Shown here in pieces: positions 1-64,000 of a DNA stretch of 64,000 nt. How positions within the stretch are numbered: position 1 is the first letter of the stretch; each line of letters begins with the position of its first letter. A model generated the notes under the pieces. The model ran no database searches and was not told the DNA's origin. It saw nothing but the letters and a program-made list of their open reading frames with translations. Source of the stretch: Terracoccus sp. 273MFTsu3.1 (lineage in GTDB: Bacteria; Actinomycetota; Actinomycetes; Actinomycetales; Dermatophilaceae); NCBI RefSeq assembly GCF_000383675.1, contig NZ_KB911821.1, positions 620,001-684,000 on the forward strand, read 5' to 3'. The translations under genes were made by a program, and so were the position numbers.

Positions 1-127
1 TGTGCGCATCGAGGACGACATCCTCATCACCGACGACGGCTGCGAGAACCTCTCGGCGGCGATGCCACGCAGCTCCGACGAGGTCGAGCAGTGGATCGCC
101 CGGATCTGGGGCAGCGCCAAGGCCTGA
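1..127 (+). CDS. Aminopeptidase P family (Xaa-Pro aminopeptidase), C-terminal end only
   Basis: Only the last 41 codons are present; the frame runs from base 2 to the TGA at 125-127. The tail reads VRIEDDILITDDGCENLS followed by AMPRSSDEVEQWI, which matches the C-terminus of the M24 (pita-bread) aminopeptidase P family, where the glutamate of VRIED lies near the dinuclear metal site. Such enzymes remove an N-terminal residue from peptides with proline in second position, in the cytoplasm. The rest of the catalytic domain is outside the window, so the family call rests on this short tail. Confidence 0.75.
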   Translation, partial: VRIEDDILITDDGCENLSAAMPRSSDEVEQWIARIWGSAKA

Positions 128-153
128 CCGCCTGGCCGGCTCTCCCCCACCTG

Positions 154-223
154 ACCGAACGCGGCGTTCGGTCTCGAGCGCAGCGGCACAACACCGCTCT
201 CTAGACCGAACGCCGCGTTCGGT
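154..223. repeat. Paired 19-bp palindromes in a convergent gap
   Basis: ACCGAACGCGGCGTTCGGT at 154-172 is a palindrome with one central base. Its exact reverse complement lies at 205-223. A smaller hairpin (AGCGG/CCGCT) sits between them. The pair fills the space between the convergent aminopeptidase and lipoprotein genes. A second pair with the same core is at 23788-23855, also between convergent genes. It could act as a bidirectional terminator or be a REP-like repeat; there is no T-tract. Confidence 0.8.
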
Positions 224-236
224 GTGTCAGGAGGGG

Positions 237-1409
237 TCACTTCGTCATGGGGATCTCGGTCGGGGTCGCTGGCTCGATGCCGGTGCCGGCCCCGCCACCG
301 CCCGTCGAGCCGGGCACCTCGGCCGGTGCCGTCGCGTCGGGCGCCGGCGGCACGACCGTGCCGTCCGACGACACCGAGCCGTTCAGGTCGGGGCCGGGGA
401 TCCGCGGGCTCCACTGCTCGACGAGCTCGACGAGCGATGACGCGTCGGCGGACTCGAGGTTGGTGCCGAGCACGGCCGGTGCGCAGTCCGGGTCGACGGT
501 GAGGCGCACGGGCGGCCCGACGGCATACGTGAGCAGGAGCGTGAACCGCCCGTTGCCCGGGTTGTCCCGGCCCTGGCACGTCTGCCCCGTCGGCCTCGTC
601 GGCAGGGCGCGCAGCGCCGCGACGACCTCGGCAGACTGCGTGGCGTCCAGCGGCGTCGCCTTCACCGTGCCGTCAGCCGCGTCACGGCACACGGTCGCCG
701 TCGGGTCGCCCTCGGGGGCCAGGCTCCGGTCGTCGCCGAGGCGTCCCCACGACGTCCGGTTGCACGCGACGACGTCGGCGGAAGGAGGGGTGCGCGTGCC
801 GAACATCCTTTCGAGCACGACCGCAGGACCGGGACCCGACCGGAAGTCGCCGTTCGTCGACGTCGAGCAGGCGTTCGCGTCGGCCAGCGCGCTGACCCAT
901 ACGACGGCGTCGCCGTAGGACGCACCGACCACGTATGCCGTCTCGTTGCCGGCCATCAACGTGCACACCCGCCGGGCCCCGGAGTCGCGCGGCGACCACG
1001 TCAGGGCCTCGACGAGCTCGACCCGCTGGCCGTCGCTCGCCACGGTGCGCTTCGCGAGGCGGAACGGGGGCTGGATCGGCTTCATGATGTCGACGACGGG
1101 ATAGGCGCACACGACGAGGGAGGTCGGGTCGCGGTCGGGCAGCAGGCGAGCGGCGCCGTCGACGCCCTGCGGCTTCTGCGGCACGGGCACCGGCTTGTCC
1201 ACGGCCGCGGCGGCGACCGACTCGGGGCACTGCAGGGCCCCGTCGGCCTCCACGGGCTGGCTGGTGACCGGCCGGACCGGGCCGGAGGCGAGCGACGTCT
1301 CCCCCGGCTGGGGCGTGGTGGCCGTGCCGCACGCGACGAGCGCGAATGCGGCGGCTCCGGTCAGCAGGACGCGGCAGACGGCGTACGGGCGGGGCCTTCG
1401 GGACTCCAT
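237..1409 (-). CDS. Putative secreted lipoprotein of unknown function
   Basis: 390 residues. The N-terminus is a lipoprotein signal peptide: basic start, hydrophobic stretch at residues 13-26 and a lipobox LVAC with the lipidated cysteine at position 27, so the mature protein should sit on the outer face of the membrane. The body contains several further cysteines, which could form disulfides outside the cell. The last 50 residues are rich in Pro, Thr and Gly. I recognise no domain. The ATG is preceded by a GAAGGAG ribosome site. It ends facing the palindrome pair and runs in the same direction as the next three genes. Confidence 0.8.
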   Translation of the reverse strand: MESRRPRPYAVCRVLLTGAAAFALVACGTATTPQPGETSLASGPVRPVTSQPVEADGALQCPESVAAAAVDKPVPVPQKPQGVDGAARLLPDRDPTSLVVCAYPVVDIMKPIQPPFRLAKRTVASDGQRVELVEALTWSPRDSGARRVCTLMAGNETAYVVGASYGDAVVWVSALADANACSTSTNGDFRSGPGPAVVLERMFGTRTPPSADVVACNRTSWGRLGDDRSLAPEGDPTATVCRDAADGTVKATPLDATQSAEVVAALRALPTRPTGQTCQGRDNPGNGRFTLLLTYAVGPPVRLTVDPDCAPAVLGTNLESADASSLVELVEQWSPRIPGPDLNGSVSSDGTVVPPAPDATAPAEVPGSTGGGGAGTGIEPATPTEIPMTK

Positions 1410-1478
1410 CGGGCGCTCCTTCGTCGGGGATCCGTCACCGGGAAGGACACCTGGGCGCGCGCTTTCGTTGCAGCCGCG

Positions 1479-2099
1479 TCAGCCAGCGGGAGGCGGCGGG
1501 CCCGGCTGGTCCGGACTCGACGGCTGCGACGGCTGCGACGGCTGGATCGGCGGCGACGTCGGGGTGACCGGGGCGATGCCGATGCCCGCCCGGCCACCGA
1601 CGTCGATCCCCGCGTCGGCGAGGATCTGGCGACCCTGCTGGGCGAACTTGTGCTCGCAGAAGACCTCGTAGCGCGTCGCGACGACCTGGCTGACCGACGA
1701 GAAGTCGCGTGCTCCGCGGGTGAAGGCGTAGCCGGCGAGCGACCAGATCAGGCCGAAGACGGCGCCGTAGAGGGCGGTGGAGAGCAGCAGGGTCAACGGG
1801 TTCGAGGGACGCGAGAAGAGCGAGAGGATCAGACCGACGAAGAGTCCGAGCCACACTCCGGAGAGCAGACCGCCGAGCGCGACACGTCCCCACGTGAGGC
1901 GCGCGGTGACCCGCTCCATCTGCTTGAGGTCGGTGCCGACGATGAGGCAGTTCTCGACCGGGAACTGGTTGTCGGACAGCGTGTCGACGGCCTTCTGCGC
2001 GTCGACGTACTGCTCGAACACACCCAGCGACATGGGGTACTCCAGGGAGAGTGTCGCGAATCCCTGGCGTCCCCCCGGACCCTTCGGTTGCAGGCTCAT
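1479..2099 (-). CDS. Small membrane protein with general-stress (YflT/GSP17M-like) N-terminus
   Basis: 206 residues. Residues 20-65 (LEYPMSLGVFEQYVDAQKAVDTL ... VGTDLKQMERV) resemble the nucleotide-binding-like domain of general stress proteins of the YflT type. Two hydrophobic helices follow, at about 72-95 and 101-126. A short soluble segment then leads to a Pro/Ser/Gln-rich tail (about 180-206) encoded by short DNA repeats. This layout is common in actinobacteria, but no activity is known to me. The gene is 40 bases downstream of the acyl-CoA dehydrogenase gene on the same strand. Confidence 0.75.
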   Translation of the reverse strand: MSLQPKGPGGRQGFATLSLEYPMSLGVFEQYVDAQKAVDTLSDNQFPVENCLIVGTDLKQMERVTARLTWGRVALGGLLSGVWLGLFVGLILSLFSRPSNPLTLLLSTALYGAVFGLIWSLAGYAFTRGARDFSSVSQVVATRYEVFCEHKFAQQGRQILADAGIDVGGRAGIGIAPVTPTSPPIQPSQPSQPSSPDQPGPPPPAG

Positions 2100-2139
2100 A
2101 CGTCCATCCTCGCATCCCCGGCTCGGCGCAGAGGGGCCC

Positions 2140-3339
2140 TCAGGCCTTGAGCTTGTAGTCCTCGACGAGGCGGCGGCCGATGATCATCCGCTGGATGTCG
2201 GCCGTGCCCTCGCCGATGAGCAGCATCGGCGCCTCGCGGTAGAGGCGCTCGATCTCGTACTCCTTGGAGTAGCCGTAGCCGCCGTGGATGCGGAAGCTGT
2301 CCTCGACGACCTGCGAGCAGTACTCGGACGCAAGGTACTTCGCCATGCCGGCCTCGAGGTCGTTGCGCTGACCCGAGTCCTTCTTGCGGGCCGCCTTGAC
2401 CATCATTTCGTGCGCGGCCTCGACCTTGACGGCCATGTCGGCGAGGCGGAAGAGAACGGCCTGGTGGTCGACGATCTTCTTGCCGAAGGTCTCGCGCTGC
2501 TGGGCGTAGGAGACGCCGAGCTCGAAAGCCCTTCTCGCGACACCACATCCGCGAGCAGCGACGTTGACGCGGCCGACCTCGACGCCGTCCATCATCTGGT
2601 AGAAGCCCTTGCCCGGCTCGCCGCCGAGGATTTGCGCGTCGGTCGTGCGGTGCCCGTCGAAGATGAGCTCGGTCGTGTCGACGCCCTTGTAGCCCATCTT
2701 GTCGATCTTGCCGGGAACCGTGACGCCCTGGGCGGTCTCGCCGAAGCCCGACTCCTTGTCGACGAGGAAGGTCGTCATGTTCTTGTAGACGGAGTCGGCG
2801 CCCGTGTCGGTCTTGACGAGGACGGCGACGAGGTTGGCCGAGCCACCGTTGGTCAGCCACATCTTCTGCCCGGTGATGGACCACTCGCCGTCGTCGCCCT
2901 TGACGGCCTTGGTCTTGATGGCGGCCACGTCCGAACCGCAGCCCGGCTCGCTCATCGAGAACGCGCCCCGGATCTCGCCCGTCGCCATCTTCGGCAGGTA
3001 GTGCTGCTTCTGCTCCTCGGTCCCGTGCTGGAGCACCATGTAGGCGACGATGAAGTGGGTGTTGATGATGCCGCTGACGCTCATCCAGCCGCGCGCGATC
3101 TCCTCGACGCACAGGGCGTAGGTCAGCAGGGACTCACCGAGGCCGCCGTACTCCTCGGGGATCATCAGCCCGAAGATCCCCATCTCCTTCATGCCGTCGA
3201 CGATGGCCTGGGGGTACTCGTCCTTGTGCTCGAGCTCCATGGCGACAGGGATGATCTGCTCGTCGACGAACTCACGGACGAGCTTGATCAGCTCGGTCTG
3301 CTCCTCGGTGAGGCCGTCGGTCTGCTGCAGTCGGGACAT
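2140..3339 (-). CDS. Acyl-CoA dehydrogenase
   Basis: 399 residues, the usual length for this FAD flavoprotein family, which oxidises acyl-CoA to trans-2-enoyl-CoA and passes electrons to ETF. Visible signatures are YGGLG (64-68), FSMSEPGCGSD (127-137), the flavin loop ITGQKMWLTNGG (155-166) and the C-terminal GEGTADIQRMIIGR. Glu377 in GEGT matches the catalytic base of medium- and short-chain enzymes. No ETF or other beta-oxidation gene is adjacent, so the acyl substrate (straight or branched chain) cannot be told from context. Confidence 0.92.
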   Translation of the reverse strand: MSRLQQTDGLTEEQTELIKLVREFVDEQIIPVAMELEHKDEYPQAIVDGMKEMGIFGLMIPEEYGGLGESLLTYALCVEEIARGWMSVSGIINTHFIVAYMVLQHGTEEQKQHYLPKMATGEIRGAFSMSEPGCGSDVAAIKTKAVKGDDGEWSITGQKMWLTNGGSANLVAVLVKTDTGADSVYKNMTTFLVDKESGFGETAQGVTVPGKIDKMGYKGVDTTELIFDGHRTTDAQILGGEPGKGFYQMMDGVEVGRVNVAARGCGVARRAFELGVSYAQQRETFGKKIVDHQAVLFRLADMAVKVEAAHEMMVKAARKKDSGQRNDLEAGMAKYLASEYCSQVVEDSFRIHGGYGYSKEYEIERLYREAPMLLIGEGTADIQRMIIGRRLVEDYKLKA

Positions 3340-3478
3340 GCTCGGATCGCCACCTTGCGTCTGGGCTCTCGGACAACTGCGACCGAGTATGCCGTCGCGC
3401 CGGGCACGCGGTCAGTGCGCCCGCGTGTGAGTGTCGACACCTGTGTCCTCGGTCACCGGAGATCGTCGGAGCCACCAC

Positions 3479-4351
3479 TCACCACAGCTGTCCGAAGGAC
3501 AGCTTCTTGGCCTTGACCGGTCCCTCGAGCGTCGAGCGCTGGCTGAAGCCGCCCTCCTCGAGCCCGGCCGTCACGCTGCGGAGCAGCTCGCTGCGGGTCG
3601 CCGTCGGGCTCGCCTTGATGGCCTCGAGGAAGAAGTGGGTGAAGGCCCCGTTGGAGCGCCCGTCGAACGTCGCGTCCCTCGCGGTCTGGTCGGGACGGCA
3701 CGCCGAGTGGACGACCGCCCGCAGTGGCACGGACCGGTAGGGGCGGCGGCGCACGTCGGCCTCTCGGCGCGGGCCGGCCGGAGCAAGTCGCCGCGGCAGC
3801 CCCGTCTGCACGGGGCTCGGGAGGAAGCGTGGCCGCCCCTGGCCAGGGAGACCGAGACCGGAGCCGTCGCGGTCGTCGTCAGCGTCCCTGAGACCGGTGC
3901 CGCTGTGGCACGTGTCGAGCAGCACCTCGAGCAGGACCCCGCTCGGCACGCTGCCCATGAGGTCGCGGAGCTCGTCGTCGAGGATGATGGTGTCGCGGTC
4001 CCAGCCGTCGGCACCGACCCGCAGGTCGGCGCAGGCCAGCGCCTCGTCGAGCCCGTCGGGCTCGTCGTCGACGTCGCCGGGCAGGTTCGGCACCTGGACT
4101 CCGTGGGTCGAGATGCTGAAGACCACCGTGTCGCCCGGACGGGACGTGGAGACGAGGCGGGTGAGCCGCGACCACACGTCCTTCCTGGTCGCCGTGCCAT
4201 CACACAGCACGACGACGTCGGAGACCCCGAAGTGCAGCGCAGTGAGCGCCTCGGCCACGTCATGGGCGTCGTTGACACACCCTCGCAACCAGTCCGTCTC
4301 GCGCAGCGAGGCGAACTCGTTGATGCCGACGCACAACGCAGACCGCGTCAC
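3479..4351 (-). CDS. Caspase-like cysteine protease (peptidase C14 family), copy B
   Basis: 290 residues, GTG start. It begins ALCVGINEF, the typical first strand of bacterial caspase-fold enzymes. The catalytic His is in SISTHG (His83) and the Cys in LLDTCHSG (Cys148). The aspartate two residues before the cysteine is the position that gives metacaspases their preference for Lys/Arg at P1 (family knowledge). No signal peptide or membrane helix, so it is likely cytosolic. It is a tandem duplicate of the gene 22 bases upstream: the two 3' ends are nearly identical for about 200 bp, while the segment after the cysteine (residues 155-215) has drifted. Probably the last gene of the CHAT-hydrolase operon. 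Confidence 0.88.
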   Translation of the reverse strand: MTRSALCVGINEFASLRETDWLRGCVNDAHDVAEALTALHFGVSDVVVLCDGTATRKDVWSRLTRLVSTSRPGDTVVFSISTHGVQVPNLPGDVDDEPDGLDEALACADLRVGADGWDRDTIILDDELRDLMGSVPSGVLLEVLLDTCHSGTGLRDADDDRDGSGLGLPGQGRPRFLPSPVQTGLPRRLAPAGPRREADVRRRPYRSVPLRAVVHSACRPDQTARDATFDGRSNGAFTHFFLEAIKASPTATRSELLRSVTAGLEEGGFSQRSTLEGPVKAKKLSFGQLW

Positions 4352-4373
4352 GATGCGGCCAGGGCCGGTTCGG

Positions 4374-5249
4374 TCACCACAGCTGTCCGAAGGCGACCTT
4401 CTTGGCCTTGACCGGTCCCTCGAGCGTCGAGCGCTGGCTGAAGTCGCCGTCCTTGAGCCCGGCCGTCACGCTGCGGAGCAGCTCGGTGCGGGTCGCCGTC
4501 GGGCTGGCCTTCATGGCCTTGAGGAAGAGGTACGTGAAGGCCCCGTTGGAGCGGCCGTCGAACGTCGCGTCCGACGCCGTCTGGTTGGGCTTGCACGCCG
4601 CGAAGAGGACGGGCTTCGAGGCCGTGGTGCGGCTCTTCGTCAGCTCGACGAGCGCCTTGCGGTCGACGGTGCGCACCGGCGTGACGGCGCGGATCGACCG
4701 GGCCTGGTCGAGTCCGCGACGCGTGGGTGGCGGCAGGTAGCGCGGCTTGCGGCCGAGGAGCTGCGCCTGCAGGATCTCGTCGAGGTCCTTGAGGCCGGTG
4801 CCGCTGTGGCACGTGTCGAGCAGCACCTCGAGCAGGACGCCTGCGGGCACGCGGGAAAAGAGGTCGCGCAGCTCGTCGTCGACGATGACGGTGTCGCGGT
4901 CCCACTGGTCGCCCTTCTGGCGGATGTCGTGGCACGCGAAGGCCTCGTCGAGACCGTCCGGCTCGTCGTCGCCACCGGGCTCGTTGGGCACCTGCGTGCC
5001 GTGGCTGGAGAAGGTGAAGATCAGGTGGTCGCCGGCCTTCGCGGTGTCGACGAGCGTCGTCAGCGCTGCCATGACGGCCTTCTTCGTCGCGCCGGCATCG
5101 GTGAGCACCGTCGTCGCGCGCGCAGTGAAGCCGAGCGGCCGCAGCGCCTTGGCGATGTCGTTCGCGTCGTTGACGCAGCCGTTGAGCCAGCTCGTCTGCG
5201 GCAGCGACTCGAACTCGTTGATCCCCACGCACAGAGCCCTGCTTGCCAT
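4374..5249 (-). CDS. Caspase-like cysteine protease (peptidase C14 family), copy A
   Basis: 291 residues. The ATG at 5249 is chosen because GAAGGAAGG lies just upstream and the protein then starts MASRALCVGINEF, collinear with copy B; the frame extends further upstream only by antisense-like sequence. The dyad is His83 (FSSHG) and Cys147 (LLDTCHSG), with the acidic residue at Cys-2 typical of metacaspase S1 pockets. The C-terminal FSQRSTLEGP segment is shared with copy B. It is a single-domain enzyme with no prodomain. It starts 61 bases after the CHAT protein gene ends, which suggests co-transcription and work in the same proteolytic pathway. Confidence 0.88.
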   Translation of the reverse strand: MASRALCVGINEFESLPQTSWLNGCVNDANDIAKALRPLGFTARATTVLTDAGATKKAVMAALTTLVDTAKAGDHLIFTFSSHGTQVPNEPGGDDEPDGLDEAFACHDIRQKGDQWDRDTVIVDDELRDLFSRVPAGVLLEVLLDTCHSGTGLKDLDEILQAQLLGRKPRYLPPPTRRGLDQARSIRAVTPVRTVDRKALVELTKSRTTASKPVLFAACKPNQTASDATFDGRSNGAFTYLFLKAMKASPTATRTELLRSVTAGLKDGDFSQRSTLEGPVKAKKVAFGQLW

Positions 5250-5310
5250 GGCCGTTCCTTCCTTCTCGGAACCCCTCGGGTGAGCGGGTTCGACTGGGGT
5301 GTATGCCGTT

Positions 5311-8300
5311 TCACACTGTCTCGAGGACCGCGTCGGGTCTCGCGTACACGACGTAGGCGAGCCAGGTCGGGTCGTCCGCGTCCCGCGCTGCCGCCCGGGC
5401 AAGAGCACTCGCCCGGGACATCTGGGTGCCCTTGAGCAGCTCCTCGTACAACGTCTCGACGAAGACCCGAGCCGGCTCCTCCTGGACCGACCACAGGCAC
5501 GAGACGAAGGCCGAGGCGCCGGCGTCGAGGAACGCCTTGGCGAAGCCGCCAACCGTCGTGAAGAGCTCGCCGGACCGTCCGGTCTGGCAGGCGTTGAGCA
5601 CGACGATGGGACCGACGCTGTCCGGTCCGGTCCAGTCGAGGTTCTGGGAGACGTCGGTCGAGCTGAGGTACTGCTCGCGCACGGTGGTGCCGCGCCGCTG
5701 GCCCTTGAGCAGCACTTTCGCCTCGGCGATGTCCTCGGAACGTGCCGCCCCGTGGCCCGAGAAGTGGAGCAGGTCGAAGCCGCCGCCGCGCAGGAGCTTC
5801 TCGACGCCGCTCGGGGTGGCCGTCACGGGCTTGGCGCCGAACCGGTCCTTGAGGTAGCCGGCCTCGGCGACACCGACGTCGTTCTTGAACATCGGGTTGG
5901 CGTAGACGGGACAGATCGACCGTGCGTGGCCCCGGCGCACGCGGACGGCCCGGGGAGGGAAGCTGCCGAGCTGCCAGCGCACGAGCCCACCGGAGGCGAG
6001 GAAGCGTGGCGTCGTGCCGCGCTTGCCGCGAGCGGGCTTGAGGTGGACGAGCTCCCACGGCACGAACGGCTCGTCGGTGTAGACGATGAGGTCGTGCACG
6101 AGGTCGCGGTGCTCCCAGAGGTAGGCCTGCATGTCCTCGGGGAAGAACTGGTCGAAGAGCATCGTGCCGGTGTTCTGCAGCTGCGACATCCGCTGGCGCG
6201 GTGTCAGGTCGGGATCCTTGATGACCCGCTCCACCTCGGCGATCCGTTCGCGCACGAACTCGTCACGCCCGAGGATCGGCGCCGACTCGAAGACCCGCTC
6301 GGGCTCGCCCGGCACGAGCCGGAGCGCGTAGCTGTAGACGCGCTCACCCGTGACGCGCCGGCACTCGACGATGTCGAGGCAGGGCAGGCCGTCGAGCTCC
6401 GGGGCGTCGATGCCCGTGTGGACGGTGGCGGTGACGGGCGTCGGGGCGACCATCCCCGCGGCGGCCGCCGTCGACTCGAGGGTGACGGTGGCGAGCGGCA
6501 CCCAGCCCTGCCGGAGGATGATGGACACGCGGACGGGCCCGGGCGCCAGGGCTCGCACCCGGAAGGTCAGCTCGCTGGCCCAGTCGCCGCTCGGCAGGCC
6601 GAAGACCTTGGCGTCCGTCTCGAGGACCTGCACGTTGTCCTTGGCGTAGACCTGCACGCTGATCGGGCGCTCCGCGTCGACGTGGAGCGTCCTGGACTCG
6701 TGGACCGTGCCCTCCGTCGGCGCCACCGCCTGTCGCGCGAGCCGGACCCGGACCGTCACGTCGGCACCCGGGGTGACCGTCGCAGGCATCTCCACCGCGA
6801 GCTCGGCCTCCGTCGTGCCCTCGAGAGGGCTCGTGGGTCCAGCGTTCGCGGGCTTCTCCCGGTCGCGGCGCGTCGCCTTCTTCGCCGTCGCCTTCTTCGC
6901 CGTCGCCTTCTCCGCCGTCGCCTTCTTCGCCGTCTTCCCCGTCGCCCTCCCGGCGGCCGTCCTCGCCGGCGGCTCCGCCCGGGGGCCGGTGGCGGGTCGC
7001 GCGGGCGGACGCGCATGGGTGCCGGGAGGCCTCGTCGCGGACGGCGGACGGGCGGCTGTCGGCGGTCGGGCGGCGGTGGTCGGCGCCTCCACCTCGGCCA
7101 TCTCGAGTCCACGCTCGTCACCACCACCGTCGGCGCCGAGGACCGGCCCCGCGGTCATCCACCCGGGCAGGTGAGCCTCCTCGTCCGACGCGCCGAGCCC
7201 GAGCGGCAGCCACTGCGAGATCGCACCGATGACCGGGAGCTGCGCGAAGTAGTTGACGTGGTGGACGACGTCGTTGGTGCCGAGGGCGAACGTGTCGCGC
7301 ACGTAGCCGCCGCTCGGCAGGCCGATCGCCGACATCGAGTCGGTGTCGACGACGAGGTCGTTGCGCCCCTTGAAGATCCCGTCGACGAAGCCCTCGGCGA
7401 GACGGACGGCGAGCTCGCGCGGGAACTCGGGCGGGTTGTGGTGGTCGTCGAAGAGCGACACGTGGAAGTCGGACGAGACGACGTACCAGCTCGTCCCGGG
7501 CCGGGGCTGGCCCGGCTGGTCCTCGTTGAGGGTCGTGACGAAGGGCCCGTCGGGCGTCATCGCGGCGAGACCGGGCACGCCGTCGTCGCCGGCGGCGTAC
7601 GACACGAGGTACTTCACGAGCGCGCCGACGCCACAAACGACACCGGTGACGACAGCCGCGAAGGGAGCTCCGCCGGGCACGAGGGACAGGCCGGCAGCGG
7701 TCACCATGACGAGGTTCGTGTAGAGGTCGACGAGGTCGTGCCAGCGCTCGGGGTCGGCGAGGTGGGTGCCGCCGTTGGTGGAGGCCACGAAGACGATGGA
7801 GTCGACGGCGACGCGCAGTCCCGCACCCGGCAGCACCGACTCGACGAAGGACCTCGTGACCAGCCCGCCGCGGCTGTGCGTGATGACGTCGATGACGAGC
7901 TCGCCGTCGTGGGGCGCGAGCAGGGCGAGCAGGTCGCGCGCGTTGCGCTCCGGGTCGACGCTGAGCGTTCGGTGGTCGAAGCCGATGACGGCGTCGTACG
8001 CCGACACGAGGGTGTCGACGAAGCCCTCCGCGCCGGGCGTGACAGCGAGGGCCCCGAAGGCGCTGGTGGTCGACGAGAACGTGCCGTGGACGAGGAGCAG
8101 GACCCGTGCCGCCCGGTCGGTGGGGAGGCCCACCTCCGCGAGCGAGCCGACCGGCTTCCACGCGTCGAGCGTTCCCCCCGTCACGTGGACGAGCCCGGTG
8201 CGCACGCCCGACTCGAGTCGCTCGACGACCTTGTCGACGATGACGGGTGCGGCGAAGCGCAGCACGATCGCCTGGAGGACGCCGTGGGCCAGGTCCCCGA

Positions 8301-8778
8301 GCAGCCCGCGGTCAGCCGGTCCCGCACCAGGTCGCTCGAGGCCCCGCGACCGCGGTCGCGGACGCCGCGGGCGCTCCGGTTGCACCGACAGGGCGAACGA
8401 CACGGTGCGGGGACCGGGGTCGATCGACCGCGTGCGTTCGGCGGCATCGACCGGCAGGTGCCACGAGTAGACCCCGTCGCGCTCGAGCAGGACGACGGCG
8501 TCGTTGCCGGCCGGCACGTCGACGTCGAGCTTCACGGTGCCCGCCCTGTTGGCCGGTGCGGGACCACCCAGGTCGCGAGATCGCTGTGGTGTCAGGTCGA
8601 TCCGGTCGACCACGACGAAGTCGTCGGTGCGCAGGGCCTCGACGAGGGCCGCCCGCTCAGCCGCCCGGCGGTCACCCGAGGGCAGGTCCCTGTCGGCGCG
8701 GTCGGTCGCGGCGGACGCGTCGTAGCCGCGGGGCGCGCGCACGCGCACCGCTCCCCCGCCGAAGGACGCGGACGGCAT
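5311..8778 (-). CDS. Alpha/beta-hydrolase fused to CHAT caspase-fold protease
   Basis: 1155 residues, cytosolic (no signal or membrane segment). Residues 1-200 are not recognised. About 215-530 is a lipase-like alpha/beta-hydrolase: oxyanion region LLLVHGTFSS (227-236), nucleophile elbow THSRGG (Ser302), and later Asp and His candidates in GRNDLVVD and VVHHVNY. About 560-640 is a disordered linker rich in Ala, Pro and Lys with AKKAT repeats. A beta-rich segment (655-775) follows. The C-terminal part (about 870-1155) is a CHAT domain with LLHFSGHG (His1009) and VVLNACQTG (Cys1064). CHAT proteases act in bacterial immunity and cell-death circuits such as TPR-CHAT/Craspase and gasdermin activation (known for the class); the role here is inferred. 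ATG start preceded by GGAGGGAG; first gene of the operon with the two caspase-like genes. Confidence 0.9.
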   Translation of the reverse strand: MPSASFGGGAVRVRAPRGYDASAATDRADRDLPSGDRRAAERAALVEALRTDDFVVVDRIDLTPQRSRDLGGPAPANRAGTVKLDVDVPAGNDAVVLLERDGVYSWHLPVDAAERTRSIDPGPRTVSFALSVQPERPRRPRPRSRGLERPGAGPADRGLLGDLAHGVLQAIVLRFAAPVIVDKVVERLESGVRTGLVHVTGGTLDAWKPVGSLAEVGLPTDRAARVLLLVHGTFSSTTSAFGALAVTPGAEGFVDTLVSAYDAVIGFDHRTLSVDPERNARDLLALLAPHDGELVIDVITHSRGGLVTRSFVESVLPGAGLRVAVDSIVFVASTNGGTHLADPERWHDLVDLYTNLVMVTAAGLSLVPGGAPFAAVVTGVVCGVGALVKYLVSYAAGDDGVPGLAAMTPDGPFVTTLNEDQPGQPRPGTSWYVVSSDFHVSLFDDHHNPPEFPRELAVRLAEGFVDGIFKGRNDLVVDTDSMSAIGLPSGGYVRDTFALGTNDVVHHVNYFAQLPVIGAISQWLPLGLGASDEEAHLPGWMTAGPVLGADGGGDERGLEMAEVEAPTTAARPPTAARPPSATRPPGTHARPPARPATGPRAEPPARTAAGRATGKTAKKATAEKATAKKATAKKATRRDREKPANAGPTSPLEGTTEAELAVEMPATVTPGADVTVRVRLARQAVAPTEGTVHESRTLHVDAERPISVQVYAKDNVQVLETDAKVFGLPSGDWASELTFRVRALAPGPVRVSIILRQGWVPLATVTLESTAAAAGMVAPTPVTATVHTGIDAPELDGLPCLDIVECRRVTGERVYSYALRLVPGEPERVFESAPILGRDEFVRERIAEVERVIKDPDLTPRQRMSQLQNTGTMLFDQFFPEDMQAYLWEHRDLVHDLIVYTDEPFVPWELVHLKPARGKRGTTPRFLASGGLVRWQLGSFPPRAVRVRRGHARSICPVYANPMFKNDVGVAEAGYLKDRFGAKPVTATPSGVEKLLRGGGFDLLHFSGHGAARSEDIAEAKVLLKGQRRGTTVREQYLSSTDVSQNLDWTGPDSVGPIVVLNACQTGRSGELFTTVGGFAKAFLDAGASAFVSCLWSVQEEPARVFVETLYEELLKGTQMSRASALARAAARDADDPTWLAYVVYARPDAVLETV

Positions 8779-8974
8779 ACCTGGGCTCCCTCCGAGACGT
8801 CTCCCCTGCTCCTTGCCACGGTAGAGGTGAACGGGGTGCTCGGTGATACAGATCGCGGCAAACGCCTCGAACGCGGCGCGGAATCAAATCCGTTGCGCAG
8901 GACCCGCTGGATGCGCCAGTCTCTTCGCGAGCGCAGCGGCACACGGCCGCACGCCGGGACCCAAGGAGGGTGAC

Positions 8975-9085
8975 ATGACCATCACGGCCCCGGGCATGCC
9001 TGCCCACATCTCTTCTTCCTTGGAGTTCTCTTGTCATTCAACGCTTTTCACGACGACGACCTCGCGGTCGTCGACACCCGACTGA
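8975..9085 (+). CDS. Possible leader peptide ORF overlapping the RIO kinase start
   Basis: A 36-codon ATG frame with a strong ribosome site (AAGGAGGG, 5 bases upstream). It runs out of frame across the TTG start of the RIO kinase gene and stops 52 bases inside it. The peptide is Ser/Thr-rich and has no recognisable feature. Its good ribosome site and overlap could couple or attenuate translation of the kinase, whose own site (GGAG, TTG start) is weaker. It may equally be chance. Confidence 0.35.
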   Translation: MTITAPGMPAHISSSLEFSCHSTLFTTTTSRSSTPD

Positions 9086-9939
9086 CCGCTCGGCGCACCC
9101 TCGGCCTCGAGGACGAGCAGTACGCGGTCGACACCGACCCCGACGGCCCTCCCGAGGGTGACCGGTGGTCGAGCTGGGACGGAGCCACCCACGGCCCGAA
9201 GCCGCGCCCCGACTGGGTCATCACCGACCTCGGCGCCGTCGAGGCCGACCTCGGGGTGCTCAAGACCGGCAAGGAGGCCGACGTCCACCTCGTCCGACGG
9301 TGGGTGCCCGGATCCTCCGACCGGGACGTGCTCATGGCCGGGAAGCGCTACCGGTCGAGCAAGCACCGCATGTTCCACCGCGACTCGGGCTACCTCGAGG
9401 GCCGGCGCGTGCGGAAGTCGCGCGAGACGCGGGCCATGCTGACCCGCACCTCGTTCGGCAAGGAGCTGATCAGCGGTCTCTGGGCCTTCGCCGAGTTCGA
9501 GACGCTGGTCCGCCTCTGGCACGAGGGGCTGCCGGTGCCCTACCCGGTGCAGATGTCCGACGACGAGATGCTGATGGAGTTCATCGGCACGCCCGACGGG
9601 CAGGCCGCGCCACGGCTGGCGCAGGTGCGTCCGGACCCGGACCTGCTACCGGTGCTCTTCGAGCAGCTGCGCGAGGCGATGCTGCGGCTCGCCGAGCTCG
9701 GTTGGGCGCACGGCGACCTCTCCCCGTACAACGTGCTGCTCGAGGGCGAGGGGGACGACGCCCGGCTCGTCCTCATCGACTGGCCGCAGATCGTCGACGT
9801 CATCGGCAACCCGCACGGCCCGGAGTTCCTCGAGCGCGACACCCACAACATGTGTGAGTGGTTCACCCGTCGTGGGTATGCGGTCGACGAGGGCCTGCTC
9901 TTCGGTGACCTCATCGCGGCGGCGACGTCGCGGTGGTGA
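9031..9939 (+). CDS. RIO-type atypical serine/threonine kinase
   Basis: 302 residues. Kinase hallmarks are the RIO nucleotide loop TGKEADVHL (79-87), the invariant lysine in LMAGKRYR (Lys105), the catalytic loop HGDLSPYN (Asp229) and the metal-binding aspartate in LIDWPQ (Asp250). RIO1 kinases help mature the small ribosomal subunit in eukaryotes and archaea; in bacteria the substrate is generally unknown. The start is a TTG with GGAG 6 bases upstream. It is divergent from the CHAT operon across a 252-bp gap, and is followed by a 14-bp-stem terminator. Confidence 0.88.
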   Translation: MSFNAFHDDDLAVVDTRLTARRTLGLEDEQYAVDTDPDGPPEGDRWSSWDGATHGPKPRPDWVITDLGAVEADLGVLKTGKEADVHLVRRWVPGSSDRDVLMAGKRYRSSKHRMFHRDSGYLEGRRVRKSRETRAMLTRTSFGKELISGLWAFAEFETLVRLWHEGLPVPYPVQMSDDEMLMEFIGTPDGQAAPRLAQVRPDPDLLPVLFEQLREAMLRLAELGWAHGDLSPYNVLLEGEGDDARLVLIDWPQIVDVIGNPHGPEFLERDTHNMCEWFTRRGYAVDEGLLFGDLIAAATSRW

Positions 9940-9973
9940 TGACCTCAGCGTCGCACCGAAGGGCCACGGACCA

Positions 9974-10008
9974 GATGGAGGCCACCCGTTCGTGGGGTGG
10001 CCTCCATC
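9974..10008. terminator. Strong bidirectional hairpin terminator
   Basis: GATGGAGGCCACCC (9974-9987) pairs perfectly with its reverse complement at 9995-10008 around a 7-base loop. It lies between the convergent RIO kinase and nitroreductase genes. A second, looser stem (CGAGAGGCC 10022-10030 with 10068-10076) follows before the nitroreductase stop. Confidence 0.85.
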
Positions 10009-10082
10009 GTCCTTCGACCGGCGAGAGGCCGCGAACCGGACCGTCCCGCGGGCGGCCGCCGGCTCGTGGCCTCTCGACGCGG

Positions 10083-10775
10083 TCAGTCGGTGAGGAAGTC
10101 CGCCGGGTGGCCGAACTTCCCGGAGTGGACGAAGGCCTCGAGCGGCAGGCGCGACCGCGGCAGCCGCGCCCGGGCCAGCACCCAGTCCGGCATCTCGCCG
10201 TCGTCGTCCGGGCCGGCGGGCAGTCCGAGCGCGATGCCCGTCGTGACGGCCCAGTGCGGCGGGACGGCGAACCGCTCGGTCGCAGCGCGGTGGTCGAAGC
10301 CGCCGAACTGGCGCACCTGCAGGCCCATCGAGCGCGCCTGCACCGTGATGTGGGCGACCGCCTGCCCGAGGTCGAACATCGCGTAGTCGCTGTAGGCGAG
10401 CTCATGGTCCTCGTCGGTCGCGACCTGGTGCAGCGTCAGGATGATCGCCGAGGCGGACGGCGCCCACACCTGGTTCGCTGACGAGAGGACGTCGACCATG
10501 GCGGCGTGGGTGTCGTCGCCGCGCAGGCCGACGATGAAGCCCCAGGGCTGTGAGTTGCCGGCCGACGGCGACCACCGCGCGGCCTCGAGGATCGCGCGCA
10601 GGGCGTCGGGGCCGAGCACGTGCGAGCGGTCGTATACCATGACGCTCTCCCGGTCGCGCAGCAGGGGTGTCAACGTCTCCGGCTGCGCCGTCGGCGCCAG
10701 GGGAACCGCGGGCGGCGTATGCCGTCCGCCGACCACCGTCTCGTCGCTCACGTCTCGATCGCCGTCCTCACGCAC
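10083..10775 (-). CDS. Nitroreductase family protein
   Basis: 230 residues from the GTG at 10775; an alternative GTG at 10751 would give MSDETVVGG and is about equally plausible. RESVMVYD at the start of the domain and ARWSPSAGNSQPWGF are the FMN-binding signatures of the nitroreductase fold. Members reduce nitro groups, quinones or flavins with NAD(P)H as FMN dimers. The C-terminal LEAFVHSGKFG is typical of actinobacterial members. It is separated from proS by 84 bases on the same strand. The substrate cannot be inferred. Confidence 0.85.
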   Translation of the reverse strand: MREDGDRDVSDETVVGGRHTPPAVPLAPTAQPETLTPLLRDRESVMVYDRSHVLGPDALRAILEAARWSPSAGNSQPWGFIVGLRGDDTHAAMVDVLSSANQVWAPSASAIILTLHQVATDEDHELAYSDYAMFDLGQAVAHITVQARSMGLQVRQFGGFDHRAATERFAVPPHWAVTTGIALGLPAGPDDDGEMPDWVLARARLPRSRLPLEAFVHSGKFGHPADFLTD

Positions 10776-10859
10776 TCGTCAACCATGCCGCAGCCCGGCG
10801 TCTTCCCGGCCCGGGTGTGGGCGGGACCACGCCGGTGGCCGACGGACGGGGGCGCCACG

Positions 10860-12269
10860 TCAGTAGGCGCGGCCGACGACCGCGAGCACGCCGTCGTCGG
10901 ACTCCGAGGTCGGCACGGTGCCGTCGGGCATCGTCAGGCACCGCACCGTGACGGCGGACTCCGCGAGCAGCGACTCTCCCTGCTCACCGAGCGTCGACCA
11001 CGGGATGGTGGCCCAGCCGGTGCGAGCGGCCTCGGCGGCCTCCTCGATGGTGCTCACGGCGGCGGTGTTCGTGTCGCGGTGGGCGAGCGCGGCGGCATAC
11101 AGCGCGTCGTGGTCCTCGTCGAGCGCCGCGGTCACCGTGTCGACGACGCCGCCGAGCGGCACCGACGACTTGCCACCGGCGATGCGTCGGGCGACGGTCA
11201 CGGAGCCCTCGGCGAGGTCACGGGGACCGACCTCGACCCGCAGCGGGATGCCTTTGAGCTCGGCATCGACGGCGCGACGTCCGAAGGGCGTGTCGACGCG
11301 GGCGTCGAGCTCGGCCCGCACCCCGCGCGTGAGGAGGTCGGCGACGACCTGACGGGCCGCCTCGACGACGCCCTCGCCGTCCTTGACGACCATGACGAGC
11401 GCCTGGACGGGAGCGAGTCTCGGCGGCACGCGCAGACCGTGGTCGTCGCCGTGGCCCATGATGAGACCGCCGAGCAGGCGGGTCGAGCTGCCCCACGACG
11501 TCGTCCAGCACGTCTCCTGGCGGCCCTGCTCGGACAGGTACGTGATGTCGAAGGCCTTGGCGAAGTTCTGGCCGAGCTCGTGGCTCGTGCCCATCTGGAG
11601 GGCCTTGCCGTCGCGCATCATCCCTTCCAGCGCAAGGGTGTTCGTCGCACCAGCGAAGCGTTCGCGCTTCGTCTTGCGACCGAGGACGACGGGCATGGCG
11701 AGCATCTCGCGCATGAACGGCGCGTAGACCTCCTCGTGGATGCGCTTCGCGTAGAGACGAGCGTCCTCCTCGGTCGCGTGCGCCGTGTGGCCCTCCTGCC
11801 AGAGGAACTCGCTCGTGCGCAGGAAGATCCGCGGGCGCAGCTCCCACCGGACGACGTTGGCCCACTGGTTGAGCAGCAGCGGCAGGTCACGGTAGCTCTG
11901 CGTCCACTTCGCCATGTACTCACCGATGACCGTCTCGGAGGTCGGACGCACGACGACCTTCTCCTCGAGCTCCTTCCCGCCGGCGTGCGTCACGACCGCG
12001 AGCTCGGGGCTGAAGCCCTCGACGTGCTCGGCCTCACGGCTGAGGTAGGACTCCGGGATGAAGAGGGGGAAGTACGCGTTGCGCGCACCGGCCTCCTTGA
12101 TGCGCCGGTCCATGTCGGCCTGCATCCGCTCCCAGATCGCGTAGCCGTACGGTCGGATGACCATCGTGCCCCGAACCGGACCGTTGTCGGCGAGCTCCGC
12201 CTTCGCGACGACGTCCTGGTACCAACGGGGGAAGTCCTCTGACTGAGGAGTGAGCACGGTCTTGGCCAT
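10860..12269 (-). CDS. proS: Prolyl-tRNA synthetase, archaeal/eukaryote-like type
   Basis: 469 residues; charges tRNA-Pro with proline. The start MAKTVLTPQSEDFPRWYQDVV and the compact length identify the short archaeal/eukaryote-like ProRS, which lacks the insertion editing domain of the usual long (about 570-residue) bacterial enzyme. Class II elements are visible as RPTSETVIGEY, LRTSEFLWQEGHTAH and the C-terminal region ending VVGRAY. The ATG at 12269 is supported by a leaderless TAGGAT box 7 bases upstream, so the longer upstream frame is rejected. Without an editing domain in cis, a separate Ala-tRNA-Pro deacylase may be needed elsewhere. Confidence 0.95.
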   Translation of the reverse strand: MAKTVLTPQSEDFPRWYQDVVAKAELADNGPVRGTMVIRPYGYAIWERMQADMDRRIKEAGARNAYFPLFIPESYLSREAEHVEGFSPELAVVTHAGGKELEEKVVVRPTSETVIGEYMAKWTQSYRDLPLLLNQWANVVRWELRPRIFLRTSEFLWQEGHTAHATEEDARLYAKRIHEEVYAPFMREMLAMPVVLGRKTKRERFAGATNTLALEGMMRDGKALQMGTSHELGQNFAKAFDITYLSEQGRQETCWTTSWGSSTRLLGGLIMGHGDDHGLRVPPRLAPVQALVMVVKDGEGVVEAARQVVADLLTRGVRAELDARVDTPFGRRAVDAELKGIPLRVEVGPRDLAEGSVTVARRIAGGKSSVPLGGVVDTVTAALDEDHDALYAAALAHRDTNTAAVSTIEEAAEAARTGWATIPWSTLGEQGESLLAESAVTVRCLTMPDGTVPTSESDDGVLAVVGRAY

Positions 12270-12276
12270 GGCCCCG

Positions 12277-12282
12277 ATCCTA
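12277..12282 (-). promoter_or_regulatory. Leaderless -10 box of proS
   Basis: TAGGAT on the minus strand, 7 bases before the proS ATG and with no ribosome site between. It fits the actinobacterial leaderless pattern TANNNT-N6/7-ATG. Confidence 0.65.
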
Positions 12283-12319
12283 TGATCGGGCGCAGGGGCC
12301 CCGTCACGTCGGTGTTGGC

Positions 12320-13222
12320 CTACACGCGCTCCATCGTCGCGACCATGAACGCCTGCCAGGCCTCGCGACTGTCGCCGAGCTCCCCCGGGCTCCCGGCCTG
12401 CTCGAGGATGCGCGTGGTCGCGTCCCGCGTCACGTCGTCGAAGTCGCCGGTGATCTCCACGTCGGTGCGACCCCAGACGTGCCGGCACATCGCCTGGACG
12501 GCCTGGACCTGGGCGTCGGAACGCCGGATGAGGCGCGGACGCTCCGGGCCGAACCGGCCGAGGTCGACGTGGATGTGGTTGCTGTGCGCGGCATCGAAGA
12601 GGTAGGTCAGCACGTCGGCGAACTCATGGTGCAGTCCGGCGGCGGTGCGCCAGTAGAGCGCGAGGCGGCGACGCAGCTCGGGCGCCGGCGCGTCACGCCA
12701 GAGGTCGTAGCGCAGGCTCGTCAGGTCGCGGCCGTCGGCGCGGAGCCGCGCGATGTCGATGGCCTCCCCCGAGCTGTGCCAGGACGTCGCCGAGCCGCGG
12801 ACCCAGGCCCCGTACGAGCGCACCTCGTCGGGCACCTGCCCGACGTGGCGGCGGTGCAGGGCGAGCCACTGGTCCAGGCGCGCCCCGAACGGCTCGGTGA
12901 CGTAGTACGTGGCAGGGCGGCCCGTCACCTCGTAGACGTACGCCGCGGCCCCGATGCGCTGCCTCGCCTGCAGGGCCGAGCGGTCGACCGGCTGCGGGTC
13001 GATGCGCAGCTCCGGCGGCGTCGGCTCGCCCAGACCCGCCAGCCGAGGGAGGGAGGCGAGGCCGGGACCGCGCGACACGGCATACGCCCCGCCGGCGGCG
13101 ACGGCTCCCACCGCGCCGAGCGTCAGCAGGCGACGGCGCGTCAGTCCGCTCTCGCCCGACGGGGGTGCCTCCGGGTCGGGGCGCCGGGCCGTCGGCTCCC
13201 CCGTCCGCATCTGCTGGCCCAT
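12320..13222 (-). CDS. Tat-exported extensin_C / D-Ala-D-Ala carboxypeptidase-like protein
   Basis: 300 residues. Residues 28-48 (LTRRRLLTLGAVGAVAAGGAYA) are a twin-arginine signal, so export is by Tat in the folded state. The central domain has SWHSSGEAIDIA (His149, Asp156) and HSNHIHVDLG (His216, His218). These are the zinc ligands of the extensin_C/DD-peptidase (Hedgehog-like) fold, which suggests a Zn-dependent peptidoglycan peptidase. The C-terminal 60 residues are unassigned. It lies upstream of proS on the same strand and is divergent from the molybdoenzyme gene. Confidence 0.8.
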   Translation of the reverse strand: MGQQMRTGEPTARRPDPEAPPSGESGLTRRRLLTLGAVGAVAAGGAYAVSRGPGLASLPRLAGLGEPTPPELRIDPQPVDRSALQARQRIGAAAYVYEVTGRPATYYVTEPFGARLDQWLALHRRHVGQVPDEVRSYGAWVRGSATSWHSSGEAIDIARLRADGRDLTSLRYDLWRDAPAPELRRRLALYWRTAAGLHHEFADVLTYLFDAAHSNHIHVDLGRFGPERPRLIRRSDAQVQAVQAMCRHVWGRTDVEITGDFDDVTRDATTRILEQAGSPGELGDSREAWQAFMVATMERV

Positions 13223-13374
13223 GCCTGGTCCAACGCGCGAGGCGGCCGGAGGTATCCCGCAGGGGACGAAGCCGATGGGGCAGACTCACAGGAAACTGCC
13301 AGTCCTGCATGGTGACGTGCGGGGACGAACGGGGAACGAGTCTTGTGACAACCGATCCGACGAGGGGTTAGACC

Positions 13375-15810
13375 ATGTCCGAGCACCGGCGCCGCACCAT
13401 GATCCCGATCGTGCCCGTGCGGCCGACAGCGGCCCCCACCCACGACGTCGACCCCACCCAGGTCGACCGGGGCAAGATCAAGTCCAAGGCCGCCGGCCTG
13501 ACCGCCATCGCCGTCACGGCGCAGCGCGGCATGGAGCAGATGGGCGCCCGCCGGTCGTTCGCGACCCTGCGGCGGATCAACCAGCCCGACGGCTTCGACT
13601 GCATGGGCTGCGCGTGGCCCGACCCGCACCCGGAGGAGCGCAGCTTCGCCGAGTTCTGCGAGAACGGCGCCAAGGCCGTCGCCGAGGAGGCCACCCTGCG
13701 GCGGGTCGACCCCTCGTTCTTCGCCGAGCACCCCGTTGCCGAGCTGTCCGGCTGGACGGACTACCTCCTGGGCCAGCAGGGCCGCATCACGCACCCGATG
13801 GTGCTGCGCGAGGGTGGCACCCACTACGAGCCCATCTCGTGGGACGACGCGTACGCCCTCATCGCCGAACGGCTGCGCGGGCTCGCGTCGCCCGACGAGG
13901 CGGTCTTCTACACGAGCGGCCGTGCCTCCAACGAGGCGGCGTTCGCCTACCAGCTCTTCGCCCGGGCCTTCGGCACGAACAACCTCCCCGACTGCTCCAA
14001 CATGTGCCACGAGTCGACGTCCGTGGCGCTGGCCGAGGTCATCGGCATCGGCAAGGGCTCCGTGAGTCTCGACGACATCCACGAGGCCGAGCTCATCCTC
14101 ATCGCCGGGCAGAACCCCGGCACCAACCACCCGCGCATGCTCACCGCCCTCGAGATCGCCAAGCGCGCCGGAGCGAAGATCGTCGCCGTCAACCCGCTGC
14201 CGGAGACCGGCCTGCGCGGCTTCGACAACCCCCAGAAGGTCCGCGGCATCGTCGGCGTCGGCACCGAGCTCGCCGATGAGTTCCTGCCGATCCGGCTCGG
14301 CGGCGACCTGGCCCTCTTCCAGGCGATCGGTTCGCTCCTCGTGGCCCGGCACGACGCCGGCGAGGACGTCTTCGACACCGACTTCATCGAGCGCCACACC
14401 GAGGGTTTCGAGGCCTGGGCCGCCCACATGCGCGAGCTCGACTGGGACCTCGTCGCCGAGGCCACCTCGCTCGACCGCGCCCAGATCGAGCGCGTCACCG
14501 AGCTCTTCGCCCGGTCGCGCAGGACGGTGCTCTGCTGGGCCATGGGTGTCACGCAGCACCGCCACGCCGTCGCGACGATCAAGGAGATGGCCAACGTCGC
14601 CCTCGTGCAGGGCAACATCGGCAAGCCCGGCGCCGGCCTGTGCCCCGTGCGCGGGCACTCGAACGTCCAGGGCGACCGCACGATGGGCATCTGGGAGAAG
14701 CTGCCCCCCCACTTCGGTGACGCGCTCGAGGCCGAGTTCGGTATCGACGTCCCACGCGAGCGCGGCCTCGATGTCGTCAACTCGATCCGTGCGATGCGCG
14801 ACGGCGACGCCAAGGTCCTCGTCGGGCTCGGCGGCAACTTCGCCGCGGCGACACCCGACACCGAGGTGACCCACGACGCGCTCCGGTCGGTCGACCTCGT
14901 CGTCAACATCTCGACCAAGCTCAACCGCTCGCACGTCGTCGTCGGTCACACCTCCCTGATCCTGCCGACGCTCGGGCGCACCGAGCGCGACGAGCAGCGC
15001 AGCGGTCTGCAGGGCGTCACCGTCGAGGACAGCATGTCGAGCGTGCACCTCTCGCACGGCAGGCTCGAGCCCGCCGGCCCGGAGCTGCGCTCGGAGGTGT
15101 CGATCATCAGCGGCATCGCCGCGGCCACGCTCTCCGGGCGCGGCGCGGCCGGCGAGATCGACTGGGCCGCCATGGCCGACGACTACTCCGTCATCCGGCG
15201 CCACATCGAGCGCGTCGTGCCCGGCTGCGAGGCCTACGACGAGAAGGTGCACCGCCCGGGCGGCTTCGTGCTGCCGCACCCGCCGCGGGACTCGAGGACG
15301 TTCGAGACGCCCTCGAAGCGCGCCGTCCTCACCGTGAGCCCGCTGCAGATGGTGTCGGCGCCCGAGGGCCACCTCGTGCTCCAGTCGCTGCGCAGCCACG
15401 ACCAGTTCAACACGACGATCTACGGCCACGACGACCGCTACCGGGGCATCTCCGGTGGCCGCGAGATCGTCATGGTCCATCCCGACGACCTCGCCACCCT
15501 CGGCTTCTCCGACGGCGACCACGTCGACGTCATCGCGCCCTGGCCCGACGGCACCCAGCGGGTCGTCCGCGACTTCCGGGTGGTCTCCTACCCCACCGTC
15601 CGTGGCTGCGTCGCCGCCTACTACCCCGAGGTCAACCCCCTCGTGGCCCTCGAGTCCACGGCCGTCGGCAGCAACTGCCCGGTCTCCAAGGCGGTCCTCG
15701 TGCGCCTCGTCCCGGCCGGGCAGGCTCCGCCACACTCGGCCAGCGACGACCTCGAGGCCGGTGACGACTCCGAGAAGCGCAGCGAGGTCAAGCCGCACCA
15801 CCTGAGCTGA
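13375..15810 (+). CDS. Molybdopterin oxidoreductase of the FdhF/YdeP family
   Basis: 811 residues, close to the usual length of YdeP-type proteins. FDCMGCAWPDP (Cys76, Cys79) and CSNMCHESTS (Cys207, Cys211) are the family signatures; Cys211 is the likely molybdenum ligand. Blocks such as GQNPGTNHPRML and GRTERDE bind bis-MGD cofactor. The family is formate-dehydrogenase-like but the substrate is unknown; E. coli YdeP is linked to acid resistance. The ATG follows GAGGGG. No electron-transfer subunit, FdhD or Mo-cofactor gene is adjacent. A strong terminator follows. Confidence 0.88.
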   Translation: MSEHRRRTMIPIVPVRPTAAPTHDVDPTQVDRGKIKSKAAGLTAIAVTAQRGMEQMGARRSFATLRRINQPDGFDCMGCAWPDPHPEERSFAEFCENGAKAVAEEATLRRVDPSFFAEHPVAELSGWTDYLLGQQGRITHPMVLREGGTHYEPISWDDAYALIAERLRGLASPDEAVFYTSGRASNEAAFAYQLFARAFGTNNLPDCSNMCHESTSVALAEVIGIGKGSVSLDDIHEAELILIAGQNPGTNHPRMLTALEIAKRAGAKIVAVNPLPETGLRGFDNPQKVRGIVGVGTELADEFLPIRLGGDLALFQAIGSLLVARHDAGEDVFDTDFIERHTEGFEAWAAHMRELDWDLVAEATSLDRAQIERVTELFARSRRTVLCWAMGVTQHRHAVATIKEMANVALVQGNIGKPGAGLCPVRGHSNVQGDRTMGIWEKLPPHFGDALEAEFGIDVPRERGLDVVNSIRAMRDGDAKVLVGLGGNFAAATPDTEVTHDALRSVDLVVNISTKLNRSHVVVGHTSLILPTLGRTERDEQRSGLQGVTVEDSMSSVHLSHGRLEPAGPELRSEVSIISGIAAATLSGRGAAGEIDWAAMADDYSVIRRHIERVVPGCEAYDEKVHRPGGFVLPHPPRDSRTFETPSKRAVLTVSPLQMVSAPEGHLVLQSLRSHDQFNTTIYGHDDRYRGISGGREIVMVHPDDLATLGFSDGDHVDVIAPWPDGTQRVVRDFRVVSYPTVRGCVAAYYPEVNPLVALESTAVGSNCPVSKAVLVRLVPAGQAPPHSASDDLEAGDDSEKRSEVKPHHLS

Positions 15811-15847
15811 CGGACCGCTCCGACGGCACCGACCGTCGATGCACGCC

Positions 15848-15879
15848 CACCGCCCCGGCCCCTCCAGGCCGGGGCGGTG
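15848..15879 (+). terminator. Hairpin terminator after the molybdoenzyme gene
   Basis: A 13-bp stem, CACCGCCCCGGCC at 15848-15860 with its complement at 15867-15879, around a 6-base loop. One GTATGCCGT copy follows at 15883. Confidence 0.8.
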
Positions 15880-15936
15880 CGCGTATGCCGTGTGCCTCCC
15901 GGCGCGCGTCGCCCCCTCGCGTGGCCGCCCGAGTCC

Positions 15937-15942
15937 TACGCT
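15937..15942 (+). promoter_or_regulatory. Leaderless -10 box
   Basis: TACGCT, 6 bases before the ATG at 15949, with no ribosome site between. This decides the start of the following hydrolase gene against a longer upstream frame. Confidence 0.65.
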
Positions 15943-15948
15943 GCCCGC

Positions 15949-16743
15949 ATGTCCTGCGCCCCCGGCCCGTCGCGGCGTGCCGTGCTGCTCGGGGCGCTCG
16001 GGGCGCCAGGGCTGGTGACGGCGTCCACCGCCCTGACCGGCTGCTCGGCCACCGACGGGCCCATCCTGCGAGACGGGGTGCTCCCGGACCGCTTCGGGGT
16101 CGACTCGGCGCGGTGGCGGCTCGCCCTGCCACGGACCGGGCGACCGCGCGGGCTCGTCGTCGCGCTCCACGGCTCCGGCGGCGGTGCCGACGACGCCTTC
16201 GGGCTCGGCTTCCCCGACGAGGTCGAGTCCTCCCGGATGGCGCTCGTCTCCGTCGACGGGGGCCGCGGCTACTGGCACGCGCGGCGCGACGGCAGCGACA
16301 CCGGCGCGATGGTCCGGGAGGAGCTCATCCCCTTGGCCCTCGACGCGGCCGGCCTGCCCGCCTCCTCGCCTGTGACCCTGCTCGGCTGGTCGATGGGCGG
16401 TTTCGGCGCACTCCTGCTGGCGACCGAGCTCGGCCGCGCGCGGGTCAGTGGCGTCGTCGCCGCGAGCGCGGCTCTCTGGCTCCGGGGCAGTGACACCCCG
16501 GCCCGCGCGTACGACGGGCGCGCCGACTTCGACTCACACTCGATCTTCAACCGGATCGACCGGCTTCGCGGCATCCCGGTGCGCCTGGACTGTGGCACCG
16601 CCGACCCGTTCATCGCGGCGAACCGGGAGCTGTCGCGCCGGTTGCCCGCGGCGGAGGCCCACTTCACGGCTGGCGGCCACGACGACGACTTCTGGAGCGG
16701 CAACGTGCGCGCCGAGATGGCCTGGGCCGCCGCCCACTCCTGA
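15949..16743 (+). CDS. Putative exported alpha/beta-hydrolase (esterase-like)
   Basis: 264 residues from the leaderless ATG. The N-terminus SRRAVLLGALGAP looks like a Tat-type signal and is followed by a lipobox-like LTGC (Cys32), so it may be an anchored lipoprotein. The hydrolase core has an oxyanion loop VALHGSGGG (71-79), the nucleophile elbow LGWSMGGFG (Ser148), an acid candidate in GTADPF and a histidine in GGHDDDFW. It resembles carboxylesterases and poly-ester depolymerases; the substrate is unknown. It converges on a GNAT gene. Confidence 0.8.
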   Translation: MSCAPGPSRRAVLLGALGAPGLVTASTALTGCSATDGPILRDGVLPDRFGVDSARWRLALPRTGRPRGLVVALHGSGGGADDAFGLGFPDEVESSRMALVSVDGGRGYWHARRDGSDTGAMVREELIPLALDAAGLPASSPVTLLGWSMGGFGALLLATELGRARVSGVVAASAALWLRGSDTPARAYDGRADFDSHSIFNRIDRLRGIPVRLDCGTADPFIAANRELSRRLPAAEAHFTAGGHDDDFWSGNVRAEMAWAAAHS

Positions 16744-16860
16744 CCTCGTGCTCCCCTGTCCTCCTCCCCTCCTCCCGTGGCCGATCCCATGTGTCCGCGC
16801 GTCGCAGACGGTGCGCAGGAACGTCGAACCGGCACGGGGCCGGGCGAGCCGCGTCGCGGC

Positions 16861-17739
16861 TCAGGCGGCGCGGTGCAGGTCGTGGGCGTCCGGCAGGCGG
16901 CGGAAGCCGGCCGAGACGTAGGCGGCGACCGCACCGACGTTGGCGCTCGGGGTGCAGACCAGGCAGCTCGACGCGCCCAGCTCCCGGAGGGCGGCCGCGC
17001 ACGCGAGCGTGATCGAGCGTCCGTGGCCGCGGCCCCGGTGGTCGCGGTGCGCCCCCAACGGCTCGATGAGACCGGGTCGCCCCCGGCCGGCCGACCACAC
17101 GGTGGCGGTGGCCACCGCGGCTCCGGACTCGTCGTAGGCGACGAGGCACCTCGCGTCGACGTAGGCCGGTCCGGACGCCATCTCCCGCCACCGTGCCTCG
17201 CTGAACGTCGAGGTGTCGAACGACGCGCGCTGCACGGCAACCCGGTCACGGAGCAGCTCCGGCCCCGGGTCGGTGCCGACGGCCTCCACCCGCAGTCCGC
17301 TGTCCTCGACGGGCTCGGTCAGGTCCCGGACGAGCGGCGTCCACGGCTCGCCGTCGCCCCATCCGGCGTCCACGAGCGAGGCACGGAAGGCGTCACCGAA
17401 ACGCGCCTCGACCAAGGCCTCCCCGGCAGGGAGCACGCCACGCTCGGGGCGCGACACGTCGGTGAGCAGCTGGTGCGCCAGCTCGTCGTCGTCTCCGGCC
17501 GCCGGCGCGATCGCCATCCGGAGCGCGCGCGGGTCGTCGAGGAACCCGACGGCGACGAGGCGCCCGTCGCGACTCCACGTGCGAACGGCCGCCGCGGTCG
17601 CGTCGGCGCCGAAGCGCCAGTTCCAGCCGAGGTCGCCGGGGTGCAGCTGGACCGGCATCCCGTCCTGCTGCCACTCGCGCATCTCGCGCACGGCCTCGAC
17701 GAGGCCCTGGACTCCCGGCGTGCTCAGCTCGATCGACAT
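16861..17739 (-). CDS. GNAT family N-acetyltransferase (double GNAT)
   Basis: 292 residues from the ATG at 17739, the first good start; earlier codons read through promoter-like DNA. The C-terminal half has the acetyl-CoA loop HRGRGHGRS and the strand/helix region SSCLVCTPSANVGAVAAYVSAGF, as in GNAT enzymes. The N-terminal half looks like a degenerate second GNAT domain, an arrangement also seen in MshD-like and other tandem GNATs. The substrate is unknown. A small hairpin (GAGCCGC/GCGGCTC, 16846-16862) overlaps its stop and may end transcription from both sides. Confidence 0.8.
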   Translation of the reverse strand: MSIELSTPGVQGLVEAVREMREWQQDGMPVQLHPGDLGWNWRFGADATAAAVRTWSRDGRLVAVGFLDDPRALRMAIAPAAGDDDELAHQLLTDVSRPERGVLPAGEALVEARFGDAFRASLVDAGWGDGEPWTPLVRDLTEPVEDSGLRVEAVGTDPGPELLRDRVAVQRASFDTSTFSEARWREMASGPAYVDARCLVAYDESGAAVATATVWSAGRGRPGLIEPLGAHRDHRGRGHGRSITLACAAALRELGASSCLVCTPSANVGAVAAYVSAGFRRLPDAHDLHRAA

Positions 17740-17824
17740 GCACCGATCCAACACCGTCACCGGGCGAGCCCACACCTCGTTTTGCGACGGCACCCCCCTG
17801 CGCCGAGCGGCGTCGACGGCGTCG

Positions 17825-18706
17825 TCAGGACAGCGCGGCGATGGCCTCTGCGGTGGCGAGGACCTTGTGCGCGGTGTCGACGTGCAGGCTCTCGATGAGC
17901 CTCCCGTCGAGGGTCACGACGCCCTTGCCCTGGGCCTGCGCGGTCTCGAAGGCCTCGATCACGGCTCGCGCCTGCTGCACCTGCTCGGCGCTCGGCGCAA
18001 AGACCGCGTTGCACGCCTCGACCTGCCCCGGGTGGATCAGCGTCTTGCCGTCGTAGCCCATCTCCCGGCCCTGGTGCGCCTCGGCGAGGAAGCCATCGGC
18101 GTCCTTCACGTCGTTGTAGACGCCGTCGACGACGGCCACCCCGGCGGTCCGCGCCGCGAGGACCGCGAGCTGGAGCGAGGTCTGGATCGCCGCCCGTCCC
18201 GGGGCGAAGCTCGCCCCGAGCTCCTTGTAGAGATCGTTCGTGCCGAGGACGAGACAGCCGAGCCGGTCGGACGCGCGCGCGATCTCCTCCGCGTGCAGCA
18301 CGGCCACCGGCGTCTCGACCATCGCCCAGAGCCGCGTGTGCTCGGGAGCGCCGGCGGCCTCCATCGCGGCGACGAGGCCGCGCACCTCGTCGGCCGACCC
18401 GACCTTGGGCACGACGATCGCGTCCGGTCCGGCCGCGGCTGCCGCCGAGAGGTCGGCGTCGTGCCACTGTGACCCCAGGCCGTTGACCCGGATCGTCAGC
18501 TCCCGTCGGCCGTATTCTCCCGACTGCACTGCGGCACAGGCCTTTTCGCGCGCCTCCTCCTTCGCGTCCGGGGCGACGGCGTCCTCGAGGTCGAGGATGA
18601 GGGCATCGACGGGAAGGGTCTTCGCCTTCTCCAGGGCTCGCTCGTTGGAGCTCGGCATGTAGAGCACGGAGCGACGTGGACGGTATGCGTCGGGCTCGAC
18701 GGGCAC
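17825..18706 (-). CDS. HpcH/HpaI aldolase / CitE-like CoA-ester lyase
   Basis: 293 residues. The GTG at 18706 starts 5 bases after the upstream lyase gene stops, so translation is likely coupled. RRSVLYMPSSNERALEKA, LILDLEDAV (metal-binding Asp/Glu), the arginine in IRVNGLGS and MVETPVAV are CitE/malyl-CoA lyase hallmarks. Relatives cleave or hydrolyse citramalyl-CoA, malyl-CoA or beta-methylmalyl-CoA. Pairing with a second paralogue recalls the malyl-CoA lyase/thioesterase pairs of the ethylmalonyl-CoA pathway (inference). The actual substrate is not determined. Confidence 0.87.
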   Translation of the reverse strand: MPVEPDAYRPRRSVLYMPSSNERALEKAKTLPVDALILDLEDAVAPDAKEEAREKACAAVQSGEYGRRELTIRVNGLGSQWHDADLSAAAAAGPDAIVVPKVGSADEVRGLVAAMEAAGAPEHTRLWAMVETPVAVLHAEEIARASDRLGCLVLGTNDLYKELGASFAPGRAAIQTSLQLAVLAARTAGVAVVDGVYNDVKDADGFLAEAHQGREMGYDGKTLIHPGQVEACNAVFAPSAEQVQQARAVIEAFETAQAQGKGVVTLDGRLIESLHVDTAHKVLATAEAIAALS

Positions 18707-18711
18707 GGCAG

Positions 18712-19785
18712 TCAGCCTTCCTGCGTGGCGGGCTCGCCGGCATACAGCTCGGCGAGCGCGGGGTCGGTCTGGGAGAGACGCTCGGCGAGCTCGACGATGA
18801 CGAGGCACTGCTTGAGGCTGGCGTCGTCCTCCATCTTGCCGTCGAGCATGACGGCGCCCGTGCCGTCGCCCATCGCGGCGACGACGCGGCGCGCGTGGGC
18901 GACGTCCTCGGCGGACGGGCTGAAGACACGCTTGGCGATCTCGATCTGGACGGGGTGGAGCGACCACGTGCCGACGCAGCCGAGCAGGAACGCGTTGCGG
19001 AACTGGTCCTCGCAGGCGACGACGTCCTGGATGTCGCCGAACGGTCCGTAGTAGGGGTAGATCCCGTGCATCGCGCACGCATCGACCATGCGGGCGATCG
19101 TGTAGTGCCAGAGGTCCTGCTGCGCCGTCGCGCGCGCTCCCGTGATGTCGCCGTCGACGGGGTCGGTGCGCACGAGGTAGCCGGGGTGCCCGCCGCCGAC
19201 GCGGGTCGTCTTCATGCGGCGATCGGCGGCGAGGTCGGCGGGACCCAGCGACAGGCCCTGCATGCGCGGCGAGGCGCCGCAGATCTCCTCGACGTTGACC
19301 ATGCCGCGTGCCGTCTCGAGGATCGCGTGCACGAGGATCGGACGGGTCAGCCCCGCCTTCGCCTCGAGCTGGGCGAGGAGTCGGTCGACGTAGTGGATGT
19401 CCTCGGCGCCCTGCACCTTCGGCACCATGACGACGTCGAGCTTGTCGCCGATCTCGGTGACGAGCGTCGTCAGGTCGTCGAGCGCCCACGGGCTGTCGAG
19501 CGCGTTGATGCGCGTCCACAGCTGGGTGTTCTCGCCGAAGTCGGTGGCCCTCGCGATCTCGACGAGGCCGGCGCGGGCCGCCTCCTTGCGGTCGGCCTTG
19601 ACGGCGTCCTCGAGGTTGCCGAGGAGCACGTCGACGGTCCCGACGAGGTCCGGGACCTTGGCCGCCATCTTCGGGTTGCTCGGGTCGAAGAAGTGGATGA
19701 CCCGGGAGGGGCGGGCCGGCACCTGCGTCAGAGGCGTTGGCGCCCCCACCGCGAGCGGCCGGAAGAAGTCCTTGGCGCTGCGCAT
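18712..19785 (-). CDS. CoA-ester lyase of the HpcH/HpaI family (malyl-CoA lyase-like)
   Basis: 357 residues, longer than the CitE paralogue that follows, as is usual for Mcl1-type lyases. [29 protein letters not shown], the [14 protein letters not shown] strand and [15 protein letters not shown] mark a TIM-barrel lyase with Mg2+/acyl-CoA site. The probable reaction is cleavage of (S)-malyl-CoA or beta-methylmalyl-CoA to glyoxylate plus acyl-CoA. The ATG at 19785 has a leaderless TACGTT box 7 bases upstream; the much longer upstream frame is rejected. It forms a two-gene operon with the next gene. Confidence 0.87.
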
Positions 19786-19792
19786 GGGCGTC

Positions 19793-19798
19793 AACGTA
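19793..19798 (-). promoter_or_regulatory. Leaderless -10 box of the CoA lyase operon
   Basis: TACGTT on the minus strand, 7 bases before the ATG. It stands 64 bases from the divergent leaderless box at 19863. Confidence 0.6.
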
Positions 19799-19862
19799 GC
19801 AACGGCCGGACGGCCCGCGTTATGACGACAGTCACGCGCGTCGCCGATGAGGGCGGGATCAC

Positions 19863-19868
19863 TATGGT
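19863..19868 (+). promoter_or_regulatory. Leaderless -10 box with GTG start
   Basis: TATGGT, 6 bases before the GTG at 19875; no ribosome site is visible. Confidence 0.6.
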
Positions 19869-19874
19869 GGCGGT

Positions 19875-20642
19875 GTGACCGAGCGCGCGACCGAGCCTGT
19901 GACCGAGCAGGGCGCAGGGACGAGACCCGGGACGGGGACGGGCACCGAACCGGTGCCGTCCGCGCCAGGACCCTCCTCGCCGTCCGACCCGCAGTCGGAC
20001 CCGCAGTCGGACCCGCCGTCCGACCCGCCGTCGGCAGCGGCCACGGCCTCTGCGACCGCCCTGCTCGGCGAGGCGATGGCGAAGTCCGGTCTGCTCTGGA
20101 TCGAGGTCGCCGACGACCGCACCTGGCCGGCCTGGCACGTGTGGGACGACGGGGCCGCCCTCGTCGTGAGCGGACCGGGCGAGCAGCCACTCCCGTGGCT
20201 GCCCAAGGAGGTCAGGGTGATCCTGCGCAGCAAGGACACCGGGGGTCGCCTGCTCACGGTCCGCGCGCACGTCCACGTCCTCGAGCCCGGCACCCCCGAG
20301 TGGCAGCGCGCCGCCGAGCTGCTCCGCGCATCGCGGCTCAACTCGGTGGACGACTCGCTGACCCGCTGGGCGGCGGAGTGCACCGTCACCGCGCTCGTGC
20401 CCTTCGACAGTCCGCTCGAGTCCCCGGGGGCCTATGCCGCCCACGACCACCGTGAGCCTCCGGCCCGCACCGCGGCGACGACGACGTCGTGGCGCCCGTG
20501 GCACTGGGGTGGGCGCGGTGAGGAGAAGGCCGAGCGCAAGCGCGCGCGTGACGAGGCCAAGGCCGGCAGACGCGCCGCGAAGGAGCGGGCGAAGCTGCGC
20601 AAGAAGCGCCAGCGACGTGGCACCCGTCGCCGCGGACGCTGA
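19875..20642 (+). CDS. Conserved actinobacterial protein with basic C-terminal tail
   Basis: 255 residues, leaderless GTG start. Residues 1-60 are low-complexity and carry a tandem DPQS/DPPS repeat encoded by 12-bp DNA repeats near 19990-20035. The middle (about 70-195) is a folded domain with [22 protein letters not shown] and [24 protein letters not shown]; it looks beta-rich and faintly flavin split-barrel-like, but I do not assign it. The last 50 residues are almost all Lys, Arg, Ala and Glu, suggesting nucleic-acid or membrane contact. It lies directly upstream of the MgtE-N/CBS gene, a conserved pairing in actinobacteria as I recall it. Confidence 0.75.
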
Positions 20643-20647
20643 CCCCA

Positions 20648-20653
20648 TAGCCT
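20648..20653 (+). promoter_or_regulatory. Leaderless -10 box
   Basis: TAGCCT, 6 bases before the ATG at 20660 and just after the preceding stop codon. This gives the MgtE-N/CBS gene its own promoter inside the cluster. Confidence 0.55.
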
Positions 20654-20659
20654 TGGGCC

Positions 20660-21967
20660 ATGAGTGCGAGCACCCGCGTCTTCGTCGCGCGCCTGACCGG
20701 ACTGAGCGTCTTCGACCCGCTCGGTGACCAGGTCGGGCGCGTCCGCGACGTCGTCGTGATGTTCTCGGTCAACCGACCCGAGCCTCGCGTCATCGGCCTC
20801 GTGGTCGAGGTGCCCGGTCGTCGCCGGGTCTTCGTGCCGATGACCCGGGTCACCTCGATCGATGCCGGCGCCGTCATCACGACCGGCCTGGTCAACATGC
20901 GCCGCTTCGAGCAGCGCACCAACGAGGTGCTCGTCGCCGCCGAGCTGTTCGACCGCACCGTTCGCGTCACGACGGCCGAGGCCGTCGAGGCCGGTTTCGC
21001 CGACTCGCTCGTCGAGGACCTCGCCATCGAGCAGGGACCGCGGCGCGACTGGATCGGCACCCGGGTCTTCGTCCGGCAGGCGCCGGCCGGGGTCTCGTCG
21101 GCGTCCAAGGCGATGTCCCGGCTCACGCGTCGCCGGTCGGGCAAGACGATGCTCGTCGACATCCGCGACGTCGTCGGCCTCCACGAGCAGGCGGGCGCCC
21201 AGAGCGCCGAGCGTCTCCTCGAGACCTACGACGACCTCAAGGTCGCCGACCTCGCCGAGGTCATCCACGACCTCAACCCCAAGCGCCGGGCCGAGGTGGC
21301 CGCCGCCCTCGACGACGAGCGCCTCGCCGACGTCCTCGAGGAGCTGCCGGAGGACGACCAGGTCGAGATCCTCGCCGGCCTGGCCAACGAGCGCGCGGCC
21401 GACGTCCTCGAGGCCATGGAGCCCGACGACGCCGCCGACCTGCTCGCCGACCTGCCGCCCGAGCAGGCCGAGGAGCTGCTCCAGCTCATGGAGCCCGACG
21501 AGGCCGCTCCCCTGCGTCGTCTGCTCGCGTACGACGAGAAGACCGCCGGAGGCATGATGACGACCGAGCCCGTCATCCTCGGTCCCGAGGCGACGATCGC
21601 CGAGGCGCTCGCGACCGTGCGCCGCGAGGAGCTCGCCCCCGCGCTCGCGTCGATGGTCTACGTCTGCCGCCCGCCGCTCGAGGCGCCGACCGGCCGCTAC
21701 CTCGGCCTCGTCCACATCCAGCGCCTGCTGCGCGAGCCGCCGCACGGCGCCGTGGGGTCGATCATCGACAAGGAGATCGAGCCCGTCGTGGCCACCGCGT
21801 CGCTCGAGACCGTGACGCGCACCCTCGCGACCTACAACCTCGTCTCGCTACCCGTCGTCGACGACGACGGACGCCTCATCGGAGCGGTCACCGTCGACGA
21901 CGTGCTCGACCACATCCTCCCGGAGGACTGGCGTGAGGAGCGGCACGAGCTGGGGGTGAAGCCGTGA
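20660..21967 (+). CDS. Soluble PRC-barrel / MgtE-N / CBS-domain protein
   Basis: 435 residues. The N-terminal 100 residues resemble a PRC barrel (VFDPLGDQVGRVRDVVV). Then come the superhelical MgtE N-terminal repeats (about 200-300: DLNPKRRAEVAAALDDERLADVLEELPEDDQ and similar) and a CBS pair (about 300-430: GGMMTTEPV ... SLPVVDDDGRLIGAVTVDDVLD). It is the cytosolic Mg2+-sensing part of the MgtE transporter with no transmembrane pore domain, so it is probably a Mg2+/nucleotide sensor, not a channel. It overlaps the following DUF1003 membrane protein gene by 4 bases, which suggests a joint complex. Confidence 0.87.
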   Translation: MSASTRVFVARLTGLSVFDPLGDQVGRVRDVVVMFSVNRPEPRVIGLVVEVPGRRRVFVPMTRVTSIDAGAVITTGLVNMRRFEQRTNEVLVAAELFDRTVRVTTAEAVEAGFADSLVEDLAIEQGPRRDWIGTRVFVRQAPAGVSSASKAMSRLTRRRSGKTMLVDIRDVVGLHEQAGAQSAERLLETYDDLKVADLAEVIHDLNPKRRAEVAAALDDERLADVLEELPEDDQVEILAGLANERAADVLEAMEPDDAADLLADLPPEQAEELLQLMEPDEAAPLRRLLAYDEKTAGGMMTTEPVILGPEATIAEALATVRREELAPALASMVYVCRPPLEAPTGRYLGLVHIQRLLREPPHGAVGSIIDKEIEPVVATASLETVTRTLATYNLVSLPVVDDDGRLIGAVTVDDVLDHILPEDWREERHELGVKP

Positions 21968-22518
21968 GCGAGCGCGCCGAGCGTCGTCCTGGCCCCCGGG
22001 CCGTCCGTGGAGACAAGCTCGACCAGCCCCAGGAGAAGCGCGCCCGGGTCCTGCCGCGGATCACCCTGACCCAGGAGGCCTTCGGCGTCCTGTCCGAGCA
22101 GTTCGCCCGCTTCATGGGCACGGCCCAGTTCCTCATCGGGATGACGGTCTTCGTCGCCGCGTGGATCGCCTGGAACGTCCTCGCGCCGCCGGCGCTCGTC
22201 TTCGACGAGTTCCCGTTCATCTTCCTGACGCTCATGCTGAGCTTGCAGGCGTCGTATGCCGCGCCACTCATCCTGCTCGCGCAGAACCGTCAGGCCGACC
22301 GCGACCGCGTCGCCCTCGAGCAGGACCGGGCCCGCGACGAGCGCAACCTCGCCGACACCGAGTTCCTGACCCGCGAGGTGGCCTCGCTGCGCCTCGCCCT
22401 GCGTGAGCAGGCCACGCGTGACTTCGTGCGCTCCGAGCTGCGTTCGCTGCTCGAGGAGATGGAGGACCGCGGGTTCGTCCGCGGCGCCGACGACGAGCCC
22501 AGGGACAACCGGCACTGA
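21964..22518 (+). CDS. DUF1003 membrane protein
   Basis: 184 residues, GTG start overlapping the previous stop (GTGA). Two hydrophobic helices at about 55-75 and 85-105 (FLIGMTVFVAAWIAWNVL and FIFLTLMLSLQASYAAPLILL) enclose the DUF1003 signature. A charged coiled-coil-like tail follows (QNRQADRDRVALEQDRARDE ...). The function is unknown. The tight overlap with the MgtE-N/CBS sensor suggests it supplies the membrane partner. Confidence 0.85.
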   Translation: MSERAERRPGPRAVRGDKLDQPQEKRARVLPRITLTQEAFGVLSEQFARFMGTAQFLIGMTVFVAAWIAWNVLAPPALVFDEFPFIFLTLMLSLQASYAAPLILLAQNRQADRDRVALEQDRARDERNLADTEFLTREVASLRLALREQATRDFVRSELRSLLEEMEDRGFVRGADDEPRDNRH

Positions 22519-22568
22519 CCGTGAGCGAGCGCACCCCGGCCGTGGTCGGGGGGCCCGGCAGGGCGGCA

Positions 22569-22574
22569 TACGAT
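22569..22574 (+). promoter_or_regulatory. Leaderless -10 box of mrp
   Basis: TACGAT, 7 bases before the ATG at 22582. It overlaps a CGGCATAC octamer (22564-22571) and the in-frame ATG at 22573, which is therefore unlikely to be the start. Confidence 0.6.
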
Positions 22575-22581
22575 GGAACAC

Positions 22582-23724
22582 ATGTCTGTCGCCGCACTGC
22601 CCAGCCGTGACGCCATGCTCACGGCGCTGTCGAAGGTCAACGACCCCGAGATCCGCAAGCCGATCACCGAGCTCGGCATGGTCAAGTCGGTCGAGATCGA
22701 CGACGCCGGCAAGGTCGACCTCGCGATCTTCCTCACCGTCTCCGGCTGCCCCATGAAGGAGACGCTCACCAGGGACTCGAGCAACGCGCTCCTCGCCCTC
22801 GACGGCGTGACCTCGGTCGAGGTCGAGCTCGACGTCATGAGCGACGAGCAGCGCGCCGAGCTGCGCTCGCAGCTGCGTGGCGGCGCCCCGGAGAAGGAGA
22901 TCCCCTTCGCCAAGCCCAACAGCCTGACGCGGGTGTATGCCGTCGCCTCCGGCAAGGGCGGCGTCGGCAAGTCGTCGGTGACCGTCAACCTCGCCGCGGC
23001 GATGGCCGCGCAGGGCCTGCGGGTGGGCGTCGTCGACGCCGACGTCTACGGCTTCTCGGTGCCGCGCATGCTCGGCGTCGAGCAGCGACCGACCCAGGTC
23101 GACGACATGATCCTGCCGCCCATCAGCCACGACGTGAAGGTCATCTCGATCGGCATGTTCGTGCCCGGCAACCAGCCCGTCGTGTGGCGTGGCCCGATGC
23201 TGCACCGCGCCCTCCAGCAGTTCCTCGGCGACGTCTTCTGGGGCGACCTCGACGTCCTCCTGCTCGACCTGCCGCCCGGCACCGGCGACATCGCGATCTC
23301 GGTCGCGCAGCTCATCCCGACGGCCGAGATCCTCGTCGTGACGACCCCGCAGCAGGCCGCCGCCGAGGTGGCCGAGCGGGCCGGCTCGATCGCACTGCAG
23401 ACCCACCAGCGGGTCGTCGGCGTCATCGAGAACATGAGCTGGCTCGAGCTGCCGGACGGCACCCGCCAGGAGATCTTCGGATCCGGCGGCGGGCAGGCGG
23501 TCGCCGACTCGCTGACCAAGAGCATCGGCGCCCCGGTCGAGCTGCTCGGCCAGATCCCTCTCGACACGCGCCTGCGCGAGGGCGGCGACAACGGCACGCC
23601 GGTCGTGCTCGGCGATCCCGACACCGCTGCTGCCGTCGCGCTGCGCGGCATCGCCCGCAGCCTCGGCTCGCGCGCCCGCGGCCTCGCCGGCCGGTCGCTC
23701 GGCCTCACTCCCGCCGGCCGCTGA
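22582..23724 (+). CDS. mrp: Mrp/ApbC-type P-loop ATPase, iron-sulfur cluster carrier family
   Basis: 380 residues. Residues 10-95 form a MIP18/DUF59 domain (NDPEIRKPITELGM, SGCPMKETL). The P-loop GKGGVGKSS is at 124-132, with DADVYGFSVPRM and DLPPGTGDIAI behind it. The family transfers Fe-S clusters or supports their assembly. In the region where E. coli Mrp has its CxxC, this protein reads IENMSWLELPDGTRQEIFG with no cysteine; as I recall, M. tuberculosis Mrp also lacks it. It ends towards the ABC exporter genes, with a palindrome pair between. Confidence 0.92.
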   Translation: MSVAALPSRDAMLTALSKVNDPEIRKPITELGMVKSVEIDDAGKVDLAIFLTVSGCPMKETLTRDSSNALLALDGVTSVEVELDVMSDEQRAELRSQLRGGAPEKEIPFAKPNSLTRVYAVASGKGGVGKSSVTVNLAAAMAAQGLRVGVVDADVYGFSVPRMLGVEQRPTQVDDMILPPISHDVKVISIGMFVPGNQPVVWRGPMLHRALQQFLGDVFWGDLDVLLLDLPPGTGDIAISVAQLIPTAEILVVTTPQQAAAEVAERAGSIALQTHQRVVGVIENMSWLELPDGTRQEIFGSGGGQAVADSLTKSIGAPVELLGQIPLDTRLREGGDNGTPVVLGDPDTAAAVALRGIARSLGSRARGLAGRSLGLTPAGR

Positions 23725-23787
23725 CCGACGCATCGGCCGAGGCTGACAACCAGAGACCGGACGACCCCCGGCCCCCTCGCTTCGCCG

Positions 23788-23855
23788 TCGAACGCCGCGT
23801 TCGGTGGCGAAGGCGCTGCTCGACCAGGGAGCTCGCGACCGAACGCGGCGTTCGA
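23788..23855. repeat. Second pair of CGAACGC-type palindromes
   Basis: TCGAACGCCGCGTTCGGT at 23788-23805 and its exact reverse complement at 23838-23855, in the convergent gap between mrp and the ABC exporter. Core and spacing match the pair at 154-223 closely. Confidence 0.8.
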
Positions 23856-23911
23856 CGAGGTGCTCGCCCGGGGACGCGGCGACGGGCGGGTTCGTGGGCG
23901 GCTGACTCGGG

Positions 23912-25737
<1,826 letters not shown>

Positions 25738-25741
<4 letters not shown>

Positions 25742-27555
25742 GCCCGCACCTCCTCGTTCGCGTCGCGGGCGTGGTCGTCGGAGCCGGGCGCGTCCGTCTC
25801 GTCGAAGGCGTCGGCCGCGAGCAGCTCGCGGTAGGCCGGCACGCCATCGAGCAGCTCGCGATGGGTGCCGACGTGGGTGATGGTGCCGTGCTCGAGAAGG
25901 GCGACCCGGTCGGCGAGCATGACGGTCGACGCACGGTGGGCCACGACGAGACCGGTGGTCTCGGACAGCACCCGCGAGAGCGCCTCCTCGACGAGCTTCT
26001 CGGTGTGCACGTCGAGGGCGGAGAGGGTGTCGTCGAGGACGAGGACGGCAGGGCGCGAGAGCACGGCTCGGGCCAGGGCGAGCCGCTGTCGCTGACCGCC
26101 GGAGAGCGACAGCCCCTGCTCGCCGATGCGGGTGTCGAGGCCCCAGGGGAGGTCGTGGACGAAGCCGGCCTGGGCGATCTCGAGGGCCGCGAGCACGTCG
26201 TCGTCGGGGGCGTCGGCACGGCCGAGGGTGACGTTCTCGCGAGCGCTCATCGAGAAGAGCGTCGGCTCCTCGAAGGCGGTCGCGACGAGGCTGCGCAGCG
26301 CGGCGAGGTCGAGGTCGCGCACGTCGACGCCGTCGATGGTGATGCGCCCTCCGCAGACGTCGAACAGGCGTGGGACGAGCGCGGTGAGGGCGGTCTTGCC
26401 CGAGCCGGTGGCGCCGACGAGCGCGAGGGTCTCGCCGGGCGCGACGTCGAGGTTGACGTCGCGCAGCACGGGCTGGTCGGGCGCGTCGGGGAAGGCGAAG
26501 TCGACGTGCTCGAAGCGCAGGTGCCCGCGGCGCGCAGCGACCTCGTGCGGGCCCGAGACGATGTCGGGCTCGGTGTCGAAGATCTCGAGGACGCGCGCGG
26601 CCGCGGTCATCGCCTCCTGCGCCATCGCGAGGATGACGCCGAGGGAGGACACGGGCCACACGAGCGAGAGCATCAGGGTGATGAACGCGACGAGCTCGCC
26701 CGGCGTCAGGTCACCGTGGCCGACGCCGATGGCGCCGAGCAGGAGCACGACGACCACGGCGAGGTTGGGGATGACCTCGAGGAAGGTCCAGAACTTCGCC
26801 GACAGGCGGACCTTGGCGAGGCTCGTCGCGCGCAGCTCGAGCGCTGCGTCGTCGTAGCGCCGGGCCATGTGGTCGCTGCGACCGAACGACTTGATGACGC
26901 GGATGCCGACCGCGCCCTCCTCCGCCTGCGTCGCGAGGTCGCCCTGCTGGTCCTGGACGCGACGGGAGACGACGACGTAGGCCTTCTCGAAGCGCATCGA
27001 GAGCCAGATGATCGGCGCCGCCGTCGCGGCGACGACGAGCCCGAGCGGCCAGTACATCGTCAGGAGCACGATCGTGACGGCCGTGACCTGCAGGACGTTG
27101 ACGACGAGGAAGAGCAGGCCGAACCCGCTGAACCGACGGATGGCCGAGAGGTCGGTCGTCGCGCGGGAGAGCAGCTGCCCCGACTGCCACCGGGTGTGGA
27201 AGCTCATCGGCAGCGCCTGGAGGCGCTCGTAGAGGTCGCGGCGCAGCTCCGTCTCGAGCCCGAGCACGGCGTTGGACTGGACCCACCGCCGCACGAAGAT
27301 GAGGACGGCCTCGAGCACCCCGAGGCCGAGGGCGAGCAGGCCGAGAGGCAGCACCGGCGCGAGCTCGTGCCGCGTGATCGGCCCGTCGATGATGGCTCGC
27401 GTCACGAGCGGGATGGCGATGGAGAGGCCGACGCCGGCGAGCGACGCGGCGAACATGACGACGAGGGCCCAGCGGTGCGGGCGCAGGTAGCCGCGCAGGC
27501 GCCAGAGGGACCGGACGGAGGCGGGCGGTTGAGAGGCAGGATCAGCAGGCATCAA
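25738..27555 (-). CDS. ABC exporter half-transporter (degenerate NBD partner)
   Basis: 605 residues with a membrane domain at about 25-310. The NBD has Walker A GATGSGKT, a full signature LSLSGGQRQR and Walker B VLVLDDTLSALD, in which Asp replaces the catalytic Glu. Together with the LSAGQ variant of its partner this makes one degenerate ATP site, as in heterodimeric exporters such as TM287/288. The start may be the TTG at 27555, which has a leaderless TATCGT box 6 bases upstream, or the ATG at 27552. Confidence 0.9.
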
Positions 27556-27561
27556 GGAGTG

Positions 27562-27567
27562 ACGATA
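27562..27567 (-). promoter_or_regulatory. Leaderless -10 box of the ABC exporter operon
   Basis: TATCGT on the minus strand, 6 bases before the TTG at 27555. Confidence 0.5.
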
Positions 27568-27605
27568 ACCCCGACCGCCGACAGAGATACCTCTGGGTCA
27601 GAGAT

Positions 27606-27962
27606 TCACGTCGCTTCGCTGTCCCAGGGCGTCGGGACCGACGGGTCGTGGCCGCGCGGCGTGCTCACGGGCTTGTCGACGACGGGCGACGGCTGGTCGT
27701 CCTCGTCAGGTGGCGCGGAGAGCGCGTCCCGCACGATCTTGCGCGGGTCGTACTGGCGCGGGTCGTAGGCCCGCCAGTCGACGTCGGAGAACTCCGGCCC
27801 CATCTCGTCCTTGAGCTGCTGCTTGGCCCGGTCGGCCATGCCGCGAGCCTGGCGGACGAACTTGCCGAACTTGGCGGCGTACTCGGGCAGGCGCTCCGGA
27901 CCCAGGATGAGGATCGCGAGCAGACCGAGCAGGAGCAGCTCCCACCCGTTGATGTCGAACAC
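27606..27962 (-). CDS. tatB: Sec-independent translocase subunit TatB
   Basis: 118 residues, GTG start. A short N-terminus, one membrane helix (ELLLLGLLAILILG, about 8-21), the GPERLPEY hinge and a long amphipathic helix with a charged tail are the TatA/B plan; length and ERLPEYAAKFGKFVRQAR favour TatB. TatB receives twin-arginine precursors together with TatC. Clients in this window probably include the Tat-signal proteins at 12320 and 15949. It lies 55 bases downstream of htrA, as in other actinobacteria. Confidence 0.9.
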   Translation of the reverse strand: MFDINGWELLLLGLLAILILGPERLPEYAAKFGKFVRQARGMADRAKQQLKDEMGPEFSDVDWRAYDPRQYDPRKIVRDALSAPPDEDDQPSPVVDKPVSTPRGHDPSVPTPWDSEAT

Positions 27963-28017
27963 AGTCCCTCGCTTCCACGCGTACCGGCTGCGCCATCCTA
28001 CGGTGGCGACCGGGGAG

Positions 28018-29673
28018 CTAGTTGGCCGGATCCGCTTCGAGCGTCATCCGGAGCTCGAGCTCCTGGCCGCCGCGCTCGACCTTGAGCGTCACCGTGTCAC
28101 CGATGGCCCGCGCGCGGATCGAGACGATGAGCTGGTCGTTGTTGCGGACCCGCTTGCCCTCGAAGCCGGTGATGACATCACCCGGCTTGACGCCGGCCTT
28201 GGCCGCCGGCCCGCCGGCCGTGACGGCGTTGGACTCGCCGCGGACCTTGGCCCCTTCACCGACGAAGGTTCGGTCGAGGTTCACCCCGATGACCGGGTGG
28301 GTGGCCTTGCCCGTCGCGATGAGCTGGTCGGCGGTGCGCCGGGCCTGGTCGCTCGGGATGGCGAAGCCGAGCCCGATGCTGCCGCCGGTGGAGCCGCTCG
28401 TCCCCGGCACGCGGGCGATGGCGCTGTTGACGCCGATGACCTTGCCCGTCATGTCGAGCAGCGGGCCGCCGGAGTTGCCGGGGTTGATCGCCGCGTCCGT
28501 CTGGATGGCGTTGATGTAGGAGGACTCCGTGCCATCTCCCGGCGTCACGGGGCGGTTGAGCGCGCTGACGATGCCCGTCGTGACGGTCTGGTCGAGGCCG
28601 AGCGGCGCACCGACCGCGATGACCTGGTCGCCGACGACGACCTTGTCGGACGCCCCGAGCGTCAGGGGCTTGAGGTCGGTGCGGTTGATCTTGAGCACGG
28701 CGAGGTCGTAGCTCGCATCGCGCCCGACGATCGTCGCCTTCTCGGTGTCGCCGTTGCTGAGGACGATCTCGATGTCGCCGTTGACGCCGGGCTCGACGAC
28801 GTGGTTGTTCGTCAGGACGTGACCCTTGGCGTCGATGACGAAGCCGGATCCGGTCGCCGATCCCTCGCTGCCGGCGTCGACCTTGATGGTCACCACGCTC
28901 GGCAGGGCGACGGCGGCGATGTTGGCGACCGATCCCGCCGGTCGCTGCGTCGCGCCCGGTCCGGGCTCGGGCAGGGTCGTCCCGGCGAGGTTGATGCGGT
29001 CCTCGGCGACCTGGCTCGCGATGCCACCGATGACGCCGGAGAGCAGACAGAGGCCGACGACGGCAGCGACCACCTTGCCGCGGCCGCGGCGGGCGGACGT
29101 CGCCGGCGGGTCGGTGAGCGCGACGCCCCCGGGCGTCAGCGGCCCGCTCCCGAACGCAGGGTCGCCCCCCGCGGGTGCGTGGGGCACGGAGCCGAGGTAT
29201 GCCGTCCCGCCAGCTGCCGCGGCGGCGCCGGCCACTCCCTCGCCCGGGTGGGTGGACCCACCGGGCCCGGTCGCAGACGGGTCGGGGGCGGGGGTCGGCG
29301 GGGCGTAGGCCGAGCGGTGAGCCTCCTCGGCGAGGGAGTCGGCACGGTCGCTGCCCCAGGCGGCATCCGCCCGTGCCGGGACACCTGCGCCCTCGGTCGG
29401 GTGCTCGGCTCCGAAGACGTCGAACCAGGCGTCGTCACCCGTGTCGGCGGGACGGGCGCCGGAAGCGCTGACCGGAGGCTGGGCCTCCGTCGCGGACGGG
29501 ACGGGGGCCGTGGTCGTCGGCGACGCGGACGGGATGGCCCGGGTGTCGTGCAGGTCGATGATGCCGGTCTGCTCCACCTCCGGCTCGCCGGCGGTGCCGG
29601 GGGCCTGAGCGAGCTCGCGGGGCTCGGGAGCTGCCGTCGGATCGGGGTCCGGCGTCGTCGACTCGTCGCTCAT
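28018..29673 (-). CDS. htrA: Membrane-anchored HtrA/DegP-like serine protease with PDZ domain
   Basis: 551 residues. A Pro/Ala-rich cytosolic region of about 200 residues leads to one membrane helix (201-222). The extracytoplasmic trypsin-like domain has His291 (TNNHVV), Asp323 (SYDLAVLKI) and Ser401 (GNSGGPL). A PDZ domain covers about 460-551 (GPAAKAGVKPGDVITGFEGKRV in part). It degrades misfolded envelope proteins. The gene overlaps rseA by 4 bases, within the sigE-rseA-htrA-tatB order known from mycobacteria, where it belongs to the SigE envelope-stress response. Confidence 0.93.
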   Translation of the reverse strand: MSDESTTPDPDPTAAPEPRELAQAPGTAGEPEVEQTGIIDLHDTRAIPSASPTTTAPVPSATEAQPPVSASGARPADTGDDAWFDVFGAEHPTEGAGVPARADAAWGSDRADSLAEEAHRSAYAPPTPAPDPSATGPGGSTHPGEGVAGAAAAAGGTAYLGSVPHAPAGGDPAFGSGPLTPGGVALTDPPATSARRGRGKVVAAVVGLCLLSGVIGGIASQVAEDRINLAGTTLPEPGPGATQRPAGSVANIAAVALPSVVTIKVDAGSEGSATGSGFVIDAKGHVLTNNHVVEPGVNGDIEIVLSNGDTEKATIVGRDASYDLAVLKINRTDLKPLTLGASDKVVVGDQVIAVGAPLGLDQTVTTGIVSALNRPVTPGDGTESSYINAIQTDAAINPGNSGGPLLDMTGKVIGVNSAIARVPGTSGSTGGSIGLGFAIPSDQARRTADQLIATGKATHPVIGVNLDRTFVGEGAKVRGESNAVTAGGPAAKAGVKPGDVITGFEGKRVRNNDQLIVSIRARAIGDTVTLKVERGGQELELRMTLEADPAN

Positions 29674-30392
29674 GGCCCTGATTGTGCCGAACGGACGTTG
29701 GTGACCCGAACCGGGGCCACGAGAGCCGAGGTCGGGCCGACCGTCAGCGCCGCGGTGCGGGCCGACGTGCGGGTCGTGACGACCCAGTACGGGACGTTGC
29801 CGGAGCCGACGTCACCGAGACCCTGCACCTGACGCGTGACGGGCGTGATCCTGTTGCCGGGGAGCACGGCGCCGCCGAAGTTCACGGCACTGACGGGACC
29901 GGGCCCGAAGTTCGCGACGGGGCCGCGGACCGAAGGAGTGCGCGAGCCGGGCACCGGGGCGATCGCGAGCCCCCACGCGGCAGCGACCGACGCGCCGGCC
30001 GCGATCGAGGCCACCACCGCAGCACGCATCGGCGAGCGGTGCAGGGCAGGAGCGGTGGGACGGACGGTGGGCACGGGCTCGTAGGACGGCGTCGACGGCA
30101 TACGGAAGCCGACGGGCGGCAGCGGGATGCGCGGGGCCCTGGTCTCTCGCGAGGGAGCGGGTGCGGGCTGGGGCTCGCCCGACGGAGCGGCACCGAGACC
30201 CATGAGGGAGGTGCGCAGGCTCATCGGGACGCCGGTGTCGGAGCGCAGCGACGCGACGATGCGTCGCTCCTGGTCGGCGGCGGCGCGGCAGACGGTGCAG
30301 CACACGAGGTGCTTGTCGTAGAGGTGCAGCATCGCCGGCGGCAGGGCGCGGTCGACGTAGGCGCGGACGTATCCCTTGAGGTGCGGCGTCAC
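29670..30392 (-). CDS. rseA: Zinc-finger anti-sigma factor (RseA-like)
   Basis: 240 residues, GTG start. The N-terminus contains the ZAS motif His-x3-Cys-x2-Cys (His28, Cys32, Cys35), which binds zinc and holds the ECF sigma factor. A membrane-spanning stretch lies near 125-147 (AAVVASIAAGASVAAAWGLAIAP in part), followed by a short outer domain. It should bind SigE and release it on envelope or oxidative stress. It starts 18 bases after sigE and overlaps htrA. In Mtb the counterpart is regulated by phosphorylation and ClpC-dependent degradation (known). Confidence 0.88.
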   Translation of the reverse strand: MTPHLKGYVRAYVDRALPPAMLHLYDKHLVCCTVCRAAADQERRIVASLRSDTGVPMSLRTSLMGLGAAPSGEPQPAPAPSRETRAPRIPLPPVGFRMPSTPSYEPVPTVRPTAPALHRSPMRAAVVASIAAGASVAAAWGLAIAPVPGSRTPSVRGPVANFGPGPVSAVNFGGAVLPGNRITPVTRQVQGLGDVGSGNVPYWVVTTRTSARTAALTVGPTSALVAPVRVTNVRSAQSGP

Positions 30393-30410
30393 GACATCAC
30401 CTCCGGCCCA

Positions 30411-31070
30411 TCAGCGCGAGCTCGCCGCGACTCGGCGGCCGGGAAGGCGCAGGCCGGCGCGAGCGGCGCGCGACTCGGGCTTGGCAGGACGGGCGGCGGC
30501 GGCCACCTCGGGGGCGCGGTGCGCGAGCGCCTCGCGCAGCTGGGCGCGGCCACGGTGGATGCGCGAGCGGACGGTGCCGAGCTTGACGCCGAGCGTCGCG
30601 CTGATCTCCTCGTAGCTGAGGCCCTCGATGTCGCACAGGACGACGGCCGCGCGGAACTCCGGCGCCAGGGCGTCGAGCGCACGCTGCACGTCGTCGTCGA
30701 ACCGGGCGTCGTGGTAGGTCTGCTCCGGCCCCTTCTCGGTGCTCGGGAGCCGACCGGCGGCGTCGTCGGGCAGGGCGTCGAAGCGGATGCGCTGCTTGCG
30801 ACGCATCTTGTCGAGGAAGACGTTCGTCGTGATGCGGTGCAGCCAGCCCTCGAAGGTGCCCGGCTGGTAGGAGTGCAGCGACCGGAAGACGCGGACGAAG
30901 ACGTCGTGCGTCAGGTCCTCGGCGTCGTGCGGGTTGCCCGTGAGGCGGTAGGCCAGGCGGTAGACGCGCGCCGAGTGCTGCTCGACGATCTCCTCCCACG
31001 TGGGAGGAGTCCACGTCGAGTCGGCCTGCTCCACCGAGGTGGGAGAGGTGGACGTCACGCTGGTGCTCAC
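30411..31070 (-). CDS. sigE: ECF RNA polymerase sigma factor SigE
   Basis: 219 residues, GTG start. Region 2 is seen in [20 protein letters not shown] and [14 protein letters not shown], and region 4 in [20 protein letters not shown] followed by [12 protein letters not shown]. The N-terminal extension (30 residues) and the Arg/Ala-rich tail are as in SigE of mycobacteria. It directs transcription of envelope-stress genes. A GGAAC-N17-CGTT promoter upstream indicates autoregulation. rseA and htrA follow in the same transcript. Confidence 0.93.
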
Positions 31071-31109
31071 AGGGGGCTGGGCCTTTCACGGAGAGGGGTC
31101 AACGACAAG

Positions 31110-31135
31110 AACGCCGTCAGATCTCGTTTCGTTCC
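31110..31135 (-). promoter_or_regulatory. ECF-type (SigE) promoter of the sigE operon
   Basis: On the minus strand GGAAC (31131-31135) is followed after 17 bases by CGTT (31110-31113), the classical ECF -35/-10 pair. The expected transcript would start about 30-35 bases before the sigE GTG. This matches the known self-activation of SigE-type factors. Confidence 0.7.
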
Positions 31136-31224
31136 CGTCGATCGTCTCGGATTGCCCTGTCCGGCCGCCAGCCAGAACCTGTGGTTCTGCTGTGGACGGA
31201 GCCGTGGGGCAGTGGCCGGGCCGG

Positions 31225-31683
31225 TCAGCGGGACTGCTCGCTGCCGTCGTGCGGGACCGCCTCGTGGTGGGCCCGCCCGTGCGTGCGCCGGTCCTCCTTC
31301 ATCTCGGCCTCGAAGAGGTGGCGCCGACCACCGACGAGGTCGTCGCGGGCCGTCTTCTCGAGTTCCTTGAAGGTCGCGTAGTAGCCGTCGTCGTACTCCT
31401 CGACGATCTGGAAGGTCCACCGTCCCTGCACGACGTTGCGCCCGACGAGCTCGGTCTGGAGCCGGTCGGCGAGCTCGGGGTGCCCGGCCTCGCGGAAGAG
31501 GTCGACGGCCTCGCCCAGGGCGAGGTCCGCCATCCCGGTGAGCCGGTGGAAGCCGTAGAGGTGTCCGCGGGCGTCCTCGACGACCTCGAGCGCCTCGGAC
31601 AGCTTGCCGAGGGCCTCGACCGTGGCATCGTCGACGCCGTCCGGACGCAGGTGTTCCGCGGTCGGCCTGTCCTGTTCGTCCAT
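31225..31683 (-). CDS. Conserved hypothetical protein
   Basis: 152 residues from the ATG at 31683. Mostly helical and acidic in the centre: EALGKLSEALEVVEDARGHL, YGFHRLTGMADLALGEAV, then EEYDDGYYATFKELEKTARDD, ending in a His/Arg-rich tail (RRTHGRAHHEAVPHDG). No membrane helix. I do not recognise the domain; similar short helical proteins are common in actinobacteria. It is divergent from the O-methyltransferase gene with a 72-bp gap. Confidence 0.7.
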   Translation of the reverse strand: MDEQDRPTAEHLRPDGVDDATVEALGKLSEALEVVEDARGHLYGFHRLTGMADLALGEAVDLFREAGHPELADRLQTELVGRNVVQGRWTFQIVEEYDDGYYATFKELEKTARDDLVGGRRHLFEAEMKEDRRTHGRAHHEAVPHDGSEQSR

Positions 31684-31742
31684 GACCTGATCCTTACCCG
31701 CTTCAGTGCGACGGGGTGCCGAATCGGTCCGGCACGTCACAG

Positions 31743-31748
31743 TAGGGT
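31743..31748 (+). promoter_or_regulatory. Leaderless -10 box of the O-methyltransferase gene
   Basis: TAGGGT, 7 bases before the ATG at 31756, no ribosome site between. Confidence 0.65.
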
Positions 31749-31755
31749 GACGAAC

Positions 31756-32379
31756 ATGAGCACCCAGAAGGTCGCCGCATGGTCGCACGCCGAGGAGTTC
31801 GTCACCCCGAGCGAGCACGTCGAGGAGGCGACCCACCGCGGTGAGGAGCTCGGGGCGCCGGCCGTCGGCAACGGCGTCGGGGCCGTGCTCCAGATGCTTG
31901 CTGCCGCCACCGGGGCCAAGGCCGTCATGGAGATCGGCACCGGCGCAGGCGCCTCGGGTCTCTGGCTGCTCGGCGGGATGCCCGCCGACGGCATCCTCAC
32001 GACGATCGACCTCGAGACCGAGCACCAGCGGGCCGCCCGCGACGCCTTCGCCGCAGCGGGCATCGCCCACCAGCGCACGCGTTGCATCGCCGGCCGCGCC
32101 CTCGAGGTGCTCCCCCGGATGACCGACGGCGCGTACGACCTCGTCGTCGTCGACGCCGACAAGGAGGAGTACCCCGACTACCTCACGCAGGCCACCCGCC
32201 TGCTGCGCTCCGGCGGCACCCTCGTCATGACGTGGACCGACAAGGAGTCCGACCCCGCCAACCGGGACGCCGAGACTCGGACCCTCCGCGAGGTCGGACG
32301 CACGATCCGCGAGCACGACCAGTTCACCGTGTCGCTGCTGCCGGTGGGCGAGGGCCTGCTCGTGGCCGTCAAGCGCTGA
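31756..32379 (+). CDS. Class I SAM-dependent O-methyltransferase (family 3)
   Basis: 207 residues. The SAM loop is MEIGTGAGASGLWLL, with DLE (about 100) as the ribose-binding acid and LVVVDADKEEYPDYL as the metal-linked motif of cation-dependent (COMT/CCoAMT-like) O-methyltransferases. The substrate is unknown. The leaderless box fixes the start; a longer upstream frame is not credible. It stands divergent to sigE-side genes, as the Rv1220c-type gene does in mycobacteria (recalled). Confidence 0.88.
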   Translation: MSTQKVAAWSHAEEFVTPSEHVEEATHRGEELGAPAVGNGVGAVLQMLAAATGAKAVMEIGTGAGASGLWLLGGMPADGILTTIDLETEHQRAARDAFAAAGIAHQRTRCIAGRALEVLPRMTDGAYDLVVVDADKEEYPDYLTQATRLLRSGGTLVMTWTDKESDPANRDAETRTLREVGRTIREHDQFTVSLLPVGEGLLVAVKR

Positions 32380-32385
32380 GGGCAC

Positions 32386-32411
32386 GTATGCCGTCCGGCC
32401 GGACGGCATAC
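32386..32411. repeat. Perfect 26-bp palindrome made of two octamers
   Basis: GTATGCCGTCCGG followed directly by its reverse complement, 7 bases after the O-methyltransferase stop. It contains the window-wide GTATGCCG octamer in both orientations. With no loop it is a poor hairpin terminator, and better read as a DNA-binding or cruciform site. Confidence 0.85.
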
Positions 32412-32441
32412 GCCGTCCTTCGCCCGGGGCGGGCATGCGAA

Positions 32442-32471
32442 ACGGCCCCCGACCGTGAGGTCAGGGGCCGT
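32442..32471. terminator. Hairpin terminator between O-methyltransferase and DUF3117
   Basis: ACGGCCCC (32442-32449) pairs with GGGGCCGT (32464-32471). GACC/GGTC extends the stem after one mismatch, leaving a GTGA loop. It can serve both convergent genes. Confidence 0.75.
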
Positions 32472-32494
32472 CGAACCTGGATCAGGCGGAAGGG

Positions 32495-32668
32495 TCAGTT
32501 GACGCCGTCACAACCCTGGATCGCGTCACGCAGAGCTGCAGCCTCGTCGGGGGTCATCTCGACGACGAGACGCCCGCCGCCCTCAAGGGGCATCCGCAGC
32601 ACGATGCCGCGGCCCTCCTTGACGACCTCGAGCGGGCCATCGCCGGTCCTCGGCTTCATTGCTGCCAT
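32495..32668 (-). CDS. DUF3117 miniprotein
   Basis: 57 residues, MAAMKPRTGDGPLEVVKEGR then a core GIVLRMPLEGGGRLVVEMTP and DEAAALRDAI. This is the very conserved actinobacterial DUF3117 family (Rv1211 type). No function is established to my knowledge. It is probably a small beta-hairpin plus helix protein. The gene stands alone between a terminator and a promoter with an AATAAT -10 box. Confidence 0.92.
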   Translation of the reverse strand: MAAMKPRTGDGPLEVVKEGRGIVLRMPLEGGGRLVVEMTPDEAAALRDAIQGCDGVN

Positions 32669-32705
32669 GGTTCCCCTTCCCTAGGAATCCTCGGTCTTTG
32701 GCCCC

Positions 32706-32731
32706 ATTATTCCGTGTCTCGTTTGCGAGAC
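32706..32731 (-). promoter_or_regulatory. Promoter of DUF3117 with inverted repeat in the spacer
   Basis: On the minus strand AATAAT (32706-32711), unusually AT-rich for this genome, lies about 38 bases before the ATG. Immediately upstream is the inverted repeat GTCTCG-4-CGAGAC (32716-32731), where the -35/-10 spacer should be, so it may be a repressor operator. Confidence 0.5.
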
Positions 32732-32820
32732 CTAATTGGGGATGTGACAGAGGGCACGTCCGGGCCCTCCGGGGCTCGTCACGCTTCCGCCTCGGGACGG
32801 ATTGGGACAGAGTGGCGCCC

Positions 32821-33642
32821 ATGACGCAGACGTCCGACTCCCCCTCCACGCCCGCCCCCGAGCCCCTGCTCGTCGAGGTCGCCGACGGCATCGCCTGGCT
32901 CCGGCTCAACCGTCCGGACGCCATGAACAGCCTCGACAACGCCCTCAAGGACGCCCTCGTGGCGGCTCTCCGCGAGGTCGGCGAGGACCCCGCCGTGCGG
33001 TGCGTCGTGCTCACGGGGACCGGGCGGGCCTTCTGCGTCGGGCAGGACCTCAAGGAGCACGTCCGCAGCCTCGGCGACCCGACGTCGACGCTCGAGACGA
33101 CGGTGACCGACCACTACAACCCGATCGTCATCGCGCTGTCGACGATGAACAAGCCCGTCGTCGCGGCCCTCAACGGGGTGGCGGCCGGGGCGGGGATGAG
33201 CTTCGCGCTGGCGTGCGACTTCCGGGTCGCCTCGGAGCAGGCCGGGCTCAACACGTCCTTCGCGGGCATCGCGCTCTCGTGCGACTCGGGGGCCTCGTGG
33301 ACGCTGCCCCGCCTCGTCGGGCCGGCCCGCGCCAAGGAGCTGCTGCTCCTGCCGCGCACGGTGTCGGCGGCGGAGGCGCTGGCGATGGGGCTCGTCACGA
33401 AGGTCGTGCCCGCCGACGAGCTCGAGGCGACGGTGACGGAGCTGGCCCGGACGCTCGCCGACGGCCCGACGCTGGCCTACGGCTCGATCCGGCGGGCCGT
33501 CGCCTACTCGGCCGGCGCCGGCCTGCCCGCCGCCCTGGCCCACGAGGCCGAGCTGATGGCCCTCACCGGACGCAGCAGCGACCACCGGGCCGCCGTCGAC
33601 GCCTTCCTCGCCAAGGAGAAGCCCACCTACACCGGCACCTGA
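32821..33642 (+). CDS. Enoyl-CoA hydratase/isomerase family protein (PaaG-like)
   Basis: 273 residues from the ATG at 32821. Crotonase hallmarks are RPDAMNSLDNAL, the oxyanion strand GRAFCVGQDLKEH and NGVAAGAGMSFALACDFRVAS in part. The active-site region IALSCDSGASWTLPRLVG has one acidic residue, as in PaaG and enoyl-CoA isomerases, rather than the Glu pair of hydratases. Possible roles are beta-oxidation or phenylacetyl-CoA degradation; no pathway genes are adjacent. Confidence 0.87.
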   Translation: MTQTSDSPSTPAPEPLLVEVADGIAWLRLNRPDAMNSLDNALKDALVAALREVGEDPAVRCVVLTGTGRAFCVGQDLKEHVRSLGDPTSTLETTVTDHYNPIVIALSTMNKPVVAALNGVAAGAGMSFALACDFRVASEQAGLNTSFAGIALSCDSGASWTLPRLVGPARAKELLLLPRTVSAAEALAMGLVTKVVPADELEATVTELARTLADGPTLAYGSIRRAVAYSAGAGLPAALAHEAELMALTGRSSDHRAAVDAFLAKEKPTYTGT

Positions 33643-33691
33643 CCGACCGCAGACGCCGCGCGCGGACGCCGGTCCCCGCATGAACCTGCCC

Positions 33692-33739
33692 ATGGTGCTG
33701 CAGCCGGTGTGGTGATCACCCCACGGAGTGCAGCACCAT
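33692..33739. repeat. 48-bp imperfect palindromic repeat, left copy
   Basis: Arms ATGGTGCTGC (33692-33701) and GCAGCACCAT (33730-33739) enclose an inner palindrome GGTGATCACC. A 48-bp copy in the same orientation lies at 34872-34919, so the two copies bracket the AbiEi/DUF559-like gene. Confidence 0.85.
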
Positions 33740-33864
33740 CCGCCACACCGTCCGCAGCCTGAACACGCATCGGGCCGTCCACATCTCCGGCAGCCCGGCA
33801 CCGGCTCATCCACAGCCCGTTGTATCCGCTGGGACGAGCGGCATGGACGGGCCACGCTCGCTGC

Positions 33865-34857
33865 ATGCATCTACCCGAACCGGCCCTGACTCTGGGTGCG
33901 CGTCAGATCGGCGTCCTGTCACGGGACCAGCTGCTCGCCGCAGGCGTCTCGCGCGAGACCCTGCGCTGGCGGATCGGACGCGACTGGCGTCTGCTGCTAC
34001 CGGGCGTCTACGCCCTGCAGACGGGAATCCCGTCCACGCAGCAGCGCCTCGTGGCCGCGCAGCTCGTCGCTGGGGATGACTCGTGGTTGGCGGGCACCAC
34101 CGCTGCGGCCTTGCACGGTCTGACGTCCTGCTCTCTGGGCGTTCCGATCCGGGTGCTGGTGCCCAGACCGCAGCGGTCGCGGCGAGTCGCCTGGGTCGAC
34201 GTCCGCGCGACGTCCTTGCTCCGCGAACCGGTGGTCGAGCGTGGTCCGCTGCGCGTCGGCTGCCTGCCGAGGGCCGTCGTGGACGCGGCGTCCCAGATTC
34301 CCGACGAGAGGAACGCCCGGGCCCTCGTGATCGAGGCCGTGCAGCGCCGGTTCGTGAGGCTCGACGACCTCGAGCACTGGGTCGACGCCCGAGGACGTCG
34401 AGGATCGGTGCGGCTGCGGCGGTTGTTGGGCGAAGCCGCGGCCGGGGCATGGTCGGTCCCCGAGTCCGACCTGCTCTCGCTCATCCACACCTCCCTCAGC
34501 CTGCCCGAGCCGATGACCAACCCGCTCCTCACGGGCCCGGACGGCACGGCGCTGACCTCGCCTGACGTGTGGTTCGACGACGTAGGCATGGCAGTGCTCG
34601 TGCAGTCCCACGAATTCCACGCCAGCGGCCTCGACTGGGATGCGACGGTAGTGGCTGGTTCGGACCTGTCGGCGGCGCGAGTCGTCGTGGTCGGGGTGAC
34701 ACCAGCCGCTCTCGCCAGAGACCCGCGGGGGCAGCTGCATCGCATCGAGCACGCCCACGCCTCGGCCCGGCGCTCCGGCACCCGAGCGCCGGTCATCGCC
34801 GTTGCACGCCAGGCCGTCCCGTTCCCGGCAGCCGCCAGAGCACACCTTCCGACGTAG
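33865..34857 (+). CDS. AbiEi-like / DUF559-like protein flanked by direct repeats
   Basis: 330 residues. Residues 10-60 (LGARQIGVLSRDQLLAAGVS, RETLRWRIGRDWRLLLPGVY) are the AbiEi N-terminal winged-helix type. LAGTTAAALHGL and PRAVVDAA are typical of the middle domain. The C-terminal part (ESDLLSLIHTSLSLPEP ... SPDVWFDDVGMAVLVQSHEFH) recalls the Vsr/DUF559 endonuclease fold, but the expected E in V-E-V-D-x is a Gln, so it may be inactive. No toxin partner (AbiEii) is adjacent. The ATG at 33865 has a CACGCT box 6 bases upstream. The bracketing 48-bp repeats suggest a mobile or repeat-associated cassette. Confidence 0.7.
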   Translation: MHLPEPALTLGARQIGVLSRDQLLAAGVSRETLRWRIGRDWRLLLPGVYALQTGIPSTQQRLVAAQLVAGDDSWLAGTTAAALHGLTSCSLGVPIRVLVPRPQRSRRVAWVDVRATSLLREPVVERGPLRVGCLPRAVVDAASQIPDERNARALVIEAVQRRFVRLDDLEHWVDARGRRGSVRLRRLLGEAAAGAWSVPESDLLSLIHTSLSLPEPMTNPLLTGPDGTALTSPDVWFDDVGMAVLVQSHEFHASGLDWDATVVAGSDLSAARVVVVGVTPAALARDPRGQLHRIEHAHASARRSGTRAPVIAVARQAVPFPAAARAHLPT

Positions 34858-34871
34858 CCATAACGAGCGGG

Positions 34872-34919
34872 ATGGTGCTGCCAGCGGTGGGGTGATCATC
34901 ACACCGCATGCAGCACCAT
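34872..34919. repeat. 48-bp imperfect palindromic repeat, right copy
   Basis: Same 10-bp arms (34872-34881 and 34910-34919), same total length and an inner GGTGATCATCAC, starting 14 bases after the stop codon. Similarity to the left copy continues for some bases beyond the right arm. Confidence 0.85.
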
Positions 34920-35013
34920 CTGCCGCACCACGTGGCTGTGCCGCGCACAACGCGCTCCACGGGTTGAGCCGGGCTGCGGATGTCACAGCCGGGGTCAACC
35001 GAACCGTCTCAGA

Positions 35014-36228
35014 TCACGGCGGGTAGTCGCTCGGGGGGATGAAGCGCCACAGGATGTCGGTCCAGTAGTACTGGCCGACGATGCTGAGCACGAGGAGCGG
35101 GACGAAGCGCCACAACAGCCGCTTCCACGTGTTGCCGCGACGGTCGGCCCAACCTGCCCCGAGCAGGACGACGAGGAGCGGGAAGAGCGGGATGAGGTAG
35201 CGGAATATGCTCGTGAACGGGTCGAGCACCGCCGCGAGGTAGGCCGGGTAGGCCAGCGTCCACGTGCGCAGGTCGGCGCCGAGGTTGCGGGCCCACGGTC
35301 CGGCCACCATGGCGATGAGGACGAGCGGCACGACGACGAGCATCACCGGCCCCCACGTCTCGCCGAACGCATACTCCGACATGCCGACCCACGGCGTGAA
35401 CGGCTCGACGGTGCCCGAGCCACGCCACGACGCCATCGTGTCGGTGTAGGCCGACGGCACCCCGGTGCGCCACCACGCGATGGCGGGCCACAGCAGCCCG
35501 GCGACGCCGCAGCCGACGAGGGAGGCGAGCATCGCGGCATACGTCCCGCGACTGATCGGGCGCTCGCGACGTGCCCGCCAGCGCAGGAAGACCACGACGA
35601 GCGTCACGAGTCCCAACGGTACGGCGATCGGCCTCGAGAGCCCGACGAGCAGGGCCACGGCGGTCGCGACGAGCCAGCGCTCCTTGGCCAGCGCGTAGAG
35701 GTAGCCGACGAGCAGCAGCATGGCGAGCGACTCGGTGTAGGCCAGCTGCAGTGTCACCGACGCGGGGAAGCTCGCCCACAGGGCGACGACGAGGTATGCC
35801 GCCGGGTCGCCGATGCGATCGCGCAGCAGCAGTCCCATGAGCACGGCCGCGCCGGCCCCGCAGAGGAGCGCGATCGTCGAGCCCACCGCTGGGAAGTCGA
35901 GCCCGGTCAGCGCCATGCCGGCGCGGGCCATGAACGGGAAGAGCGGGTAGAAGGCCCACGGGTTCTGCTGGACGGCGCCGCCCTCGCCGACGGGAAGCTC
36001 CGAGGGGTATCCGTGCTGGGCGATCGTCTGGTACCACTGGCCGTCCCATAGCGCGGTGAACGGGAAGTAGGACACGGGCACGTCGTCGCCGCCGGTCATG
36101 CCGGACGGGACCTGGTGCTGCATGACGAGCAGCAGGATCGTCGTCGTGACGACCCGGGCCAGCGCGTAGACCGCGAGCACCCAGGCGACGAAGACGCCGC
36201 GCGAACGCAGCAAGAGCACCTCGGTCAT
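35014..36228 (-). CDS. GT-C membrane glycosyltransferase (PIG-V / mannosyltransferase-like)
   Basis: 404 residues with about nine to ten hydrophobic helices. The first outer loop holds WDGQWYQTIAQHGYP, the DxD/WDxxWY signature of PIG-V-like polyprenyl-phosphate-mannose-dependent transferases. It would transfer mannose to lipid or glycan acceptors on the outer face. The ATG overlaps the stop of the preceding gene (ATGA), so it is the third gene of a LOG-DivIVA-like-GT operon. Confidence 0.85.
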   Translation of the reverse strand: MTEVLLLRSRGVFVAWVLAVYALARVVTTTILLLVMQHQVPSGMTGGDDVPVSYFPFTALWDGQWYQTIAQHGYPSELPVGEGGAVQQNPWAFYPLFPFMARAGMALTGLDFPAVGSTIALLCGAGAAVLMGLLLRDRIGDPAAYLVVALWASFPASVTLQLAYTESLAMLLLVGYLYALAKERWLVATAVALLVGLSRPIAVPLGLVTLVVVFLRWRARRERPISRGTYAAMLASLVGCGVAGLLWPAIAWWRTGVPSAYTDTMASWRGSGTVEPFTPWVGMSEYAFGETWGPVMLVVVPLVLIAMVAGPWARNLGADLRTWTLAYPAYLAAVLDPFTSIFRYLIPLFPLLVVLLGAGWADRRGNTWKRLLWRFVPLLVLSIVGQYYWTDILWRFIPPSDYPP

Positions 36229-36686
36229 GTGGTGCGTTCGCGGCCGACCGTCGGATCGGACTGCTCCGCCGGATCGGGCGTCGGCTCGACCCCCTCCGTC
36301 GACGCCTCGGCGGGCTCGCCCTGCTCGACCGGCTCGCCCTGCTCGGCCGGCCCGGCGGGCTCGACCGCGTGCTCGGCGGGCTCGGCGGGCTCGGGCGCGG
36401 ACTCGGCCGAGGTGTCCCCACGCAGCACGGCGATCTCCTCGTCCTTCTCGCGGAGCTCGCGCCTCAGCCGGTCGACGACCCCGTCGACCTGGCTCATCCG
36501 GTAGCCCCGGGCGCCCACGTCGAAGACGAGGTCGTCGAAGTCGGTGTCACGAATGGGCTCGTCCGGCAGGGGCTCGTGGCTCAGGCTCGTCGTGTTGCGG
36601 CCGAGACCGCCCCCGGCGAGCCCGAGGATGAGCGCGACGACGAAGCACAGGACGACGATCCCGACGAAGAGGATGAACCACTTCAC
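36225..36686 (-). CDS. DivIVA-domain-like single-pass membrane protein
   Basis: 153 residues, GTG start. A membrane helix at 3-25 is followed by DDLVFDVGARGYRMSQVDGV and VDRLRRELREKDEEIAVLRG, a DivIVA-like start of a coiled coil. The C-terminal 60 residues are a Glu/Pro/Ala repeat region. It overlaps both neighbours by 4 bases. DivIVA-type proteins mark curved membrane or poles and organise wall growth; this short version is uncharacterised. Confidence 0.8.
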   Translation of the reverse strand: MKWFILFVGIVVLCFVVALILGLAGGGLGRNTTSLSHEPLPDEPIRDTDFDDLVFDVGARGYRMSQVDGVVDRLRRELREKDEEIAVLRGDTSAESAPEPAEPAEHAVEPAGPAEQGEPVEQGEPAEASTEGVEPTPDPAEQSDPTVGRERTT

Positions 36687-37456
36687 GCGCGCCTCTCCTC
36701 GTACGTGCGGATCGCCTTGACGGCCTCGTCCGGGTCGTCCGTGAGGACGAGGCGCTTGAGGTCGGCCGGGCTGATCATGCCGTGGTCGAGCACCGTGTCG
36801 CGCAGCCAGTCGATGAGCCCCTGCCAGTACGCGACGCCCATGAGCACGATGGGGAACTCGGTGACCTTCTGCGTCTGCGCGAGGGTCAGTGCCTCGAAGA
36901 GCTCGTCGAGCGTGCCGAAGCCTCCCGGCAGCACGATGAAGCCGCGGGAGTACTTGAGGAACATGACCTTGCGGGCGAAGAAGTAGCGGAAGTTGATGCC
37001 GAGGTCGACGTACTCGTTGAGGCCCGTCTCGAAGGGCAGCTCGATGCCGAGCCCGACCGACGTCCCCTTCGCCTCGAAGGCGCCCTTGTTGGCCGCCTCC
37101 ATCGCGCCCGGCCCACCGCCGGTGATGACGGCGTAGCCCGCTTCCGCCAGCAGGCGGCCCACCTCGACCCCGATGGCGTATGCCGGGTCGTCGGGTCGCG
37201 TGCGCGCCGAGCCGAACACCGCGGCCGCGGGGCCGAGCTCCGAGAGCGTGCCGAAACCCTCGACGAACTCGGACTGGATGCGCATGACACGCCACGGGTC
37301 GGCGTGCAGCCACTCGTTGGGCTGGTGCGCCTCGAGCAGTCGCTGGTCGGTCGTCGTCACGGGCACCTTGTGACGGCGCAGCGTCACCGGACCGGTCTGG
37401 CGCCGGTCCTCGTGCGGGCTCCCCGGGGTGACGGGTGCAGGCTGGTGGTCGGTCAC
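36683..37456 (-). CDS. LOG family protein (TIGR00730, phosphoribohydrolase-like)
   Basis: 257 residues, GTG start. The Rossmann-fold signatures GGGPGAMEAANKGAF (113-127) and PGGFGTLDELFE (177-188) define the LOG family, which releases cytokinin bases or other nucleobases from nucleoside 5'-monophosphates. In Mtb the homologue Rv1205 produces cytokinins and aldehydes (known). The leaderless TAGGGT box 6 bases upstream supports the GTG and separates it from dapE, which ends 22 bases earlier. Confidence 0.88.
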   Translation of the reverse strand: MTDHQPAPVTPGSPHEDRRQTGPVTLRRHKVPVTTTDQRLLEAHQPNEWLHADPWRVMRIQSEFVEGFGTLSELGPAAAVFGSARTRPDDPAYAIGVEVGRLLAEAGYAVITGGGPGAMEAANKGAFEAKGTSVGLGIELPFETGLNEYVDLGINFRYFFARKVMFLKYSRGFIVLPGGFGTLDELFEALTLAQTQKVTEFPIVLMGVAYWQGLIDWLRDTVLDHGMISPADLKRLVLTDDPDEAVKAIRTYEERRA

Positions 37457-37462
37457 AGCGCC

Positions 37463-37468
37463 ACCCTA
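37463..37468 (-). promoter_or_regulatory. Leaderless -10 box of the LOG operon
   Basis: TAGGGT on the minus strand, 6 bases before the GTG, inside the short dapE-LOG gap. Confidence 0.6.
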
Positions 37469-37478
37469 TGCGGAGAGG

Positions 37479-38603
37479 TCAGCCGAGCCAGCGCAGCAGG
37501 GCGGCCTCGGCCTCGACGTACTGCTCGACCGGGCAGCGCTCGTCGTCCATGTGCGCGAGGTTGGGGTCACCCGGCCCGAAGTTGACGGCGGGGATGCCGA
37601 GCGCCGAGAAGCGCGCGACGTCGGTCCACCCCTCCTTCGGGTTGACGGGGACGCCGAGCGCATCGATGAACGCCTTGGCGGCGGGCAGCAGCAGACCGGG
37701 CCGGGCACCGTCGGCCGCGTCGCCGAGCGTCACGTCGAAGCCGTCGAAGACCTGGCGCACGTGGGCGAAGGCCTCCTCGGTGTTCTTGTCGGGCGCGTAG
37801 CGGTAGTTGACCGTGACGGTGCACCGGTCGGGGATGACGTTGCCGGCGATCCCGCCGCTGATCCCGACGGCCTGCAGGGCCTCGTGGTAGTCGAGCCCGT
37901 CCACGGTGATCGTCTCTGCCTCGTAGGCGGTCAGCCGCGAGAGCACGGCGGCGGCGTCGTGGATGGCGTTGTGGCCCTTCCACGGGCGGGCCGAGTGGGC
38001 GGCGACTCCCTTGGTGACGACCTCGGCGCGCAGGGTGCCCTTGCAGCCGCCCTCGATGGCGCCGTCGGTCGGCTCGAGCAGGACGGCGAAGTCGCCGGCC
38101 AGCAGCTCGGGCGAGGTGTCGGCGAGCCGAGCCAGACCGTTGTACGTGCCGTCGATCTCCTCGCACTCGTAGAAGAGGAAGGTCAGGTCGCGACTCGGCT
38201 CGGGCACCTGCGACGCGATGCGGAGCATGACCCCGACACCGCCCTTCATGTCGACGGTGCCCCGACCCCACAGCTCGCCGTCGACGCGGCGCGTGGGCAG
38301 GTTGGGCACGGCGGTGAGCGGCACGGTGTCGATGTGCCCGGCCAGCACGACTCGCTCCGAGCGACCGAGGGAGGTTCGGGCGACGACGGTGTTGCCGTCG
38401 CGGACGACCTCGAGGTGCGCGAGGGGCCGCAGGGCGGCCTCGATCGCGTCGGCGAGGGCCGCCTCGTCCTGGCTGACCGACTCGATGTCGCAGATCGCGG
38501 CCGTGAGCGTCGTGACGTCGGCGGACAGGTCGAGGGTGGCGGCGCGGGCCCCCGTCCCGGCGGGCACGGTGGTCGGTTCGGCGGACGGTGAGGTCGACGG
38601 CAT
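37479..38603 (-). CDS. dapE: Succinyl-diaminopimelate desuccinylase
   Basis: 374 residues. M20 metallopeptidase with metal ligands in [30 protein letters not shown] and NLAHMDDE. It hydrolyses N-succinyl-LL-diaminopimelate, the late step of the succinylase lysine/DAP route. dapD lies divergently and dapC a few kb away, so all three succinylase-branch genes are close together. The ATG overlaps a CGGCATAC octamer and has a TAACCT leaderless box 6 bases upstream. Confidence 0.93.
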
Positions 38604-38609
38604 ACGCGA

Positions 38610-38615
38610 AGGTTA
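38610..38615 (-). promoter_or_regulatory. Leaderless -10 box of dapE
   Basis: TAACCT on the minus strand, 6 bases before the dapE ATG. Confidence 0.6.
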
Positions 38616-38715
38616 TCCGGAGGCCACCTCGTCGCGGCGCCCCCGGGACCGTCCGACCGCCACCGTCCGGTGACCACGGTGCGGGTCCGTGTTCCACCGG
38701 TATGGGCCGTCCCCA

Positions 38716-38721
38716 TATCCT
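38716..38721 (+). promoter_or_regulatory. Leaderless -10 box of dapD
   Basis: TATCCT, 7 bases before the ATG at 38729. The divergent dapE and dapD boxes are about 100 bases apart and could share a regulator. Confidence 0.65.
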
Positions 38722-38728
38722 TGCGGCC

Positions 38729-39661
38729 ATGTCGGAGCGCAACGCATGGGGACACGGACTGACGACGACCACGGACGACGGGCAGGTGCTCGACACGTGG
38801 TTCCCGCAGCCGGCTCTCGGTGAGCGCCCGGCCGACGCGATGGTCCCTGAGGGCCTCGACGCCCTCGTCGGCGCCGACGAGGCGCGTCGCGTGCGCACCG
38901 AGGTGCGGCTCGTCGAGATCGACCTCGACGCTCCGCCGGCCGACGCGCCCGACGCCTACCTGCGTCTGCACCTGCTGTCGCACTGCCTCGTCCAGCCCAA
39001 CACCATCAACCTCGACGGCGTCTTCGGCGCGCTGCCGAACATCGTCTGGACGAGCGCGGGTGCGTGCGCCGTCGACGGCTTCGAGGCGACGCGAATGCGG
39101 CTGCGGGCCCGAGGCCAGCACGTCGCCGTCTACGGCGTCGACAAGTTCCCGCGGATGACCGACTTCGTCGTGCCGCAGGGCGTGCGCATCGCCGACGCCG
39201 ACCGGGTGCGTCTCGGCGCGCACCTCTCGGCGGGCACGACGGTCATGCACGAGGGCTTCTGCAACTTCAACGCCGGCACGCTCGGCACCTCGATGGTCGA
39301 GGGCCGCATCGTGCAGGGCGTCGTCGTCGGAGATGGGTCCGACATCGGCGCCGGTGCCTCGATCATGGGCACCCTGTCCGGTGGCGGGACGGAACGCGTC
39401 AGCATCGGCGAGCGTTGTCTGGTCGGAGCCAACGGCGGCATCGGCATCGCGCTCGGGGACGACTGCGTGGTCGAGGCCGGGCTCTACGTGACGGCGGGCA
39501 CCAAGGTGACCCTGCCCGACGGCACCGTGGTCAAGGCCAAGGAGCTGTCGGGGTCGAGCAACATCCTGTTCATCCGCAACAGCGTGAGCGGTGCCGTCGA
39601 GGCCCGCGACCGCGCGGGGACGGGCATCACCCTCAACGCCGCACTGCACGCCAACGACTGA
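38729..39661 (+). CDS. dapD: Tetrahydrodipicolinate N-succinyltransferase
   Basis: 310 residues. The N-terminal alpha/beta part ([35 protein letters not shown]) is typical of the actinobacterial DapD group. A left-handed beta-helix of hexapeptide repeats follows ([55 protein letters not shown]). It transfers succinyl from succinyl-CoA to tetrahydrodipicolinate for DAP and lysine. Start fixed by the leaderless box. Confidence 0.94.
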
Positions 39662-39712
39662 CCGAGACCGACGCCACCGGTTCAGACCAGAGCCGGACCA
39701 CCTGAGGACCCC

Positions 39713-40585
39713 ATGCCGAAGAACCGACCGGGCCCGACCCTTGCCGACTCCAGGGGCCGCCCGCGCGCTCGTCGCCGCCCCCGCTGGGTGCCGATCCTGC
39801 TCGTGCTGGCGGTCGTCGGCACCGCCGGGTGGTTCGGCGCCCGCTTCCTCATCCAGAGCGTCGTCAACCCGCAGTGCACGATCAAGGCCGGCGGGATCAC
39901 CGAGACGTTCGACCCCGACCAGACGGCCAACGCCGCCCTCGTCGCGGCGCTGTCGATCAAGCGCGAGATGCCACCGCGTGCGGCCACGATCGCGTTGACG
40001 ACGGCGTTCCAGGAGTCGAAGATCCGCAACCTGCGCTACGGCGACCGCGACTCGCTCGGCCTCTTCCAGCAGCGGCCGAGCCAGGGCTGGGGCACGAAGG
40101 AGCAGATCCTCGACCCCGTCCACGCGACCAACGCGTTCTACGACGCCCTCGAGAAGTACCAGGGCTACGAGACCGCCGACATCACGAAGATCGCCCAGCG
40201 CGTCCAGAAGAGCGGCTTCCCCGAGGCCTACCGCGACCACGAGGGCCAGGGCCGGGTGCTCGCCTCGACCCTGACCGGACACTCCCCCGCCGGCCTGACG
40301 TGCCGGCTCGACGCGGTGAAGACCAGCCTCGGTCCGCAGCGCGTGGCTGCCGACCTGTCCGAGCAGATGGGCGTCACCTCGGTCCGAACCGGCGAGGGCC
40401 TGCTCACCGTGACGGCCCGCGACCGCACGACCGCCTGGGCCGTCGCGCAGTGGGCCGTGGCGCGCGCCGAGATCTACGGGGCGAGCACGGTCAGCATCGG
40501 CGACCGCACCTGGGACCGCGCGAAGGGCAACGACGGCTGGTCGACCGGCTCCGACGGCACGACGGTCACGATCACGCTCGGCTGA
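39713..40585 (+). CDS. Membrane-anchored protein with lysozyme/transglycosylase-like domain
   Basis: 290 residues. A basic cytosolic start is followed by one membrane helix (about 26-47, VPILLVLAVVGTAGWFGARF). The outer domain has ALTTAFQESKIRNLRYGDRD and SLGLFQQRPSQGWG, resembling the catalytic Glu segment of SLT/lysozyme folds. Relatives are often mislabelled as heavy-metal transporters. A cell-wall role is likely but unproven. An SD-like TGAGGA precedes the ATG. Confidence 0.78.
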   Translation: MPKNRPGPTLADSRGRPRARRRPRWVPILLVLAVVGTAGWFGARFLIQSVVNPQCTIKAGGITETFDPDQTANAALVAALSIKREMPPRAATIALTTAFQESKIRNLRYGDRDSLGLFQQRPSQGWGTKEQILDPVHATNAFYDALEKYQGYETADITKIAQRVQKSGFPEAYRDHEGQGRVLASTLTGHSPAGLTCRLDAVKTSLGPQRVAADLSEQMGVTSVRTGEGLLTVTARDRTTAWAVAQWAVARAEIYGASTVSIGDRTWDRAKGNDGWSTGSDGTTVTITLG

Positions 40586-40658
40586 GCCCCACGGCATACG
40601 CACGCCCCGTGGTGAGCGGTGCGCGGGGCGCGGTCCGCCCCGGCGGGTGCGCCCGCGG

Positions 40659-41009
40659 TCAGCCGGACACGTGGTCGAGGTGCTGGAGCAGGTCGTGCGC
40701 GGCGAGCTCGACGTCCTTGTGCCGCCACTCGCTCGCCCGGTAGACACAGGCGATGAGCGCCGTGCGGTGCACCCGGCGGAAGTCGCCGACGACGAAGGCG
40801 TAGCGCGCCTTGGTGCCGTCGTTCGCGCCCTCGGTGAGGCCCAGGTGCCACGCGGCGTACTCGTCCCACGAGTGCCGCTCGAGGTAGGCGTTCTGCGCCT
40901 CTGCATCCGGCTGGACCTGGCCCCAGTCGCTGTCGAGGACGTACTGCCGCTTGTCGATGAGGTCGCGGCACCGGGCGACGGCCGCGTCGTTGACGAGGTA
41001 CTTGGCCAT
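40659..41009 (-). CDS. Conserved actinobacterial protein of unknown function
   Basis: 116 residues from MAKYLVNDAAVARCRDLIDK. Recognisable conserved blocks are QYVLDSDWGQVQP, HSWDEYAAWHLGLTEGA and KARYAFVVGDFRRVHRTALI. It is soluble, with no cofactor motif that I can name; several His and Trp residues are conserved in the family as I recall it. It is a single gene converging on the transglycosylase-like gene, with small G+C-rich hairpins in the 73-bp gap. Confidence 0.8.
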   Translation of the reverse strand: MAKYLVNDAAVARCRDLIDKRQYVLDSDWGQVQPDAEAQNAYLERHSWDEYAAWHLGLTEGANDGTKARYAFVVGDFRRVHRTALIACVYRASEWRHKDVELAAHDLLQHLDHVSG

Positions 41010-41023
41010 CGCCCCATCATGCC

Positions 41024-41055
41024 GATGCCCCCGTCCCGGAAGGGGCGGGGGCATC
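41024..41055 (-). terminator. Strong terminator of gltA
   Basis: A 14-bp stem: 41024-41037 (GATGCCCCCGTCCC) with 41042-41055, one G-T pair and a 4-base loop, 26 bases after the gltA stop. Confidence 0.85.
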
Positions 41056-41081
41056 GGGTGGATCTCGGTCGAGCCGGCGGG

Positions 41082-42362
<1,281 letters not shown>

Positions 42363-42520
42363 TGTTCCTCGCCTCCTGTAACTCCGGCCCAACGGCGCCG
42401 GACGTATCCGCGAGCGACGTTACCCCAGCGTCGGGTCGGCTGAGAAAACAGGTCCACCCCATACCACCGCACGACCACGGGCCGGACGCGGGCCGGAACC
42501 GGGCCGGCGATGCCTGGGAG

Positions 42521-43663
42521 TCAGAGCCGGGAGCAGGCGGCGGCGATGCGTTCGTCGGTGGCCGTCAGCGCGATGCGCACGTGCTGGCTGCCGGCCGCGC
42601 CGTAGAACGCGCCCGGCGCGACGAGGATGCCGCGGTCGGCGAGATCGGAAACCGTTGTCCAGCAGTCCTCTTCGCGGGTGGCCCAGAGGTAGAGCCCGGC
42701 CTCCGAGTGGTCGACGCGCAGCCCCGCTCGGGTGACGGCCGCGAGCAGCAGCTCGCGACGGCGGGCGTATGCCGCCCGCTGCGTCTGCACGTGGGTGTCG
42801 TCGCGCAGGGCGACCGCCATGGCGTGCTGGACGGGTGTGGGCATGATCATGCCCGCGTGCTTGCGCACCTCGAGGATCGCGCCGATGAGCGCGGGGTCGC
42901 CCGCGACGAACGCGGCGCGGTAGCCGGCGAGGTTGGACTGCTTGGACAGGGAGTAGACGGCGAGCAGGCCTTCGTGGGAACCGCCGCAGACGTCCGGGTG
43001 GAGGATGCTCGGGGTCGCGGTGCCGACGTGGCCGTCGCGCCAGTCGAGCTCGGCGTAGCACTCGTCGCCGGCGACGACGACCCCGTGCTCCCGCGCCCAC
43101 TCGACGACCTTGCGCAGGTGCGGGACCCCCAGCACCTGGCCGTTGGGGTTGCCGGGGCTGTTGAGCCACAACAGCTTCGGCGTCGTGGCCGCCGTGAGCG
43201 GGCCGAGGCTCGTCAGCGACTGGGCGACGACGCCCGTCGCGCCGGCGATGCGCGCGCCGATGTCGTAGGTCGGGTAGGCGACCGCGGGGATGCCGACGAC
43301 GTCACCGGCGCGCAGGCCGAGCAGGGTGGGCAGCCAGGCCACGAGCTCCTTGCTGCCGATGGTCGGCAGGACGGCGTCGGCGGTCAGGCCGGGGACGCCG
43401 CGGCGACGCTCGAACCACTCGCAGATCGCGGCCCGGAGGTCGGCGGTGCCCACGGTCAGCGGGTAGCCCGGGGCGTCGGACGCCTCGGCGAGCGCCCGGC
43501 GCACGACCTGGGGGGTCGGGTCGACCGGCGTGCCGACCGACAGGTCGACGATGCCCTCCGGATGCGCGACCGCTCGCGCCTTGTAGGGCGCGAGCGAGTC
43601 CCACGGGAAGTCCGGGAGGTCGAGACCCCGCACGGGCGCGCTGGGCGCGCCGGGCGTGGTCAC
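42521..43663 (-). CDS. dapC: Succinyldiaminopimelate transaminase (PLP class I aminotransferase)
   Basis: 380 residues. The GTG at 43663 overlaps the ferredoxin stop (GTGA). PLP features are NSPGNPNGQVL, GDECYAELDW and the Schiff-base lysine in VYSLSKQSNLAGYRAAF. The dapC assignment rests on sequence type and on its tight coupling with the ferredoxin gene, an arrangement conserved in actinobacteria (Rv1178 type). It makes N-succinyl-LL-DAP from the 6-oxo precursor. An alternative is a related amino-acid transaminase. Confidence 0.85.
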   Translation of the reverse strand: MTTPGAPSAPVRGLDLPDFPWDSLAPYKARAVAHPEGIVDLSVGTPVDPTPQVVRRALAEASDAPGYPLTVGTADLRAAICEWFERRRGVPGLTADAVLPTIGSKELVAWLPTLLGLRAGDVVGIPAVAYPTYDIGARIAGATGVVAQSLTSLGPLTAATTPKLLWLNSPGNPNGQVLGVPHLRKVVEWAREHGVVVAGDECYAELDWRDGHVGTATPSILHPDVCGGSHEGLLAVYSLSKQSNLAGYRAAFVAGDPALIGAILEVRKHAGMIMPTPVQHAMAVALRDDTHVQTQRAAYARRRELLLAAVTRAGLRVDHSEAGLYLWATREEDCWTTVSDLADRGILVAPGAFYGAAGSQHVRIALTATDERIAAACSRL

Positions 43664-43986
43664 TCGTCGTGTTCCTGCGGCGGGAGCGCCTCGATGAGCG
43701 GGTGGTCCTTGTCGATGACGCCGAGCTTGGCGGCACCACCGGGGCTGCCGAGGTCGTTGAAGAACTCGACGTTGGCGTTGTAGTAGTCGGCCCACTGCTC
43801 GGGGACGTCGTCCTCGTAGTAGATCGCCTCGACGGGGCACACGGGCTCACAGGCGCCGCAGTCGACGCACTCGTCGGGGTGGATGTAGAGCGACCGCTTG
43901 CCCTCGTAGATGCAGTCGACCGGACACTCCTCGATGCAGGCACGGTCCTTGAGATCGACGCAAGGCTGGGCGATGACATAGGTCAT
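43660..43986 (-). CDS. fdxA: Seven-iron ferredoxin (3Fe-4S/4Fe-4S)
   Basis: 108 residues. Cys in QPCVDLKDRACIEECPVDCI and CVDCGACEPVCPVEAIYYED give one 3Fe-4S and one 4Fe-4S cluster, as in mycobacterial FdxC. It is a low-potential electron carrier for P450s and oxidoreductases. AGGAGGT stands 9-10 bases before the ATG. It is the first gene of a two-gene operon with dapC. Confidence 0.93.
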   Translation of the reverse strand: MTYVIAQPCVDLKDRACIEECPVDCIYEGKRSLYIHPDECVDCGACEPVCPVEAIYYEDDVPEQWADYYNANVEFFNDLGSPGGAAKLGVIDKDHPLIEALPPQEHDE

Positions 43987-44037
43987 GGGGAGCGGACCTC
44001 CTGCTGTGGAGCGTTCGGGAGCGGATGCTGCACGGCC

Positions 44038-44043
44038 TAGTAT
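44038..44043 (+). promoter_or_regulatory. Leaderless -10 box overlapping an octamer
   Basis: TAGTAT, 7 bases before the ATG at 44051. Its second half is shared with a GTATGCCG octamer (44040-44047). Confidence 0.65.
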
Positions 44044-44050
44044 GCCGGAC

Positions 44051-45181
44051 ATGAACGGCGAGCCCACGCACGGCCCCACGGATGAGACCGACCCGGAGAC
44101 GACGTCCTCGGAGGACACCACGACGGGCTCGGAGGCGGCGCCGCTCTCCCCCACCGCTGCCGCGGACACCCCCGGCCACCGCCTCACCGCGGGCCTGACG
44201 ATCGGCAGCAGGGTCGTCGTGCGCTATCGGCTCGCCGAGGGCGCCGAGGCGGCCGCCACCGACTTCGTCGGTGAGCTCGTCGCCCGCAACGACGACTTCC
44301 TCATCGTCGACACGAAGACGGAGCGCGTGAAGCTGATCCGTGCGGACGTCGTGGCCGCCAAGGACGTGCCGCCCCCTGCCAGCCGCCCCGGCCCGCCGCA
44401 CGAGCGGGTGTCGGCCGACGACCTCGAGAAGCTCATGGCCAAGGGCTGGCAGGCGCTCGACCGCGGGGGCATCGGCGACTGGGTCCTCCGCGCCTCCGAC
44501 GGCTTCACGGGTCGGGCCAACTCGGCCCTCGTCGTGGGCGACCCGAGCCTGCCGGTCGACAAGGCGATCGACTTCGTCGAGAAGTGGTACGCCGAGCGCG
44601 ACCGCCCGCCGATCTTCCAGGTCCACGGCGAGCGCGGGTTCGCGGTCGACGGGATCCCCACTGCCGCAGCCCTGCTCGAGCGCGGCTATGCGGTCGGTGG
44701 CGGCCGCGACGACTGGCAGCGGGTGCTCGTCATGACGGGTCCGTCCGCCGCCGTCCCGCCCCTCACCGAGGAGTCGGTGCCGGTCACCGCCGACGCGGAG
44801 CTCAAGCTCGACTGGCTCATGAGCTACGCCGAGCAGCGCACCGTCGTGCCGGGAGCGACCGAGGCGGTCCTCACGGGCAGCGACGGGCAGCTCTTCCTCT
44901 CGGTCACCGACCCCGAGTCGAAGCGGATCATCGCCTTGGCGCGCATGGCGATCCACCCGGGGTGGGCCGGCATCTTCGGGCTCTGGGTGCATCCCGACCA
45001 CCGCCGCAAGGGCCTGGCCACGACCATCGTCTCGGCGATCGCCATGGTCGCCCGCGAGAACAACATGCCGGCGATCTACCTGCAGGTCTCGGCCGACAAC
45101 GCCGACGGCGTCGCGTTCTGGGAGCGTCTCGGGTTCGGCGTGCACCACGAGTACACCTACCTCGCCCGTCCGACCGCCTGA
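44051..45181 (+). CDS. GNAT family N-acetyltransferase with N-terminal extension
   Basis: 376 residues, leaderless ATG. Residues 1-45 are acidic and low-complexity. About 45-110 forms a small beta-rich domain (GSRVVVRYRLAEGAEAAATD) and 110-220 a central region. The GNAT domain is at about 240-370: IFGLWVHPDHRRKGLATTIV (acetyl-CoA loop) and NNMPAIYLQVSADNADGVAF in part. The substrate is unknown. It is divergent from fdxA-dapC. Confidence 0.85.
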   Translation: MNGEPTHGPTDETDPETTSSEDTTTGSEAAPLSPTAAADTPGHRLTAGLTIGSRVVVRYRLAEGAEAAATDFVGELVARNDDFLIVDTKTERVKLIRADVVAAKDVPPPASRPGPPHERVSADDLEKLMAKGWQALDRGGIGDWVLRASDGFTGRANSALVVGDPSLPVDKAIDFVEKWYAERDRPPIFQVHGERGFAVDGIPTAAALLERGYAVGGGRDDWQRVLVMTGPSAAVPPLTEESVPVTADAELKLDWLMSYAEQRTVVPGATEAVLTGSDGQLFLSVTDPESKRIIALARMAIHPGWAGIFGLWVHPDHRRKGLATTIVSAIAMVARENNMPAIYLQVSADNADGVAFWERLGFGVHHEYTYLARPTA

Positions 45182-45242
45182 GGACCTCAGGACCTGAGGA
45201 ACGAGGCGCACGCGACGAAGCACCGTCGCGGCCCCATGTCGG

Positions 45243-46970
45243 TCACGGCGGCGTGGCGGCGGGGTTCGTGCAGATGATGTGGTCCTCGGGCACGTAGTGG
45301 GTGCTGACCGGCTCGCTCCGGACGAGGGCGGCCGAACCCGGTCGGCGCCACTCGCGGGTCACGGTGACGTCGAATCCCGGGTTGGGCTGCTGCGGGTAGC
45401 ACTTCAGGCTGTCGGTGCGAATCGTCTTGGGGGGCACGACGTTTCGCCGCGGCCCCTTGACCGACGTGATGTCCCACGTCTTCGTGCTCCACACCCGTCC
45501 GTGGACGAAGCCGCCCTCGACCCAGGTCTGCAGGAGCATCCCGTAGGGGGTGTCGTTCTTCCACTTGTTGTCGATCGTCGGCCAGTAGACGGTGGCCTCA
45601 CGGCCCTCCGGGTAGCGCGGGATGAAGAACGCGTGCGGGCTGAACTGGAGGAAGTCCACGCCGGCGAAGTAGGCCAGGTTGTAGACGACGGTGGACACCT
45701 GGCTGATGCCACCCCCGGTGCCGCGCGTCAGCCGGCCGTCGATGATGACGGTGCCGTCGGCATACCCCTTGTCCTCCGTGCGCTCGCCGAGGATCCCGTT
45801 GAGGCTGAAGGTCCCCCCGGGCGGCACGTAGGTGCCGTTGATGCGCTTCGTCGCGACGACGAGGTTGTTGGTGCGCGTCGCGTCGTTCGTCGGGAAGGGT
45901 GAGCGGAAGTCGACCACGAGGGTGGTGACCCCGGCCTTCTGGGCGTCCTCGGTGGTGAAGGGTGGCTGGGCGACCGCGGCCCGCACGTCCACCGTGCGCT
46001 CGGTGCCGGAGATGGCGGCGACGACCTGCCGGGCGACCGCGTCCTCGTCGAAGGTCAGCCCGTCGACGGAGGGCACGAGGCGCGGCTTGCCGTTGTTCGG
46101 CTCGAAGACCCAGCGGGCGCTGCTCGCCGTTCGGCTCGGCACCGTCACCTTGCCGGCGACGAGCCGGGCGAGGCCGGGCTCGTCGAAGCGCGGCGTGAGG
46201 CCGCCCGACCCGTCCGGCACGACCGAGACCATCGGGGCGTACTCGGCCGGGGAGAGCAGCACGCGTGTCGCGCCGGACACGAGCGTGAGCGGCCGGGACA
46301 TCGCCGTGCTGCCGAACTGCGAGCCGACCTGCTGGACGACGTCCGCACTCACGGCGGGCGGCACCTCGCGCACCACTGCCGTGGCCTGGGTGGAGTCGGG
46401 GAAGGCGCGGCGCAACGCGAGCTTCGTCGCGGCCACGTCGAGCGTGCTGCCCGGGGCCGGCATGTCGACGGACACGGCGCCGTCAGGGAAGGACACTCGG
46501 CCCTCCACGGGGGCGACGGCCAGTCCGGGCGCGAGCCGGTCGAGGTAGGCCGTGAGGGCCTCGTCGTCCGCGGTGGTGAGCAGCGGTGTCCGGACCGACC
46601 CCGTGAGCTTGTCCCACACGACCCGCGGGTCGAGCGTGAACCCGGTGAGCCCCTCGAGGGAGCGGTCCGCGTCGACGGTGAGTCCGGCGTCACGCGGCAC
46701 GACCTCGATCGGCGCGGGACGGCCCGGCACGCTGAGGACGATGGGCGTGTCGAGGAGCGACCGCGAGCCCCTCGCGATGGCGGCGCGGGCGGACTCGGGC
46801 GTCATCCCGCCGACCCGGATGCCCCCCACCGACACGGATGCCGGGACGTGCTGCGAGGACCACACGCAGAGGCCGGCATAGCCGCCACCGAGGACGATCG
46901 TGGCCACGAGCAGGCGCAGCACGGTCGAGCGCCGCTCGCGGCGCGTGTCGTCGGACCAGTCGTGGGCCAT
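45243..46970 (-). CDS. VanW family protein with peptidoglycan-binding-like domains
   Basis: 575 residues. Short cytosolic start, a membrane helix at about 18-38 and two repeats of the PG_binding_4 type (about 70-330). The VanW domain (about 360-500) contains TRTNNLVVATKRINGTYVPP and GGGISQVSTVVYNLAYFAGV. VanW occurs in vancomycin-resistance clusters but its activity is unknown; here it is chromosomal and stands alone, likely part of wall maintenance. An SD GGAG precedes the ATG. Confidence 0.88.
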   Translation of the reverse strand: MAHDWSDDTRRERRSTVLRLLVATIVLGGGYAGLCVWSSQHVPASVSVGGIRVGGMTPESARAAIARGSRSLLDTPIVLSVPGRPAPIEVVPRDAGLTVDADRSLEGLTGFTLDPRVVWDKLTGSVRTPLLTTADDEALTAYLDRLAPGLAVAPVEGRVSFPDGAVSVDMPAPGSTLDVAATKLALRRAFPDSTQATAVVREVPPAVSADVVQQVGSQFGSTAMSRPLTLVSGATRVLLSPAEYAPMVSVVPDGSGGLTPRFDEPGLARLVAGKVTVPSRTASSARWVFEPNNGKPRLVPSVDGLTFDEDAVARQVVAAISGTERTVDVRAAVAQPPFTTEDAQKAGVTTLVVDFRSPFPTNDATRTNNLVVATKRINGTYVPPGGTFSLNGILGERTEDKGYADGTVIIDGRLTRGTGGGISQVSTVVYNLAYFAGVDFLQFSPHAFFIPRYPEGREATVYWPTIDNKWKNDTPYGMLLQTWVEGGFVHGRVWSTKTWDITSVKGPRRNVVPPKTIRTDSLKCYPQQPNPGFDVTVTREWRRPGSAALVRSEPVSTHYVPEDHIICTNPAATPP

Positions 46971-47078
46971 CGGTTCTCCGGGCAGGGGACATCGTGTGGC
47001 ACGAAGGTAACGCTGCGGCTGCCCGATTTCGGCGAAGCACCGCGAGGTGTCGGCCCCGTGACGAGATCGTTGCCGTCG

Positions 47079-48011
47079 TCAGGCGAGCAGACCGGCCTCG
47101 CCGACCTCGACGGGTCCACCCACGGTCTCCCACGTCAGCGGGTCGACGCGCCGGAAGCCCTCACGGGCCGTCGTCCGCACGGCGACGAGGTTGGACAGGG
47201 CGTGCACGTCCGCGCTCGCGACGACGACCTGGGTCGCGTGCTCCTGCAGCGCGTCGCTCTGGACCGTGCGGGCGGCCTCGTCGACCACGGCGTGCGTGAG
47301 GCGGTCGTCGTCGACGACCGACGGTGGGAACGCGTCGTCGGCCGCCGGCACGACGAGCCGCGGCGGCGCGGGCGGCTCCGGCCCGAGGTCCTGACGGCTC
47401 CACCACGTGGTGGTGTCGAGCAGGACGGGGTCGGCGGCGGCCAACCACGCGCGGTCCTCGCGCGCCCAGCCGAGGGGCGTGAGGATCTCGTACACGCGCG
47501 TCGGCCGGTCGTCGGCCTCGAGGAGCTCGAGGGCGCGGCGCGTGACCCGGTGGGTCTGGACGTGGTCGGGGTGGCCGTAGCCGCCGTGCTCGTCGTAGGT
47601 GACGACGACGTCGGGGCGCAGCTCGCGCACGAGCTCGGCGACGAGACCGCCGGCCACGTCGAGGTCCGCTGCGGCGAAGGCCTCGGGGCGAGCCGCCGCC
47701 GGGGAGCCGACCATGCCGGAGTCGCGGTAGCGCGAGAGACGTCCGGCTGCCTCGTCGGCCCCCAGGACGTGCATGACGGCCCCGATCCGGTCGAGAGCGC
47801 GCGTCAGCTCACCGTGGCGGTACGGTCCGAGCCGGTCGTCGGGATCACCCTCGAGCTCGGCGAGCCCCGGGGGGATGACCTCGCCCTCCTCACCCAGGGT
47901 GCACGTCAGCACGTGCACCTCGTCGCCGCGGGCGACGTGGTGGGCCATCGCGATGCCGCACGTCAGCGTCTCGTCGTCGGGGTGGGCGTGGACGAAGAGC
48001 AGTCGGGGCAC
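47079..48011 (-). CDS. mshB: N-acetyl-GlcN-inositol deacetylase, mycothiol biosynthesis
   Basis: 310 residues, GTG start after GAGAGGA. AHPDDE (9-14) gives two zinc ligands and the catalytic Asp; YGHPDHVQTH gives the third ligand. LmbE/PIG-L family. Removal of acetate from GlcNAc-Ins is the second committed step of mycothiol synthesis. The best single marker of actinobacterial origin in the window. It follows the lpqW-like gene by 33 bases on the same strand. Confidence 0.9.
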   Translation of the reverse strand: MPRLLFVHAHPDDETLTCGIAMAHHVARGDEVHVLTCTLGEEGEVIPPGLAELEGDPDDRLGPYRHGELTRALDRIGAVMHVLGADEAAGRLSRYRDSGMVGSPAAARPEAFAAADLDVAGGLVAELVRELRPDVVVTYDEHGGYGHPDHVQTHRVTRRALELLEADDRPTRVYEILTPLGWAREDRAWLAAADPVLLDTTTWWSRQDLGPEPPAPPRLVVPAADDAFPPSVVDDDRLTHAVVDEAARTVQSDALQEHATQVVVASADVHALSNLVAVRTTAREGFRRVDPLTWETVGGPVEVGEAGLLA

Positions 48012-48044
48012 GGGGGTCCTCTCGAAGCGTCGGTGCTCGGCGAG

Positions 48045-49817
48045 TCAGCGCACGGACACGGTGGCGAGGTCGACGATGCCGCCGACGCTGTGGTCCTCGT
48101 AGGTCTTGACGCCCGCGCCGTGCAGGTAGAGGGCCTTCGTCGCCGACAGCGCGATGTAGCCGCCCTCGTCGCGGATCGACCGGTCGGCCTGCTCCCACAC
48201 CTTGGCCCGTGCCGCGGGGTCGGCTGTGGCGTCGGCCTGGTCGATGAGCGCGTTGACGGCGTCGCTGCTGAAGTAGCCGACGTCCTGGCCCGGACCCGAC
48301 GAGTCGATGTTGATCCGGGGGTCGAAGAGCGCCGGCAGCACCCCTCCGGCGGACGGCCAGTCGGGGGTCCACACGCCGCGGAAGACGTCGTAGGAGTCGA
48401 CCGACGTCGGCTTCTCGATCGTCTCGTAGTACTCCTCGGGCGGCACGCCCGTGAGCTGCACCTTGAAGCCCGCGCGCTCCCACCCGGCGGCGAGGGCGGC
48501 ATACGCCTTGTCGCCGAGCACCGAGCGGGCGTAGACGACGCGCAGCGGGACGGGCAGCTTGACCCCGGACTTCTCGAGCAGCTTCCGGGCGCCCTCGGGG
48601 TCGCCCTCCACGCCGAGGCCGGGCGGCGGCGTCACGGACTCGGGGTCGACCGTCGGCGACAGGACCGACCACGTCGGCGTGCCCGCCCCCTCGCCACCGG
48701 TCGCCGTCACGTACGTGGCGCGGTTCGTCGACAGGGACAGCGCCTTGCGCACGGCCGGGTCGGACATGACCTTGCTGCGCATGTTGACGGCGAGGTAGTC
48801 GACGTTGCCGGTGTAGGGGAACGTGAGCCGCGTCTGGAGGTCGGTGCCGGCCTGGTTGCGCAGGGTGGGGCTCGCCTGGACCCACGACACGGCGTACGTG
48901 TCGTCGTCCTGCTGGTTGAGCAGCCGCTGGATGACCGTCGACTCCCCCAGCCCGGACGTCACGTGGATCTCGTCGGGGTAGGCCTGCCGGATCGGGTCGG
49001 TGCGGGCGTCCCAGTGCTCGTTGCGCACGAAGGTGCCGCCCTTGCCGACGACCCACGGCTCCTTGAGCCGGTACGGGCCGCTCGACATGACGGCATACGA
49101 CGCCTTGTCGCTCGTGGTGTCGGCCGCGACCTTGCGCGGCGCGAACTCGGGCAGCGCCACGATGTGCGCGAAGTCGGGCTCGGCGTCGCGCAGCCGGAAG
49201 GTGATGGTGCGGCCCTTGCACGACACGGCGCGGTCGAAGTCGGCCTGGTGGGACGTGTCGGACGGCCCGGCGTAGACGGGCTTCTCGAGCCCCTCGGGCG
49301 TCACCTTCGTCGGCATCGCGAGCAGGTAGCTCGCGTAGTTGGTGCCGCCGACGTGCGTGCGCCGGTCGAAGGTGCGGGCGACGCCGTGGCGCACGTCGTC
49401 GCACGTGATCGGCGAGCCGTCCTGCCAGGTCAGCCCCTCGCGCAGGGTGAAGGACCACGTGCGCGCCCCGTCGCTCGGGGTCCCGGTGTCGGTGGCGAGG
49501 TCGGCCTCGATGTCGCGCTGGTGCTCACCCGTGCCGTATGCCGTCAGGCCGCGGGCGAAGGTGCGCTGGGCGAAGAACGCCTCGGGCCCGACGTACATCA
49601 GCTGCGGGTCCCACGTCGCGATGGTGCCCGAGACGAGGACCTGCAGCGTGCCGCCCGGCTCGGGGTGCCCCGTCGCTGCCGACGGGGCGGCCCCCAGTGC
49701 CTCCTGGGTGTTCGTCGGGTCGCTCGACCCGGTGCACGCCGCGGCGCCCGCTGCCAGGACGGCAGCGACGACCGCGACGGCCGACGACCTCCTCAGCCCG
49801 CGCACCACGTTGCGCAC
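48045..49817 (-). CDS. Family 5 extracellular solute-binding lipoprotein, LpqW-like
   Basis: 590 residues, GTG start. Lipobox AAAC with Cys28. The body is an oligopeptide-binding (SBP_bac_5) fold: GGTLQVLVSGTIATWDPQLM, TWSFTLREGLTWQDGSPITC and ALSLSTNRATYV. No permease or ATPase is adjacent; it starts 7 bases after typA. In mycobacteria this exact neighbour is LpqW, a non-transport homologue that regulates mannolipid synthesis (known), so a regulatory role is as likely as uptake. Confidence 0.85.
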   Translation of the reverse strand: MRNVVRGLRRSSAVAVVAAVLAAGAAACTGSSDPTNTQEALGAAPSAATGHPEPGGTLQVLVSGTIATWDPQLMYVGPEAFFAQRTFARGLTAYGTGEHQRDIEADLATDTGTPSDGARTWSFTLREGLTWQDGSPITCDDVRHGVARTFDRRTHVGGTNYASYLLAMPTKVTPEGLEKPVYAGPSDTSHQADFDRAVSCKGRTITFRLRDAEPDFAHIVALPEFAPRKVAADTTSDKASYAVMSSGPYRLKEPWVVGKGGTFVRNEHWDARTDPIRQAYPDEIHVTSGLGESTVIQRLLNQQDDDTYAVSWVQASPTLRNQAGTDLQTRLTFPYTGNVDYLAVNMRSKVMSDPAVRKALSLSTNRATYVTATGGEGAGTPTWSVLSPTVDPESVTPPPGLGVEGDPEGARKLLEKSGVKLPVPLRVVYARSVLGDKAYAALAAGWERAGFKVQLTGVPPEEYYETIEKPTSVDSYDVFRGVWTPDWPSAGGVLPALFDPRINIDSSGPGQDVGYFSSDAVNALIDQADATADPAARAKVWEQADRSIRDEGGYIALSATKALYLHGAGVKTYEDHSVGGIVDLATVSVR

Positions 49818-49824
49818 GGCTCGG

Positions 49825-51723
49825 TCAGCCCTCGGCCTTCGCCGCCGAACGCGCCCGTGACGCGGTTCGGGCGCGCTCGCCGGCGTCGAGGACGACCTTG
49901 CGGATGCGAACCGACTCGGGCGTGACCTCGACGCACTCGTCCTCGCGGCAGAACTCGAGGCTCTGCTCGAGGCTCAGCTTGCGCGGCGGGACGATCTTCT
50001 CGAAGTTGTCCGAGGAGGAGGCGCGCACGTTGGTGAGCTTCTTCTCCTTGGTGATGTTGACGTCCATGTCGTCGGCGCGGGAGTTCTCGCCGACGATCAT
50101 GCCCTCGTAGACCTCGGTCGTCGGGTCGACGAAGAGCGTGCCGCGCTCCTGGAGGTTGACCATGGCGTAGGAGGTGACGACGCCCTTGCGGTCGGAGACC
50201 AGCGAACCGCTCGTGCGGGTCGTGATGGTGCCGAACCACGGCTCGTAGTCCTCGAAGACGTGGTGGGCGATGCCCGTGCCGCGCGTCTCGGTGAGGAACT
50301 CGGTGCGGAAGCCGATGAGGCCACGGCTGGGCACGAGGAACTCCATGCGGATCCAGCCGGTCCCGTGGTTGGTCATCTGCTCCATGCGGCCCTTGCGAGC
50401 GGCCATGATCTGCGTGATGGCGCCGAGGAACTCCTCGGGGGTGTCGATGGTGAGGCGCTCGACGGGCTCGTGGACCTTGCCGTCGACCTCGCGCGTGACG
50501 ACCTGCGGCTTGCCGACGGTCAGCTCGTAGCCCTCGCGGCGCATCTGCTCGACGAGGATGGCGAGCGCGAGCTCACCACGGCCCTGGACCTCCCAGGCGT
50601 CGGGGCGCTCGGTGTTGAGGATGCGCAGCGAGACGTTGCCGATGAGCTCCTTGTCGAGGCGGTCCTTGACCATGCGGGCCGTGACCTTCGAGCCGCGGAC
50701 CTGGCCGACCATCGGGCTCGTGTTCGTGCCGATGGTCATCGAGATGGCCGGCTCGTCGACCGTGATGAGCGGCAGCGGGATCGGGTTCTCGGCATCGGCG
50801 AGCGTCTCGCCGATCGTGATTTCGGGGATGCCGGCGACGGCGATGATGTCGCCGGGGCCGGCGCTCTCGGCGGGCTTGCGCTCGAGGGCCTCGGTCATGA
50901 GCAGCTCGGTGATCTTGACGCGCTGCTGCGAGCCGTCGTGGCGGCACCACATGACCTGCTGGCCCTTCTTGATCGTGCCGTTGAAGACACGGAGCAGGGC
51001 GAGGCGGCCGAGGAAGTTGGAGGCGTCGAGGTTGGTCACGTGCGCCTGCAGGGGCGCCTCGTCGTCGTACGTCGGCGCCGGGATCGTCTGGAGGATGGTC
51101 TCGAAGAGGGCCTCGAGGTCCTCGCCCTCCGGCAGGCCACCGTTGTCGGGGCGCTCCAGGGAGGCGCGGCCGGCCTTGGCCGACGCGTAGACGATCGGGA
51201 AGTCGATCTGCTCCTCCGTCGCGTCGAGGTCGAGGAAGAGCTCGTAGGCCTCGTCGACGACCTCGGCGATGCGCGAGTCGGGACGGTCGACCTTGTTGAT
51301 GCACAGGATGACCGGCATCTTGGCGGCGAGCGCCTTGCGCAGCACGAAGCGCGTCTGGGGCAGCGGGCCCTCGGACGCGTCGACGAGCAGGACGACGCCG
51401 TCGACCATGGACAGGCCGCGCTCGACCTCACCACCGAAGTCGGCGTGGCCGGGGGTGTCGATGATGTTGATGGTGACGCCGTCGTTCAGGCCGCGGTCCT
51501 GGGCGGCCTTGCCCGTGTAGTGCACCGCGGTGTTCTTCGCGAGGATCGTGATGCCCTTCTCGCGCTCGAGGTCGCCGGAGTCCATCGCGCGCTCGTCGAC
51601 GTGCTGGTGCTCGCCGAACGCGCCGGACTGCCAGAGCATCTTGTCGACGAGGGTGGTCTTGCCGTGGTCGACGTGGGCGACGATGGCGACGTTGCGGATG
51701 TCCGCGCGGGTCTTCATGGGCAT
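49825..51723 (-). CDS. typA: Ribosome-associated GTPase TypA/BipA
   Basis: 632 residues. G1 [11 protein letters not shown]2 near [14 protein letters not shown]3 [13 protein letters not shown]4 NKVDRPD. EF-G-like domains follow, with the BipA-specific C-terminal part ([40 protein letters not shown]). It acts in 50S assembly and stress/cold adaptation. The start may be 51723 (MPMKTR) or the ATG at 51717. The upstream longer frame is antisense to other coding and rejected. Confidence 0.96.
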
Positions 51724-51790
51724 GAGGGACAGTCTCTCAGGGTTTCGAGGGTGCTTCGGACCACGGCGTCGTGGGTGGTTCTCGTGTGGT

Positions 51791-52267
51791 TCAGGAGGCG
51801 CTTCGGGCGTTCGGGTCGGACGCGGGCGGGCGCAGCAGCCGCTCGAGCTGCTCGACGATGGGCAGGTCGGCGGGGAGCCACCCGACAGCACGGAGGTCGC
51901 CCCGGTCGAGCCAGCGCAGCTCGTCGTGGTCCTCGAGGGGCTCGGGCGTGCCCTCGACGACCTCGGCGAACCACACCAGCATCTCGTACCGGTCGCCCAG
52001 CGGCCACGTGGAGCCCGGCCTGGGGCCGGGGACGTGCGCACCGAGGCGCACGCGGACGCCGAGCTCCTCGAACAGCTCGCGGTGCAGGGCCGACAGCGGG
52101 GACTCGCCCTCGTCGACCTTGCCGCCGGGCAGCTCCCAACCGCCGGCGAGCGCCGAGGGCTCCGTACGTCGGGCCGACAGCAGTCGGGTCGGACGCTCCA
52201 GGTCGTCGACGACGGCGGCCCCGACGACGAGGCGTACCGGGTGCTGGACGGGGTCTGGGCTGCTCAT
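51791..52267 (-). CDS. NUDIX hydrolase, MutT-like
   Basis: 158 residues from the ATG at 52267. The NUDIX box is [20 protein letters not shown] plus ELGV, matching G-x5-E-x7-R-E-U-x2-E-E-x-G-U. [14 protein letters not shown] before it resembles MutT and CTP-type pyrophosphohydrolases. Likely cleans up oxidised or non-canonical nucleotides. Divergent from the pterin dehydratase gene. Confidence 0.9.
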
Positions 52268-52339
52268 GGCGCCACCGATGGTGCCACAGCACGAGGTCCA
52301 GGACGACCGGGCGAGCACGGTGGGGCGTTTACTGGTGGC

Positions 52340-52648
52340 ATGACACGACGGCTCACCGACGAGGAGATCGAGCGCCAGCTGGGCGACCTGCCCGACTGGA
52401 CGCGTGACGACGACACGATCCGGGCTTCCTTCGAGGCGCCGGACTTCCTGACCGGCATCGCGCTCGTCCAGGAGGTCGCGTCCGCCGCGGAGACCATGGA
52501 CCACCATCCCGACATCGACATCCGCTGGCGCACCGTCGCCTTCGCGCTCTCGACCCACTCCGAGGGCGGCCTGACCCAGCTCGACGTCGAGCTCGCGCAC
52601 CAGATCAGCCAGGAGGCCGCCCGTCGGGGCGCCGCCGCGACCGGCTGA
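52340..52648 (+). CDS. Pterin-4a-carbinolamine dehydratase
   Basis: 102 residues, the usual size. The signature MDHHPDIDIRWRTVAFALST and HSEGGLTQLD contains the active-site His-His-Pro and the later His. It dehydrates 4a-hydroxytetrahydropterin; in bacteria without aromatic hydroxylase it is thought to serve folate-type or molybdopterin metabolism. A weak TTTACT box lies 6 bases before the ATG, so it may be leaderless. Confidence 0.9.
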   Translation: MTRRLTDEEIERQLGDLPDWTRDDDTIRASFEAPDFLTGIALVQEVASAAETMDHHPDIDIRWRTVAFALSTHSEGGLTQLDVELAHQISQEAARRGAAATG

Positions 52649-52683
52649 GCCGTGCCGGCTCCGGCCGATGCGGCCTCGTAACT

Positions 52684-52689
52684 TAGGAT
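52684..52689 (+). promoter_or_regulatory. Leaderless -10 box of the miniORF and CNNM operon
   Basis: TAGGAT, 6 bases before the ATG at 52696. Confidence 0.6.
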
Positions 52690-52695
52690 TGCCTC

Positions 52696-52815
52696 ATGCG
52701 ATCCCACTCACGCTCCGACTCGCGCGCCGAGTCCCGGGAGGGCCATAGTCCCTGGCCGGACCAGATCCGGCCGCCCCAGACGCACCACTCGCTCGCCCGG
52801 GTGGTGAACGCATGA
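52696..52815 (+). CDS. 39-codon leaderless miniORF translationally coupled to the CNNM genes
   Basis: Starts 6 bases after a TAGGAT box and stops in the ATGA that begins the first CNNM/CorC gene, so it has exactly the form of a coupled leader. The peptide begins MRSHSRSDSRAESREGHS, with Ser/Arg repeats early and Pro, Gln and His later. The CNNM gene itself has no clear ribosome site, so it may depend on ribosomes arriving from this frame. Not recognised in any family; could sense Mg2+ or charged-tRNA status like other leaders (speculative). Confidence 0.55.
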   Translation: MRSHSRSDSRAESREGHSPWPDQIRPPQTHHSLARVVNA

Positions 52816-54437
52816 GCACCGCCCTCGGCATCGGCCTGGGCATCGCACTGATCCTCGCCCTGACCGCGGCGACCGGCTACTTCGTGGCCCAGGAGTTCGC
52901 CTACGTCGCCGTCGACCGCAACGCCCTCAAGCAGCTCGCGGCCGAGGGTGACGCCCCGGCCCAACGCGCCCTGCGCGTCACGTCGCAGCTGTCGTTCACC
53001 TTGTCGGCCGCCCAGTTCGGCATCACCGTGACCGCCCTGCTCGTCGGCTACGTCTCCGAGCCCCTCGTCGGCGCCGGCATCGCCGAGCTGCTCGACCCCT
53101 CGATGTCGTATGCCGCCCGGCTCAGCCTCTCGGTCACCGCCGTCCTCGTCTTCTCGACCGTGGTGCAGATGGTCTTCGGCGAGCTCGCGCCCAAGAACCT
53201 CGCCATCGCGCGGACCGTGCCCCTGGCCCGCTCCCTGAGTCGGTCGACGCTCGCCTACCTCACCGTGGCGGGCCCGATCGTGCGACTCTTCGACCGCTCG
53301 TCGACGGCCCTGCTGCGCAAGGTCGGCATCGAGCCCGTCGAGGAGCTCGAGCAGGGCGCGACAGCCGAGGACCTCACCCGCATCATCGACGAGTCGCACG
53401 CCGGCGGCCTGCTCGACGACGACCTCTCCGACGTGCTCGAGGGCGGCCTGCGCTTCCGCGAGCTCGACGCGGGAGACGTCATGACGCCGCGGGTGCGCGT
53501 CACGACGATCCACGCCGACGCCCCGGTCTCGGCCCTCGTCGACCTGCTCGACACCGGCTGGTCGCGCTTCCCCGTGACCGGCCGCGACGGTGACGACATC
53601 GTCGGCGTCGCCGGCATCGCCGAGGTGCTGGCCGTCGAGCCCGACCTGCGCAGCACGACCACCGTGGGCTCCGTCGTCTCGGACCCGACCGTGGTCCCGA
53701 CGAGCGCTCCGCTGCCACGCGTGCTCGAACAGATCCGCGCCGACCACCGGCAGCTGGCCGTCGTCGTCGACGAGCACGGTGGCTTCGCCGGCATCGTCAC
53801 CTTCGAGGACATCGCCGAGGAGGTCGTCGGCGAGATCCTCGACGAGGACGACTCCCCGGAGCCGGGCGTCGTCGAGACGGGCGCCGACTCGTGGCTCGTC
53901 CCGGGGCACCTGCGCCTCGACGAGCTCGACACCGCGACCGAGCTGCGCCTCGCCAGCAGCGACGAGTACTCCACCATCAGCGGGCTCATCCTCGAGGACC
54001 TGGGCCGCACGGCCGTCGTCGGCGACGAGGTCCACGTCGAGGCACGCCGGGAGGTCGTGTCCGACGGTCACCACGAGTCCGCGGCAGACGGCGCCGACGT
54101 CCGCGCGGGCGACGCCGACGGGGGCGCCGAGCCGTCCGGCGACCACGAGTCGCAGGGGCGCTCGGGCGACCCGGTCGTGCACGACCGCGACGACCGCGAG
54201 CACGACCGCGAGCACCGGCACCTGCCGGTCTCGGTCCGACTCACCGTCGAGGCCGTCGAGCGCCACGTCCCGTCGGCGGTGCGCGTCGAGGTGCTCGACC
54301 TCATGTCCGACCTCGAGGCCCTCGGCACCGACGACGACACCGACAACGGCTCTGATGCCGACGCCGACGCGTCGGACGCGGTCGGCGGCGATGCGACCGA
54401 CCGCAGGGGCGGCTCGCGGACGGAGGCCGGCCGATGA
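52812..54437 (+). CDS. CNNM/CorC-type membrane protein (DUF21-CBS-CorC_HlyC) with His/Asp-rich insert
   Basis: 541 residues. DUF21 membrane domain with helices up to about 155, ending in FGELAPKNLAIA. CBS pair at about 222-345 and a CorC_HlyC domain from about 355. Two oddities: residues 415-470 are an insert rich in Asp, His and Glu (DRDDREHDREHRH), and 505-530 is an Asp-rich tail. Family members move or sense Mg2+/Co2+. The insert could bind divalent metal (inference). ATG overlaps the miniORF stop; the 3' end overlaps the next paralogue by 4 bases. Confidence 0.87.
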   Translation: MSTALGIGLGIALILALTAATGYFVAQEFAYVAVDRNALKQLAAEGDAPAQRALRVTSQLSFTLSAAQFGITVTALLVGYVSEPLVGAGIAELLDPSMSYAARLSLSVTAVLVFSTVVQMVFGELAPKNLAIARTVPLARSLSRSTLAYLTVAGPIVRLFDRSSTALLRKVGIEPVEELEQGATAEDLTRIIDESHAGGLLDDDLSDVLEGGLRFRELDAGDVMTPRVRVTTIHADAPVSALVDLLDTGWSRFPVTGRDGDDIVGVAGIAEVLAVEPDLRSTTTVGSVVSDPTVVPTSAPLPRVLEQIRADHRQLAVVVDEHGGFAGIVTFEDIAEEVVGEILDEDDSPEPGVVETGADSWLVPGHLRLDELDTATELRLASSDEYSTISGLILEDLGRTAVVGDEVHVEARREVVSDGHHESAADGADVRAGDADGGAEPSGDHESQGRSGDPVVHDRDDREHDREHRHLPVSVRLTVEAVERHVPSAVRVEVLDLMSDLEALGTDDDTDNGSDADADASDAVGGDATDRRGGSRTEAGR

Positions 54438-55447
54438 CGACCGCCCTGCTCGTCTCCCTCCTGCTCCTCGTCCTCAACGCGTTCTTCGTCGCGGCGGAGT
54501 TCGCGCTCGTGGCGAGCAAGCGCCACCGGCTCGAGGACCTCGCCGAGCGCGGCAGCGTCGCGGCGCGGGCCGCCGTGCGCGGCAGCCGCGAGCTCTCGCT
54601 CATGCTCGCCGGCGCCCAGCTCGGCATCACGCTGTGCACCCTGGGGCTCGGCTCGCTGGCCAAGCCGGCGGTCGCGGAGCTGCTCACCCCGGTGTTCACC
54701 TTCGCGCGCGTCCCGGAGGCGGCGGCATACGTCATCTCCGTCGTGCTGGCCGTCGGCATCGTCGTGTTCCTGCACATGGTCGTCGGCGAGATGGCGCCCA
54801 AGTCGTGGGCCATCGCCCACCCCGAGCGGTCGGCGGTCCTGCTCGCGCTGCCGTTCCGCGGCTTCGCCCGGGTCATGCGCCCGGCGCTCAGCCTGCTCAA
54901 CGCCATGGCCAACGGCTGCCTGCGCCTCGTCGGCGTGACGCCGCAGGACGAGCTGGGCCAGGTCCACGGCCCCAAGGAGCTGCAGCTGCTCATCGCGAGC
55001 TCGAAGGACCACGGCATGCTCGCCGAGCCCGAGCACCGCGTCCTCGCCGGTGCCATCGACCTCGACACGACACCGGTCCGTGAGGTCCTCGTCCCCATCG
55101 AGCGCGCCGTCGGGGTCGCCACGACCGCGACCTGCGCCGAGGCCGAGGCCGTCTCGCGCGACACCGGTCGCTCGAGGCTGGTCGTCCGGGAGGGCGACAC
55201 GCCGGTGGGCATCGCCCACGTGCGCGACGTGGTCCGGGCCGCTCCCGGCGCGCCCGTCACGACCGTCACGTCGCCGGCGGTCCACGTCGACGCCGGCCTC
55301 TCGCTGCTCGACACGGTGTCGGCGATGCGGGCGCAGCACGTCCAGCTCGTCCTCGTCGACGGCCCGTCGGGCCCGGCCGGTCTCGTGACGATGGAGGACC
55401 TCCTCGAGCGCGTCCTCGGTCAGTTCGACGACGAGACGGACGCGTAG
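54434..55447 (+). CDS. CNNM/CorC-type membrane protein, short paralogue
   Basis: 337 residues: DUF21 domain (LLLVLNAFFVAAEFALVASK, FLHMVVGEMAPKSWAIAHPE) and a CBS pair (about 200-330), but no C-terminal CorC_HlyC domain. The long-short pair with ATGA overlap resembles Rv1842c-Rv1841c in mycobacteria (recalled) and suggests a heterodimer. Followed by a strong terminator. Confidence 0.87.
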   Translation: MTTALLVSLLLLVLNAFFVAAEFALVASKRHRLEDLAERGSVAARAAVRGSRELSLMLAGAQLGITLCTLGLGSLAKPAVAELLTPVFTFARVPEAAAYVISVVLAVGIVVFLHMVVGEMAPKSWAIAHPERSAVLLALPFRGFARVMRPALSLLNAMANGCLRLVGVTPQDELGQVHGPKELQLLIASSKDHGMLAEPEHRVLAGAIDLDTTPVREVLVPIERAVGVATTATCAEAEAVSRDTGRSRLVVREGDTPVGIAHVRDVVRAAPGAPVTTVTSPAVHVDAGLSLLDTVSAMRAQHVQLVLVDGPSGPAGLVTMEDLLERVLGQFDDETDA

Positions 55448-55538
55448 CGCTCGTCCGTCTCCAGCCGGCTCCGGGCGTGTGGCCGTGCGTCACGGGCGAT
55501 GCTGGGCTCCCGCTGGTCGTTCCCTCCGAGCCACCTCC

Positions 55539-55570
55539 AGGCCCCCTCCGAGCCCGCTCGGAGGGGGCCT
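55539..55570 (+). terminator. Strong terminator after the CNNM pair
   Basis: AGGCCCCCTCCGAG (55539-55552), 4-base loop, then its perfect complement (55557-55570). Confidence 0.85.
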
Positions 55571-55658
55571 CGTGGCCGTCGGAGGGCGTCGGCGGATCCG
55601 CTCTGGGCTGCCGGCCGACCTCGGGACGGGCTCACGACGCGCGGCGACGGGTGCGGGC

Positions 55659-55695
55659 GATCTTCCGGTCCGGCGCGCCAGGTCGCCGGAAGATC
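55659..55695. repeat. Inverted repeat upstream of the peptide-transporter operon
   Basis: GATCTTCCGG (55659-55668) and CCGGAAGATC (55686-55695), 17 bases apart and 30 bases before the candidate promoter. It may be an operator for the transporter operon. Confidence 0.6.
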
Positions 55696-55724
55696 TCCTC
55701 CGAGTCACGATTCGGCCAAGTCGG

Positions 55725-55753
55725 TTGCTGACCGTGTCGCACCGCTGAATGAT
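55725..55753 (+). promoter_or_regulatory. Candidate promoter of the peptide-transporter operon
   Basis: TTGCTG (55725-55730), a 17-base spacer and AATGAT (55748-55753), in the most AT-rich part of the gap. It would give a 5' leader of about 95 bases. Confidence 0.35.
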
Positions 55754-55856
55754 GAAGCGCGCGGTCGCGGGGGCGGTAGGTTGCGGCTGCTACCCAGCAT
55801 GTTGGAGGGCCGACCCGGTCTCCGGCACCGATCACGACCCGGAGGTGACGGCACCC

Positions 55857-56849
55857 ATGAGCACTCCCCTTGAGCTCGAGCCCGGCGCGACCTCGGCTGA
55901 GCCCGAGTCCGTCCTGCAGGGCGAGAAGCGCATCGAGGGCAGATCGCTCGGCCAGATCGCCTGGACCCGGCTCAAGCGCGACAAGGTCGCCCTCGCGGGT
56001 GGCATCTTCGTCCTCTACCTCATCGTCGTCGCGATCGCCGCCCCGCTCGTCGTCGGCCTGCTCGGCCACCCGCCGAACGAGTTCCACCAGGACCTCATCG
56101 ACCCCAACACCCAGATCCCGATCGGCCCCTACGGCGGCATGTCGTGGGACTTCCTCTACGGGCTCGAGCCGGTCAACGGGCGCGACATCTTCAGCCGCGT
56201 CATCTACGGCTCCCAGGTCTCCCTGCTCATCGCCTTCCTCGCGACACTGCTCTCCGTCGTCATCGGCACGGTCCTCGGCGTCGTCGCCGGCTTCTTCGGC
56301 GGCACCATCGACACCCTGATCAGCCGCACGATGGACGTCTTCCTCGCCTTCCCACTGCTCGTCTTCGCGCTGGCTCTCGCCGGTGTCGTGCCCGACCAGG
56401 CGTTCGGCCTCAAGGGAGACGCCCTGCGCATCTCCGTCATCGTCTTCATCATCGGCTTCTTCAACTGGCCCTACATCGGCCGCATCGTGCGCGGCCAGAC
56501 GCTGTCGCTGCGCGAGCGCGAGTTCGTCGACGCGGCGCGCAGCCTCGGGGCGCGCACGCCCTACATCCTCTTCAAGGAGCTGCTGCCCAACCTCCTGGCG
56601 CCGATCCTCGTCTACGCGACGCTGCTCATCCCGAGCAACATCCTCTTCGAGGCGGGCCTCTCCTTCCTCGGTGTGGGCGTGCAGCCGCCCACCGCCACCT
56701 GGGGCGGCATGCTCTCCGACGCCGCCCAGTGGTACCAGATCGACCCCTGGTTCATGCTCTGGCCCGGCCTCGCCATCTTCGTGACGGTGCTGGCCTTCAA
56801 CCTCTTCGGGGACGGCCTGCGTGACGCCCTCGATCCGCGGTCTCGGTAA
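55857..56849 (+). CDS. Dipeptide/oligopeptide ABC transporter permease (DppC/OppC-like)
   Basis: 330 residues from the ATG with GGAGG upstream. The OppC N-terminal segment contains the first helix (about 43-65); five further helices follow. The EAA loop is LREREFVDAARSLGARTPYI. FLGVGVQPPTATWGGMLSDA is typical of DppC. It forms the membrane pore with the DppB protein at 58790. The C-type permease comes first in this operon, before the binding protein, which is an unusual order. Confidence 0.92.
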   Translation: MSTPLELEPGATSAEPESVLQGEKRIEGRSLGQIAWTRLKRDKVALAGGIFVLYLIVVAIAAPLVVGLLGHPPNEFHQDLIDPNTQIPIGPYGGMSWDFLYGLEPVNGRDIFSRVIYGSQVSLLIAFLATLLSVVIGTVLGVVAGFFGGTIDTLISRTMDVFLAFPLLVFALALAGVVPDQAFGLKGDALRISVIVFIIGFFNWPYIGRIVRGQTLSLREREFVDAARSLGARTPYILFKELLPNLLAPILVYATLLIPSNILFEAGLSFLGVGVQPPTATWGGMLSDAAQWYQIDPWFMLWPGLAIFVTVLAFNLFGDGLRDALDPRSR

Positions 56850-56894
56850 CCCACCGCAGCCCGCATCCCGCAACACGAAGGAGCGCATCCACTC

Positions 56895-58673
56895 ATGAAG
56901 AACACACGCGTGATGGTGGTCGCAACCGCGGCCGCCCTCGCCCTGGGTCTGTCCGCCTGTGCGGGCAGCACGACGCCGGGCACGACGCCCAGCGGCACGG
57001 CCGGAGGTGGTTCGGGCGCGGCACCTGCAGCGAACGCCGCCCTGACCGCAGTCTTCAACCCGTCCGACAAGAAGGGCGGAACGCTTCGTTTCGGCATCTC
57101 CAGCGACTGGGACTCCGTCGACCCCGGTGACACGTACTACGGCCTGTCGTGGGACTTCCTGCGCAACTACGCCCGCCAGCTCGTGTCGTTCAAGTCGGCC
57201 CCGGGCAAGGAGGGTGCGCAGCTCGTGCCCGACCTCGCCACGTCGCTCGGCAAGGCCAGCGACGGCAACAAGACGTGGACCTACACCCTTCGTGACGGCC
57301 TGAAGTACGAGGACGGCACGCCGATCACGAGCAAGGACATCAAGTACGGCGTCGCGCGCCAGCTCGACAAGGGCACGTTCCCCAACGGCCCGACGTACTT
57401 CAACGACTTCCTCGCCAACGTGCCCGAGGGCTACTCGGTCTACAAGGACAAGAACCTCGACAGCCTCAAGGCCATCGAGACGCCCGACGACAAGACGATC
57501 ATCTTCCACCTGAGCAAGCCGTTCGCCGGCTTCGACTACTTCGCTCAGCTGTCGTCCACCTCCCCCGTGCCGCAGGCCAAGGACACCGGCTCGAAGTACA
57601 AGGAGCACGTCGTCTCGAGCGGCCCGTACAAGTTCTCGGTCTACCAGACGGGCAAGCGCATCGAGCTCGTCCGCAACGACCAGTACGACCCCGCGACGGA
57701 CCCGGACACGGGCCGCAAGGCGCTCCCGGACAAGATCACCGTCGAGATCGGCGTCAACGCCGCCGACCTCGACAACCGCCTCATGGCCGGTGACCTCGAC
57801 ATCGACCTCGCCGGCACCGGTGTGCAGGCCGCGGCGCAGGGCAAGATCCTCGCCGACCCGGCCCTCAAGGCCCACACGGACAACCCGACGACCGCGCGCG
57901 CCAACTACGCGCAGATCAACAGCGACGTCGCACCGTTCGACAACATCGACTGCCGCAAGGCCGTCATCTTCGCCGCTGACAAGACGGGCTACCAGCGCGC
58001 CTACGGCGGCGACATCGGTGGCACCATCGCCACCGGCCTGCTGCCCCCGATCATCCCGGGCTTCCAGGAGATGGACCTCTACAACTCGAAGTCCAAGCCG
58101 ACCGGTGACGTCGACTCGGCGAAGGCCGCGCTCGCCAAGTGTGGTCAGCCGAACGGCTTCGAGACGAACATCTCCTACCGCCCGGAGCGCCCGAAGGAGA
58201 AGGCCGCAGCCGAGTCCATGCAGCAGTCGCTCGCCAAGATCGGCGTCAAGCTGACGCTCAAGCCCTACCCGGCCGGTGACTACTTCAAGCTCTACGCCGG
58301 CAAGCCGGACTTCGCCAAGGCCAACAAGCTCGGCCTCATGGTGATGAGCTGGGGTGCTGACTGGCCCGACGGTTTCGGCTTCCTCCAGCAGATCGTCGAC
58401 AGCCGCGTCATCCGCCCCGCGGGCAACACGAACCTCGGCATCAAGCTCCCTGAGGTCGACAAGCTCATGGACCAGGCGCTCAACGAGGCCGACACGACCA
58501 AGCGCGAGGCCATCTGGGGCCAGATCGACAAGGTCGTCATGGAGAACGCCCAGGTCATCCCCGGCGTCTGGCCCAAGTCGCTGCTCTTCCGCCCCGACAC
58601 CATCGCCAACGTGTTCGTCAACGACGGCTACTCCTACTACGACTACGCCTCGACGGGTGTCGCCAACCCGTGA
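56895..58673 (+). CDS. Peptide ABC transporter substrate-binding lipoprotein (DppA/OppA-like)
   Basis: 592 residues. Signal with lipobox LSAC (Cys22), then a Gly/Thr/Ala linker and an SBP_bac_5 fold: GGTLRFGISSDWDSVDPGDT, KTWTYTLRDGLKYEDGTPIT and RKAVIFAADKTGYQRAYGGD. It captures peptides outside the cell and delivers them to the permease pair. SD GAAGGAG. Codon use is cleaner (AAG, ACG, GAC) than that of its neighbours, suggesting strong expression. A hairpin follows the stop. Confidence 0.93.
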   Translation: MKNTRVMVVATAAALALGLSACAGSTTPGTTPSGTAGGGSGAAPAANAALTAVFNPSDKKGGTLRFGISSDWDSVDPGDTYYGLSWDFLRNYARQLVSFKSAPGKEGAQLVPDLATSLGKASDGNKTWTYTLRDGLKYEDGTPITSKDIKYGVARQLDKGTFPNGPTYFNDFLANVPEGYSVYKDKNLDSLKAIETPDDKTIIFHLSKPFAGFDYFAQLSSTSPVPQAKDTGSKYKEHVVSSGPYKFSVYQTGKRIELVRNDQYDPATDPDTGRKALPDKITVEIGVNAADLDNRLMAGDLDIDLAGTGVQAAAQGKILADPALKAHTDNPTTARANYAQINSDVAPFDNIDCRKAVIFAADKTGYQRAYGGDIGGTIATGLLPPIIPGFQEMDLYNSKSKPTGDVDSAKAALAKCGQPNGFETNISYRPERPKEKAAAESMQQSLAKIGVKLTLKPYPAGDYFKLYAGKPDFAKANKLGLMVMSWGADWPDGFGFLQQIVDSRVIRPAGNTNLGIKLPEVDKLMDQALNEADTTKREAIWGQIDKVVMENAQVIPGVWPKSLLFRPDTIANVFVNDGYSYYDYASTGVANP

Positions 58674-58679
58674 CCCACA

Positions 58680-58695
58680 GGCCCTTCCGGGGGCC
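58680..58695 (+). other. Intercistronic hairpin after the binding-protein gene
   Basis: GGCCC and GGGCC around a 6-base loop, just after the lipoprotein stop. Such hairpins often stabilise the binding-protein message or reduce read-through into permease genes. Confidence 0.4.
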
Positions 58696-58733
58696 CTCCG
58701 GTTCGAACCTTTTCATCGAAAGTAGGTGAAGGC

Positions 58734-58796
58734 GTGACGCGGCGACGGGTAGCCACAGGCTGCTCGTCGCCGCGTCCGGCCACCACATCGTGCTGA
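58734..58796 (+). CDS. Possible 20-codon leader ORF coupled to the DppB-like gene
   Basis: A GTG frame with AGGTGAAGG upstream runs 20 codons and ends in a TGA that overlaps the GTG start of the permease gene (GTGCTGA). The permease start has no ribosome site of its own, so translation may be coupled through this frame. The peptide starts MTRRRVATGCSS; no family known. Confidence 0.35.
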   Translation: MTRRRVATGCSSPRPATTSC

Positions 58797-59803
58797 CGTA
58801 CCTGATCCGCCGGCTCTTCGCCGCCGTCCTGCTGCTCTTCATCGTGAGCGCGGTCGTCTTCGTCATCTTCTTCCTCGTGCCCCGCATCGGCGGTGCGACG
58901 GCGGACGACCTCGCCTCGCGCTACGTCGGCAAGAGCGCCGGCGAGGCCCAGATCCACGCACAGGCGATCAAGCTCGGCTTCACCGACCCGATCTGGGTGC
59001 AGTACGGCCGCTTCGTCAAGGGCGTCCTCACGGGATCCGACTACGACACCGGTGCGGGCATCGACCACTGCCCGGCCCCGTGCCTCGGCTACTCCTACAT
59101 CACGCAGAACCCCGTGCTGCCCGACATCCTCGACCGGCTGCCCGTCACCGCGATCCTCGCGGCCGGCGCCGCGTTCCTGTGGCTCGTCGGCGGCGTCGGC
59201 ACCGGCGTCATCTCCGCGCTCAAGCGCGGCAGCGCGCTCGACCGCGGCTTCATGGGCATCGCCCTCGCCGGCGTGTCCCTCCCCATCTTCTTCACCGGGC
59301 TGCTCTCGCTGACGATCTTCAGCTACGGCCTCAAATGGACGTATGCCGGTGGCGCGAGTCCCATGGACGCCACCAGTCCGCTCGACCTCGTCCATCGCAT
59401 GCTGCTGCCCTGGATCACGCTCGCGTTCCTCTACGCGGCCTCGTACGCCCGCCTGACCCGCGCCGGCATGCTCGAGACGATGAACGAGGACTACATCCGC
59501 ACGGCCCGTGCCAAGGGGCTGCGGGAGCACGACGTCGTCGTCAAGCACGGGCTGCGCTCGGCGCTGACGCCCATCCTCACGATCTTCGGCCTCGACCTCG
59601 GGCTCCTGCTCGGTGGCGCGGTGCTGACCGAGACGACGTTCTCGCTCCAGGGCATCGGCTACTACGCTGTCCAGGCGATCACGAACAACGACCTCCCGAA
59701 GGTGCTCGGCGTGACGCTCTTCGGCGCCGTGTTCGTCATCTTCGCGAGCCTCATCGTCGACCTCCTCTACGCCGTCCTCGACCCCAGGGTGCGCACCTCA
59801 TGA
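58790..59803 (+). CDS. Dipeptide/oligopeptide ABC transporter permease (DppB/OppB-like)
   Basis: 337 residues, GTG start. First helix at 2-30 (TYLIRRLFAAVLLLFIVSAV), then an outer loop of about 100 residues and five helices. EAA loop EDYIRTARAKGLREHDVVVK; the C-terminal LTETTFSLQGIGYYAVQAI is typical of DppB. Partner of the DppC-like permease. The stop overlaps the next ATPase gene by 4 bases. Confidence 0.92.
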   Translation: MLTYLIRRLFAAVLLLFIVSAVVFVIFFLVPRIGGATADDLASRYVGKSAGEAQIHAQAIKLGFTDPIWVQYGRFVKGVLTGSDYDTGAGIDHCPAPCLGYSYITQNPVLPDILDRLPVTAILAAGAAFLWLVGGVGTGVISALKRGSALDRGFMGIALAGVSLPIFFTGLLSLTIFSYGLKWTYAGGASPMDATSPLDLVHRMLLPWITLAFLYAASYARLTRAGMLETMNEDYIRTARAKGLREHDVVVKHGLRSALTPILTIFGLDLGLLLGGAVLTETTFSLQGIGYYAVQAITNNDLPKVLGVTLFGAVFVIFASLIVDLLYAVLDPRVRTS

Positions 59804-60939
59804 GCCAGTCCACCAACGAGACCACGAGCCGCACGAACGACCGCACCCGCCGGGACGACAAGGTCGGCGCCACGGCCGCGAACACGCTCGACGGCATCGG
59901 GGGCCTGGGCGCCCCGGCCGCCGACGCGTTCCTGTCGGTGCGTGACCTCCGCGTCCACTTCCCCACCGACGACGGCATCGTCAAGTCCGTCGACGGACTG
60001 TCGTTCGACGTGGCCCGCGGCAAGACCCTGGGCATCGTCGGTGAGTCCGGCTCGGGCAAGAGCGTCACGAGCATGTCGATCATGGGCCTGCACAAGCCGG
60101 GCACGGTCCGGATGACGGGCTCGATCAAGCTCGACGACACCGAGCTCATCGGTGCCAAGCCGGAGCGCGTGCGCGAGCTGCGCGGCAAGCGCATGGCGAT
60201 GATCTTCCAGGACCCGCTCTCGGCGATGCACCCCTTCTACACGGTGGGCCACCAGATCATCGAGGCCTACCGGATCCACAACAAGGTGAGCACGTCGGTC
60301 GCGAAGAAGCACGCGGTCGACATGCTCGGCCGCGTCGGCATCCCCCAGCCGTCGAGCCGCGTCGACGACTACCCGCACCAGTTCTCGGGCGGGATGCGCC
60401 AGCGCGCCATGATCGCGATGGCCCTGTCGTGCGACCCCGACCTGCTCATCGCCGACGAGCCGACGACCGCGCTCGACGTCACGGTGCAGGCCCAGATCCT
60501 CGACCTCATCCGCGACCTCCAGTCGGAGTTCAACTCGGCCGTCATCCTCATCACCCACGACCTCGGGGTCGTCGCGGAGCTCTCCGACGACATCATGGTG
60601 ATGTACGCCGGTCGCTCGGTCGAGTACGCCACCGCGGACGAGGTCTTCACTCGGCCGCAGCACCCGTACACGTGGGGTCTGCTCAGCTCGATGCCGCGCC
60701 TCGACCGCGTGCGCACCGAGCGCCTGCGCCCCATCAAGGGCGCCCCACCCAGCCTCATCAACGTGCCCTCGGGCTGTCCGTTCCACCCGCGGTGCGCGTA
60801 CGCCGACCGCACGAACGGGCTGAGCCAGTCCGAGCGTCCCCCCTTCGCCGAGACGTACCCCGGCCACTACTCCGCGTGCCACCTCAGCCGCGAGGAGCGG
60901 GCCACCATCTGGGAGAACGACATCAGGCCGACGCTGTGA
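59800..60939 (+). CDS. Peptide ABC transporter ATP-binding protein (DppD/OppD-like)
   Basis: 379 residues. A 45-residue N-terminal extension precedes the ABC domain. Walker A GESGSGKS, signature [12 protein letters not shown], Walker [13 protein letters not shown]. The oligopeptide C-terminal motif has Cys residues ([13 protein letters not shown]), which in some members bind an Fe-S cluster. The ATG overlaps the permease stop. Confidence 0.93.
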
Positions 60940-61006
60940 TGACTGCACCGTCCGTCCACGCCCGGTCCGGTCGCACACCTCGCGACCTCAGCACAGGAGC
61001 CCCATC

Positions 61007-62158
61007 GTGACCACCACCCACGTCAAGCCGACCGCGTCGAAGCAGGCGGGCGAGTCGCTCCTGCAGGTCACCGACCTGACGAAGCACTTCCCGATCACGC
61101 GCGGTCTGCTGCAACGCCAGGTCGGAGCCGTCCAGGCCGTCGACGGCCTGACGTTCAACGTCGTGCGCGGCGAGACGCTCTCGCTCGTGGGCGAGTCCGG
61201 CTGCGGCAAGACGACGACCGGACGCATGCTGACGCGCCTGCTCGAGCCCACCGGTGGCACGATCCTGCTCGAGGGCGAGGACATCACCCACTGGTCGGCC
61301 GGCAAGATGCGGCCGCTGCGTCGCGACGTGCAGATGATCTTCCAGGACCCCTACGGGTCGCTGAACCCGCGCCACACCGTCGGCACCATCGTCGGGGCGC
61401 CGTACCGACTGCAGGGGATCAAGACCGAGCACGGCATCAAGCGCGAGGTCCAGGACCTCCTCGAGCTCGTCGGTCTCAACCCGGAGCACTACAACCGCTA
61501 CCCGCACGAGTTCTCCGGCGGCCAGCGGCAGCGCATCGGCATCGCGCGCTCGCTCGCCCTCAAGCCGAAGCTCATCGTCGCCGACGAGCCGGTCTCGGCC
61601 CTGGACGTGTCGATCCAGGCGCAGGTCATCAACCTCCTCGAGGACCTCCAGGACGAGCTGGGCCTGACCTACGTCGTCATCGCTCACGACCTGTCGGTCG
61701 TGCGTCACATGTCCGACCGGGTGGCCGTGATGTACCTCGGCAAGCTCGTGGAGATCGCCGAGCGGGACGAGCTCTACACGCGACCGATGCACCCGTACAC
61801 GACCGCCCTGCTCTCGGCCGTGCCGATCCCCGACACGCAGCGCCGCACGAAGCGCGAACGCATCCGCCTCGAGGGCGACGTCCCGAGCCCGGTCAACCCG
61901 CCGCCGGCCTGCCGGTTCCACACGCGCTGCTGGAAGGCCCAGGAGATCTGCAAGACGCAGGAGCCGCCGCTCGTCGAGCTCGCGCCCCTGCACCAGGTCG
62001 CCTGCCACTTCCCGGAGAACACCGAGGCTCCCGCCCCGCCGGCCGGCGCCCCGCTCGGCGACATCGTGCCCGACGACGCCCCCCGGGCCGACGCCACCGG
62101 CACCCCCGTCACGCCCCGGCGCGACGCCTCCGGGGACGGCGACGGCGCACCAGCCTGA
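61007..62158 (+). CDS. Peptide ABC transporter ATP-binding protein (DppF/OppF-like)
   Basis: 383 residues, GTG start with AGGAG 8 bases upstream. Walker [10 protein letters not shown], signature [12 protein letters not shown], Walker [14 protein letters not shown]-terminal [14 protein letters not shown]. Forms the ATPase heterodimer with the preceding protein. The last 45 residues are Ala/Pro/Asp-rich and dispensable-looking. End of the operon. Confidence 0.93.
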
Positions 62159-62199
62159 CGGGCGGGAAGCAATCCCCCGTCGCCGTCGTTGAGCGGTGC

Positions 62200-62919
62200 A
62201 TGAAGGTCGAGATCTGGTCTGACATCGCCTGCCCGTGGTGCTACATCGGCAAGCGCCGCTTCGAGAAGGCGCTCGACGCGTTCCCGCACCGGGACGAGGT
62301 CGAGGTGGAGTGGCGCAGCTACCAGCTCGACCCCACGCTGCCGGACCGCCACGACGGCACGGAGCTCGACTACCTCGTGGACCGCAAGGGCATGTCGCGC
62401 GCCCAGGTGAGCCAGATGTTCGACCAGGTGACGGCGATCGCCGCCGACGAGGGCCTGCGCTACGACTTCGCGTCCGTCGTCGTGGCCAACAGCTTCGCCG
62501 GCCACGAGCTGCTCCACCTCGCGCAGGCCCGCGGTGTGGGCGACGAGGTCAAGGAGGCGCTGCTGTCGGCGCACTTCGAGCACGGGGAGGACATCGGTGA
62601 CCGCGAGGTCCTCGTCCGCATCGGCACGCAGGTCGGCCTCGACGCCGAGGAGATCGCGCGCGGCCTCGCGACGCACACGTGGCGGGACGCGGTCGTCGCC
62701 GACATCACCGCCGCGAACTCCCTTGGCATCAGAGGTGTTCCGTTCTTCGTGCTCGACGAGAAGTACGGCGTGTCCGGTGCTCAGCCCACCGAGCTCTTCA
62801 CCCAGGCGCTCGAGCAGGCGTGGCGCGAGTCGCACCCCCTCGTCATGCTCCAGCCCGTCGCGACGGGGATCGCCACCGACGCCACCGACACGGTCGCCTG
62901 CGGGCCCGACGGCTGCTGA
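62200..62919 (+). CDS. DsbA-family thiol oxidoreductase, FrnE-like
   Basis: 239 residues, cytosolic (no signal). SDIACPWCYIGKRRFEKAL holds the CPWC active site near residue 11-14; the cis-Pro loop is GIRGVPFFVLDEKYGVSGAQ. FrnE-type proteins act as thiol isomerases/oxidoreductases in stress and in polyketide pathways. The tail ends CGPDGC, giving a second CxxxxC-like pair, as seen in FrnE of Deinococcus (recalled). Confidence 0.9.
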   Translation: MKVEIWSDIACPWCYIGKRRFEKALDAFPHRDEVEVEWRSYQLDPTLPDRHDGTELDYLVDRKGMSRAQVSQMFDQVTAIAADEGLRYDFASVVVANSFAGHELLHLAQARGVGDEVKEALLSAHFEHGEDIGDREVLVRIGTQVGLDAEEIARGLATHTWRDAVVADITAANSLGIRGVPFFVLDEKYGVSGAQPTELFTQALEQAWRESHPLVMLQPVATGIATDATDTVACGPDGC

Positions 62920-63066
62920 GCGCTCGCCCCTTGTCACGCCGCCCTCGCCGCCGACGGGCGCGGATCCGGGCGTTCCGGCTTAAGGGATTCTTGACCCGGG
63001 CTTGAGGCGGCGTGCCGAGCGACTCCGTAGGCTCGGGAGGATCTTCCGCCTCCGGATGGAGTCATC

Positions 63067-64000
63067 GTGGCCTCGACCCCCGTCGGCGGTCGGCGCATGT
63101 GGTGGGGCGGCAGGGGCGGCGCATCCCGGCGACGACTCGCCCCTGCACTGTGGGCGCTACTGGTCGCCGCTGCCCTCGTCGTGCCGTTGTGGGCTCTGTG
63201 GTCGGCGCCCGACGGCGCGCACCAGGGGCCGCTGAGGGTGGTCTCGCTCGTCGCGGCCCTCGCGGCCGCCTCCCTGCTCGTGCTGACGTTCGTGCTGCCG
63301 AGCCGCTTCCGCCCCGTCACGGGCTATCTCGGCGTCGAGCGACTCCTGCGCAACCACCGGGCGCTGGCGCTCGCTGCCGTGACGCTCGTCGCGGTGCACG
63401 TCGGTGTGGTCATCGTCCGTCCCGGACCGGGGATGGCCGTGCTCGACCTGCGATCGGCACCTCCTCGCGTCTGGGCGGCTCTCATCGCCACCGCGGGCCT
63501 GGTCGGCATCGTGGTCCTCGGCATGAGTCGTCGGCGCCGTCGGCCGCGCTACGAGGGGTGGCGCCTCGTCCACGTCCTGCTCGCCCACATCGTTCTCCTC
63601 GCCACGGCCCTGCACGTCCTGTGGCTCGGGGACCTGACCCGCTTCTCGTCGGCACGGCTCTGGTTCCAGGCCCTGGCCGTCCTCCTCGTCCTCGCCTTCC
63701 TGCACCGCTGGGTCTGGCGCCCGCTTCGGTCCTACCGCAACCGCTACGTCGTCGACGAGGTGCGGCACGTCTCGCCCACCGCGACGACCCTGGTGCTGCA
63801 TGCTGCCGGTCACCCCGGGGTGGCCTTCCGGCCCGGACAGTTCGCCTGGCTCAAGATCGGCACGTCGCCGTACGTCTTCGAGGAGCACCCCTTCACCATC
63901 GCCTCGGCCGCGACCGAGCCGTGGCGCAAGGAGTTCACGATCAAGGGCATGGGCGACTTCAGCGAGCTCATCGCGGGCCTGCGCCCCGGACGCAGCGTCT
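63067..64000 (+). CDS. Ferric reductase-like transmembrane flavoprotein, N-terminal part
   Basis: At least 311 codons, running off the window; GTG start with GGAG 5 bases upstream. About six hydrophobic helices (residues 25-215) with histidines such as AVHVGVV, LVHVLLAHIVLL and ALHVLWLG that could hold heme. Then a ferredoxin-reductase-type FAD domain: FRPGQFAWLKIG and EEHPFTIASA (FAD-binding RxxS-like region), and the start of GMGDFSELI. Probably reduces ferric chelates or feeds electrons to a membrane acceptor. C-terminal NAD(P) and possible 2Fe-2S parts are not visible. Confidence 0.82.
   Translation, partial: MASTPVGGRRMWWGGRGGASRRRLAPALWALLVAAALVVPLWALWSAPDGAHQGPLRVVSLVAALAAASLLVLTFVLPSRFRPVTGYLGVERLLRNHRALALAAVTLVAVHVGVVIVRPGPGMAVLDLRSAPPRVWAALIATAGLVGIVVLGMSRRRRRPRYEGWRLVHVLLAHIVLLATALHVLWLGDLTRFSSARLWFQALAVLLVLAFLHRWVWRPLRSYRNRYVVDEVRHVSPTATTLVLHAAGHPGVAFRPGQFAWLKIGTSPYVFEEHPFTIASAATEPWRKEFTIKGMGDFSELIAGLRPGRSV

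Follow-up and report, generated by a model that had tools for sequence, protein, structure and literature searches.

What does a lipase-like hydrolase do in one operon with caspase-like proteases? The window, a stretch of 64,000 nucleotides from Terracoccus sp. 273MFTsu3.1, carries three minus-strand genes separated by gaps of 61 and 22 bases, which encode a hydrolase-CHAT fusion and two small proteins that were both assigned to Peptidase_C14 by Pfam (Table 1). The preliminary description of this DNA had reported the same arrangement, together with intact Ser302 and His1009/Cys1064 in the large protein and intact dyads in two caspase-fold enzymes. Open reading frames confirmed the genes, their positions and the gaps; all of the named residues are present, and those of the large protein are near-universal in the alignment of its homologues. 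The host genome is placed near Terrabacter because Terrabacter sp. Root85 and Ter38 have loci whose large protein is 94–95% identical to that of the window.

Table 1. Features of the operon and its borders, with positions in the window and residues of the encoded protein
Feature	Positions	Strand	Basis or remark
Acyl-CoA dehydrogenase	2140..3339	-	Downstream slot border, outside the system; Pfam
Caspase 2, C14, 290 aa, His83/Cys148	3479..4351	-	Apparent duplicate of caspase 1; Pfam
Caspase 1, metacaspase-like C14, 291 aa, His83/Cys147	4374..5249	-	Conserved partner; Pfam, solved-chain matches
Hydrolase-CHAT fusion, 1155 aa	5311..8778	-	ORF call, Pfam, homologue search
CHAT domain, 986–1132	5383..5823	-	Pfam; fold search
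CHAT Cys1064	5587..5589	-	Kept in 120/120 (best 120 of 396 homologues)
CHAT His1009	5752..5754	-	Kept in 119/120 (best 120 of 396 homologues)
DUF7363, all-beta, 663–767	6478..6792	-	Pfam; strands in model
Linker, predicted disordered, hydrolase to CHAT half, 531–652	6823..7188	-	Model pLDDT
R-G-L, 556–558, in linker	7105..7113	-	Candidate processing site
His507, predicted catalytic His	7258..7260	-	Conservation
Asp474 (NDLVV), predicted catalytic acid	7357..7359	-	Conservation
DUF7379, alpha/beta-hydrolase core, 227–418	7525..8100	-	Pfam; lipase folds in fold search
Hydrophobic helical lid, 343–393	7600..7752	-	Hydrophobicity; helices in model
Ser302, predicted nucleophile	7873..7875	-	Conservation
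DUF7362, N-terminal domain, 8–175	8254..8757	-	Pfam
R-G-L, 157–159	8302..8310	-	
R-G-L, 145–147	8338..8346	-	
R-S-I, 117–119	8422..8430	-	
R-D-L, 68–70	8569..8577	-	Loop between strands, pLDDT block 82
R-D-L, 30–32	8683..8691	-	Low-confidence loop
RIO-domain kinase	9031..9939	+	Upstream slot border, outside the system; Pfam

Domains and catalytic residues of the three proteins

Pfam resolved the large protein into DUF7362, DUF7379, DUF7363 and CHAT. A homologue search at E ≤ 0.001 returned 396 proteins, the best 120 of which form alignment A2; Asp474 and His507 were kept in all 120 of these and Ser302 in 118. Across the loci, Ser302 and His507 were kept in 52 of 52, and Asp474 in 53 of 53 with the window included. 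The catalytic residues of the hydrolase-CHAT protein are thus not chance, as they are kept almost throughout the alignment of 120 homologues. Their loss in homologues had been named beforehand as a point against the first reading of the operon, and they proved near-invariant. Asp478 was also considered as the catalytic acid; it differs in eight of the best 120 of 396 homologues and Asp474 is better placed. Since position 478 varies, the acid was put at Asp474 of NDLVV, which we take to resemble the NDG motif of bacterial lipases.

The nucleophile serine, acid and histidine of an alpha/beta-hydrolase-fold lipase are accompanied by an HG oxyanion motif, and hydrophobicity over 19 residues peaks in the lid (KD 1.99), with a KD above 1.6 in 96 of the best 120 of 396 homologues. 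Sequence and structure model together predict a lipase with putative lipid hydrolysis in this half. Identity to the BlEst2 lipase in its propeptide form (6WPX) is 13%, and DUF7362 modelled alone gave no clear fold match in the PDB. The linker is about 120 residues long, and its mean pLDDT per ten residues is 28–54 up to residue 650 in the structure model. The CHAT half has fold matches to Craspase TPR-CHAT and separase, and its best PDB sequence match is chain 8rot_B of an entry titled anti-sigma factor, DdvA. As expected of a CHAT protease, the domain has its His/Cys dyad, which is retained in all 43 CHAT-containing loci of the 52. Two homologues, P0085 and P0087, have lost Ser302 and retain the CHAT cysteine, P0087 being also devoid of the CHAT histidine; CHAT may therefore have a function separate from that of the hydrolase.

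For both caspases the best-scoring alignment among solved chains was to metacaspases, and both carry the His/Cys dyad with D-x-C-H-S-G of metacaspase-like C14 members. The Cys motif was found in all 22 caspases listed and the His motif was located in 21, the pattern being ambiguous in L024. The caspases also keep an Asp two positions ahead of the Cys, which presumably has a role in the S1 pocket. Metacaspases take Arg and Lys in P1 according to the available part of PMC4357240, and by analogy with these relatives the window caspases are expected to cut after Arg or Lys. The two proteins are 60% identical, and 207 of the last 230 bases of their genes are identical, which suggests a recent duplication or gene conversion at the 3' ends (3479–5249).

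Conserved unit, exchange of partners and chromosomal slot

A caspase is encoded directly downstream of the hydrolase or fused to it in 20 of 52 loci (L017–L035, L037), and with L104 and the window the caspase-bearing loci number 22. Only the window and L018 have a second caspase, and thus the conserved unit is a pair and not a trio: the hydrolase-CHAT gene with a single caspase, downstream or fused, as seen in 21 loci besides the window. The gene trio of the preliminary description is therefore kept as regards this pair and not as regards the second caspase, present in 2 of 22 loci. DUF7362 was detected in 22 of 186 genomes and 10 of 53 genera of the family, including eight of the nine genomes of the genus (the ninth is 74% complete), and in the wider order it exceeded the cut-off in only 2 of 248 genomes. 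Among the 22 family genomes with DUF7362, the caspase accompanies it in 20; L036 and L042 represent the two with the hydrolase alone.

Hydrolase, CHAT and caspase are joined in single chains of 1529 and 1525 aa in L021 and L023, respectively; a caspase domain is also present in P0051 and P0067, two among the best 120 of 396 homologues, and P0067 and L023 appear to be one record. In L031 (Humibacillus xanthopallidus KV-663; 9863–12649) the hydrolase is joined directly to the caspase, without DUF7363 and CHAT, both of which are present in L021 of the same species, so that the caspase alone is retained as the partner of the hydrolase. The 32 of 52 loci without a downstream or fused caspase comprise 24 with CHAT in the chain and eight with the hydrolase alone; astacin-like neighbours were seen in only two of these eight, neighbours having been scanned with Pfam for some loci.

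A profile of the hydrolase-only members matched 130 proteins at E ≤ 1e-15. Among the best 120 of these, at least 14 have the hydrolase fused to the thermolysin-type protease Peptidase_M4 (four of the 14 were run against Pfam); the HELTH motif is intact in 13 of these 14, and DUF7362 is likewise listed for 13. Visual inspection of the first 40 residues of P0164 and the 13 others showed no signal peptide. These fusions form one small clade and therefore represent one event. TCAD7 occurs in seven of the same 120 listed matches, and Pfam placed it between the hydrolase and DUF7363 in P0147 and P0151. By its Pfam name TCAD7 may be tied to ternary-complex (VMAP) systems; the names TCAD7 and TPR-S are absent from the available part of the text of PMC7159879.

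Further gene arrangements were seen outside the family. Among the seven strongest DUF7379 matches followed elsewhere in the phylum, a CHAT gene directly precedes the hydrolase gene in four (L105, L106, L107, L109), one chain holds hydrolase, CHAT and TPR-S (L110), L108 showed no CHAT partner, and in L111, cut at the contig end, the opposite strand carries a CHAT gene and a weak match to a caspase. In Pseudomonas (L041, L065) the genes after hydrolase-CHAT encode an AAA ATPase and a NACHT protein whose Trypsin_2 match falls below the Pfam cut-off; in Caulobacter (L039) they are Trypsin_2, AAA and OmpA genes. In the L065 row (9767–18535) the NACHT protein could be a STAND sensor belonging to this module. 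In Bradyrhizobium (L044) a second CHAT gene precedes hydrolase-CHAT and a two-component pair follows, and loci similar by gene size exist; the full row (6939–15427) comprises the CHAT gene, a gene for a 531-aa protein that matches nothing in Pfam, hydrolase-CHAT itself, and then the response regulator and the histidine kinase.

Pfam scans of neighbours, covering about a dozen loci, found astacin-like genes with the HExxHxxGxxH motif beside the hydrolase-only genes of L036 and L055. They found a universal stress protein gene but no protease partner at L042, PAP2 and Ada/AlkA genes but no protease partner at L051, a KAP NTPase plus a weak match to CHAP at L063 and nothing recognised at L061. At L038, L040, L050, L052, L054, L057, L059 and L064 the following gene is encoded on the opposite strand. 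Relatives thus retain the hydrolase and swap the protease, which is CHAT, a caspase, M4, or an astacin- or trypsin-like neighbour.

In most loci of the family the operon lies between the genes for the RIO kinase and the acyl-CoA dehydrogenase. The RIO gene was found at E ≤ 1e-60 in 40 of 59 family genomes, and 20 of the 40 were examined: five carry the operon (the genomes of loci already named) and 15 lack it. The border genes are 238–397 bases apart in eight of the 15 (L148–L153, L155, L156), an empty slot, and 982–3548 bases apart in six; in one, the dehydrogenase lies outside the stretch. PADLOC had no model for the nine flanking proteins apart from one weak kinase match, none for the large protein and a generic caspase model only for the small ones. 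Given this stable slot and these negatives, the operon is a presence/absence locus and not part of a defence island, which would have defence genes or mobile elements nearby. The clustering with defence genes raised in the preliminary description was thus not borne out, the neighbours being housekeeping genes in a fixed slot.

A candidate arginine motif in linker and loops

Of 32 non-redundant proteins in the actinobacterial clade (gene context looked up for 2), 22 have the pattern R-[DGE]-[LI] in the linker, compared with 2.6 expected and a maximum of 8 in 500 shuffles; outside the clade it is present in 5 of 11 members, with 3.7 expected by shuffling. An unbiased count of three-letter patterns in the linker placed L.MA, R.L.M, DR.L and RGL within the top eight. 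In the clade, R[DGES][LI] begins at 107 of the 543 arginines in low-confidence model blocks and at 135 of the 2291 in confident ones; for the 11 proteins outside it the figures are 16 of 311 and 32 of 694.

Copies of the motif in five loop segments numbered 1–7 (median 5) in 21 caspase-bearing proteins and 0–4 (median 1) in 32 caspase-less ones, for segments picked with the motif in view, one of which (64–76) is modelled with confidence, and for members that share ancestry, their kinship being only partly removed. The Streptomyces proteins L038 and L040 have no copies; exceptions among the caspase-less proteins are L052 and L057 with four each and L055 with three. The linker copy occurs in 17 of the 21 caspase-bearing proteins and is absent from L021, L027, L031 and L033. 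A dibasic linker did not go with the presence of a caspase (12 of 20 against 23 of 24). As the motif was noticed first and tested post hoc, in chosen segments and among relatives, we regard it as a lead and not as proof.

Readings of the operon and known systems

A protease-gated lipase is the reading favoured by four features together: exchangeable partners, a lipase fold whose lid is hydrophobic, a tether predicted to be disordered, and arginine motifs that go with the caspase. We put the probability at about 0.5 that the operon encodes a predicted lipase that is latent against membrane lipids and becomes active once a partner protease releases it. The hydrolase is likely a dormant membrane-damaging enzyme because in relatives it is fused either with caspase-like domains or with a protease unrelated to these. 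A stress or invader signal would activate the CHAT half, a caspase or both; the caspase would cut after the Arg of R-[DGES]-[LI] in the linker and the loops of the N-terminal domain; and the freed lipase would open its lid and attack membrane lipids, by which the cell would be stopped or killed. We infer this membrane action and killing, as well as any involvement of phages. The earlier proposal of a latent hydrolase effector under proteolytic control stands to the extent that the catalytic residues, the conserved pair, the lipase fold and the exchanged protease partners fit it. The wider version, a widespread bacterial pro-lipase module of DUF7362 and DUF7379 with an exchangeable protease trigger, either fused as CHAT, caspase or a thermolysin-type enzyme or encoded alongside as an astacin or trypsin type, in which the actinobacterial caspase cuts R-[DG]-L tags to release a cell-killing membrane lipase, is tentative: possible, if doubtful.

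Proteolysis could instead be the output, with CHAT activating the caspase, the caspase cleaving other proteins (e.g. an anti-sigma factor) and the hydrolase serving as a lipid-binding or sensing input. The genome has five C14 and five CHAT genes, and three CHAT genes adjoin C14 genes, in the window, in L099 (caspase then CHAT) and in L100 (CHAT then caspase); CHAT-caspase pairing is therefore a wider theme in this organism and feeds this main rival. The pairs of L099 and L100 do without this hydrolase. With the window included, three of the five CHAT and four of the five C14 genes belong to adjacent CHAT-caspase sets. In the same direction point the CHAT cysteine, kept in 120 of the best 120 of 396 homologues against 118 for Ser302, the match of the CHAT half to an anti-sigma factor entry, and SAVED-CHAT, which acts through a proteolytic cascade in the available text of PMC11229360. 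A hydrolase that merely senses would nevertheless sit badly with the near-invariant, enzyme-like Ser302/Asp474/His507, with L031, which keeps hydrolase and caspase without CHAT, and with the M4 fusions and hydrolase-only members, which have no CHAT in the chain. We consider proteolysis as output rather unlikely.

The fixed slot beside RIO kinase and acyl-CoA dehydrogenase genes, the presence in eight of nine genomes of the genus (the ninth 74% complete) and the lack of defence genes among nine flanking proteins in PADLOC would suit a housekeeping lipid or envelope enzyme, in which proteolysis only matures or turns over a lipase of lipid remodelling or stress. The distribution is patchy for such a role, however (22 of 186 genomes of the family, and relatives with an empty slot), and elsewhere the hydrolase accompanies NACHT-trypsin, AAA, TPR-S and TCAD7 proteins, probably the company of conflict systems; a housekeeping role seems quite improbable. 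An abortive-infection system devoted to phage defence that senses a phage product would resemble in composition canu (PMC12799240) and conflict systems (PMC7159879), as far as the available parts of these sources go. The stable chromosomal slot, the lack of defence genes found near it, the PADLOC result (only a generic caspase model for the two small proteins and none for the large one) and the fact that no sensor was identified speak against it, and we hold it to be unlikely.

In SAVED-CHAT systems the target of the CHAT protease is a caspase. This protease belongs to a proteolytic cascade in the available text of PMC11229360 and PMC11417357; no SAVED or CRISPR match was found in the three proteins (Pfam, PADLOC). 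Likewise, Craspase (Cas7-11 with TPR-CHAT, Csx29) is not matched: the large protein has no TPR hit, and ten Pfam-scanned window proteins include no cas gene. The three proteins matched no gasdermin model (Pfam, PADLOC). The available part of PMC7159879, a computational description from 2020, states that the VMAP caspase domain always has a neighbouring alpha/beta-hydrolase gene, and its authors suggest joint operation of the two. Both that pairing and the present one combine a caspase-superfamily domain with an alpha/beta-hydrolase; here CHAT is fused to the hydrolase, and the ternary gene content is lacking, with no MoxR or vWA among ten Pfam-scanned window proteins. Alpha/beta-hydrolases are listed among effector domains that hydrolyse membrane lipids in the available text of PMC8195603. 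In canu, described in 2025, a caspase activates a gated nuclease in phage defence (PMC12799240, available part). The common element is a caspase-family protease beside an enzyme that is, or here is proposed to be, inactive until cleavage; the effector there is a metallo-beta-lactamase-type nuclease with demonstrated activity, whereas here a lipase fold is predicted from sequence and model, and Pfam found no such nuclease domain in the three proteins. VMAP pairings and canu are the nearest known systems; the hydrolase-CHAT family has the defining gene content of neither, and the available parts of PMC7159879, PMC8195603 and PMC12799240 describe no hydrolase family with CHAT fusion and protease exchange. 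If the protease-gated lipase is real, it would tie DUF7362, DUF7379 and DUF7363 to a mechanism, which mutation of the motif would test, and would house a death-type switch in a stable chromosomal slot, not a defence island.

Protease-activated pores of bacteria are the gasdermins. Protease-activated nucleases are known as well (PMC12799240, in its available part), and a lipase released by a caspase or another protease would, if true, be a third output beside pores and nucleases; as a caspase-activated membrane lipase it would stand alongside the gasdermins, which proteases activate, and the nucleases activated by caspases.

The CHAT-caspase pairs in L099 (5431–9345) and L100 (7139–11576) carry other extra domains, including a CBM9-like domain in L100.
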